DNA of 64,000 bases from Ischnura elegans (Eukaryota; Arthropoda; Insecta; Odonata; Coenagrionidae): NCBI RefSeq assembly GCF_921293095.1, contig NC_060252.1:45818881-45882880 (forward strand), given 5' to 3'. Shown here in pieces: positions 1-64,000 of the stretch. The notes under the pieces are model-generated. The model saw only the letters and a list, made by a program, of their open reading frames with translations. It made no database searches and was not told where the DNA came from. Positions within the stretch are counted from its first letter, which is position 1, and every line of letters begins with the position of its first letter. Made by a program: the position numbers and the translations under genes.

Positions 1-427
1 AGAAGGCAGAATTCTGCAGACAAATATGTAGTAATCACCAGCAAATTACGAATCCAAGCCATGTACATATGTAGTCAATGGCAGGTTATGTGAAAGCAAT
101 TAATACAATAAAGCCAGATAAGCCCAATGGCTTACTTTTTAATATTTATGTATGATATTAGACCATCCGCTTCTACATTGTGTACCATGACGTAGAAATA
201 ACGTACATACATAACTTGTCCAAGGTAATCATTGAGTGAAAGGCTTGAAAAAAAATGGGTTTCCTATATTCCAAAAGAAAATGCAGAGGCATTATGAAAA
301 TTGTCAAAGACATCAAGTATATAAATACATGTACATATTCTTAAAATTCAGGAATTTTCTTTTCCTAGATTATTTTCCAACTAGTAATGAATTCCAAGAT
401 GTAGATAATGAAATATAATTATTCCAG

Positions 428-6221
<5,794 letters not shown>

Positions 6222-6346
6222 TTACATATCAACTTACGAACATCAGCTAAATTGTTCACTATGAAGGAAGTGAATTCAGCAATGTGTAATGTGTGAGCAA
6301 GATTGTGGCAACATCTAGGTGATAGTGTAAAGGACTTTTAGTTGTG

Positions 6347-6849
6347 ATTAAAAGTGACCAAATGAAAACATCAATGGCACAATGAGTGCACAAATGTTAA
6401 GAGCTCAAACGTGAAAGTGTGATACATGGGATTCTTTACCACAAGCCAATGCAGGAGGACATATAACATGGTCCACAGCCTGACAGATTGGCCTCCAAAG
6501 AGATGGGTATGATACCCATAGCAAAGACTTTATGCATGCACAAAACCACCACGAAATTCTACCAATGAAAGACCTGAGGTGTAAATACAAATTTGTATCT
6601 TGTGTTGTGTTTGATGACCTGAGATAATTCTCATCTCTGAAATTCCTTACTAGATAAGATATACTAGGTTTGCATGGAAACATCATAATGGTTAAAAAGA
6701 AAAGAATTCACCGGCTACATACCTTCTTCCTCAAACCATTTTGTAACATAATTTTTCAAGGATTAGGAACACTGAAAATGTTTGATAAGAACATTTTTTC
6801 TGGTATAACTTGGGCAGATGGATTATTTTGTACATGGAATGGCAATAAA
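6347..6849 (+). terminator. Candidate poly(A) signals of the sarcalumenin-like gene
   Basis: An ATTAAA lies at 6347-6352 and a canonical AATAAA at 6844-6849, 126 and 623 nt after the stop codon. I saw no canonical AATAAA between them. Either could end the transcript. The second lies only about 70 bp from a HIP exon on the other strand. Confidence 0.35.
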
Positions 6850-6919
6850 AACTGAAACCTATACTAACGTTCAATAACCTACAGAGCTAATGAAGCTTAT
6901 ATTAGACTTTCATACTCAC

Positions 6920-9900
6920 GTTAGGAGTAACATCTTTCAGCCACTCATCGGCTTGCTCATCAAAATCAAGCATGCATGCCTTCCTCAAATCTTTGGCAGC
7001 TTCAACCCACTGTCCAAGAAGCCTATTAGAGAGTAGAACAAAATGAAATTTATTATTCCACACTAAATTTATCTGACAATGTGCTAATAATATGAAATTC
7101 ATTATCTTGGAAATAGAGCATGGCAATGGAGGGGAATGCCACACAATATTATTGAAAAACACACATAATTCATTCATGGCCACTGTTGCTAATTGTGCTG
7201 ACCATGATTTCTGCACTGAGGAATTCCATTGTACTCATAGTTCCACGTTTTTTTCTTGGTTCTCTAAATTTATTCCACCTAAAAATTTCACCAACTATAA
7301 CCACAAAATACATAAAATTCTGTTTACCATTTGCATAAAATATGCTTTCTAAATACCAATGATAAATTAGCCCATGTTTTCCTATCAATACGTCTTTTAC
7401 ACCATGATGAACTGTATCACTTCCACCATTAGAATTTGGGGACCCACAGATAGACAAAATGCATACATCCATCCAAAGTCAATAACCCTGTTCAGCAAAA
7501 CCTACAACTATCACAAAATTCTCAGTCTGGCAAACTAGGAACTTGTGGCACAAGGACCTAAAACATACAAATGTATCGCGTCTAAACCACACCATGTCCT
7601 CACAAAATAGGACTCAAAATCTCACATGAAGGCAGTTGACATGCTATTTCATTTCATCTGACATAAAATCCAATGTCTTCATGCTTAACTAACAGACCAA
7701 TGCCAATAACATCTCTTAAGTGGCAATAGCATTGTCAGTAGCCTTATAGATAGTTTCAAGACATCCCACCATCAGCCCACTCTAATAGTAAGCACGCCAA
7801 GGTTGATTGTTGAAAATATGTCGTAGATTGTTAATTAACATCTTTGGAGGCCATTAAAATATGGTAAGTACTGTTAAAGATTAAGGAAGTTGCATAGAAA
7901 AACAAAGAAAAATTAACTTTCAAAAATATTTCAAAATATGCCCGGTGCCCATAACTGAAAAATTAAATTAAAATAAATAACTTTTTCTTTCATGTGGCTT
8001 GTCATACACCATATGCCATTTTTAGTCACTCCCATATGTGGTTTGATGTGTGTGGTACTCTGAGTCACACTTATTAATTATTTTTAATTAATAATTTTTT
8101 CATTTCATCTACACACTTTTTGAATGAGAGTATTTGTTTTTGGCCTGAGAGAATATAACCCCTCATAATCAATCTCTTCTGCTTCAAGAGAAACCACTAT
8201 ATAGGCAAAAAATGTCTTCTCTCAAAGACTTGGGTACCTCTGCCCTGATTTCCTTTATTATTGAACAGACCTTTATTTATTCTGCTTGCCCTGTATGTAT
8301 GCCTGGCATCAGGCTTCTATCTCATATAACTCTTCCTAAGACGCACAGTGGTCACAAAACTTTACTGAGAGAGGTAAGAGGTATAGTGAACACCTATCAT
8401 AAAGTCTTGAAAGAAGACTTTCAGAGATGAGACTTACAGTTGGTAGATTTCCTGTGAGTGAAGAAGAAAGGTAGCAAGCCCAATAATATTCAACAAATGT
8501 TCTCTAAAAGTAATACATACGTAATTTTTAAGTCAAGATATAGTCAACATAAGATAAAGCTGAAGATTTCTTTGAAGAAGATTCAGTACTTCTTGATTCT
8601 GAAGCGAGTGTTCAAGAATAATTTTATTACACAGTGAATACTCTCCCACAAATACATGATAGCGAAGACATGATGGTGATACTACTGGTAAGACCATTGA
8701 TCTTTCAACCTCTTGGGCCTCGGATGACTTAACAATTGCAATACACTGAAAAAATTCCTTTTAACAGGTAATGTGGTCAGAGAGTAGTTATTGATACGAT
8801 AATTTGCATCGAAATACAACTTTAATGTATAGTTATTAAGTTATTATTATAAAGTTAATCAATATCATTGTAGTCAGGCAATTATAATTACCCATTTTGA
8901 AAAATATGGATTTATTGCATCATGGTACACATGTTTCGGACACTTAACGATGTAAACCTCGACAAAATGTTCCAAAAGAGGTAGAGTTAGCAAAGTTGAA
9001 GAAAATAGAAGAAAGGTTGTTCACGCAATGATGTTCATGAGGTGAAAAGAAAAAAGCCAGTTTTGCTAATCTCAACATTATTAAAATGCAAAAAGACCGA
9101 GAAACAGTAAATGAAATGATTTAGAATGCTACTGACGATTTCAGTTCTAAACTCATTAGTATTACCTGATAACTATCAAAATAGGATAGATCACATAAAC
9201 TGCCATCTTCGAATAAGTCAGTAAAAAAATATAAAAGAGTACTCAAATACATAAACCACTAGAAGACAACCCACAAAATCTGTTACCACACAATTTAGTC
9301 AAGAGGCATTCTATTAAGAAAATATTCAACTGGTAAGAAGTCCAGGCATCGGAGGAAATGGCAAGTGAGCTCGGCTAGAGGGAATAGGAGGGATGCAGTA
9401 TCGGTTCCCCGGTTGCTTCCTGCATTGGATCCCATATACTCGCTGCATATTCAAGGTGCAGCCTTACAAGTCCAACATAGCATCCCTCTTTCACTTTTTC
9501 ATCCAAAATTCTTCCCATAACTTACTTGACGAAACCTAGTTTCTTCTGGGCTATGCCAAAAATACTTCTTAGATGTGCTTCCTAAGATAGGTTTGAAGTT
9601 ATTGTAAATCCCAGATATTAGACTTCAGCTGATGCCATAATGATAACATATCCACAGCATGTGCATGGGGATAGTCAGACATCCTACAACAGACATGTAA
9701 TGCCTTGCATATATGTAGTTCTAGCCCTGGCTTCTGCCTCCACTCATGATTGCTGTTGAGGTCCAATGATAGGATTCCAAAGTAGGTGTGTTCAATAATT
9801 CCTTAATAGATTCCTTCCAAGAGCGTCATTTATGGTTCTTTCTTCACCATACACGCAACGTCATATAATAAGCTTCATTCCTGGGGAATCATGGTGAAAG

Positions 9901-12900
9901 ACTCATTACAGCTCATAAATTTGATGTACAGTTAGTTCTCTTCCTACGTACATTCGATTTACGAACTTTCAGAGATGCAAGCATTAGAAAATTTCAAATT
10001 TCGAATTTGGCGCCTTTTGATTTGACTGTTGCTACGCGGTGCGGTAGAGGAAATTGTACTCTGGGCATAATCTGAACATAGCATCATTGAATCCGGTGTG
10101 AAGTTAGGAACTGTTCATCGTTTCGCCCATTGTTCCTTGCCGCGGAGAGCGATTTTTTCGGTTCCGGCTGCATTGCACGCCCAGCTAGATCAGTTCCCCA
10201 CAATCGTGAGTTAGCGCAAAATTGTTATGAAGTGTTGCATTCCGCAGGATAACTGTACTCCTCGATGCCTTGCATACAGTCCGGCCAGCGAGAGTTGTCC
10301 GATGACGGCACAAAAGGAGATGCGGATAACCCTGCGCCAGCATGGTTTGCAGTCAATCGTTTTCCCCCAAACGCACCTCACACCATCGCCTAGTCATACA
10401 ACGTTGTCAAATGCATAAAGAGCAGCGAAATAAGCCTGATCCACTAAAAACATGCCCTTTCTTCGAATCCCCAAAACAAGTGATCCTTCCACTGGGTCCT
10501 TCACGCTCGTCGTCCTTTCCATCTCCTTTCTTCACGGAGCCCTTTGTAAGCATTTCACTTTCTTACCTGGCAACGCTATCCCGACCTAGACCATTCTGCC
10601 TGCCATCGGACGACTCTCGGTGGCCGGACTGTAGGTTTATCAACTTAAGAACAAGGTCTTGGAATGCATCTAGTTCGTAAATCGAACTTACTGTACTCGG
10701 GAAGATATCAACCCCCGATTACGTCATGCCGCATGCCGAAACTGAAACGAATTTTCCTGTTTATGTATATTTCTGCATAATTTAATCACATATATCACAT
10801 ACGGTTTTTTCCGACAATTCCTTAGAGAAACGTTCATACGAACTTCATCATTACGAACCTCGGGTTTTTCGGTCCCGTGAACTTCGTAATAACGAGTCTT
10901 CTGTATTAAGTCCAAGGGGGACTGAGTGGCCTTGGTTTTCAGAGAGAATCAGTCATCTGAAACCCTAGGTCAAAAACAAGCGGCAGGCAGGGGAGTTTCT
11001 TACTAAGTGACATATTTTTAGAATGCTCCTGTTTGCATTTCTTACTTGTAAGCATCGTGTCATCATGTCAGTACCTCAGAGGTGAACATGGAAAAGATCG
11101 CCTGGGGTTTTTCGATCCAGAGGGCGAGCTTAATTTATTGCAACGAGTGGGCATCCTGAGGAATTTATACTGCAAATAGTAATCGCATATCAAACGTAGA
11201 GAAATGAGTAGTTTTGAAGGACAATACCTGGTTAATAGTCAACATCATGCTGAGTGATTTCCAATTAGCTAAAAATTTCAAATGAGTGTGCACATTGTTG
11301 AACTAAATGGCAGATGAAGAAATCGGAAATGCTTGTTAGTGAAGAGCGCTGAAGAAGAGGTCGAGGGGAAGGAGTGCACTCCCTCCGTCTTTCAAGCATT
11401 GAGGCTATGAGCGAAGGAGCAAGGGACGAACACCTCCGATCTTGCATGTGATGTCATTGCCTTCAAGGCAAAGGGGCAAAGGCACAGCAATGTGATATAC
11501 ACATTTTGCATTGCCTGAAGTTTCTAATCCGCCTCGTCTTGTTTGAATGTGCTCATTCTACACTTGTTTTTTCCAAAATTGTGCTGTTTGGACTATGTTG
11601 AATGTTTAAAGTAAATGTTTTGTTGAAACTTTAAAGCTTTATGTCAATCAATCAATTAGAGCTTAAAATATTTAAATGCTGTCAGATATGCATCGTGTTA
11701 GGTCTTATTCTTTTTTGAACCTTGAGCACATCATACAATTGCTGAAATCTACCGAGATATCTTCGGGCTCAGTGGGTGACTCACCTAGCATTTGGACTCC
11801 AGAAACGTGGAGAATTGAATCCGAGAGATCGAAAAACGTCAGTCAGCGAGATGGAGTAAGGATGAAACATGTTTCCATTGTTCTCATGTAACTTTATATT
11901 TTCCTTCGCAGATAATGATTTACGGTGTGTGAGGTCTCAGAAAGGAAAAAACCTGAGAAAGAATGGGCTGATGGAGGTCCAATGGGTGGTTTTGTGAAAT
12001 CTTCATCATGGTTATTATCTTGCGGTGCTGAGATTCCTCTGATTGCTGTTCAATCTCTTGGGATAATTCATGCTATGTGCTGGTCGTGTTTTGCCTTAAA
12101 ATTTTCCACGGCTGAAATTCTATTGCAATAATCCCATTACAGCTTTTAAACAAAATTGTTCATGAGTAGGACAAGAATCGCAGTGCAACAGCATATGCGG
12201 AGAGAGGATCGGAACTCTTTCTACTCCCTCTTATGGGATGGTGCATTCAGGAAAGAATTGATTAAAAATTTTAGATTTAGATTCAATTTCTTTGATGAAT
12301 TTGGATCTGAAATATAAGGTGAAGGGCATTATCCATGGATATTTGGGTCCGAGGTATCCTATCAGACCATCCCTAGTAAGCATCATAAGGTTAAGACTAC
12401 AAGTGAATACCTACTCATCTCCAAGTGCCATACATATCGTGCAAATTTAGCTGAAAAAAGTCACCTAAATTTGTAGCATTGAAAGTGGAAATTTTGATAA
12501 CTGTCGAAAGTCCAGGCATACATCTGCAGCACTACACAATAGGATTTTAAAAAATGCTGCAAAAATGTTTTTCCTTTATCTCTGATGGCTAAAATAGGGC
12601 AATATCTCTTACATGTGTTTATACGGTAATCATCATATGTCTTATACGTTCCTTATTTGTAAGTTTTATCTACAGAATAAAGCCTTGGATCAGAGAAATA
12701 TCCTCTTAGGCAGCGTACTTTGCAAAAATATCGAGTTTCATGGTATTATTTACCAAACAAGGTGACCTTACCTTTCAGCATGCAACACCTCTAATGATCT
12801 TAAATCATAATGCTACGATAGAGCCCACTACGTCAAGGAATGATTGAGAAGTAATTCTCAAAGTCTCGTAGCTTAACCTAACTAGTAGTATTATTAGGTC

Positions 12901-15900
12901 ATCTTCCATCCTAGCTCGTTAGGAAAGTGGTAGGAAAAGGAGTGTGGCAATTTTAATCCCCACAAGTATATTCTTACTTTCATTATGCACAGATCGTATA
13001 AAATACTTCATCTTCTTTTAAGCATCAATGTATTTGTTTGAGATTCGACTGATAAACACAGATCATAGCATCTAAGGCAGCTTTGGCATCACAAAACATA
13101 CAAAAACATATAGAATTAGAATTTGATTGGAAGAGTTAGGTTAGAGAACAAAGTAGGCACCTAAATTTACTGTTATAGCAATTCTTGCAAATACAATGCA
13201 ATTAACCGGACAACAGTGACATGAACAAAGAAATATAAGCTGGATACATGTATCGAAATACAATTCTAGGTATACATTAGCGATGTTGTCAAGGACGATG
13301 TTGCTTGCATCCAGCCATTATTGCCCTGTGCTGAGGTTGCTGAATATACTTAGGGCGACATGACTGACATTTTTCACAGGGACCTAGTTTCTATATGAGT
13401 AGATAGGAGTTTTACATCGTCTGAGATGACCAATGCATGCATGAGGCACAGAGCTCAGGGAAACATGCCTTAATAATCACCTATTAAAACTGGCAAAGGG
13501 CGGAAAGTTTTCTTCATTTGATTAGGTATTAATAATCCTTATTTAAGCCAAGCGCTACCAGCTAACAGGGTACTCTGCTACCTGCTAGCATCCTGCATCA
13601 TATCAGCGCTCAAAGCCTCGCCCCAAGGCCACCTCACTTGCGGCAACGGGAACCAGAACGACGTAAGACGGAGTTTTCCCAGACTTCATACTTAGCCGTC
13701 CCGTTTTCGTGCACTTGAAAATTTTCACTTTTCATATAATAGCGAAAAACAGATATCGTCATTTAAAAATCTAAAAGCGTGAAATACATACTCCACGAGT
13801 AATAATCTTTCGATTTAGGCAATAAAAAAATAGTAGGAAACCATCCTATTATCCATGTGCCAAATACATATAAGCAATCCATAAGTTGACCGCAAACCAA
13901 TGCTGCAGATAGGGTTGTAAACCCAGAAAGGAGGGAGCACAACTACTCTCAGAGTCTGAGATAATGCGGAGTCCCCGCTGGGAGGGGTCGGAAAAGGTTC
14001 GAGCTGAGAGCGTGTGATTATCCGCGAGACCCTTCTTAACGAATGTCCTCCAAAAATGCTCCGTACCACGAGAAAGAAGAGTCTCTTGGGGCTCAGCATA
14101 GCGGTCATGCTAAGAAGAAAAGACTGCTGTCTCGAAGGGGTTAAGATTCCTTGATTTTAATGATTTCATGAACCACACTGTATAACCACGGGAATGAAGG
14201 AACCTAGATAGCGGCATGTGAGTTGGCTTGTAGGTCTGTGGTTCAATCCCAGGTCCAAGGGAATTTTTTCCAACAGCAGCTCATGTGGATGCCCATTATA
14301 ATTTTAGTCACTTAATCACAATCAATTGCCAATTTTTACCGGCTCTTGGCTACGTAAAAAACATGAAGAGTGGAATGAAGAGGTTTAATAAGTAACAATG
14401 GTCAACCTCAGGGAAAACAAAGTAACATTTCAAGAGCAAAAGATGAAAGAAGAAAATATATGTGTAATGACCTCTTCTCATTCTTGGTCAAACAAAGATA
14501 ATCTCGGAAATGGCAGAACCCAACTTTAGAGATACTTAGGGATCAACAGACTTTGAAGGTGGTGGTGGATGAGGTGTTGCTTGGTACATAAAGGATAGGA
14601 TACTGATATCAATGAATGTTTTCAGGGTTATGTTCAGAAGGGCACCATGGTAATCAATCATAATACTGAACCAGAAATTCAAAAATCACAAAATCCTGTT
14701 CATCAAAATAGAAAAAGCACCAATTTTAACAATACCGTTATCACCCTTGAAAAATAATTCCCATCTAGTATTTGAGATTAGAAGAAGAGCAAGGAATGAT
14801 AAGTTTAAAACATTGCCATAAATTTTGGTGTGCAAAAGTCTTGATGATGCCGACAAGAGCTAATGACTAGTCAATAAATTCATTAATTTAGTACTCAACC
14901 ATCTGTTAAGATTAACAGAATATCAATTCTGCAGCATTCTATGTATGCCCATATTCAGATGCTGAACCTATCAAACCATCCTAACCGAATGACTGGCAAA
15001 TTTCATGAGATGTTACGCTGGGACAAAATTTCATATAATTTCAATCAGTTAGTAACCTTTCACCACTATCACATTAATGTCTATTGAGGAAAAACTTTAA
15101 AAAATTATAAATATATATTCTGAAAAATAATTTTGCAATAAGCATAAATTGGCAATCCTAAGACTACAGTTAAACCACTCACCTATGTGCCCTTCCTCTA
15201 AACTTGTAAGCTGGAGCACTATCTGGATTGATTTCAATTGCTCTCGTACAGTCTCTCATGCAAGCATTTGCTTTCTTCAGCCTGAGATAGCACTGACCTC
15301 TCTTGGCATAGAGAATAGCAGAGGCTGAAACCCAAAAATTATCATATTAAAATTACTCAACAAACTAAATTAAAAGCAAGCTTGTATCAAAAATTAATCT
15401 ACTAACCTGGATTTAGCATGATAGCTTCAGTGTAAAGTTTAACAGCTTCCTCCAAATTACCCTCTGAGAACTGAGAAATAGCTTCTCGTTTCTTTTCATC
15501 TGACTGAGCCATATCTTCCTCTGACACCTCCTTTTCAAAATCACCACCCATTGGCTGAGGATCATCTAAATCAGGTTCTAAAAAGTAATAAATTACACAA
15601 TTTGTCTATTATTATGAATTGCAAAGGAAAAACGAGTCAAAATGTACAACATGGTGGATAATGACTTATGTGCAAATTGTTTTCATAAACCCATGTCTCA
15701 TACATGAGGAAATGAAGCAAAAACTAAGAAGAGTTAACAATTATTATTTGTTTTTGCCTTTTGACTAAGAAGCCATTAACTCACATTCCCATGAACTTTT
15801 TTCTCAGGCCATATAGGTTTACTAGACCATAATTCCCCCTTAATAGATGAGTTTAGAAAACTTCTTGGTATTATAAAGCCACCACAAATTAAAGTACTCA

Positions 15901-17224
15901 AAATTAAGCATTCCTTCAATCTTCTTCTTCAAACCCAACTTAACTTCTAAATTAAAAACACAAAAAAGAGGGAAACATGGATAATCTGAAGATTTTGTGA
16001 TGCTTGTTAAGGGAAAAAAAGTGGATTGTAATAGCAGAAAACACACATTTTAATTAATAAAATGTCCATAATAACCATGAATACCATTGATCAAAGGATC
16101 ATAGATAAAAAATATTAAGCCGATGATACTTGTATATAATTCCTAAACACAATTTCCTTTCTTAAACAACCGCCTAAAGCAGATTCAGGTAATATGTTAA
16201 ATAGGTCATAAGGTTAAGTGATAACAAATAAAGCATGAAAGGACAGAAACAGCTGCCGGTTAACTCATTCACTTGTATTTCATCAATACAACTCCAAGAA
16301 AGGGACAGCCCCAAATCTGGATACAGCCCTACCTCAGGCGAGGCAAGGAAAACTGAACAGAGAACATTAAATACTGCCATAAACCAAAGTAATTTAAAGA
16401 GATTTATTTATACCTAGAAATAGCTAATCATTTAAAAGAGAAAAGACGCCAAACGGCATGCACCAAGTGATTAACCTAGCAAAGCTACTAAAACAATTGC
16501 TTAGCACCGAACGTTTAAACAAAATGATTACTACGGTTCATAATTTTTGTTATTCATAGAGTAATGAGACGGACTAAGAGAAAAACCATAAAAAATAACA
16601 AGAAGCATTTCGGGGAATGATAGGTCTTAAGAGAACAGGATGATCAAAGAACAGGATGTGAGCAGATCGTATGCAGGGAAATATAGCAGAAGGCAGAATT
16701 CACTGCGGGAATGTTTTTGAACAAATATGGATGTAGCAACAAACATAATTGCATAAATTAATTTTAATGAGTGTGATTTGAAGGGTGTAAAGTAGTTAGC
16801 AAAGAAAATTAGGCATGACAATACATGTGAGGGTATACAAATGCAGTTTAGAGTTCAAAAGTAAAAATGAGATAAATGAAGCTTCATCGCCATACTTAGG
16901 CACATAAAATGCAGTAGTTGTAAGAGAATGAACACACTCACCAATGACACCTTCATTATCTAATTCCACCACACTTTCTTCGCTATCCGACACATCCTGG
17001 GGCAATTTCTCTTCTGGCTCAGGTTTAGGTTCTTCTTTTGGTTGTTCTTTGGGTTTTTCTGACTTTGGCTCGGTTTTCGCAGGAATTTTACCACCAAAAT
17101 GCTCTACGAAGTCTTTGAAGAAGGATAATTGAGGATGATGAAGAGTCTGTGGCTGCATTTTACACCATGCAGTAAACGCTTTGAGCTGATCCAGCTGATC
17201 TTCATTGAAAGGTAAATCCTCCAT
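6920..17224 (-). CDS. ST13: Hsc70-interacting protein (HIP/ST13), first four coding exons
   Basis: Exons on the - strand, in transcript order: 17224-16942 (ATG at 17224), 15577-15407, 15324-15183 and 7022-6920. Phases match (1, 1, 2, 0), giving 233 residues. Residues 1-45 form the HIP dimerisation segment ([28 protein letters not shown]). Then comes a Lys/Glu/Pro-rich linker (about 50-85), the acidic [16 protein letters not shown], and three TPR repeats (about 118-220) with [18 protein letters not shown] and [23 protein letters not shown] is a cytosolic cochaperone that binds the ATPase domain of Hsc70 through its TPRs. The start was chosen because [14 protein letters not shown] aligns to the family N-terminus and an acceptor AG lies just upstream. 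The last visible exon ends at LKDVTPN with donor GTGAGT. The expected charged segment and C-terminal STI1/DP domain are not in the window. The third intron (7023-15182) is 8.2 kb. Confidence 0.88.
9405..9625 (-). mobile_element. Decayed non-LTR retrotransposon fragment (RT C-terminal region)
   Basis: Reverse-complement translation, with stops, gives [33 protein letters not shown] and similar. This is the C-terminal reverse transcriptase/thumb signature (YLGV...KLGFI...YKALVRPxLEYAS.VWDP) of jockey/CR1-type LINEs. Only about 220 bp survive and they are interrupted. A related remnant lies at about 24495-24705. Confidence 0.6.
9929..10693. mobile_element. Non-autonomous Tigger-like element with TA duplications
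   Basis: The left end CAGTTAGTTC is followed by ATTCGATTTACGAAC. The right end, on the other strand, reads CAGTAAGTTCGATTTACGAA. TA flanks both ends (9927-9928, 10694-10695). The interior (765 bp in all) is more GC-rich than its surroundings and has no transposase. A related end-like motif with CGAAGTTC / ACGAGTCTTCTGTA lies at about 10870-10905 and may be a second, broken copy. Confidence 0.6.
11760..11835 (+). repeat. tRNA-like SINE head (weak)
   Basis: A box A-like GGGCTCAGTGGGTGA (11765-11779) is followed by a box B-like GAATTGAATCC (11812-11822) at roughly tRNA spacing. It does not fold into a convincing tRNA by eye, so a SINE relic is the better reading. Confidence 0.3.
13376..13851 (+). 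repeat. MITE family copy 1, left part missing
   Basis: The sequence from CAGGGACCTAGTTTCTA to the right end GGAAACCATCCTATT matches the right two thirds of the copies at 25298, 53844 and 60702. The first 200 bp or so, including the left inverted end, are absent. It lies inside HIP intron 3. Confidence 0.75.
14205..14262 (+). repeat. tRNA-like SINE head
   Basis: A TAGCGGCATGTGAGTTGG (box A-like) is followed by TGTGGTTCAATCCCAGG (box B GGTTCAATCCC at 14240-14250). No complete tRNA cloverleaf is evident. A tRNA-derived SINE is most likely. Confidence 0.4.
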
Positions 17225-17231
17225 CCTCGCT

Positions 17232-17740
17232 ACTGAAACGAATCGAGCCGGTAAATAATACAAGGTCAAGACCTATCCCCACTTAGAACGTCAGATTAAA
17301 ATCAATGAGACAAGAATAACAACATAAAAATCCATTTAAGAAACTTATACAGGAAAGACTCGCTTTCGAAAATGGATAAATCACACCACGGATAGTAATT
17401 GAACTTAAGAGCAACGTTGGCCGGGCTGCCCAAGAGTCTGATCACAAGTGACAACAGCACGCTCTTCGTCTTATGATATAAAGACAGCTGTTTTTCCCAT
17501 AAATATAAACTTATTTTACCATGAAATGAATTAATTTTCCAACATACTCACTTTATTGCACCAAAAATGCACACCTATTTGACAAGAAGTTTCTCGATTC
17601 GAATATCCACAATCACATGCACGATCACTCACGCCGCAATCCCGCAATTACCAATACAGCGCCGTCGGTTGGCTGCGGTGATAAACATAAGCACGCAAGT
17701 TGTAACAAATGAATACCGACGATACCGAAACAGGCTCTCT
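17232..17740 (-). promoter_or_regulatory. Putative HIP 5' UTR intron and upstream non-coding exon
   Basis: An acceptor (TTTCAG) ends at 17233, 8 nt 5' of the HIP ATG, so a 5' UTR intron is likely. A matching donor GTGAGT (- strand) is present at 17551-17546, which would place a non-coding exon just above 17552, in a slightly CpG-richer stretch (17625-17700). The transcription start is not determinable from sequence. Confidence 0.3.
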
Positions 17741-18413
17741 TCAAACCAGTTCCAGTTCAAACGTTTTTCGAATTAAGGCATGGCAAACATTTTCTCTATT
17801 TTTATCTCGGGTTTAACTGCATCAAGAGGGCTGGAACTGCTTAATTTTCGTTTTGAAAATTTTGAAAAAATAAACACAAGTCATATGGCTGTCCAAAAGG
17901 ATTCATTATATTGGCGCACTCCCTTGAGCAAAGTATAGATACGAGTTTTTGTCGTGATTATCAAATAATGATCGTTCAAAAAGAAGGATTATGAATAAAA
18001 AATAACTCAGAAAAATATACGAAAGTGATTTTTTCATTATTTCAAGTAAGTAACTCAGAAAAAGATAAAAAAGTGATTTTTTCAAATAATTTTTTCATTA
18101 GTTGAAATGGAAAATTACATGCAGTATAAAAATAAAAGTCAACTATCGATATTATCTAGCGGAGGAACCAAGTTCAATGCTCCTTCGGAGAACATCTTTG
18201 ACATACTCCCCCTTAGCCCGCAAAACTCACTTTTTCTAACTGTTTCATTCATCAACCTTATCGAACTAAAAATTGAAAGAAAGGACCCTGAGGAAGACCA
18301 AGAAATAAGTAGGAAGATAATGGAGACAAAGACGAAGAACTCTGCACAATGCCCTGTGACATATCATTTTGTTTGTTGCGTTCACTTAAGTGGTTTTGCT
18401 TCCATAATGCATC

Positions 18414-18441
18414 GCGACTGATGGTAGCTACCATCAGTCGC
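18414..18441. repeat. Perfect 28-bp palindrome
   Basis: The 14-nt half GCGACTGATGGTAG is followed directly by its exact reverse complement CTACCATCAGTCGC with no loop. It abuts a second palindrome on its right. Confidence 0.95.
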
Positions 18442-18471
18442 AAAAAGTAATGCCCTAGGGCATTACTTTTT
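18442..18471. repeat. Perfect 30-bp palindrome
   Basis: The 15-nt half AAAAAGTAATGCCCT is followed directly by its exact reverse complement AGGGCATTACTTTTT. It starts at the base after the preceding palindrome ends. Confidence 0.95.
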
Positions 18472-18752
18472 CATGATGCAAAAATTTTAGATAGAGATGG
18501 TATTTATACTACTTGTCAAAAAGAATATGGATAACGATATTACTAATAGAGCCCTCAAAATACTCTCCAGTGTAAAAACTTCTCAAATAGTGATTTTCAC
18601 ATTTAAGAACAAGTAAAAGGGTAGTGGATGGCCATGGCCAGAGGGCACCAGCACTATGCACGGGGTGAACTACTGGGGGGCACATGGAGGGCGCACCAGG
18701 ATATGTCCCGGCTCATTTTCAATTGAATTTTATTGAATTTGAAGGTATTGGT

Positions 18753-18784
18753 ATTGGAGCAAATGAAAATTCATTTGCTCCAAT
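18753..18784. repeat. 15-bp-stem hairpin with 2-nt loop
   Basis: ATTGGAGCAAATGAA, loop AA, then TTCATTTGCTCCAAT: a perfect inverted repeat about 280 bp from the double palindrome. Confidence 0.9.
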
Positions 18785-19789
18785 TCCAAAGATTTTCTAA
18801 TTTTCCTATGGCTTAATAAATTATCAGTGTTCATTCTCCCCCATTTGAAGCAAAGCATATAGCCTACATTGCACATGCTTCTCATGTTCTCAGTGGAAAT
18901 ACTAATCTTTCCTGGGATATAGATATTTATTTAGCCTCTGTATCTGTGATACTCCAAATATAATTCCAAATGCACAAACTTAATTTATTGCTCACTGGAC
19001 AGATTTTTTGAAACCAACATTGAAGCCCAAAACATCATTTGCTGTGAAGGAAGTCTGATTACCAATGCTTCACATATTCTGAAATTACTGAAAAAGGGTC
19101 ATATTAAACAGTTGACGAGTCAGTGAATTTTTGTTTGGAAGAAATATTCCACATCAATCTCTCAAGGTAGATTCAAACTTATACAAAGGATAAGCTTAGT
19201 CACTCTACTTTAATTTCATAGCAATATCATATACGGTACTTCTTTAAATGCAAGGTCAACATTTACTAAGATACCAAGCTCACAAATATTGTTATAATTG
19301 TAAAATATTAAGAAAATATGAGAATTTCCTTGTAGAATTGAAGATTTGCTCTAGTTAATCATCCATTGTTGTTTGTAAAGGCCTTAAAGACCAGCCTTTG
19401 GGGAGAAATAGATAATAAAAATTTAAATAGCTTTGTGGCACCTCCACTGCATTCTGCCTTTTTACTCTGCACACTGATTTGAAGAGGTCATTAGTTCAGT
19501 TCTCCAAATAAATGATGTACCTAAGCATTAGAATAATGTTAACCATTAGGATCCCTATGGGAAAAGTGCCAACCCTACCATATTTTAAGAACTTGCTTTA
19601 GGAATCGGTCCCTATTTATGTCTACAAACAGACTTTCAATGCATGAACCCTGATTAATGTCTATCAGGGGAATATATATACCTTTTGGCATCTATTCCTA
19701 GAAAATACATACACTGCAGTTCATCAAATCACCCTTTCATAGCTGTAGAAGAAATGAAAGGGGCTGGAAGAGAAGCTGGAGGATATGTA

Positions 19790-20575
19790 TAAAAGATGGA
19801 CTAGCGTCAGGAGGAGATATTAGAAGGGGTGAATTTGAAGCAAGAAGAAAAGGAAATCAAGAAAGGAGGAGAAAAATGAGGTGAAAATGGAGTTCAAGAG
19901 GCAATTTTTAATTAGATAGTGTACGTAGCTATGGTAGTGATGGCGGTCATAACGAAGAGACTGTAGGTAATTCAATTCCTAATTGAAGAAAACCTCGAGA
20001 GCCCAGGCTCCCATTTCTCTAGGCATTTCTATGCAACCTAATGCTGCATTTTAAACAATCCTTGCTTTGAGTTTTCCTTAAACAGCATCAATTTTAATAT
20101 GCATGAGATATCAAAAATTTATCACCAACATCACTTTTAAGTCTGTATCCCTAAGGTGATCTGAATGTGGTACTTATGAAATCAATTAGGATACTTAAAC
20201 TTGACGGCATTATAAATGATGAATAAGTGACGTAAAAATACAGTTTCGTGCATCAAAATTCGATATTCCGCTAATGATGACATAGTTCTATGTACCTATT
20301 GCATATCATCAGTAAAGTAATGGTAACAGCCAAAATTTGGCAAGTTCATATTCATCACAGCGCTGCATTATCGCATATTTCAGAAATTTTTGGTTGGTAA
20401 TCTCCTTTTAGGCATTACCAAGTGGTTACAAAATTATCACACACATTAATTTGTCCATATATGGAGCGTATACTCAGCGGTATTTATTATATCAGGTTAT
20501 GAAAGAAATAAATAGACATTACCGGACCTGAAATAATCTGACATCTCTTTTTTTCTTGAATTTTATTAAAGATAT
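19790..20575. repeat. Diverged duplicated segment, copy 1
   Basis: Shares a collinear series of blocks with 21235-22680: AGGTGAAAATGG near 19880 / 21280, GGTAATTCAATTC, GGCATTATAAATGATGAA near 20210 / 21945, GTGGTAACAGCCAAA-type blocks near 20320 / 22050, and TTCTTGAATTTTATTAAAGA near 20555 / 22655. The order is kept, so this is one duplication or two copies of a long unclassified repeat. Confidence 0.6.
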
Positions 20576-21234
20576 TCCCCAATGCACCAGACGATATTCG
20601 TCGGATATCTAAATAAGGTGATATATCTAAAACATGTAGTTATTTCACTGTGTACGGGAAAAAAAGTTTAGTTAGAACTATCGAAGTCTGATGAAATTTA
20701 TCAAACTTTTCGGTTCATATGGAACATCGAAAATTTCGGAAACAATTACCAAACCAATTTCATAAATTCTATCCAATCTGATAAATTCTATCAAACTGGA
20801 TTGGTAATTGTAACCGAACTGGCCACAGATTTGACATTCAGATTGGACATAGATTTGACTGGTTCAGTTAAGCTAGAATGGAAAAGGAAACAGCCTACAC
20901 AGATAAATCTGAGAAGCAAGCTGAAGACTTTACTGGACAAGACAGCCAGTCAGTCATATATGGCAGATAGATCCTAAGATAGAATTGATAGCAGTGTTCT
21001 TCAATTGTTGACAATGATACATTATATAATCAATATGAATCATGGTTTATTTTGAAAAGCTACGATAATATCTAAAGATGTGTGCAGCTGAATGGGGAAA
21101 GAAAATTCAAAGTAATTCTTACAACAATAAATACCTAGCTCCGAATTGATATATTTCCAGAGGTAATATTGAAAAATATTAATATTAAACAATTGAAGCT
21201 CACAATTCAACAGGTAACACTTAATAACAGGCAA

Positions 21235-22680
21235 TAATAACAGCTGGAAAAGGAAATCAAAAGAGCAGGAGAAATATGAGGTGAAAATGGGTCTGAAGAG
21301 GCAGTTTTTTGGATCAGATATCATACGTGGCTATGGTGGAGTTTGATGGTCATAAAGAAGAGAATAGGTAATTCAATTCATTATTGAGAAAAGACATGAG
21401 AATCCAAGTCCCCCTGTCTGTCTATGAATTTCCAAGCTATGTAGCTACTTTAGGTATCTGATGCGGTATTTTCAACACTACTTGCTTTGAGTTTTCCCCA
21501 AGGAGGTCGTAAATATTTATCACCTCTACATTATTTATTTACATCTTCCTTGGTTTTCCCAAAGCAGCATCATAAGTTATTTTTATATGCATATTATATC
21601 AGCAATTCTCTGACATGTGCGGACTCCATGGGGCCTGAGGGGGCCCGAGCCCCCTCAAAAATTCATTATTGGTGAGAGGAAAAAATGTGTCAGGCTTGTC
21701 GATTTTCCCTTGAGTGTCCAGATATCGAGATTCGAGCTATCAGGGTTCTAATTTTGATCAATGACTCTTCTAAAATACTTAAAAAACTTAAAACTTACTA
21801 CTTATAAAATTTCCCGGGGCACGATCCCTTGTTTGGGCCCTCCAATATTTTTTGTAAGTTAGCATCCCTGGTCTGCATCCTTTAAGTCATCTAAATGTAA
21901 TACTACTTAAATATTACTTACGATATCATAATTTGATGACATTATAAATGATGAAAAGGCGATGTAAAAGAATAACCTTGCAAATCAAAATTTGATATCA
22001 TTGCTAATGATGAAATAGTGATACCAATAAAATATCACCAGGAAAAGTAGTGGTAACAGCCAAACTTTGCTAGTTCATTTTCCTCATAGCATGGTACCCA
22101 GCAGTTTTCAGAAATAGTTGGTTGGCAATCTCCTTTTTGTCATCACCTAGTAATACCTATTTTAGATGAAAATAATACATCTGGTTACTGTCTCTTTGTT
22201 TGTAATTTTTCACTTATAAAAGATATGAACCATGATTTTCAAGTCTTCAAGGTTTTCCTAATATAAACTTTAATATAATTTTATTAATCATTGATATATG
22301 ACAAGGGAATAATAAAGGAATCTAAATAAGTAGGACTTAAAAAAAATCCTATTTCATCAGATTCCCATGAAAAAGTGAGCAGCATTGGTCAGGAAACTTT
22401 GGAGCCACCTGAAAATTGACGAGGCGACAAAGCCCAAGAGTTTTTTTTTAACTAGGAGTACCCATGGAAGTTTTAATAAAGGATATGTGATAATTCTACT
22501 TGGATGACACATTCAACTGGTGAAGATAAGAAAGCTACAAAAAGTTCTGGAAAAATGAATTCTTTCATCCTTAAAGATATTGTAGTCAATCCAGGTACAT
22601 ATTAAAGAAATAAAAAGAAATTACTGGATCTGAAATAGACTGAACAGCATTTCTTTTTTCTTGAATTTTATTAAAGACTT
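21235..22680. repeat. Diverged duplicated segment, copy 2 (with insertions)
   Basis: Collinear with 19790-20575 but longer, because non-matching sequence is present at about 21520-21880 and 22165-22590. No coding potential is seen. Confidence 0.6.
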
Positions 22681-24494
22681 AACATTATTTTGACCTTGAA
22701 TGTGAACTATGATTCAATACCATGTTTTGATTTAAAAAATATACTTAGTCATGAATACTGTCCAGAAATGTAATCAACAACTCTAAGTCTAGTGACGGAT
22801 TGCACGAGAGGTAATAATAATCGAATCACCCAATTTAACAGATTAAAATTCAATTTTTTCCAGTGCAATTTCATAGATTTTTTTAAAGAATTGCAAATAG
22901 TATTCCACAGTATAGTAATTCCACATGATAAAAAAATACCTAAGTTTTCATATATCAATCATTACCATTCCCAATGACTCAAAGACTTTTGTCAGTTCCA
23001 TAAAAAATAAAAAGCTTTGATTGTTCCCAGGTTTTGCTTGTTACCACATTTTTAATTGTATACGCACATTAAGAGTGTGCCAGGTTAAATACTTTAATGG
23101 AAGTCCCAATTCTCACAACCCTCACCTCCTCATTCAGCTTTATAAGCTGGCTGGCTCAAACATACCTATAGGTATACTTACTTGACAGCGTTGTAACATG
23201 CAAAACCAAGTTTGCTATTCAAACTTTAATTTTTTGTGGTACCTATTGGCATATGTTCTTGATTTATTGGTGATTGGGACGTTATTTTACCACACTATCA
23301 TGCCTTAAATCTTCTAAATTTGCAAGACATCATCGTAAGGTACAAGAAAAAAGTATCTGTGTTTGGACCTGCGAGTTTGGATAAAAGGCAGCATCAAAAC
23401 TTAGGCTGCGTTCATTAGATTCATGTGGAATCACTAACTTATAGGATTTTATTCACAATGAAAAGAGCTTAATGCTAGAAACTTTTAATTTGTGGCACGG
23501 AAAAATTGACATTTCATATATGTACATGCTTCCTAGAAAGCCACCTAAAAAAGTGTGGCGGGGGGCAGGAGGGTTTTCTGGGTCAGGGGCGCAGCTAGGA
23601 ATTAAGGCTGGGGGAGAGAGGTGCAACTAATACCAGGATGCGTGGAGGTATGGTATACCCACCAGGATAAGAGGTAGGTGCGAGATTAATAAATTGCGGA
23701 ATTTTAAGATAAATGGTTGAAAATGATGAGTTTTACGGCTTTCTGAGGGATATTTAATTAATCCTTACACTATTCTATAATTAATATAAATCCAATTAAG
23801 TAAAATGGATTAAACTTAAAAATTTCTCTGAGCTCTTGGGGGGTTTTATCCCTCAAAATCCCCCTCGCTGCACCAATGTTCTGGGTTACCGTCTCCTTAC
23901 ACCTTTAAAGTTTTCACTTCATTCAATTTACGTAATTTATTTTAATAAATACCAGTACAAAATTACTGTTTTTGAGTCTTAAAAATCACGTTTTTAGCAT
24001 TAAAAAATCCCTAATTTTCGGGGGAGGACCCCCTGACCTCCTTTGACCTGGGGCTTCTCCATACATCCCAGAAGGGCCCCGAAAATTCCGGTGAAACTTC
24101 AAAATCCTGGCCACGTCACTCGCCATTCATGCTCTACCTACTAAAATTAGGACTAGCAATTATTAAAGTCCTTTATTGTTCGGGGGAAAAACGAATTCCC
24201 ATACCTATCCTTTCGAAAAATATCTCTCTTAATTTATCGCTCCTGTCAGGCCTGGAAATATAATGAGGCTCTAATATATCTAATGATGTTCTCCGTATCG
24301 CTACTGTAAAAGGTATCCATTTCAAATTGCTCAAGCAATCTTAGCCTAGCGTGCAGCCTCCGAGTCTCTAGGGGCTCCCATCCAGATTAGCATCAGCTTA
24401 ATCCCTAAGCTGATGAGCTCATCAGCTAAATCCGCGTCAGTTTTTGACTTATCGCACAGCTTTCCTTCGTATTTTATTCAGTTCACGGATTAAG

Positions 24495-24705
24495 TTTTTC
24501 TGCATCGGATCCCATGTGCTCGCTGCGTATTTAAGGTGGGGTCAAACGAGTGCGAAATAGCACCTCTCATTTACTTTCTAATCCGAAAATCTTCCCGCGA
24601 TACACTCGATGAATCCTAACTTCTTCAAAGCTCGGCCACAAATATTCCTTGCATGTTCTCCACGCAAAGTTCGAACTTATCGAAACTCCCAGATAGTTCA
24701 CTTCG
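24495..24705 (-). mobile_element. Decayed LINE fragment (jockey/CR1-like RT C-terminus)
   Basis: Reverse-complement translation in shifting frames gives YLGVSI, EVRIHRVYRGKIF and an AASTWDP-like end, related to the fragment at 9405-9625. The shared DNA block includes GGATCCCATRTRCTCGCTGC. Broken by frameshifts and stops. Confidence 0.5.
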
Positions 24706-25297
24706 TTTGTCGTATTTTTATATTAGCAGCAACTATAGCATTTACATGGGGATAAATGGAGGACCTTCGCAAAACATATACCACCATGAAATGTAATATA
24801 TAAAATGTAAATACATAGTATTTTGTAATAAGAACATTATTTCGAAACTAAAATTTTATTTTTCATTGGCAATAAAATTTTCTCTAGTAATTTGAATTTT
24901 AAATGTAATTAAAATGTATTACGCCCAGTCTGTGTAGTATTTGGTCAATATGACTAACAAGAACAGATCGTGATCAAACTAAGCAGTGCAATAGATAATA
25001 AAATTTTGTAACGCAACTATATTTTGAATATGCAACCCACGGTACAGCAATGCATTTTCAGCGCCTATCTCGAGCATTTTTCTGGCTTCATCGCTGCAGC
25101 GATGGAGCGTTCCCTTGAAGCTAATAAAAAATGTTCTGTACGTGGAATTGATAGTCATTTTCCAGATTCAGGGAAGCAGGAGGAACATATTTGTATGAAT
25201 ATGTATTTTGGAGCGACGAATCGGTTCCCTAGGCGCAAGGCCGCAATGAGGAAAAAAATTGGGGACGGATATAGGAAGAGTGAACACTTAAGATACA

Positions 25298-25964
25298 ATA
25301 GGGTGGTTTCCTTCATCAAAGAAAACGAAAGGCATTGATTGCGATTCGTTACCCACCATTAGTGTATTCATAATATACAAATTATTTTGTTTTAGAAATA
25401 CCGGGTTAGACGAATGGCAATGGTCCATTTTTATCCTCATTTGAAAAGGGCCAGATTGGCGCCCATGCGATGCCACTCCACGTGACGTCACAGGGACCTA
25501 GTTTCTATACGAGAAGATAGGAGTTATACGTCGTCTGAGGTTACCATTGCATGCATGAGGCGCAGAGCTCAGGGAAACATGTCTTAACAATCACTTATTA
25601 AAACTGGCTAAGGTCGGAAAGTTTTCCTCGTTTGATAAGTTATTAATAATCCTTATTTAAGCCAAGCGCTACCAGCCAGCAGGGTACTAGGCTAGCCGCT
25701 AGTAGCCTGCGTCGTATCAGCGCTAAGCCTCGCCTCAAGGTCACCTCGCAGGGCGGGAGGGGGAACCAGAAATACGTCACGCGGAGAGACTTCCCGACAT
25801 TCATACTTAAGCGTCGCGTTTTCGCGCGCTTGAAAATTTTCACTTTTCATTTAATCGCGAAAAATAGATATCGTCATTTAAAAACCTAAAAGCGTGAAAT
25901 ACGTACTCCAGGAGTAATAATCTTTCGATTTAGGCAATAAAAAAATAATAGGAAACCACCCTAT
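25298..25964 (+). mobile_element. MITE family copy 2 (full length, about 667 bp)
   Basis: Begins ATAGGGTGGTTTCC and ends with its complement GGAAACCACCCTAT. The interior matches the copies at 53844 and (inverted) 60702 throughout, including GCCAGATTGGCGCCCATGC, CAGGGACCTAGTTTCTA, AAGCGCTACCAGCC and the AGATATCGTCATTTAAAAA block. No transposase, so non-autonomous. I could not define a convincing target-site duplication. Confidence 0.8.
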
Positions 25965-26210
25965 ATCCCAAAAATATTGGGGGATTGATCCCTTGATCCG
26001 CCCTGCTCGCTCTGCTCTCGCCGTGGAGAAAACCCTTTGGTTTTTTCAACAAATTCATACTAAACAGGCCAAAAGTGATTTTTCCCCACGAAGGGAAGAA
26101 TATTTACTCGTTTGATTTTGGATTCATGTTAATACTTTAATTTGAAGAAAATATTCAAAAAAACTGCATCGTTAGTTTGTAGAATATTCGTAAGAATAAA
26201 CGGAATATAC

Positions 26211-26610
26211 ATTATTATAATTATCATAGTATTCTACCGATTAAGGTAGGTTTCCATGGAGTACTTGAGAAGCATTTTCGGAAAATCCCCTTTCTTCAAG
26301 CACTTCCCTCTATTCAATAAGTCAATTCAGAATAAGGCCTGTTCCCTTTTATCCCATCTAAAAATCCTATTCTTTTCCTTCCTCTCCATCATTTACCTAA
26401 CACTCTACCTTCTAACACTGTTTTCAGCATCACCTGCCCGCTACTCGCTGTATCCATTCCTTCTGTCTCCTCTGTATCTCCTCTAAACGCTGCCTCTCCT
26501 CACCCATCATGTCCAGCACTTCTTCGCTCCTCTTCCTCTCCGTCCACTTAACCTTCTCCATTCTTCTCCACCCCCACATCTGGAATGGCTCTTCCGCCTT
26601 GCCTCTTCCG
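26211..26610 (-). mobile_element. LINE 3' end fragment
   Basis: The - strand encodes WRRMEKVKWTERKRSEEVLD and then MMGEERQRLEEIQRRQKEW, nearly the same as the C-terminus of the LINE at 27211-29090. It is followed by the same 3' tail, whose + strand reads ATTCTACCGATTAAGGTAG with CCATGGAGTACT, and an AT-rich terminal repeat. This is a second, 5'-truncated copy of the same family. Confidence 0.75.
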
Positions 26611-27210
26611 AAAAACCACTTCCGACCATTCATCACACAAATTTTTGTGGTGAACGAGACGAGATACGACAAAAAGTCATAGAACCCTATAAAATCGTCT
26701 GAAACCCTGGGAAACATTGTCGAAACACTTAGTTTCATTATGTTATGATTTTAAGTATAAATTAAATATTACGGTGAAAAATGCTCCCAACGGCTTCCAA
26801 TGTATATGAATCAAATACTCTAGAGAATCTGTCAGGCTGATAGATAATACATTTTTTATTTCCTTAGAAAAACGTTGTTTAGTTATAAAAATTTGTTTTT
26901 ATATGGTAGTCTACATACTCTACGCCCGTTTTCCAAGGGAAAGTGGAACTGTTGTTTATTTCTAACGTAGCCAATCGAAAAAAAAAACGATCCTTTAACA
27001 AACGGCAGACAAAAATTGTAAGGACTGGCGGAGCGACTATAAAAGGCTGAAGGGCTTTTACGGCCACTCAGGCAGAACCTCCCCAGCGAGCGACAGAGAG
27101 TATTGACAAATATTCACCGTCGCGATTCGAATTACGATAATCAGACTGTAAATTTACTATTTATTCTCTGACCAAAAGCTCTACCTGATCTCCAAGGAGC
27201 TAATAGCGTA

Positions 27211-29090
27211 CATTATTATTATAGTATTCTACCGATTAAGGTAGTTTTCCATGGAGTACTAAAGAAGTGATTTGGGAGACTCCCTTTCCTTCCAGAGCCG
27301 CCTTCTTCAATTCACTGTAAGGCCTAATCCCTTTCAATCTATCTAAAAATCCTATTCTTATCCTTCCCCTCCCCGCTTAGTACTCCTCCCATCCATACAT
27401 TCTGTCTCCTCCGTACCTCATCTAAAAGCTGCCTCTCCTCGCCAACCATATCCAGCACTTCGTCGTTCCTTTTCCTCTCCGTCCATTTCACCTTCTCCAT
27501 TCTTCTCCATACCCAAATCTCGAATGCATCCAATCTTCTCTCGTCTTCTTTCCTCAGTGTCCACGTTTCCGCACCGTAGAGAGCTACACTCCAGATCAAA
27601 CTCTTCACTAACCTTTTCTTTAAACTCTTACATAACGATCCTCTCAGAAGCTCCTCCCTGTTCATGAACGTCTCCTTTGCTAATGCAATTCTCTTCCTAA
27701 TGTCCTTACTATTGTATCCGTTTTCCTCTAACGTACTGCCTAAATAGTTTAACTGCTCAAGCTGCTCAAGTTTTTCACCACCCACCTTTATCTTAAGTAT
27801 CACACTCCTCGCTCGTGATGCTTTACAAAACCGCATAACCTTGGTCTTCTTGTGATTAATCCTCATTCCATACTACTCGCAACGCTCGTATAACGCATCC
27901 ACTAGAGCCTGAAGGCCCCTAGCTGACTGGCTAATCAACGCCTGATCATCGGCGAAACTCACTGATTTGAACATCATTCCTCCCACTTTTATCCCAGCTT
28001 CTTACTCATCCCACGCTTCCCTTACCATCTCTTCAGCGTACACGTTAAAGAGCTGCGGCGATGAAGGTCAGCCTTGCCTCACCCCTCGGCCAATCCTTGC
28101 CCACCCAGATTCTCCGCTACCCTCAATTGCGCAGTCTGGGCCATATACAGATTACGTATCAGTCGCTAATCCCTCCAATCTACACCTATTTTCTTGAGGA
28201 TATCCATTAACTTTACCCAATTCACTCTATCAAATGTTTTTTTCAAAACCCACAAAGCAGGCATATACGTCCTGGTCATATTCTAGGTTCCTCTCCACCA
28301 GGGACCTCATTATCGCTATTGCGTCGCGAGTTGACTTCCCTTTTCTAAAACCAAACTGATCATCGCCCAAATATTCGTTTGCCCTCGCCTCCATTCGTCT
28401 GTTCAATATCCTCAGTACCAATTTCGCCGCTTACCCATCTTCCCGTTTAATACTAAAGCTACCCCTCGCTGGCTTTCCTCCCAACCACTATACATAACCC
28501 TATACCCATCACTCCAATAGTCCCCCCCATCCCTCCACCTCACCTCACATAATCCTAAGATATCTATCCTCCCTTTATCCATTTCCCTTTTGATATTTTC
28601 TAACTTCCCCGCCCTCATCATAGTCCTCACATTCCACGCGCCTACATTTATATCCGACTTCTTCCTCTCCATCTTCTTGATCTTCTTTTCTTCTCTCTTC
28701 ATTGCTGCTGCTGCTGGTGATGATGATAAGTCTATGCAAGAATTTCGCATGTTGACGACCCCGAGGACCTTGCCGACCTCGCTGCCGTGACCGACACCCG
28801 CCCTTTGCGGACGGGTCCTGGGCGATGAGATTCCGGGGCTCATTTGGTTGTACTCCATGTTTTCAGGGAAGAGATAGTTGGTAGGGTTTCCCCTTTCCAT
28901 TCCATCAGTGTTTTTCACGTGACACCATCACGTGGACTACGTTTCGTCTGGCTCCTACCCTTCGACCTATCTGGCATAGGTGGCACTACCGGGAATAATT
29001 TAGAATTAATCCCGCCAGTGCAGCTCTAGGGGTCATAGGAACGCACAAGCCTTTCCACCGCGACAAGGTTGTAGCCCAGGGAAAGGATAG
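27211..29090 (-). pseudogene. Non-LTR retrotransposon (APE endonuclease + RT), internally deleted and frameshifted
   Basis: Reading 29090 to 27211 on the - strand: a 5' leader (CTACAACCTTGTCGCGGTGG), then an APE-type endonuclease start near 28680-28440 (INVGAWNVRTM, DILGLCEVRW, GYRVMYSGW). This jumps at about 28430 into mid-RT (LRILNRRMEARANEYLGDDQFGFRKGKSTRDA, 28421-28250). An extra A in an A-run near 28235 shifts the frame (EKTFDRVNWVKLMDILKKIG after shift). The FADD catalytic motif is at 27956-27942. The C-terminal region (27866-27339) contains LNYLGSTLEENGYNS, ALYGAETWTLRK and WVWRRMEKVKWTERKR. The 3' tail is AT-rich. The endonuclease C-terminus and RT N-terminus are missing, so the copy cannot be autonomous. 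Confidence 0.85.
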
Positions 29091-29641
29091 TGTACATAAA
29101 GAATGGAATTGTTACAGGATCATCGGGATGAGTACGCAAACAGGAAGTAACTGGGATGAAATAACAAGAGATGTCAATAAGTTGCTCGAGTGAGACAAAC
29201 ATTGGACAGAGATAATCAACTTAACGATAAGTCTGGGGTAAAAGATAAGAAGGAGCCCAACGACTCAATTTTCGGAACAGTAGTTATCTCGACGTATGAC
29301 CATCTACATCTCTTACGAATCGTTTTGTTGCTTTATCAAGGTATTCTCAAGTTAATTCATTTGAACTAGCATTAATACTATTAACTCGAACAATTTTGTA
29401 AACCCCTCTACACTGAAAATAACATTAAACTATCGACGCAGATTATTTACGGAAAACATACTTTATTTTGAATATATTTATTTCAAAACGAAAGAGCATG
29501 CGTTACGTTACCTACTGGATTTTATCAATCTTCTCTTTTTCACTCCCAAATAGGATCTAGCAGCTGAATCACCATCATCTGTCATTCTTCATCACACCAA
29601 AGTCTTAAAGCTGTGTTCCAGGTTATTTCCTTTTAGAAGAT

Positions 29642-32600
29642 ATGAACGAAAACCGAAAAGGTAAATGTGGAATGATAATAGTAAATGCATAAATAGCGCA
29701 AAACAACCCAAGGAATTCTAAAAATAGAAAAAAAAAACATTTTAAGGAGACTGAGTAGCGAATTCATACTTAGTAATTGTTTACTGTGCGTGGTTTGCAT
29801 TTCTTAAGAGACCTAGTCGATAATTTTTACAGTAGATATATAATATGAAAGATAACCTCAAATGTCCGTAAAATTTTACATTAGGTATAATAAAAATAAT
29901 ATTTTAAGACACGAGCTTTTTTCGAGTTGATGCTTAATTTTGTGAATATTGAGGGCGTCAATGTCAATTTTTCCCATTAATTTCAAGTAACAAACGTCAT
30001 ATTTCAATGCTAATTTCTTTAACAGCGGGTAGCGGGTGTTACATTAGCATAGATTATTGAAGAAAACTAATAAGCTTAGCGGTACGACCAGTTCTGCTGA
30101 TTTTACGAGAAAGTTAACCTTTTTCATTTCATTTCTGATACATCAAGGTCGTGACGTCCGCATTTTCTCTTAATAAACCGGTTGAAAATTTATGGGAAAC
30201 TAGTGGGGTGAAAAAAATTTGAATTCCTAATTTTTTACGTGACGTCTCGGTAGAAGTTTTCAAAATTTTCGTGAAATCGGTTTAGGCCGTAGCATTATCC
30301 ATAGTAAACTATCACCTTGTGATTATATATGCAAGTAAACTAATGACAAAGAAAGGAATTATTTGTGAAATATGTATGTGAAAACTCTGTTTTCAGTGTA
30401 AAGCACGACAAAATATCCAACTAAATCGACATCCACAAGAAAAAAAGATCGAGAATTTACGACAGTCAAAACAAATAATGATGGATTCTAATTAAAACAA
30501 ATGTGACGAAATTGTGAGTGAAAAGTGTGTGAAATTAATGCGCATGAACTTAGGACTGGGGAATTCTCTCATAGAAAGTTTACTCTCAATCATTACTTAG
30601 TTAATGACGATTAGTGTTCTAAATTCTAAATCTTACACGAGAAAAGATATTCCTATATTTCATTAATTTAATTTCCAATTATCATCTTGAAAGTTATTAA
30701 GCGTACGTCAATAGCAGCCGAAGCTCTGAGCTAGCCAAACAAAAGCAGTGTGTTTTTAAGGAAATCAGTAGAAAATATCAGCAAATAGCTCCCAATTAAT
30801 TTATTTTTAACGAATTGACAGATAGTGCAACAGTTACCATATTTATTTCACTTTTCACTAAAAAAAATAAAAACAACAGCAAGTATGGGAGATTTCTGGG
30901 AATAAATATCTCCTGACGAAGATCACAGGAAATATTAGCGTAAGGGGAGGTATTCCATGCTGGAACAATTATTATCAAGTGTGGTGGAATGTTCTCGCTA
31001 ACAAAAAAGTTTCTGAGTGCAACACCTTCATCTCGACCGCTTTTTGCTTGCGACTAGCGCCTTACTTTTTGATGTTGGAGAAGAATGACATACGTTTTGT
31101 CCCTCAGTTTTTCGCCAGTACACTCCTTTCCAGTGGATTTTTGTAAGTAATTTAAGTTATTCTATTCTATTCCAGGGTCTATGAGGAGCACTAACTCTAT
31201 TGACGACCCAAATATTGTAAGATCACCCTTGGCTGAAGAATATGCCAACTTAGCCATTCCAGATGTTCCTTTCACTGATATCCTTTTCAGAGCTATTGAT
31301 GCGAACTATGAAGCATTCAAAGACCGAGTTTGGGTGGTAAGTAATGCAGAACGATTTAAGATGAACGATGAAGGGTGCCCTAACGTGTTGCCGCGGGATT
31401 CGAGTCTTTCTCGTCCCGAAAACGAGACGAGACTGGAGACGAGACCGTTGGGTAATATTCGAGACGAGACAATACCACTTCCACGAGACTCTCGAGAGTC
31501 TTAAAATACCAATATATCTCCTTAATTGGTATTTGGTATAGCTTCATCCCTTAAACTATGTTCTTTTGTGAAGACTCAGAAATTCTACGCTTTTTAAGTA
31601 TTAAATTTGAAACATAATTCAATATTAGGTCTATGATAAATTTTCAATCTAAAAAAATAATTTTTGCCTAAAAATCCATTTCTGAATTAATGATTGAGAC
31701 TTCTGGAGACTAGTAAGGGGATGTTAATGGCTGACTACTTTTCCTTATTTCCTGCGATAATAACCTTCGAAAATTTATCAAGCAAAAGTTGGACTTTTTC
31801 CTAAAGTGGTAATTTTCAGTGTTTTCTTCTACGACGAAAATATTTTGGATTATGCTCGCATATTTTTAAATTTTTGCCCATGCGGTACTTGCATGTAAGG
31901 AGAAAATGATGGCGCCATTTCAAATTGCGCGGAGTGCGTCACTTCGCCACGAAGAAGAATGATAATTTAAATACCTGTATACCTCTTCCTGCATAATTTA
32001 TCTTATGAGATTAATGGGAATATTTGGCATAATGTTGCTAAATTATGTTGAGGATGTTACAATAAAAAATAATAGCTACAATTGGCTTTCCTATTTGACC
32101 TAAGTTTATTTCATTTGCCTTTATTTTGCAAATCAAAAATCCATTTAATTAAATATAGGTAAAATAAATTTAATCCAAAAGTCCACTATTGGATCATCTG
32201 ACTGGAATATATTCATCAGATACTCATTCTAACTCAATTCATCGTATTTTCTCCAGAAACACCAGTTAGCAACAGGTAATCTTATTTCAACAGCATTCAG
32301 TTCATTCTAAAAAGGGGCCAGAAACCTCTCGAAAAAAATCTATTTGCAGACGTGTGCAAAATTCTTGAGAGGAAAAATCATTCGCCCTGACCGGGATTCA
32401 AACCCGGATCCCTCGATTAGCGGCCGAGGTCTTTAGCTTAAATGGATAAACCATTCGACCGGAAGTGATCCGGGTCGAATCCCGGTCAAGGAGAATGATC
32501 TTTTCTCTCAAGAATTTCGCACATTTGTGGATTGCAGGTTACCCCGTAATGTATCCTTGACTAGACCCGGAGCAATTAAAAAATATTTGCTGACTGTTGA

Positions 32601-35600
32601 CCTCTGCTCTACCATGGATTGGTGGCAAATAAAAGAACCACGATTTTCACGATTCGCGTTAAAGATGCAGCTATGTCGTAAGTTATCTCTTTTTTGTTAT
32701 ACTCCTCCCTCATCGAAGCGATTATGGCGCTTATTAAATGGAAATCAATCAAGTTCAGTATTGTAGAGCTTTACCATGGTATTAATTTTTTGGCCAAGAA
32801 TGTCTATTACTTGGAATGATTCTTTCTTTGGAGTCACATTATTCTGAGGAGAATACTAATGCTGCAACTGAAGCAATCGCGTGAAGTTAAAACCTTGTTG
32901 CGTATCTTTTTCGGAGCTTTGTCGTTCTTGCATCGCCAAAGGTCAACTTAGCCTCTTGATTCCACCAATTTTCTCTTCGTCACGTATCTCGTCCTCCCCC
33001 CACCCAGGCGGACACAGGAATAACATCTCTATCTGGTGTCTCCCCTCTCGAGAGTTGATAAAGCATTCCTTATGAGCAAAGACTGACAAGAGGAAAATAC
33101 GTTCGTATACACATCAATTTGAAACCCGTATTTTTTATGTATAAGGTCCGACGAAACGCCAATTCGCTCAGGAAATCCCCCAACAAGAACTTCTTTTGGT
33201 GTTATTAATAATTTTTTATCGGAAATACGTGCCATTATTATTATTATAATTATTATTAAAAGAATAGGAAACTCGCTTTGGCGTCCTTTTCAACTAATTT
33301 CATTTACGTTAACTATTTTGACGTAGGAGAGAAGTTAAATTAGTCTCAGAACTTTTTTTACTTTTAAATAGAAAAGAAGCTATATCTTCGTACATTTAAA
33401 TTGTATTTATAATGACTTAAAATACTATCTTAACGTTAACCCCACTAATTATAGTTTCACGAGATCTATGAAACCTTCAAAGGCGCACTACCATCCCCAT
33501 GGATAGATCTGTTTGCAAAAATCACGATCAAATTTATTGCTGTCAGTATTTTTCCGATATTTTGTGTGATTAATTGTGAATTTATACCTTTATGCTGTAT
33601 CACATAAGGGTGATGTCCTCACTGGTGTCTCCTACAAATATCGTGATATCAAGCCAATGGCGAGGAAGATTGCAAGCATGCTGACGAGGATGGGCTTCAA
33701 GAAGGGTGACGTCATGTTTTACTGTACTTACGAGTGTGCCTTGATTTACCTGCTGAGCATCGGCGTCTGGTTGTGCGGAGGGGCTATCAGAAGTTGCTTC
33801 CATAAAGATGAAAGGGGCAAGTATTGCAGGAAGTAAAGGATGGCCTTCACCTACAGTTCCACTTATCACTTCCAAAACTAAACTATTTTCAGAGCTGTAT
33901 TTGAGGCGAATGAGAGAGTCTTTAGCAAGATTTGCTATTTGCGATAGCGAGACCGCGGACTCGGTCAAATGGGCTGCAAGTCAACTAGATTGGAGTGTCA
34001 CCATTCTGTCCATTGGCGGTGAAGTAGAAGGAGCATTGTCAATCCAAGATCTCATCAAGAATGAAGACTGTTCAGGTGAGTCTCATTTTCATTCTCGATG
34101 GAAAAATAAAATTTATGAGTACTCAATAGTGCTGCGCGAGAGTCTTGTCTCGGCGGTAGAGACGAGAATTTCATTTCTCGGCATTGTCGGGACGAGACTC
34201 GGCGCGGCGAGAGTGTCGCTTGGGTCGAGAGTCTTGACTAGAGTCGAGAAGTCTCGCCCCTTCGAGATTTCTCGACACCGGTCGAGACTCCCGGGCAAGG
34301 GGAGAATTTCCAATGAATACCGCAATCAGTCGATGATAGAGTTGAGTGGGGTATCCCTTTCGACTTTTATGGATTTATTCACACTATAAAAATATTTTAT
34401 TTAATGATATATCCTCTGCATCCAATTTTTTAAAGAGCGTGCACGATGCTAATAGAGTTCCCTACGAGGGATTTGGAAAAAAAATTTCCTTTTCCTGACC
34501 TGAATATTTAATATAAACTTTTAATCTTGGAGTGTAGGTATCTGAATTGAAATGTAAATTTTGCCGACGTTTCCGTTTATCTACAAACCATTATTAGGAC
34601 TTAAAATGAAATTTATCATATAATTTTTATACACAGGCATGTTTAAGGGTTACTGCAATGTTTCTTATTATAGTAATATAATAAAAAAGAAACATTCACT
34701 TGTAAATTAACAAAAAAGAAGAGATCATAGTCTAATTCTATAGAATTTTATATATATTTGCTATATGCTTAAGTTGTCAATGTCGATATTATATTACAAC
34801 TATTTTTAGTTTTGGAAATATATAAGATGTCTTAAAATAATATTTTTGTTAAATTATTTTCAATGTCGAAAATAGAAATAGTTTCATTTTATCGAGTAGC
34901 CGGGAGTCTCGAAGGGTGTCGAGAAATCTCGAAGGGGCGAGACTTCTCGACTCTCGTCAAGTCTCGCCGAGAGTCTCGTCCTGACAATGACGAGAAATGA
35001 AATTCTCGTCTCGACCGTCGAGACTCTCGGGCGGTCGAGAGTCTCGCACAGCCCTAGTCCCGAATTCATCAAAATGAAATTACGGCCGCACCCACATTTA
35101 GGTTAATAATCAATAATCAGGAAATATACATTGATGTGATTAGTGGAAAATCAAGAGCGTCATTCAAATTTTGTTTTAAAAATGCCCTCTTTATGCCTTT
35201 CAATCGCCATACCAGCTATACGGTCAATTTAACAAAATTAGAAACTAAGCAAACTCAGAAAATATTAAGCCCATTCACTCGGTTGTACAACCAGTTGCAC
35301 AGTCGACTGAAATAAACTTTGAAACAGCATAAAAATATTCAAATTCCTAAAATTATTCACAGACATTGAAGTATTGGTTTTAAGTTCCAAAACTCCCCTA
35401 CCGCTACCAAACATCTTGTAGCTAGATTTATCTCACATTCTTGTATTTATAAATTTATCTCTCAATATCTTACCCGAAAAATGCTAAATACAGTCAAATC
35501 TGTAAGGCCTGAGAAGAAAATAATGTCCCATGTACCTAGCGACCACTCTACGCCATATATAATATGACGAAGAATTTCACATCAATTGAAGTCTTGAGAA

Positions 35601-38600
35601 TGAATAACTCTTATAGAGAGCACTAAAATACTTTTATCAAATTCCGCTTTTCAGCATACCCGGAAAATGTGAAAATAAATACAAAGCAAGATATTTCCTT
35701 GATAACAAACACGAGTGGTAGCACTGGTGTTCCCAAAGGTGTCATATGCACGTATCACAGTTTCACAGAATACCTTTTATCGGCAGTGATGGGCAGGAGC
35801 ATTGTGGGGTGAGTGTTTTGACGCATTAAAGATTTTAACATGCTATATATTCGTGTTTACTACATCATGCTGTAGTAGACTATGCACGGAATAATGCCAA
35901 ATCATGGGCGACGTTCAATTCATATCCTCAACAACTTGTGAGACAGTTTGATGGACTCAAAATTAAGAAATAATTCTCTGAAGGAAAATGAGTCATATAA
36001 AAATTGTAATTATCACAAAAAAGACCCACCAAAGACAGCATGTTTTACAAAGATTACTTAATCAAACGGCTTCATTACCCAAGCAGGAGTACTGGTACTG
36101 TTTTCATATTTTTTCCCCAGAAGCAATGGAATTTTACCAGTGTCACCGTAAGAATCACGGAAATGGAGCCAATTCATTTATTTAGCAGGGTTGCGTGGAA
36201 AAAAATTGCGTTGGAGTAATATATTCCAATACGGACGCATTTCAAACCGAAAATATAACTTTTCAAAAGGGTATGGATGAGCATCATCTAATTAGACTGG
36301 ATTTAAGAATATAGGCTATGCAGAAGGAGAATAAGGAGAAGATGCCAGGGCTAAAGTTAAATATGACATAGTTTTTGGAAGATCGAACCCCTCCAAAATG
36401 GAACCTCAGAAATTCACCTCTACTCTTAATGTACTTCCCGCCGAAAATCTGCTTGCGGCCTTGGTCTCCATTATTAACATCATCATCACCGTACGTCGAA
36501 AATCCTAAGATTGGTTTGACGCAGCTCTCCACTCCGCTTTCCCATCTGCAAGCCATTTCATAGGGACCTAATTCCTCTTTTTAGCATTCCTAATGACCTG
36601 TGATATGTAACTCATTCGGGCCGCCTCGGTCTCCAAAGCCGTTTATTTATCAGTATCATTCCCTATCTTGCCTCCATCTTGATACCTCATGGATATCCCA
36701 ACAAAAGTAGAGTTTCACTTAGCCTATGGCTGCTCAAAATTCCCAGCTTTGTGTTAATTGTTAAAATTCCTCGCCTTAAAACCCATAGCGTTTATTTTTA
36801 TTCATATCCCTCTAAAAGACTTTTACGCATGCCGTTCTGAATAAATAAATAACAGCTCAAAGATAACAAAATAAATAAAAAAATAAATGGAAAACAAAGT
36901 GCTTAAATATACGACGGGGGATTATGGGATAGACATAGGTGAATTCTTCAGAAGGCATTTTAGGGCGGATTTGAAAATAGTGATCAAGGAAAAGAGGTCC
37001 CGGGAAAAATATTTTGGAGCTAGGGAGTTAAAAAAGTAGATTCGGTAGAAAAGAGAGCGCTGAAAGAAGGGAAGACGAAATTGCGGAATGTGAAGCAGAG
37101 TCATTATGTAAGGGGCGAGGGGGAACTTGAAAACGGAAATGAGTAAGAATTTCATTGGTCCGGAAAGAACCGCTGAAGATTCTATGCAGAAACATCGATT
37201 CGTTTGATTCACGATGCCAAAAAGTGAGATTGTCCTTACTCTGGTCTCTTTCCTTCCGATCTAGCCTGCACAGAAGGGGTTTCTTTAGCATGATTGATTA
37301 TTGAAGCACTCGCCACTTCAACTCCGAGTCATAACATAGCTCGTGAGCCCTAGCACTATGTCGGACCTGGTCCACGGGGAAAGTGTTCATGAGTTGGCAA
37401 TATCAATTCAGCCTTTTTCAGAGTTTTAACATTATTATGACACTGTTTACCACTTTAAATCCAGGGATAAAGGTTCATCAATCCTCACAACTCTCAGGAA
37501 CACTTACAGCAGCATTTTCTTCACCGCATGTACCTATCTGCTTCGAGGTGCATCAGTGCTCACTGTCTCTAAATTCGAGGCGAATGCGTTCACGGAGAGC
37601 ATACTTAAGTATAAGGTAAGGAAAATAAATGTGAAAATAGTGAAAAGTGCTTTTCAAATCTTCATTCATTCTCATTTCTATGCCACTGATTTTTTTCGCA
37701 GCCTGCGGCACTACTGGTATATCCGCATGAATTGCATGCTTTTCTTCAGCCAGATAAAATTAAGGACAATGACTTTTCTTTCATTAGAGCTGTCGGCTCA
37801 CTCGGATCAGTGCTTCATTACTCTACAGCAAAGAAATTGGAAGCTCTATTGCCTCAAGTAAAATTAATGTCGGTAAGTCTCTCCACTGGATAAATTGTGG
37901 GGTGAAGTGTATCAATTAAAGTTAATATCCCGGTAAAAAAAATTCCTCGCCAAAATCAAGCTAACTCTAACCAGCGATCAATATCTACGACTAAAATTGT
38001 CTCCAAAATCGATGAGACAGGAAAAAAATTGTCCACAATCTCCATAAATATATTTTAATTTCATCGCTTAGTTTTCGTAGACTTATTATCGACAGGACGA
38101 TTTGCATAATTGGACAACTCGGGCGGACATAAAACAACTTTTTTCGTAATTCTAAGCTCGGCTTATTATAAAATGTATCCTGTAGTATCAATCGAATGAA
38201 TTTTTTTTCATAATAATCTTAATAACATCCTATGGTGGAACCGATTTTTAATACACCGAGACTAGCCACGGTGATAACTTTATGGAGTCACTCACTATGC
38301 AGAAATTGTGTGGAAAATCCATAGAGAAAAAAATCATTCGCCTTGACCGGGATTCGAACACGGACCTCTCGATTTCCAGTCAAATGCTTTAGCCAGTAAA
38401 ACTACCTACTAACTAGTAGGCGTAATTATCCTTTGCAGAAATTTGAGGACTATAGTGGACAGGGTGGTATGGACTGCTGAGCGTATGATGCGACAAGCAG
38501 TCCAAATCGTACGCACATCGCTACATCCGTAGAGCAAAGCCCGAAATTTGAACACATACAGGTGTTCACCATTGACTAATTTAAGTACACTGGGACTCAG

Positions 38601-41600
38601 GAGGGGATCCAGGATTTTTTTCTGGGGGAAGGGGCCACAAGGGTCTGATAGGCAAACGATCTTCTTATACTTGATATTAAAAACAAGATCCAACAATTAC
38701 TGCACGAAATATTCTCTGTATTTTAATATGAAAGTTATAAATATGAAATTAAATAATCGAGGCTCCGTAAAACACAAAACAAAACGAACGTAATAATAAT
38801 CGTATACAAAATTTTGTCTTTTTTTAAGCGTCCGGGGGGAGGACGTGCCCCCGTGACTCCCCACTCCAATAAATCAACCTATGCTGGGACTATAACCAAT
38901 TACTGTGGCTAGTTCCGGTATACTTAACAAGAGCGAACACCTCTGTGTTTAAAGTTCGGGCTTTGCTCTCCAGCTGAAGCGCTGTGCGCATTATTTGGAC
39001 TGCTTGTCGAATCATATGCTCAGCAGTTCATACCGCCTTGTCCGCAATAGTCCTAAAATTTCCACAGAAGAGAATAACGCCTCGGTATCTTAAATGGCTA
39101 AAGCACTCGACCGGAAATAAGGAGATCCGGGTTAGGGTGAGAAAACCCAGTCAAGGCGAATGATTTTTTCTTGGTGGAATCGAGGCCGTCTTTTGAAGAA
39201 ATCATACAACCCACAACGAACTCGGACGTTGTCACACTCTTCCTCCAGCTCATGATGAGATAAGGATAATTTTCAAGCCATGCATTTCTCTCAGGGGACG
39301 ATCTAGTACTACGTAATCACTCTTGGGGTAGGGTAGGTAACGAGTTTGCTTACTTTTGGGGCTTGGAAAATTCCAATTTATTATTGCTTACATGGGAGTA
39401 AGGGCCAAAAATGGCTTACAGTGTGCTTCTGTAATACTTCAATGTTCCTTTATGTGTGTTATAGTGCTTTGAGTTTGAGATTTAAGAAACGTACACAAAA
39501 TAAAAATGACTTGGTCGCTATGTAACAAGGCATTGCTCTAAACTTCATTACTCATTAACTCTTATTTCACAGACATATGGCACATCAGAGGCCTTAGTGG
39601 TAGCCTCTTCCAGATACGGTGGTAATCCTGAAATAAAGAATCCTGAATACGAGGGGATAGTGGCTGGAGTCAAATACATAACATTTGAGGGAGGTAAGCT
39701 AAAGAACATGGCTATATAGTTGTACATAAATTCTTAAATAAATCGTCTAATACCACATACAGGAGACGTGGATACTATGTACAGTAGACTCCCGATAATC
39801 CGGGCTAATGAGGGGAAGGGACGGCATGAATAATCGGAAAACACGGATAACCCAAACTGTCACTTAAATGTCTTGATATGTTCATAATTTACGTAAAACA
39901 AACAATATATTATTATTTATGCAGTTATTCTGTTATTTTAGAGTACTTCCCGGACTCAATGAGGCTTTCTTCACCAGTTCGCCATCTTTTTAGCGGCGGT
40001 AACATGGTTGTACTCGTATTATTAACGCTCCATGTAAGGCCTGGTTTCGCAAACCACACATCCGTGGCTGTGTGATCGCGGATACAGAAAAGTGGTTTGC
40101 ACGAATGCTTCAAAACCACTGCTCGACGTCAGAAACTACATTGTCAGGCACCACGCCACGCAGTCGCGTCTCGCATAGGTTGCCCGGGTTGCGACTGCTA
40201 CCGAACGTGTATCCGTGATCACGGAGCGCGGTCGCGCACGACGAGGCTTGGAAAAAACGAACACGGTGCTACCGTTAAAGCAGCTAGCGCGCGATCGCTT
40301 CCGTTTTACGAAGGGGATTCAGAATGAAATGATAAGTGCGGCGTATCCCAGCATTGATACAGTAATTCCAATGATTTTGCGTCCGATTTTATTTTTTCAT
40401 AAAATTCGCGGAAAAATTGAGCGAGAGTGAAAATCATGCACGGATAATCCGTAAACCGGATTAACCGCAGCCGAATATTCGGAGTCAGCTGTATATATTT
40501 TATAAAAGAAATACCTCATCGATTAAAGGACTCGTTCGCCAATTAATTTTAAATTTTCGATTGTGATGGACTTTGAAACATAAAGAGGGCCATTTTTTCC
40601 GTTTTCCGACTCGTCACCTACTTCACGAGATATTTACGAAGAAAAATCACCAGCTTTAAACCTTTCGAAGTTGGTGACGTCACAAATTCATACAGATCAT
40701 CTAGGCTACTCCAATGACTCGCACATGCGATGTAGAAAATACGATATGGCGGCTTGTTCCCCATCCAGGGGATATTTTTGAACTTTAAAGAGTTTGGTCA
40801 GTGCTACTCAAAGATCAAAAGACCACAGCTTTTTAGCTTGTTCAACTACATTTTCAAGTAAAGTATATTCTTCTTAGAGTATTTCACCACAACTGAAAAG
40901 ACGTTACTACACCATAAAATGATGGTGGAACTTTCGCGTTGTCTTATTTAGCTTACAATAATATGGCCGAATTTGAAAGATCTATTTTTTGCCATAACTT
41001 AACTTGCCCATGAGTTTACTGAATTATTTTTTTGAATTACGATTTCGGATCTGTCATTGTAAAGGCGAATACAAAAAAAGACGTAATCCTCTTGAAAAAT
41101 GGTATAGCAAGATAGAGATGCATAAAAAGAAAATCAAGGAGAATGCCAGCGCCAAAGCGCAGCAACGCAAAAAAATCATTCGGTTTTCTATTTATTTCGA
41201 GGTTATTTTAATTTTTTTAGACAAAACTAAATGATAATGACAAGTTATCGGAAATCGTCAAGAAAATCTGATAGACATTCAAATGATATCCATCAGGGTG
41301 AGCCTAATTATGCCTTTTCTATGGAATGAAATTTTCCCTGAAGCAATAAGTTAACAACTGAAATCAAGATCTCAGTTGCGTTACGTTTTCAAAATCGGGC
41401 AATAGTGAGCCACCAGAACAGTTCAGTTCAAATAAAATTTTGAAAAAAAACAGGTGGCAAACGAACACACTATACAATGGAAAAAGTCATTTGATTACAA
41501 AATTCAATTATTAAATGAAATACAAAATTTTTTGCTGCGGACGATTAGTCAAAAACTTTTGAGAGCTGAGAACCCGCATTGAAACGTAATAAAATTCATT

Positions 41601-44600
41601 CATTCGTAAAAAGGTTTTAAATCCGCAATTAACGTTTTCCCTTTTGGAGGTCCTATTGGCGAAAAATTTAAAATTCTTTCCAATACTATTTCTTTACAAA
41701 TTCCTAAATCATCATTAGGAAACTGAGCCACTGATTGTATCCTGAAAAAGCATAAAATTTAACGTGCTGTATATTAATGTGAAGGTGAAATAAATTATTT
41801 GAGTGTTGATAAGTCTACAGTAATAAATAAATATACCTACATATTATAATAATTAAAAATATATTATTATAATTATATATTAAATACTCCAAATATCGAA
41901 ATCTCACGGTCGTAATATGGTTGTAAGTATGCATAAGAAATTGAACCAAACATGTTTTATAATCCATATAATTTAGAACACATAAGCCTCTATCTCATCG
42001 GCTGATCGTGATTGATCAAATCGAATTTCTTATGTTTTAGACCCACACTTGAGCTGCGGGCCACTCTTCCCTGGAGCGATGGCAAAAGTAAGCATACACT
42101 GTTCGTCCACTCAAGTGCATAGTAACTACAACATTTCCCAAAAATTAATCAGCTCGTAATCAAGTAAGGAAAGAATTCTGATGTTACTGCGACAATAAAC
42201 AAATGGAATTGTCAGAACTAGAAGCTGCAATGTTACAAAAACTGAGACAAAATATTCACACACAGCTGTTTTCGTATGTGCGCCGTATAAAATAACATTT
42301 TAAATAGAATCCTCAATAAATGCATTTAAAGTACGAGCGATGCTGTCACAATAAAAAATACTGGTTATGCATAATTTGTAATATTTTTCAAAAGCAATTA
42401 AGCGATTTGCAGTCTTCGGGAAATGCTTATAAATAATGAAATATTAATAAATGAAATATTATACCAAGCGCTTACTGCCATGCATGGAAGAAACTACACT
42501 AAATGCGTCACAGTATCAATTCATTAAAATTACTTAGCCCATTAGAAATACAATTGCAAATTAATATGATATAATACAACTTTTTTCCAGATTGTGGACC
42601 CCACTTCGGGAATTTCATTGGGAAGAAATACCAAAGGAACGCTTCTAATCAAATCTACAATCTTAATGAAGGGTTACCTGCATGGAACCATTAAGGTATT
42701 AACATAAATTTAAAAAAATCTTATAAACTTTAAAACGACTCCACTGCATTTTCGCTTTGGCTTAAGAAAGACGTATCATTCAAATGGAATACGAGGCACT
42801 GTTAAATCTTAATGCTTTTATTATGGGATTAAATTTCATTCTTCAGCACACGTTCCAAACACAACCCCACATCTCAGCCCAATCTTATCATCAACATCGT
42901 CGGACTACAATCCGAATATTGGTTCCATTAAACCTCCTATCATCTATCCTTTTAATAACCATGTAGTGCTTCTATTTTATATTCTTCTCATATCTTATGT
43001 CTCTTACCTTTGGACTCCCTCTCTCTCACCTTCAATCCGTCCTTCAACGATGGCTCATCGTGACTCATGATGTGATCAATTATGCTGCTCCTTCGTTAAC
43101 CAAAAGACTTATCTCTTCTTTTTAAAATTTCCACATTACCCCCACGATCCATCCACTTAAGAGAGAGCCTTAGCCACATTTCGTAAACTTCCAACCTTAT
43201 TGTATCTGCTGCTATAATCGTTCATCACAGAATGTGATACAAATGAAAAACATTTCCTGTCACTCTTACTCTTTTGGCGAAAGGATCTAAACGATGATGT
43301 CATTCACGGCCAGGAACTACTTATGCATTCAGATATGAGCAAAAATTATACAATCGGACGGAATTATCCACCCACATTATCCTGAATACACGTCTGATTA
43401 TCTCCGCAGCCATCATTTCCACTACCAAATATTACAAGGCAGCATCGTCTCTCAGAAAGAAATCCTTCTCACTCCTGGGTTCAAGATTTATTTGCCAAGT
43501 AGTATCCTTACATTATTCTCTACACCGAACTCATGTTTGTCACACCTTCTGTAACTTCAATGCTTCCAAACCCGCATCAAGAACGCCAGAAGGATAGTCT
43601 CATTACCCTACATTAAGTTCCAGTAAACATTCCTCAAACCACGAAATAAGTGTTCGTAGCATCTAATACGAATTTTCATTTCAACAATTAGAAGTGACCA
43701 CTTTTATAGTAGATTCAAAGAATTCATAGATTCATAGAATAGACATATAATCAAAATTTTATTAATTATCACACAATGGTTCTAATGATAGGTAAAAATA
43801 CCTTGATCCCAAGAGTGCACGTTAGCTAAATCTATTCATAATTTTAGAAAATGTGATTGGTATTTCTTGGCCTTAAAACAAATCAAACTGAATGTTGTTC
43901 AGAAAAATGGTAACAGAGCCATGAAGATTAAATTTCTGGAACTTATAAAACCAATGATAAAAGATATATTCACCATGCAACTTTTATTTCTAATTTCCAA
44001 ATAATTTCCTAGACAATAATTAATGTTCTGAATTTTTTAAAAGCAAAACGGAAGATTGAATTATTTTGAGCAAATGCAAATGTTCAACGTGGCAATGAGG
44101 CCTAGGTGAGGGATTGGCATTCTTTGGATTATCTCAAAGGCTATAGTAAACTGGGCCCGAGATAAACTTCATAATTTCTACAAATAAAAAGTGTTCGTCA
44201 TAATGGGCTGGTTCAATTTTCTTCCATTGTCGATCGCGCTCAAAAAATAAGGAGACGTGAATTTTTGATGACGCCATAAACTCATGAAAAGTGGACGAAA
44301 AAATTTACGTTTTCTTATCTAAAACCTACGAAATAACGGCTGAAAGGGGAAGATATACGTCAAGTTTAATTATCTATCCCTTCTACAACCGAATGCTTAT
44401 AAATGCGATTTCGGGTCTTTGCGAACGACACCATTTTTAAGCGTCAACATGTCTTTTGCTCTTCACTTGCAGGAGTTGACAACTGGATTGAACGACGACG
44501 GGTGGTATGACACAGGAGATGAGGGTTTTTTTGACGAAGACGGCTGTCTGTATATCATGGGCCGGAACAAATTCACATTCAAGCATTGCGCGCACTGGGT

Positions 44601-46670
44601 AAGTTCATAATCACATTCTACTGAACGGCTTTCCACTCGTTTATAACTCCATCACGAATTTACCCCAGAAATTTCATAGTGATATGATAATGGTAGTAGT
44701 TGATAGGAAAATTCTCGAGGAAATAACAATAACAACGATAATGAAACGCTTTCTTGGGATAGGATTAAGACAAGGCAGTTCCATATTTCATCGAACCCTA
44801 AGCCGCTGCTCCAATACTAAATATTTACAGAGATTTGCATCTTCAAATAAAAGTATGCATGAATAGTATTAAATAGCCTACAATAGCTTAAAATCGAATA
44901 CATAGCTATTGATGTCGTCCAATGAGCTTTAGCAAATTGTACTGCCTATAACACACCGAGAGGCCAGAGGGGAAAAAGAGGTTAGTTGTGAGAAAAAAGT
45001 GGCGGCAATTTTTTTTTCTGTCAGGAGTAGAGCATGAGTTGACTTAGAAAGGGAAATACTGTTAAATAACTAGCTGACAAATAGTAAGAGATGAATACAG
45101 ACAGATGCTTAAGTGATTAAATGGATAAAGGCACATATAAGAGTATATGAGTATTACAAAGACAAAGTTAGACATCGAATAGCGAGCATTGGCGAATTCC
45201 GGGATAGAATTACGGGAGTACGAGAAAGAAAAAAGGGGCATACTCTTTCTTCATCAATCTATAAATTCATCAATCAATAAAAAATAAAATCTATCTTCAT
45301 ACATCTATAAATTGCAAACGATTGAATTAGTCCACAGCCACAGCATTGTAACTACAATATAAAACATAATGCCTTTGTATAGTAAAAATGGTATCTCACA
45401 CCACAATGCAATTTAAATCAGCATCGGATTTCCACAGGTTTCACCAACGAACGTGGAAACGGTCATTATGAGCCATCCCGCAGTTGAGTCAGCCGTCGTT
45501 GTCGGCGTGCCTAACCCTGAAACGACAGCAGACGCCAAGGCGTACGTTATCCTCAAGCCCGGATGTACAGCCACTGCAGAGGAAATCGAAGCTTACGTCG
45601 CAGGTAAAAACTCAATCGTGGAATCAATGAAAATATAACTTTCTTAATGGTACATATTTTTATGCATTTTTAAAAATTTATTGAAGTCAAATGACAGGAA
45701 ATAGAATTTTTTTAGGTTTTTCAATAAAGAAATATAAATTTCTCCGAGGTAAGGTAAAGTGACAAAAAATATCAATATTTTAACATGGAACCAGCTTGGT
45801 TACAAAAAATATACAAATATTGATTATTTTGTATCCATAACTGATGTGTCAATAAAAAAAAAATGTTGTCTAATAGCTGTGTTAATTCTACAACATTTTT
45901 TTATTTTAATAAAATTTGGAATATGTACGGTATTGTTTTAGCGTGTTGTTTCTTTGAATTTTTTGGATAATTTTTTTGGTTTGGGTAATCTTTTCTGAGA
46001 AAGTTTTGGAAAAAAATTCCATTTTTATAGATATGTATGTATGGATTAAAATAATCATGTTTTCCAGGCAAATTCCGCGTATATTTTACTTTTGCGGACG
46101 ACGCGTCGCGACGGTTTCGGGCGCATTCCACCTCCCGAGAGACCCGATGAAGGAAGCTGGAAAACACCCGATACCGTCGTCCGGCAAAATGAATCAACGC
46201 GGTCTTAACCTGGAAAAAATCTATCCATTTAATCACCTGGGATGCCTCTGTAATGTAATCCGCATTAAAAACTTAAAAATTTCGCAAGATCTTTTTCCAA
46301 ACATACTAAGGTTGCTAACTATTTTAAGATTGCTGATTTTTTTCCCAACTCATCGGCTTTTATTAAAGTGTGTTATTTTCACGTCGATTATCTAAAAACG
46401 AGATAAGACCAATAATTTTATAACTCGATGGCTTCAAGTAGTGCAAGAAGATACTTCGTGTAAAAACGCTTAATAAAACGAAACGACTCTAGAAAAGTAG
46501 GCTTCAAAGTAATTCAATATTATCTTGTATTCACAGGAAAGGCTGAGGAACACAAGCATCTTCACGGCGGTGTGGCATTTGTGGACAAGTTTCCCTTTTC
46601 TTCTGGAGGAAAAATTGACAGACCCGCCCTCCTTAAACGAGCCATTGAAGAATCAACCCATGCCGCATAA
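29642..46670 (+). CDS. AMP-binding acyl-CoA synthetase / luciferase-like protein, copy A
   Basis: Thirteen exons, all in phase: 29642-29660, 31176-31336, 33609-33816, 33893-34075, 35655-35808, 37465-37615, 37702-37872, 39573-39693, 42041-42087, 42591-42695, 44473-44598, 45438-45603, 46537-46670 (TAA). Total 1746 nt, 581 aa. The family activates carboxylates as acyl-adenylates, then usually forms CoA thioesters; the substrate cannot be read here. Visible motifs: P-loop-like TSGSTGVPKG (210-219), TYGTSEA (350-356), GWYDTGD (450-456) and C-terminal GGKID with catalytic Lys563. Oddities: no recognisable A4 His motif in exon 6 (LRNTYSSIFFTACTYL); the usual xDRxKELIKYKG is IMGRNKFTFKHCAHW (468-482). 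No PTS1 (ends HAA), so probably cytosolic. Start chosen because the 19-bp exon MNENRK+1 nt mirrors copy B. Intron 3 is 76 bp with donor GCAAGT. Confidence 0.9.
31381..31503. repeat. GAGAC/TCTCG-rich repeat fragment
   Basis: Dense ACGAGACGAGACT, GAGACGAGACC and CTCTCGAGAGTC motifs in intron 2 of copy A, related to the arms of the foldback element at 34127-35056. It lies just after the exon, so an ORF read through the donor at 31337 into it is artefactual. Confidence 0.6.
32352..32526. repeat. Inverted pair of tRNA-derived SINE heads
   Basis: Left arm TGACCGGGATTCAAACCCGG (- strand box B) and right arm CCGGGTCGAATCCCGGTCA (+ strand box B) face each other. The homology extends outward through GAATGAT and TCTCAAGAATTT to both sides, about 55-60 bp per arm. 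The + unit also has box A-like TTTAGCTTAAATGGATAAACC. In intron 2 of synthetase copy A. Confidence 0.7.
33817..33892 (+). other. GC-AG intron in synthetase copy A
   Basis: The exon ends ...GATGAAAGGG and the intron opens GCAAGT and closes TTTTCAG. Using 33816 as the boundary gives a 208-nt exon, identical in length to the paralogous exon 50828-51035 whose donor is GTAAGC, and keeps the frame into ELYLRRMRE. The intron is only 76 bp. Confidence 0.85.
34127..35056. mobile_element. hAT-like foldback element with arms of 160-190 bp
   Basis: The left arm (34127-34312) and right arm (about 34895-35056) are reverse complements with scattered differences. The ends read TAGTGCTGCGCGAGAGTC and, on the other strand, TAGGGCTGTGCGAGACTC. 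Shared interior blocks include GACGAGAATTTCATTTCTCG and GAGAAGTCTCGCCCCTTCGA. The middle (about 580 bp) is AT-rich and non-coding. The YARNG-type termini and 8-bp flanks GTACTCAA / GTCCCGAA (5 of 8 equal) hint at a hAT origin. It lies in intron 4 of synthetase copy A. Confidence 0.75.
38252..38415 (-). repeat. tRNA-derived SINE, - strand
   Basis: The + strand shows GACTAGCCACGGTGATAACT, then AATCATTCGCCTTGACCGGG with ATTCGAACACGG, i.e. a box B on the - strand followed by a non-tRNA body. Nearly the same order occurs at 54713-54850. In intron 7 of synthetase copy A. Confidence 0.65.
38590..38860. repeat. Degraded dispersed repeat between the two SINE copies
   Basis: Starts near GGAGGGGATCCAGGATTTTT and TCTGGGGGAAGGGGCC and ends near GTCCGGGGGGAGGACGTG. 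This G-rich edge style recurs around 23590 and 24010-24090, suggesting a common repeat. No coding capacity is seen. Confidence 0.3.
39085..39180 (+). repeat. tRNA-derived SINE head, + strand
   Basis: TCTTAAATGGCTAAAGCACT (box A-like) and CTCGACCGGAAATAAGGAG, then GATCCGGGTTAGG with an altered box B, then CAGTCAAGGCGAATGATTTT. Opposite orientation to the copy at 38252-38415. Confidence 0.6.
39782..40491. mobile_element. Non-autonomous Tigger-like MITE with TA duplications
   Basis: The left end CAGTAGACTCCCGATAATCC and the right end (other strand) CAGCTGACTCCGAATATTCG are flanked by TA on both sides (39780-39781, 40492-40493). Subterminal blocks ACGGATAA and GGATAATCCG repeat at both sides. 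710 bp, no transposase. In intron 8 of synthetase copy A. Confidence 0.8.
42990..43140 (-). repeat. Possible LINE C-terminal remnant
   Basis: The - strand reads RRSSIIDHIMSHDEPSLKDG, which resembles the RR..IGHILRHD segment near the C-terminus of RTE-like LINEs. The surroundings in intron 10 of copy A (42700-43600) are pyrimidine-rich on the + strand. Stops and shifts abound, so this is tentative. Confidence 0.3.
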
Positions 46671-46840
46671 AAAGACTACCAGAGCGATGACTCAAGGTGT
46701 TACAGGAGAACTCAGTGAATATTAACTGCTAGGAGTATAAGCCATGTTTTAGCAAATGAAGTATTTCTACATGGCTTCATATCCCTGAAGTAGGGATGTT
46801 TTGTTTAAAAATACGCACATGCACCGAGAGACACAAGAAA

Positions 46841-46846
46841 AATAAA
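46841..46846 (+). terminator. Poly(A) signal of synthetase copy A
   Basis: AATAAA 171 nt after the TAA stop. Confidence 0.6.
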
Positions 46847-47842
46847 ATGAAGCATCGCCATTCTCAAATTTTATTCAGTTTCCTGCCGTAAAAAAACATG
46901 AATGGATAATTTTGATTTTTGTGAAAACCCGCTAAATAAAAAGTTGTTTTACCAACAGTAATATTTACATTTCAATTCCTTAACCGGGTATTTGGAAATA
47001 GAGAGAATATAAATGACTGATAAAATATAAAAATTTACGTATTTGACCTCGCTATAGTCCAAGTCAGGAGATGGTATCTCCTATATTCAAACTTGAATGG
47101 ACAAAAGAATACTATCTCTCAGAGAAAATGTTTCCTCATTTCCTAATTAAAACAGGACTGGCTCTTTCTGTACAAGTAGGACGCTTTATTTACACCGAGA
47201 GCCTCCACATTAGGACTGTGTGATGGCCTGAATACTCTAAGGCCTCGTCAAATTACTAAAACCTTCGCGATCCATGTTTGTCAATATTAATGGCTCATGG
47301 GGGTAATCCGTTTCAAGATTTTAAGTAGCCAAATTTCGGGAGTATAACAATTAAAATGCGGCGCATGCGACCACATTAATCAGGTAAAACAGCATAAGCA
47401 CAATAAGAACTAGAGTCAAGGAATAGAGCGTGGCGATTCGATTATGTCACGCCGATAAATCAGTTGTCGCCGACCAGGCCGCACAAGGCCGCACCATCGG
47501 AATAAACAATCCGAAAATTCTCGCCTTTTCCAACATGTGTCGAGAAGATCTTTCCACTGCTTGTCAAAAATATGTTACTTGTTTATATGAACTTCTTTAC
47601 ATAATTAATTATATGTATAAATGCAAGACGGTCGTAAATGATATTAATAAATGTAAATCTGAGGAAAACATTTCAAAATGAGAATCTTCCGGGAGGCCTT
47701 GGAATTAAACCACAGAAGCAACTAGAATAGAGACAACGAAATTTACGAAAATTAGAAAAGTAGCGAATCTTGCCTTCCAGTTATTTCTAGATAGAAAGAT
47801 GCCCAGAATTTTCTACCACCACCCACCACCTATAAATTGATG

Positions 47843-47958
47843 TGGCATTTTTTAGAGTCCCCCCAAAATTTCTGGTACCCCCCCATGGGATTCGTCCGAA
47901 TTCCTCCGAACTTCCTCCGAACTTATCCGCAGAACTTATCGCGAAAGGTCCTAAGAAA
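47843..47958. repeat. Direct repeat, unit 1
   Basis: GTGGCATTTTTTAGAGT, then CCCCCCAAAATTTCTGGTAC, then CCTCCGAACTTATCCGCAGA and CGCGAAAGGTCC. The same order recurs about 395 bp downstream. Confidence 0.8.
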
Positions 47959-48237
47959 AGTGAGAAAGTAAATTGAACTTCTGGAGGTGGATTTATTGCC
48001 TAGTAAGAGCTGCGCAATTCATGTAGAATTAAACATTTCTCATATCCCGTACACACATTTCCCCTTAATGATGTAGAAATAAAAATACTGCGGGAGATGG
48101 GATAATTGTTAAAATTTCTCTACCACTGGCACTGCAGAAAATACTGAGGACTTAAAAAGACGAAAGTAGCGCCGCTTAATCCGTTCCAATACTAATTCGA
48201 CTGAACCTAACCACCTACTAGGGCAAAGTCGAGGCAC

Positions 48238-48333
48238 TGTGGCATTTTTTAGTGTACCCCCCAAAAATTTCTGGTACCCCTCCCCAGAAATTCCTCCGAA
48301 CTTATCCGCAGAACATAGCGCGAAAAGTCCTTT
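48238..48333. repeat. Direct repeat, unit 2
   Basis: GTGGCATTTTTTAGTGT, CCCCCCAAAAATTTCTGGTA, CCTCCGAACTTATCCGCAGA and GCGCGAAAAGTCC. Shorter than unit 1, which carries an internally duplicated CCGAACTTCCT stretch. Confidence 0.8.
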
Positions 48334-49054
48334 CCGACTCAAAGGCTCTAAGTCTCGGAACTCTTGTTTCCGAACTCTGACCACTGGGACCACTGAGCGC
48401 CGCCGCGATTAGGAGCCCGCAGAGGCCTCCAGGGTGAGGATAATGATGGAAGGGAGGGGATAGGGAAAACTCCACGCCGCCATTGGAGCAGCGGGGCCCA
48501 CTCCTACCGAAACCATGATTTGCTGTTTCTACAGAAAGAAAAGAAGAAGAGAAACCCTAAGAGGGAGAGAAACCCTACGATTTCCCGCAGATATATCAAA
48601 CACAAGAATTTTCATGTATTGAAGCATTGATTATGATTTCATCTTGAAAGGACATGCCCCAACCATAGATTTCTTTACCGCACACTTATCGTTCGATACG
48701 TTGAACGGCAAGGTTAAGATTGCACTTGGTTCATTAAGACAAAGAGAAATTTCATTCAAAATGGAGTGCTATTTCTTTAAAATGATATAAAGGCAAACTC
48801 TCCGTGTGATAACGGTACCTAAAATATTTAAGTTGTAGCAGGTAAGATAGCGTGGAAATATATCGAAATGTAAGTCAAACAGACGGAACCTCTCCACTAA
48901 GTATGACTGATTTACCACGCGTTTCGTCTTTTACGTTATTATGAACTACACTATCAATTGGCATTGTACTTGACGTAAAAACTGAATGAAGTAAAAAAAA
49001 CGAATGTTTGATTTACATAAAAGTATAGTTTTCGAACAATAAAGAAACCTTATT

Positions 49055-49140
49055 AGTCATCCCCATCCTGTCACCAGGATTCGAACCGGAATGTTCGGGT
49101 TTGCTAGTCAATACCACGATCACCGTGGCAACAAGATCCC
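49055..49140 (-). repeat. tRNA-like SINE head, - strand
   Basis: The - strand has CCGGTTCGAATCCTGGTGAC, a perfect box B, preceded by GTATTGACTAGCAAACCCG. No full cloverleaf is evident. It lies about 0.75 kb upstream of synthetase copy B. Confidence 0.45.
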
Positions 49141-49891
49141 CTTGAGGTTTAGCTTCAATCTCGTACGGAGAGACGACGGCGAACAAAAATATGGCGATAT
49201 TTTGACACGTTCTGAAGATTTTTTCCGTCTTCAACGAGGGAACAATTGCACTTGGTAAGAAGAGAGAACTCGCGCGATTCGTCAAGGTTTCGTAAGAGAT
49301 ACCGATCAGGTACGATAAACACTGTAGCGGAGCAAACACACGGAAAAATGATAAGATGAAATAGCAGCGGGGAAATTTTTGTCGACGAAATTCCATTGAA
49401 ATAGAAGCCGGTTCAACAACAGGTCTCATACAGACACACTTGTTTCCAGCCGGGCAATTTCTTAGTTCCCACCGCTACGGTTTGTAAGTAAGAATTTGAT
49501 CGCACTTCATGTGAACACGGAAAAGTAATTAAACGCAAGAATATATCCCATTAATTTCATTAGCAGTCGGGAAAAGTGAAGAAGTAAATTAAATCAGCCT
49601 ATTAATTAATTTGCGCAATAAGTCAAATTTCCCGCCAAAATTGAAGTCAGGGTAAATGAATTCTTTTCTCACACCATAAACGATATTTTTCGGATTCTGA
49701 AGAGTAGAAAAAACCATCGTAAAGATTTGGTGCACAATATTTCAAAATACAGTGGAAATTACAATTTTTGGTTAAATTTGTTTTATATTCTAGCTTCTAG
49801 AGTTACAGTCAAGCGATCAGGTAAACACGATCCTAATACATTGCCGTAAAACGACAGTCAGCCAGAGAGATTTGGAGACTTTAGAGAAGAA

Positions 49892-52800
49892 ATGGACAAA
49901 AACGGTTATGGTAAGTAGGACATGTATTTAAGTGTTTTGATCGAAACAGGTATTTCCATGTAACCGCCAGACTTTCAACGCATCCATGGAAGCCTTGCAT
50001 GTATACGCCCTGCGGGAATAGGCTGGTTGTCAACGCTAACCCAAAATCAAAATTCATCAAAAGATTTCGGCAGATGGGAGTGAAAGGTACTTTGAAAAGA
50101 AAAATTCTTCCCCAGTCAGCCATTCTCACGTAAGTTTAAAATAAAACGTGAAAGATGCCACCCAATTTTCAAGAGTCGGTGACGTCATGAGAGTTTCGAC
50201 TCCGTAACTCGTGGAGAGAGAATCGTACTCTAAGGGTACGTACGAAAGGATTGCTAACAAGAGAGTAAACATCAAAGATCCATGCAAGGCGGAGTAGTAC
50301 CTTAGACGCGGTAATAATCGGTTCGGCACGAGTCTCTGATGTCATCAATTTATTTCCGAAAGGTTGTCGATTTTTCTCCGCGGAAGTAGGCGACGGATGG
50401 GAAAACAATGAAATACGTGTTTACTTTTTCAAGCTCAAACACAACCAGAAATAGAAGGAAATGCGTGAACGATTCCCTTGTCGAAAGTTCCAGAAGAAAT
50501 TGAACTAGATATTCGGGTAAATTAATGCTTACTGCTTATTTCAGGGCCACTGCAGCACATTAATTCAGCGTGTGAAAAAGACGTAAATGTCGTGACATCA
50601 CCTTTAGCAGAAAAAGCCATGAAAGTCGTTATTCCAGAACTTTCTGTCACTGAAGTACTTTTTCAAGCTATAGACATGAACTACGACGTCATAAAAAATA
50701 GGAACTGGGTGGTGAGTGTTGAAATAACCACTATTTTACCCAACTGATTTGAGCAGTATTGGTGTTTTTCCATGCCTGGTACTTTGGAACTTTAGTAACA
50801 TATTTTTCTCTTTGTTGCATACAAAAGATTGACACCAACACTGGAATATCCTACAAATTTAGAGACATCAAACCAGTGACCAGAAAGATAGCTAGCGCAT
50901 TGACTAGATTGGGATTCAAGCAAGGTGACGTCCTGTTTTACGTTGCCTACGATGCGGCACTGATATACCTGGTGAACATTGGTGTCTGGTTATGCGGCGG
51001 GGCCATCAGAGGATGTTACCAAAAGGACCGTCAAGGTAAGCGTTTAAGATGAAGCACGATATTCGGTCAAGCGCATTGCAAGCTATCGTCAAATTAAATA
51101 AAAAACGCTGTCTTGCCAGCGAGAGCCGCCCGGAACAGGTAGCCAAAAGTGGCAAAATAAACTGTACTAATACGATATGCACTATCGATGCCGTGAAGCA
51201 ATGAAGTGCGTCGAACCGTATCAGTTATATAAATATACAGTATATACAGTTGTGTAAAAGTGTATTTTGTGCATTTTAAATACTTGACACGGCTGAAAGT
51301 CATTAAGTTTTATAACTGCTATAATATGTAATCTTTTCAGAGATGTATACGATTCGAATGAGAGAGGTGTCCGCTCGATTCGTTCTATGTGACCTTGAAA
51401 CAGCAGCCGTAGTCAAATCAGCTGCTGATCAGCTGGAATGGGATGTTACTTTTCTTTCGATTGGCGGAGAAGTGGAAGGAGTATTGTCAATCGAAGAACT
51501 CATTAAGAATGAAGATTGCTCAGGTGCGTGAATCAATTAAAGAATACAAGGCTTAATTTAGCATGTTTAAATTAAATCATTAAATCAACAACTAAGTTTA
51601 TGATAATGAGTATTCAAATAAATAGTATTTTATTAAGTAAAATTATGTAAAATATGGTTAGTTAGCATAAAAAACGAGGTTAAGTATGAAAACTTCCAAT
51701 TAAGAAACCGATTTCACTTGCTTCTAATTTTTAACGATAAGAAACAATAATAATAACCAATTGACTAATCTATTTAACTAATTTATTTTCATCCAAACAA
51801 GGCCAAAGCCCAACGGTGAGAGCTTCAATGTTACGTTAGGTTTAAGTTAAAAAAAGTTTGATTTCCCTACAAACATATCCCCATACACGGTGATGCTGTT
51901 TTATTTATAGCGGTAACATAATTGTATTTTCGTAAAAGTAAGATCTTTCCCCTCTCATCGAACCGTGCTAACGCGATTCTTTTCAACAGCTAATTAAACA
52001 ATTAGCAAGCAATTAAATTCAAGTGACAGTCGAAAAGCATAAAGAATGAGACTAAATTTTAAAGCTAGGGTCAACCAATGTCCTTAGATTCCAGGGAATG
52101 TTCGGTAATTAATTGTATCAAAATGAAAGTTGATCAGAGAAAAATATATATACTATTTATTAATTAACATTTTGGTATATTACATTAAATGAATGCATCT
52201 GAAACGCTATGCTTGGAAATCGCAAGGAATAAATGTATAATTAATGATTTAGGTAATTTAACAAGTGTTTCAACGCAGAAACCTTAGGAGATTTTTTGAC
52301 AATTCATCAACTTTTAATCTTTTCAGTGTTCCCGGAGGAAGTAAAAGTTAATAGTAAAGAAGATACTTTGATCATTCTTAACACCAGCGGCAGCACTGGA
52401 AGTCCTAAGGGTGTAATCCACACACATTATAACACTGTGGCCTACTTCCTTAACAAAGGAATGCTGAAGAAGTTGGAAAGGTGAAGATTTTGTCACATAA
52501 TGAAATACACGAAATGAATTGCAACATTGCACTGATAAGCACAATAGGCAACCCAGAAAAAATTGACCCTAAAGTGCGTAAATTCCTCTGAGGAAGAATC
52601 ATTTTTCGGGATCGGGACCGCAATCGTTAAATATCCAGAATTAGCACTGAAGCACATTACTGTGTACTTGCGGGTGACTCCAATGACGTACACAGCTGGC
52701 AAGTCCGCATTTGTATCTTTGAACATAATAGACCCTTTCTTTCATACCAGTTATTAATGATAGAAATGTACGCATGATTCGTGCCCCAGTTAATGGCGAG

Positions 52801-55800
52801 GATTACAATTGTCATTAAGCCGGCTCATCCGTACTCCATCCCATAGCGAACTTCATCCTTTGTTGTTTAATCTTGCACCCGTGTGCGTGACTATTTGCAA
52901 AGTCACTTGTTTCATGCACTACTTTAAGAACGTCCGCTTTTCACACGGTGCCCAAAGCTGCCTTGACCGTAACTGTCCGTAATCCGCACATTACCCGAAA
53001 CCCAACTTTCCTGACCGCGAGCGTCCAAACTTCGCATATTGCTGCTATGACAGCGGCAATAGGTTGTTTATTGGATCTTAAGTAGGTATATAGTTATGTA
53101 TGTCTGGCACTTACGTTCAGAATACATATTGATTACAAAAAGTTTTTATCAAGTTAAAAGGTCGATGTATATATATTAGACGTAACCGACCAAGCCAAAA
53201 ACCAATTGCACGAGCTCCTGATCGTTGATTAAGCCTATATAATGAGGATCCTATGTAGTCCGCAGCTACTGTTCATTTGCGAAATACAAACTTACGGATT
53301 GGTGGACCTTTTTTCGAAATTTTTGACATTCATAAAATATTCGGATTCAACCCCAAAAGTTGACCCACGAAGGAATTCAGTAATTTGCAAAAAGTTCTCA
53401 GAAAAATGAGAGAGTGGTTCGATGGTTGGAAGGTTCTTTGCCGAAAAAATACAGAAAATATAAATAAATGCAATATGTGACCAGGTACGAAATCTGAATA
53501 ATTTTTTGTTCCTTAGTAGCTCGGAGAGTCTCAGTTTACTTTTTTTTATCACATATTCGCTCTTTTTATGATATAAATTTCCTATCACCAGCATTTAACT
53601 AAGAAACTGTGCAAATCTTGTGCAATGCATCGGGACCCGAGTTCAGGTAGTGATTAAGATTTTTAACTCTTTCCCTTTAAATAAAACGCACTCTATTGGG
53701 GTTAATTATGCGAGATTTCTCCAGAATGAGATAATAAACCAAGAGAATTTACTTGCAACTAATTTTATAACTATCTGGATTAGAAATTGACTACCTTATG
53801 AAACCCAGGTGGTCAATTAATCAGAAACTAGTAAATGCCGCATAATAGGGTAGTTTCCTTCATCAAAGAAAACGAAAGGCATTGATTGCGATACGTTACC
53901 CACCATTAGTGCATTCATAATACACAAATTATTTGGTTTTTGAATTTGAAAAAGGCCAGATTGGCGCCCATGCAATTTCACTCCACGTGACGTCACAGGG
54001 ACCTAGTTTCTACACGAGAGGATAGGAGTTATACATCGTCTGAGGTTACCAATGCATGCATGAGGCACAGTGCTCAGGGAAACATGTCTTAATAATCACC
54101 TATTAAAACTGGCTAAGGTCGGAAAGTTTTCTTCGTTTGATAAGGTATTGATAAACCTTTTTTAGCCCAGCGCTACCAGCCAGCAAGGTACTCAGCTACC
54201 CGCTAGCATCCTGCGTCCTATCAGCGCTCAGAGCCTCGATCAAGGTCACCTCACAAGGCGGGAGGGGGAACCAGAAATGCGTCGCACGGACTTTTTCCCA
54301 TCATTCCTACTTACGCGTCGCGTATTCGCGCGCTTGAAATTTTTCACTTTTCATTTAATCGCGAAAAATAGATATCGTCATTTAAAAATCTAAAAGCGTG
54401 AAATACGTACTCCAGGAGTAATAATCTTTCGATTTAGGCAATAAAAAGATAATAGGAAACCACCCTATTACCAGTCAACAACTTCGCTTTAAACGGGAAA
54501 GATAATAATCAAGCCGCAAAGAAAATATAGACACAATGAAACAATCGCTCAGCTTTAACGATTAAAATCTCACTCCATCGATTAACTCATTACGACTAAA
54601 GGGCTATCGAAATAGATATATTAATTTATAGCAAAAAAAATACCCACTATTTTTTAAATTTGACAATTCGATTTCTCATACTTACAGCGATATTGCGCGG
54701 TTTAATTATGCCGGGACTAGCCACGGTGATAACTTTACGGAGTCACCCGCAACGCACAAATTATGTGAAAAACCAACAGAGAAATAATCATTCGCCTTGA
54801 CCGGAATTCGAATCCAGGATTTCCGGTCGAGTGCTTTGGCTAATTACCTAACCAGTTATCCAAACGCTTTTGTAACTTAATTGCCTAAGGAACGCGACCA
54901 GATTCCGGGATTTTGGGGGATCCGGTTCAAATCCCGGTCAAGCGGATGATTTTTCTCTGTGGAATTTTCGTACAACATTGCGTGGAATTGGATCATATTT
55001 ACTAAGTAAGAGAAAATAAATCCATACGTCATGAGCAGATGGTTTCACGTTTAATACAACACAAATCAACATCACGGTTTTGTGATTATATTCCTATGCT
55101 ACTTTAAACCTCCACCCCAGCAATGATTTTTGACCACATTAAATTTCGTTTGTGATTCAGTGCTACCAGTCCATCGTGGATGGCAACATTTGGAAATTAT
55201 TTCTCCAGCTTAATATACATGTCCTTGGGCTGCATTTTTCAAGGGGCTTCGTTACACAACGTATCAAAGTTTGAAATAAAATTGTTCGTGGAGAGCCTCC
55301 TCAAACATAAGGTTAGCGTGCAGATATACTTTGAATGCTTTTTATTCTCTTCAATTTGTTCACAAGACATGACATTTTAATTTTTTTGCAGCCCCAAATC
55401 GTTCTTCTTTATCCATACGCACTGCACACATTTCTTCAATCCGCGGAGATTGATGAGAATGATTTCTCATTCATAAAGAGTATCAGCTTATTGGGATCAG
55501 CACTTTATTACTCCACAGCGAAGACGTTGGAAGACAAATTACCCCACGTAAAACTGGCAACGGTAAATTACGATCCATACTGGGTGATGAGAGTTAATTC
55601 CCCTGTATCCAGCCCGCCAAATTTGATGATAAATATTAATTGTTGCTCATCAAATATTGCTAACATAATTAAAATATATTATGCAGCCTATTGATAACCT
55701 CCACGGTATTCTTTGCTACTAGTTATAAGCTAGGGTATTGGTAATGAATGCACTGAATTTGTCTTTTATGAGAAAAAAATCTCTTTTTATTAAAAAAAAT

Positions 55801-58800
55801 GACTGATATCTTATCAGCCAACTAAGAACATATTTTGTTCATGCGCACTAACTGGGAGCTCCATTTCACAGTCCTATGGCGTAACAGAAGCCCTTTCTGT
55901 GGCCACAACTAAGTTCACCCCGCCGCCAGTAATAAGAGACGCAGAAAACGAAGGCATAGTGGCCGGAATAAAATACAAGAAATATCAAGGAGGTAAGACA
56001 TCCAAAAGCTCATAAATAATTAATTCAAAATCAAAAGAGGCTAGAGAGTTAAAATTAATTATTTGTTTTTTACTATAAATTACAGAACTTCATTTAACTA
56101 GCGGAATCCTGGCCCCAAGGGAGAAAGCTAAAGTATGTACGACAGTTGATTTAGCGTTAGAATAGTTCAGAAACTCGATTTAAACACTGTTAAAAAACTT
56201 ATTCTCGTTAAGTTTGAATATAAATCTCTTATAAATAAAAATCAATACACGAGAGTAATCTCGTATACCATGACCATTATGAAATTTTATGCCTTTGGAG
56301 AAACGATTAAATATAAGCTAAAAATCACAAACGCCTCTGCATTGATTTAATACAAAGCCGAGGTAAGTAGTAAACCTGAAACAACAATGCAATCGAAAAA
56401 TATTTAATTTGACACTTACAGAACATTTTGTTACAATTAGTTATGAACTTCCACGCGATTTTATTTTCATTATCAAAGGAGAGTGATGTTATCTGTACTT
56501 AGGTAAATATCAGCTCGAGACAAATCTACCTTTACAGCGATCTGCTACTGCCATCTTCATGAAAATACTTCATATAACCCATTCACTTTCTGAGCGAGAG
56601 ACTGGTAGTCGGGACGTTTTACTTTGTAAAACTGCGCGACATTTTTCGTATTTCTATAAAAAGTTTTTTCTTCAGATTTTGCGAATCATTGCAGAACTTT
56701 GCGGCATGGGTTATTTACGACATGTTTGCTCAAAAAAGCAATAAACGTCATAAATTTATTCATCACCTTAAAATAAATTTAATTAACTATATAAAACGAA
56801 AAATAATGACAGATATACATTACATTTTGTGCCACAAATTTGTAAAAAATATATCAAATTATCTACTAGTATTAGGTGCATATATTTGCTAAGGTTTTCC
56901 CAGCAATTTAAAACGCAAAAACAAGGTACAACGAGAATAAAAATCATGAATAATCGCAGCAATAAACTTCATTAATGATATAGTTTGATATTATTTAATT
57001 ACTTCCATTACAGATAGTGGATCCATCGACAGGTCTCTCCTTGGGTAGAAACGAGAAAGGAGAGCTTTTAATAAAGAGCTCATGCTTCATGAAAGGCTAC
57101 TTAAGAGGAAATAAAGAGGTAAAGGTATTTAAGTGGGCAATGCATGCAGAGCAGCTATTCTCATGCATAATATGTCAGGCATGATCTTGTGGAATGAATG
57201 AGTACTGATCGACTATCATTGATGCAATTAAAGCATGAATTCTATAGAAACTGTAATACATGATGGTTTCATTGAGGACTGATGTCTCGCTGTCACTTTA
57301 AGGCGTGCACAGCGTGATGCTCGGTGGAAACCGGCAATTTGACCTTTAATAGCTGCTTAGTCGCATGACTAAGAGATAATTCATGAATGCTGATTTTGCT
57401 AAAAAGACACATTATCACCATTCAATGTGTACTACTGCACCTGCGTGCCGTTTATGAAAAAGTCAAGTTTGAAAGGAAGGAAGGAAAATGGCATTATTAA
57501 ATGAAGGTTGAAGAATTGATCTTTAATAGCTGCTTAGTCACATGACTAAGAGATTATTCATGAATGCTGATGTTGCTAAAAAGATACATTATCACCATGC
57601 AATGTCTTCTACTGCACCTGCATGCCGTTTATGAATAAGTCAAGTTTGAAAGGAAGGAAGGAAAATGGCATTATTAAAAGAAGGTTGAAGAATGTTTACT
57701 AAATTACAGGGTTAACATGTAAGAATTAAGCGGTTTAGAACATGGTTTAAATGAAAACAGAATTACTCACAGTTAATAATTTCTTTTTATTTTTCGAGTT
57801 TGTCATCTTACACGGATTCTTACACAAATAATAAATTTCAATATGTGTGCCCACTTCATCTTAAGTCTCTTCTCTCACTGTTTAAATCCGATTACTTATT
57901 ATTATAGATGATTTCACTCACGCCTAACAGATCCAGTTGCATAAACATTTACCACAGTCAGAGTAAACTTACCTTCCATGAGTCGCTTAAACTTCGGCAA
58001 TAATTTGGCCGCTACACACCTGAGTCATTGTGCACTCTACAATATTGAGTTAACAATTTATGCCTTACACAGTTTAAGTGTTTATTATTTCATTAAAGAT
58101 GAGGATGTATTACGATAATAATACATCACTATTTTTAATAAACATACTCTCTGGACCACCTAATCGTATTTGTTATTTTATTCCATTCAATTCTAAAAAT
58201 TAAATGATAGCAATGCTTATAAAAAATCATTGTCCCACGTGTTAGTATAAATGAGAATCAATGAACTCTGAATCGAGAGTCGGGAATCGATTTGAAATAA
58301 TCGGATTTGGAATCCATAAAAAGGGGAATTGACTCATCCCTAAATAAAATGTGATTAATTATTATCGCTCTCCATATTGGCTTCTATTTCATCATTTATC
58401 CATTTTTTCCTTACAAAACGGTCGCAACTTCTATTTCACCCTTTGAACACAATACCACTCGGCGGCCTAGACGGATGTCTCAACTGGCATTGACGAAAAT
58501 GGATGGTTTGCCACGGGAGACTTGGCATTTTTCGATGAAGACGGCTGGCTCTATGTCGTAGGCAGAAGCAGATTCACCTTCAAGTATAATGAGCGCTGGG
58601 TAAGTCTATCTGAGAGGTACAAGTATTAAAAAGAGGCATTCTTGATTACCGCTTCGTTTACCAGAGCAACACGAGAAAAATGTTTCACTGTCATGTCATA
58701 AGCTGGATGATAAAAGGATAGATGCCTCCGTGCTAGAGTCTCTCCTCACGCTACGTGTAAAGTTATGGTACATTTATTATTGCATAGCTAAATGTATATG

Positions 58801-60379
58801 ATACTCACTACAATGCGGTGCGATTCCATTTTAATTGATAAAACTGAAAAATAGAAGTCTCATTCAATATATTATAATACCTTTCTGCAAAAGTTATGAA
58901 TTAAAACGCACAATATAAATGAATGGATGCTTGGTCAAATTCTTTAATATCCATGCGGGTTATTGATATTCCTCAGGTTTCTCCGAGTGATATAGAAGCC
59001 ATAATTTTGAGTCATCCAGCAGTAGTATCAGCAGTGGTTGTTGGTGTACCTAATCTCCAAACAACGTCTTCTGCGAAAGCATTTGTTGTTCTCAAGCCTG
59101 GATCAGAAGTGACCGAAGAAGAGATAAAAATGCACGTTGCAGGTAGGCAGAGACAAAACTTTTTTTTATTAAATAATATTTCCGCACCAGGAAAAAATGA
59201 AAACAGAGAAACACAAATATGCTGATTAAATTGTGCTCGAGAATGACGTTGCAATTGCAAAATAAGATCAAGAAGTTTTAAAGGTAAGTAGATTATTGTC
59301 AGTTCACGATGCGATATGATACAATATATCGATTATACCGCATAATTATGCCAACGCTCATTTCGCCAGACATGATTTTTCATTTAGATTTTGCTCGTTT
59401 TTGAGGTATTTTATTTATCTTTTATTTGGTTTTAAGTAAAAAATCGGATATTTTCGTATAACTTCATTTTATGCTAGTGCTATTCCAGAAAAATTTTTAT
59501 TCCCAAAATGAAGACATCCTAAAATAAATACTCCACTGAAAATTATCCGATTCTTCATTTTTGCACGGACAGCAATCACCTCAAACTGCGTACAGTGCCA
59601 TGCCTATTCTTGTTAAGTAATTACTGCATATTGATTGCAGAATTATTGAGTATGTTGACATTTCATACCACCCTGAGAGTATATTTGTGAATTTAGTACA
59701 TTCGCATTTATGGCAACTGTACTTCAAACACCTGCGTGAACGATTTATAAAATGAAAAAATAGAATGAATTTTCACCAATTCGGGGCTTTCGAGATGAAA
59801 TGTCGACGGTTTTTGTTCCCCACTGAACTATAAACAATGAAATGTTGATACCGCCTGCCCAAGTGAAGAAAAAAATGCACATCTGACCGTCTTTTGTCTG
59901 GAATTGCGCAAATTTGATTTTTTCTCAGCGCATAAATTTTGGATGAGGTTGCAACTTGTAGGATAAATCAATTCGATCCAATAGTACAGTTTTTGCACCC
60001 AACAATGCACTACACTGAAAATAGAAATTTGCGATTTCAAAATGTATGGGATTGGGAGATGTCATTGGTAGTCTGGCTTCAGCTGCTCCCGTGCGCGTTG
60101 GATAGCAACCAGCATTCCATCGCTTTGAGTTCCGGGTTATTTCGATGCCTCCTCTAGCGTTGATACAGGCGTTGTGTAACCGAGGCGTAAAAAGCACTGA
60201 ATACGAAAATTTACAAAGCAAGACCATTCTAAACGACATTTTTTTCACTCACAGGGCAAACAGAAATCCACAAGCATCTTCATGGGGGAGTCGAATTCTT
60301 GGACAGCATGCCAAAAACTCCCTCAGGGAAACTAGATAGATCTGCTCTCCAGAAACGAGCCAAGAAGATTGGTAACTAA
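49892..60379 (+). CDS. AMP-binding acyl-CoA synthetase / luciferase-like protein, copy B
   Basis: Thirteen exons: 49892-49910, 50545-50711, 50828-51035, 51341-51523, 52327-52480, 55161-55311, 55392-55562, 55872-55992, 56086-56132, 57014-57118, 58471-58599, 58977-59142, 60255-60379 (TAA). Total 1746 nt, 581 aa; all junctions are GT-AG and keep frame. Ten exon lengths equal copy A; exons 2, 11 and 13 differ by +6, +3 and -9 nt. Motifs: TSGSTGSPKG (212-221), SYGVTEA (352-358), GWFATGD (453-459), PSGKLDR with catalytic Lys566. The A8 region is VVGRSRFTFKYNERW (471-485), lacking the usual hinge Asp and KG; exon 6 (PSWMATFGNYFSSL) lacks the usual A4 His motif. Ends KKIGN, no PTS1. Exon 4 is identical to copy A at 43 of 61 residues by hand count. 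Same orientation, about 3.2 kb downstream of A: a tandem duplicate. Confidence 0.9.
53844..54469 (+). mobile_element. MITE family copy 3 (about 626 bp)
   Basis: Ends AATAGGGTAGTTTCC and GGAAACCACCCTATT. Collinear with copy 2 but lacks about 45 bp after the CACAAATTATTTGGTTTT block. In intron 5 of synthetase copy B, + orientation. Confidence 0.85.
54713..54965. repeat. Inverted pair of tRNA-derived SINEs
   Basis: The left unit is on the - strand: GACTAGCCACGGTGATAACT tail, then TTCGCCTTGACCGGAATTCG, box B. The right unit is on the + strand: GATCCGGTTCAAATCCCGG, then TCAAGCGGATGATTTTTCTC. Same head-to-head layout as 32352-32526. In intron 5 of copy B. Confidence 0.7.
57341..57694. repeat. Tandem duplication, period 177 bp, two units
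   Basis: Unit 1 at 57341-57517 and unit 2 at 57518-57694 match over nearly their whole length, e.g. CTTTAATAGCTGCTTAGTC, CATGACTAAGAGAT and AAGTCAAGTTTGAAAGGAAG in both. Each contains a GACTAAG/CTTAGTC inverted pair. In intron 10 of synthetase copy B. Confidence 0.95.
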
Positions 60380-60424
60380 GCAGTTGATACTGGCACAAGG
60401 AGGAATCATATCAACCATTTTGCA

Positions 60425-60430
60425 AATAAA
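60425..60430 (+). terminator. Poly(A) signal of synthetase copy B
   Basis: AATAAA 46 nt after the TAA stop. Confidence 0.65.
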
Positions 60431-60574
60431 GCTTTCCTTAATTTCATGACGCGTTTTAAATGCTTCTTTACAACCAATTATGTTCAATAAGTAGCTAGTA
60501 AAAGAGAGAGTGAAGAGAATATATACACACCATATTAGCAATAATTTACCTGCACAAAATATTTTGGGAAAATT

Positions 60575-60675
60575 GCTCCGAGGAAAAATCATTTTCCTTG
60601 AAAAGGATACAAATCCAGACATCCCGAATTGAACACGGGGGTTCAATACTTGAACTACTAAAGCATCGTCTTTCA
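60575..60675 (-). repeat. Decayed tRNA-derived SINE head
   Basis: The + strand shows GAGGAAAAATCATTTTCCTT, GAATTGAACACGGGGGTTCA and CTACTAAAGCATCGTC, a diverged version of the - strand unit seen at 38252 and 54713. Directly left of a MITE. Confidence 0.45.
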
Positions 60676-60701
60676 TTGAGGAGTTTGGATGAATTTTCGT
60701 A

Positions 60702-61362
60702 AATAGGGTGGTTTCCTATTATTTTTTTATTGCCTGAATCGAAAGATTATTGCTTATATTAAGATTATTATAGGTTTTTAAATGACGATATCTATTTTTC
60801 GCGATTAAATGAAAAGTGAAAAATTTCAAGCGCGCGAAAACGCGACGCGTAAGTAGGAATGATGGGAAAAAGTCCTTGCGACGCATTTCTGGTTCCCCCT
60901 CCCACCTTGTGAGGTGACCTTGATCGAGGCTCTGAGCGCTGATAGGACGCAGGATGCTAGCGGGTAGCTGAGTACCTTGCTGGCTGGTAGCGCTTGGCTT
61001 AAAAAAGGTTTATTAATACCTTATCAAACGAAGAAAACTTTCCGACCTTGGCCAGTTTTAATAGGTGATTATTAAGACATGTTTCCCTGAGCTCTGTGCC
61101 TCATGCATACATTGGTAACCTCAGACGATGCATAACTCCTATCCTCTCGTGTAGAAACTAGGTCCCTGTGACGTCACTTGGAGTGGAATTGCATGGGCGC
61201 CAATCTGGCCTTTTTCAAATGAGGATAAAATTTGACCCTTGCCATTCGTCTAAACCGGTATTTCAAAAACCAAATAATTTGTGTATTATGAATGCAATAA
61301 TGGTGGGTAACGAATCGCAATCAATGCCTTTAGTTTTCTTTGATGAAGGAAACTACCCTATT
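60702..61362 (-). mobile_element. MITE family copy 4 (inverted, about 661 bp)
   Basis: Starts AATAGGGTGGTTTCC and ends GGAAACTACCCTATT. Reverse complement of copies 2 and 3 over its whole length, including the block missing in copy 3. Confidence 0.85.
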
Positions 61363-64000
61363 AAGTCCTCTTGCGGATGACTACGTGAAGGCGCGTCGCT
61401 TGCTAGTCCACGCTTATTTCCTTGAAAAAGCAACTATTGTTCAAGCTTTCTAAAGTTGTCTATCTCATACTCATAAGTTGTTAATGTGCCTTGCGTTGGT
61501 TTGCAAAATGAATATTGTGAATGAGTATTGTGTATCTATGAGAAACTCATCCCGGGCACTGAACTCTCCACAATCTTATGGCGACTAATGCAGATAATAG
61601 TGTTTATATCCGAGCACAGTGTCAACATTTGTGGGAATGACGATGCCGTGTCCCTGGTAAAGCCAGAAAATGGCATATCTAGCTATGTTACGAAAGAAAT
61701 CAGAAGGAAATCATAGGGAAATCTAGAGAAATGAATGCAAATTTGAATATTGATTCTGTGACTGGTGTCTATCTATCTCACTGAGACAGACACTAGATGA
61801 TTAATTAAGGGCATTATTTGTGGCTAAACACACTTGAGACTTATTCGCTAACGAGCGAATTTTATGCATTTCCCCAAATAATTGCATTCTGACCCGGCTT
61901 CAGCTAAAGACGTGCGTCTAAATTGGATAGCGAATGCATTTGGAAAGTATTAACTTACCCAACAAAGGATCCATCTTACAATACTTTACAAAAAATGTAA
62001 AAAATCTATTCGAAAAATTTCCGAAAAAACAGCTTTTATTATATAAGTACCTTATTATTGCCATCTATCATTAACCCACTTATATGATAAATACCTCGAA
62101 AATCATGGCATTTAAAACTGTCGTACAAACATATACTTCAACTTCATGTGCTTCAAAATATTTTCGAAATGTATATGCAAATTTATCATATAATAATGAT
62201 AAATACTGTTTCATAAGACCTGAGGCCAGGCGTAAAGTATATTGAAGTTCTTTTTTTAATACATTAATGCTGAAACGCTACGCGATTGAAATATGTAATT
62301 TGTGAAAATTAATCCACTAATTGCTAAGTTGTTTATACGCAAAATAGCACGATAGCACTTGATCCACATATTAAAATCTGCATCCTGAAAAAAATAAATT
62401 CATTTCTACATTCAATGTTTTTATTTTTGGATTTGGATACCTTCATGAGAGATTGAACCTCTGTTTTTTAAGATATTTCTTACTCAGTTCTCTGTTCTTA
62501 CTCATCATTATCATTACATAATCGATCATTACAAAAAAAGCTGCGTATCCCTTAATGTTCTTAGGAGGTTCTCCCGTAGATACTCACATTTAGATGGTCA
62601 AGGTATTGAAGTGAGCCACACGTACATGGCATTTCAAGTTAAAGACAGCCATTGCCGCGGCTGGGATACCCTTTTACGCGGGCAAAAGTCGATTTTTCGA
62701 AGGCGTTCAAACTGTCCAAAAATACTAAATATGTGTAGCTAAAACGTCATTCCATTGTAATGTATCTTTTTATCTTCCTACACTGCCCTGTTACCGAAGT
62801 ACAAGAATAGTTTCTAGCAGAAGTTGTTTGTGTGTAATTTTTCATGTTTTTTTAAACGATTTTTAACTTAAAAAATACCCATACATATTACCATAAATAT
62901 CTATTCCAATTTTATTACATTTAGTGAGTTTTTTTGTGTAACCTCACCTTTTAATGATCAATTAGGCAAACTTTAAATTTTTTAAGCTGCCCAGCTGCTC
63001 AGGACGACGTGCTATAATAATATGTACAAATATTTTTATACACAATTAGGGATAAAAAAAAACCACGCTGCACCACCACGGGTTCTCATGCGATAGGATG
63101 TAAAAATATATGATCCTTAAAGCTATTTCGAAAGAATTATCAGCCTTTATTCCATTATTTAAAATCCGCAATGTGTTACATTGACGCCTGGCTATCCTAA
63201 CGCCATCCCTCGGCATGCCGCCTTCAGTGATGTATAGATAATCTTGACAGAACTATAGTACCAGTGTCAGCCCCACAGACCTCGTCGCCTGCTCCGCCCA
63301 CGTCTTACCTCCCCCTCCTCACCCACCCCACACTGACATTCCACCACCCGCTTGCCGATGCACTGGGTTTCCTTCCCAGGATCGACGCTTTTTCGCCACC
63401 CCCCTCCTCTTGCCCCTTCCACCATTTTCTGCACTAGCGCGTACTTTGCACGGAATGGGAGTATTACGTGAAAAACTGATTGACAAGAGAAAAGACAGAG
63501 AGAGACGGAGGCATTCGGTAGCAAAGGAGATGAAGGCATGCGATGAAGAGCGAATAAAGACCAGTATTCGAACATCTTTGTCATTTACTTTACCAAATCC
63601 CTGTCAAGTCTGCCTGATCGAAATAATCGGACTAACAGAAGCAAGTCTAGAAGCTAATTGGTTTTCACAAACATCGAGACTTAAGCATTTATTTTTCGAG
63701 CGAAGCTGTACGAAAATGCAATTATGAGAGTGTCGACACTATGAGGTAATATTGTAAGCCGATTCTCTATTCATAACTTCTAGCATACGGTCTTAGCCAA
63801 GGACCTCAGTGGAAAATTACATTCTCTAAGTGTTATAACAATGGATCATAAATAAGGCGATTTTCTCATAGTCATCCATGTATTTTACTGCATGAAATAT
63901 GCAGCAATACCATAACTACGGTCAAGAATATCCGGCTTAGCAGTGATTTTGATATTTTAATGCTTATTTTTACAGAGCATCAAAATAATTTCCAAATTAG
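61363..64000. other. Right-end sequence without recognised gene
   Basis: AT-rich sequence with no exon that matches the synthetase pattern or another family I know. A pyrimidine-rich stretch (63280-63425, CCTCCCCCTCCTC-like) creates overlapping ORFs on both strands (63267-63584 -, 63410-63727 +); neither has a recognisable domain. Confidence 0.5.

Follow-up and report, generated by a model that had tools for sequence, protein, structure and literature searches.

An expanded clade of luciferase/4CL-like adenylate-forming enzymes in Ischnura elegans with an altered A8 loop and a possible change in coenzyme A transfer

Two neighbouring genes, A and B, in the 64,000-nucleotide window of Ischnura elegans DNA analysed here encode enzymes of the ANL (class I adenylate-forming) superfamily in which the near-invariant glycine of the A8 motif (position 11) is replaced, by Ala in A and by Glu in B. 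A deviating A8 loop is common to 17 genes of the genome, A and B included, and 16 of them lack this Gly. We lean, by a small measure, towards the reading that A and B, both intact, belong to an expanded luciferase/4CL-like ANL clade with a remodelled tunnel wall, in which adenylation would be kept and CoA transfer changed. ANL enzymes carry out two half-reactions within one active site, and, if this reading is true, the clade would offer a set of homologs that differ at a single position (Gly, Ala, Val, Met, Asp, Asn or Glu), with which the evolution of acceptor choice could be measured. It also suggests that CoA-thioester production should not be assumed for insect genes labelled luciferase-like or 4CL-like.

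Both genes lie on the forward strand, each with a frame open across 12 exons. Gene A (31181–46670) encodes 573 residues in one open frame with a single terminal stop. Its exons are 31181–31336, 33609–33816 (with a GC donor), 33893–34075, 35655–35808, 37465–37615, 37702–37872, 39573–39693, 42041–42087, 42591–42695, 44473–44598, 45438–45603 and 46537–46670. For gene B (50545–60379), 12 exons were found, encoding 574 residues without a start codon: 50545–50711, 50828–51035, 51341–51523, 52327–52480, 55161–55311, 55392–55562, 55872–55992, 56086–56132, 57014–57118, 58471–58599, 58977–59142 and 60255–60376, plus the stop. The ATG-bearing exon is absent from this model, the search for an ATG having been confined to the first exon. 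Whole assemblies were made for A and B; gene C and the other clade genes were read exon by exon.

The two proteins score above the Pfam cut-offs for both AMP-binding and AMP-binding_C. Exon 4 carries the P-loop (TSGSTGVPKG in A, TSGSTGSPKG in B), and by-eye alignment places NTYSS (A) and NYFSS (B) of exon 5 at the luciferase A4 motif FHHGF. The 47-bp micro-exon 8 of A has by far its best match in that of B. Exon 10, whose first base in A is 44473 and whose last base in B is 58599, encodes A7 (DTGD in A, ATGD in B) and A8 as far as GRNKFTFKHCAHW in A and GRSRFTFKYNERW in B. The exon junction falls directly before VSP in both, and the spliced A8 reads GRNKFTFKHCAHW-VSPTNVE and GRSRFTFKYNERW-VSPSDIE. 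Further along exon 11 lies a loop, PETTADAKAYV in A and LQTTSSAKAFV in B, for which the canonical type is GELPAAFV. Exon 12 holds the A10 Lys (SSGGKIDR in A, TPSGKLDR in B) and the C-termini, ...THAA and ...KIGN. The preliminary description was right that TSGSTG.PKG, YG..E, TGD and this C-terminal Lys are kept in both proteins; its numbering of the Lys (563/566) gives way to 555 in A and to 559 in B, the latter counted from an incomplete start.

Aligned without gaps to DRLK(S/E)LIKYKG(Y/F)QVAPAELE of luciferases and 4CL, the A8 region of A and B deviates as had been reported, and splicing confirms both the sequences and the absence of the Lys-Gly pair. Both Pfam domains, the P-loop Lys, the A7 GD, the A8 Arg and the A10 Lys identify the proteins as ANL enzymes. 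The A8 Gly that they lack is not universal (at index 648, at least 80% of 374 aligned sequences carry it; PMC6122825), so this membership stands. By sequence, their closest solved relatives are luciferases, 4CL and CG6178, placing A and B near the insect luciferase-like acyl-CoA synthetases. The PTS1 consensus is a C-terminus of the SKL type. Such an end occurs in 2 of the 4 canonical genes of this genome. Among the divergent genes the last exon was read for 16, all but C1:95.6, and none of these has it; A ends in HAA and B in IGN. This peroxisomal signal, PTS1, is the feature that distinguishes peroxisomal acyl-CoA synthetases (PACS) from ACS (PMC6191289). Within the literature other than subscription papers, we found no description, in the excerpts available, of insect members without the A8 Gly or of such an expansion; those of PMC10590383 and PMC10327219 contain nothing on either.

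We compared the 17 divergent genes with 4 canonical genes of this genome and 3 PDB enzymes in a tree, in which the branch separating the divergent genes scored 100/100, and did so again when the A8 columns were removed. The rows for C1:95.6 (a long row) and C2:103.5 lack exon 12, and 84.26, with only exons 11–12 found, stands outside the 17. The tree is consistent with a single origin of the clade. Catalytic landmarks are kept throughout: the P-loop Lys, the A8 Arg and the A7 GD in 17/17, and the A10 Lys in all 16 genes for which that exon was read. The A8 Gly is retained in 1 of the 17, against 3 of the 4 canonical genes (C11:76.2, otherwise canonical, also has Ala), and the Lys preceding it in 2. 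Position 11 holds Met in 10 genes and Ala, Glu, Asn, Asp, Val or Gly in the others; this variability within the clade argues against one fixed new function. In the next C-domain loop, Gly is retained in a single gene. The unusual FTFK core, conserved in A and B as noted earlier, is not complete clade-wide: Phe at position 7 is present in 17/17 and Lys at position 8 in 15/17, and the complete core is found in only five (A, B, C, 66.05 and C11:60.9). A5 was read in these same five genes, exon 7 having been found for four and C added by local comparison; in C11:60.9 it is SYALSE, without the Gly. Since 30 of 51 canonical columns are held in fewer than 15 of the 17 genes, the altered A8 loop accompanies many other changes along a long branch.

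As a control we used bacterial relatives, namely the best matches to B exons 10–12, one per genome and hence a non-random set: 30 loci, several near-identical, drawn from 198 genomes of one phylum, 161 of which gave a match. Two loci, L108 (Gly on second reading) and L109 (unreadable), were excluded from the 30. The A8 Gly and the Gly of the GR pair are each present in 30/30. The GE/GQ pattern of the next loop is matched in 12 and unmatched in 18, with the G visible in the rows shown, and the E of this loop is not general among bacterial relatives. When the whole of B was compared with bacterial and archaeal genomes, a single weak locus emerged.

This control bears on the hinge, where Gly had been said to replace the canonical Asp. 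The hinge Asp/Lys (D517 of Acs, D402 of CBL) is presumably the fourth letter of the A8 string, which is Lys in A and Arg in B. The Gly before Arg is the one found in every bacterial relative read, and in C. neoformans Acs the hinge itself is named Gly541, followed by Arg542 (PMC8383264). A Gly lesion of the hinge is therefore ruled out, and the hinge of A and B looks normal from its residues.

The claim of selection rather than decay fared better. The dN/dS ratio between A and B is about 0.14, at a dS of 2.4 that nears saturation, and three closer clade pairs give 0.13–0.19; these come from 25 pairs listed of 120, NG86 being saturated or YN00 failing for many, in a set without C1:95.6 (last exon not found). 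These values show the clade genes to be under purifying selection, and, together with frames open over 12 exons, they rule out decay of A and B.

The A8 Gly, in a loop next to the coenzyme A channel, forms part of the lining of the pantetheine tunnel, and published mutants of it pull both ways. In CBL, Gly409Leu abolishes thioesterification alone (PMC6122825). In MacsMa, Gly459 is proposed to open the tunnel, and Gly459Ala has little effect (PMC10455477). A tie to the CoA half-reaction, as first suggested, is plausible through the lost A8 Gly and not through the hinge. This tie is weaker for A than for B, because A carries the Ala tolerated in MacsMa and B a Glu. We propose that the clade enzymes would still form an adenylate of an acyl or aryl acid and that their C-terminal domain would rotate about a normal hinge. 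The A8 loop change would remodel the wall of the pantetheine tunnel, so that in most members (Met), and probably also in B, CoA transfer would be slowed, re-routed or replaced. In A it may be near normal. A may accordingly be an ordinary CoA ligase, and an altered second step is better sought in B and the Met members; we infer that the acceptor, too, may have changed.

Less probable, yet a serious competitor, is the view that all are ordinary acyl-CoA synthetases whose loop tolerates Ala, Met or Glu, neighbouring changes making room, and that substrates rather than the second step diversified. Large tandem ligase expansions usually diversify acid substrates, the Phe-Lys core is retained, and Ala also occurs in a gene of canonical type that ends in SKL; the nearly normal MacsMa mutant fits as well (PMC10455477). 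Against this view, Gly is missing in 16 of 17 genes, with Met in 10, when all 30 bacterial relatives keep it; the second C-domain loop is changed too, and the CBL Leu mutant loses the CoA step only (PMC6122825). We consider it rather unlikely that a peroxisomal-type acyl-CoA synthetase gave rise to a large non-peroxisomal, CoA-independent family. Here an early change of the A8 Gly to Met-His would fill the tunnel, the adjacent C-domain loop would be altered, and the acyl-adenylate would pass to another acceptor, making the clade a natural counterpart of CBL Gly409Leu and an independent parallel to FAALs.

That the proteins are pseudoenzymes or binding proteins, with the fold intact and acid and ATP still bound but poorly turned over, is improbable. 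We take Trp334 of CnAcs to be its A4 residue. In A, B and C, the three genes in which the region was read, Phe or Tyr stands by eye in place of the A4 His; this, P-loop variants in some members (TNGSTG, PKA) and loss of the A8 Lys in two would fit such a role, but the Lys of the P-loop and that of A10 are retained wherever the exon was seen, dN/dS is low, and CnAcs itself uses an aromatic other than His, Trp334 (PMC8383264). One further reading invokes O2 acting on the adenylate. Positions 346–348, assigned on our assumption of luciferase numbering, read LVV in A and LSV in B, without the luminous pattern. Luciferase-like oxygenases are very improbable: beetle luciferases and AncLamp are among the closest solved structures and LVV is one residue off the luminous LVA, but the aligned luciferases keep IKYKG, and LVV and LSV match neither the luminous patterns nor the TLA listed (PMC10798137).

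Among known systems, Drosophila CG6178 (PDB 7kyd; matched as a whole sequence rather than residue by residue) and beetle luciferases are among the best PDB sequence matches and share the two Pfam domains, P-loop, A5, A7 and A10 Lys. From these luciferase-like synthetases A and B differ in the missing KG of A8, the absence of PTS1, the replaced A4 His and the changed GE.P loop. 4-Coumarate:CoA ligase (PDB 3a9u, 5bsm) has IKYKGFQVAPAEL where A and B have FK(H/Y)..(A/E)(H/R)WVSP; 3a9u is the second PDB match, nearly full length. The wasp acyl-activating protein Tb4CL4-like is another divergent insect member of the superfamily, lacking one of six MEME motifs (PMC6891662). FAALs resemble the clade in idea only, keeping adenylation with the canonical CoA pocket plugged; there the pocket is blocked by a FAAL-specific helix together with bulky residues of the N-domain, and we do not claim A and B as FAALs (PMC8460268). 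Finally, T. thermophilus LACS (1V25) has a Trp two places past the A8 Gly position, and Trp likewise fills this place (position 13) in A, B, C and 66.05; in LACS this residue, Trp444, bonds the AMP phosphate, and, unlike A and B, LACS retains the A8 Gly, Gly442 (PMC6122825).

The window lies on contig C7; intron-rich genes and transposons mark it as eukaryotic, and the gene family points to an insect. Two head-to-tail genes on its plus strand, A (31181..46670) and B (50545..60379), encode ANL (AMP-binding) enzymes, and each product scores above the Pfam cut-offs for AMP-binding and AMP-binding_C. Comparing the copies with each other gave 12 exons per gene, of which exons 2–9 and 11 have the same length in A as in B. 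The introns are GT-AG, with the sole exception of a GC donor at exon 2 of A (33816, plus strand; GGG/GCAAGT), whose counterpart in B is GT. Both genes share a 47-bp micro-exon (plus strand; 42041-42087 in A, 56086-56132 in B), which was the single clearly matching pair across their introns (score 28, runner-up 1) when equal-length stretches of 8–20 codons were compared; gene finders could easily miss it. A encodes 573 aa with a single, terminal stop, and B has an open frame of 574 aa, with no ATG in the first exon found here. The intron separating exons 9 and 10 of B carries a 177-bp unit twice in tandem (57339-57693). A stretch in a B intron (54155-54393, plus strand) recurs inverted and near-identical in translation directly downstream of B (60719-61020, minus strand), and is probably a mobile element. 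The minus strand also carries an open transposase of 550 codons (1862-3514; DDE_1, HTH_Tnp_Tc5 and CENP-B_N domains) and an exon with the Hsp70-interacting protein N-terminal domain, HipN (16796-17272).

The A8 region comprises the hinge and a loop beside the CoA channel. Numbered from the residue preceding its Arg, the canonical form is D R L K (E/S) L I K Y K G (F/Y) Q V A P, and it aligns without a gap to G R N K F T F K H C A H W V S P in A and G R S R F T F K Y N E R W V S P in B. In both genes the Trp closes exon 10 and VSP opens exon 11. We take the hinge Asp/Lys of the known ANL enzymes CBL and Acs to be position 4, which is Lys in A and Arg in B. The preliminary description had read the Gly at position 1 as loss of the hinge Asp; this fails, as GR occurs in 30 of 30 bacterial relatives and the cited text on C. 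neoformans Acs names Gly541 as the hinge, to which Arg542 also belongs (PMC8383264). Its observation that KG is gone stands, Lys10-Gly11 being the residues lost in A and B. The A8 deviation is real and clade-wide, and lies in the CoA-side loop rather than at the hinge.

By the hinge and Arg anchors, position 11 aligns with CBL Gly409 and MacsMa Gly459; the CBL equation rests on the place we take CBL D402 to occupy. For MacsMa, the anchor is Lys461, described as corresponding to the Acs Arg two places further on (PMC10455477). The Gly at this index is listed as one of 27 residues that 80% or more of 374 aligned sequences share, and in CBL Gly409 is described as lining the phosphopantetheine tunnel, with Gly409Leu losing thioesterification activity only (PMC6122825). 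In MacsMa, Gly459Ala is reported to have a small effect, and changes at Tyr460 (position 12) and other residues to hit acyl-CoA synthesis very badly (PMC10455477). Positions 11/12 are Ala/His in A and Glu/Arg in B; the two genes are not to be equated, Ala being tolerated in MacsMa, and B with its Glu is the better candidate for a changed second step. At position 12, six of the seven canonical rows carry Phe or Tyr, and 11 of the 17 divergent ones carry His.

Exon-by-exon searches of the species' own 1.72-Gb genome, whose counts are lower bounds, revealed at least 17 genes of the divergent A8 kind: A, B, a third tandem copy C, twelve others on the same contig (C7), and single genes on C11 (60.9 Mb) and C1 (95.6 Mb). 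A and B are whole; the other 15, including C, were pieced together from exons by order and place. Gene C lies directly right of the window (C7:45.884-45.897 Mb) and has the A8 sequence DRNKFTFKTYMHW; its exons 1–7 and 9–12 were found, and exon 8 was not identified. Another last exon lies beyond C at C7:45900883, and a fragment at C7:84.26 Mb, with exons 11–12 only found, is additional to the 17. Position 11 is Met in ten of these genes and Asp in two; the remaining five have Ala, Glu, Asn, Val or Gly, each once. The Gly belongs to the C11 gene (60.88 Mb), a sister of A in the tree with an in-frame TGA in exon 11, which is possibly a pseudogene. Four canonical genes, on C11 and C2, have Gly (three) or Ala (one) at this position; the Ala gene (C11:76.23 Mb; IKYKAFQV) is otherwise canonical, with an SKL end.

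In a maximum-likelihood tree of exons 10–12, a 100/100 branch parts the 17 divergent genes from the four canonical genes, AncLamp, red luciferase and 4CL, and the same split received 100/100 after removal of the 16 A8 columns. Open inner branches number 9 and 11 of 21 in the respective trees, so that relations within the clade are loose.

Counting a column as canonical where 6 or more of the 7 canonical rows agree gives 51 columns, of which 21 persist in 15 or more of the 17 divergent rows. The other 30 have changed, as expected on a long branch, so that the losses alone are no proof of a functional switch. Kept in all 17 genes are the P-loop Lys, GW..GD and the A8 Arg; position 8 of A8 retains its Lys in 15/17, and the GK of A10 is present in all 16 genes where it was seen. 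The ATP-binding and catalytic Lys motifs that the preliminary description had noted in A and B are confirmed in both. Rarely kept are Lys10 (2/17), Gly11 (1/17) and Gln13 (4/17). The GE.P loop is changed (G 1/17, E 0/17, P 0/17), with T in 15, S in 10 and A in 17 genes. The Gly of this second loop is visible in the rows of the 30 bacterial loci, its E in part of them only; we presume that Arg501 of human MACS is the residue immediately before this Gly. Selection bears on whether the clade is decaying. For A and B (570 codons, 55.6% identity), dN is 0.332 and dS, which is close to saturation, 2.41 (NG86); their ratio is about 0.14. Over 154 codons of exons 4 and 10–12, less diverged pairs gave dN 0.111 and dS 0.841 for 33.83/33.86 (YN00 0.113/0.706) and 0.160 and 1.080 for 84.14/84.18 (YN00 0.160/1.252), genes named by their position in Mb on C7. 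Where dS is finite, ratios are 0.06–0.17 among the 25 of 120 such pairs listed. The closest pair, 84.18 and the 84.26 fragment (exons 11–12 only, 13 base differences), gave 0.027/0.138, a ratio of 0.19. With such ratios, well below the value near 1 that the preliminary description had named as a refutation, neutral decay is unsupported, as it had argued; the result is silent on position 11 by itself, a variable site.

The CoA-side loop differs across the clade in otherwise intact-looking adenylating enzymes, and the second step or its acceptor may have changed. In human MACS, Arg501 is described as bonding the CoA 5'-phosphate (PMC6122825). An SKL-type signal is found in 0 of 16 divergent genes with the C-terminus seen, and two of the four canonical genes end in SKL. 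Aligned by eye, the FHHGF of luciferase A4 is replaced by NTYSS in A, NYFSS in B and NFFTS in C, with another aromatic in place of the His. In T. thermophilus LACS, Trp444 is described as bonding the AMP phosphate (PMC6122825); the matching Trp13 in A, B, C and the gene at 66.05 Mb argues for a functioning loop in these four.
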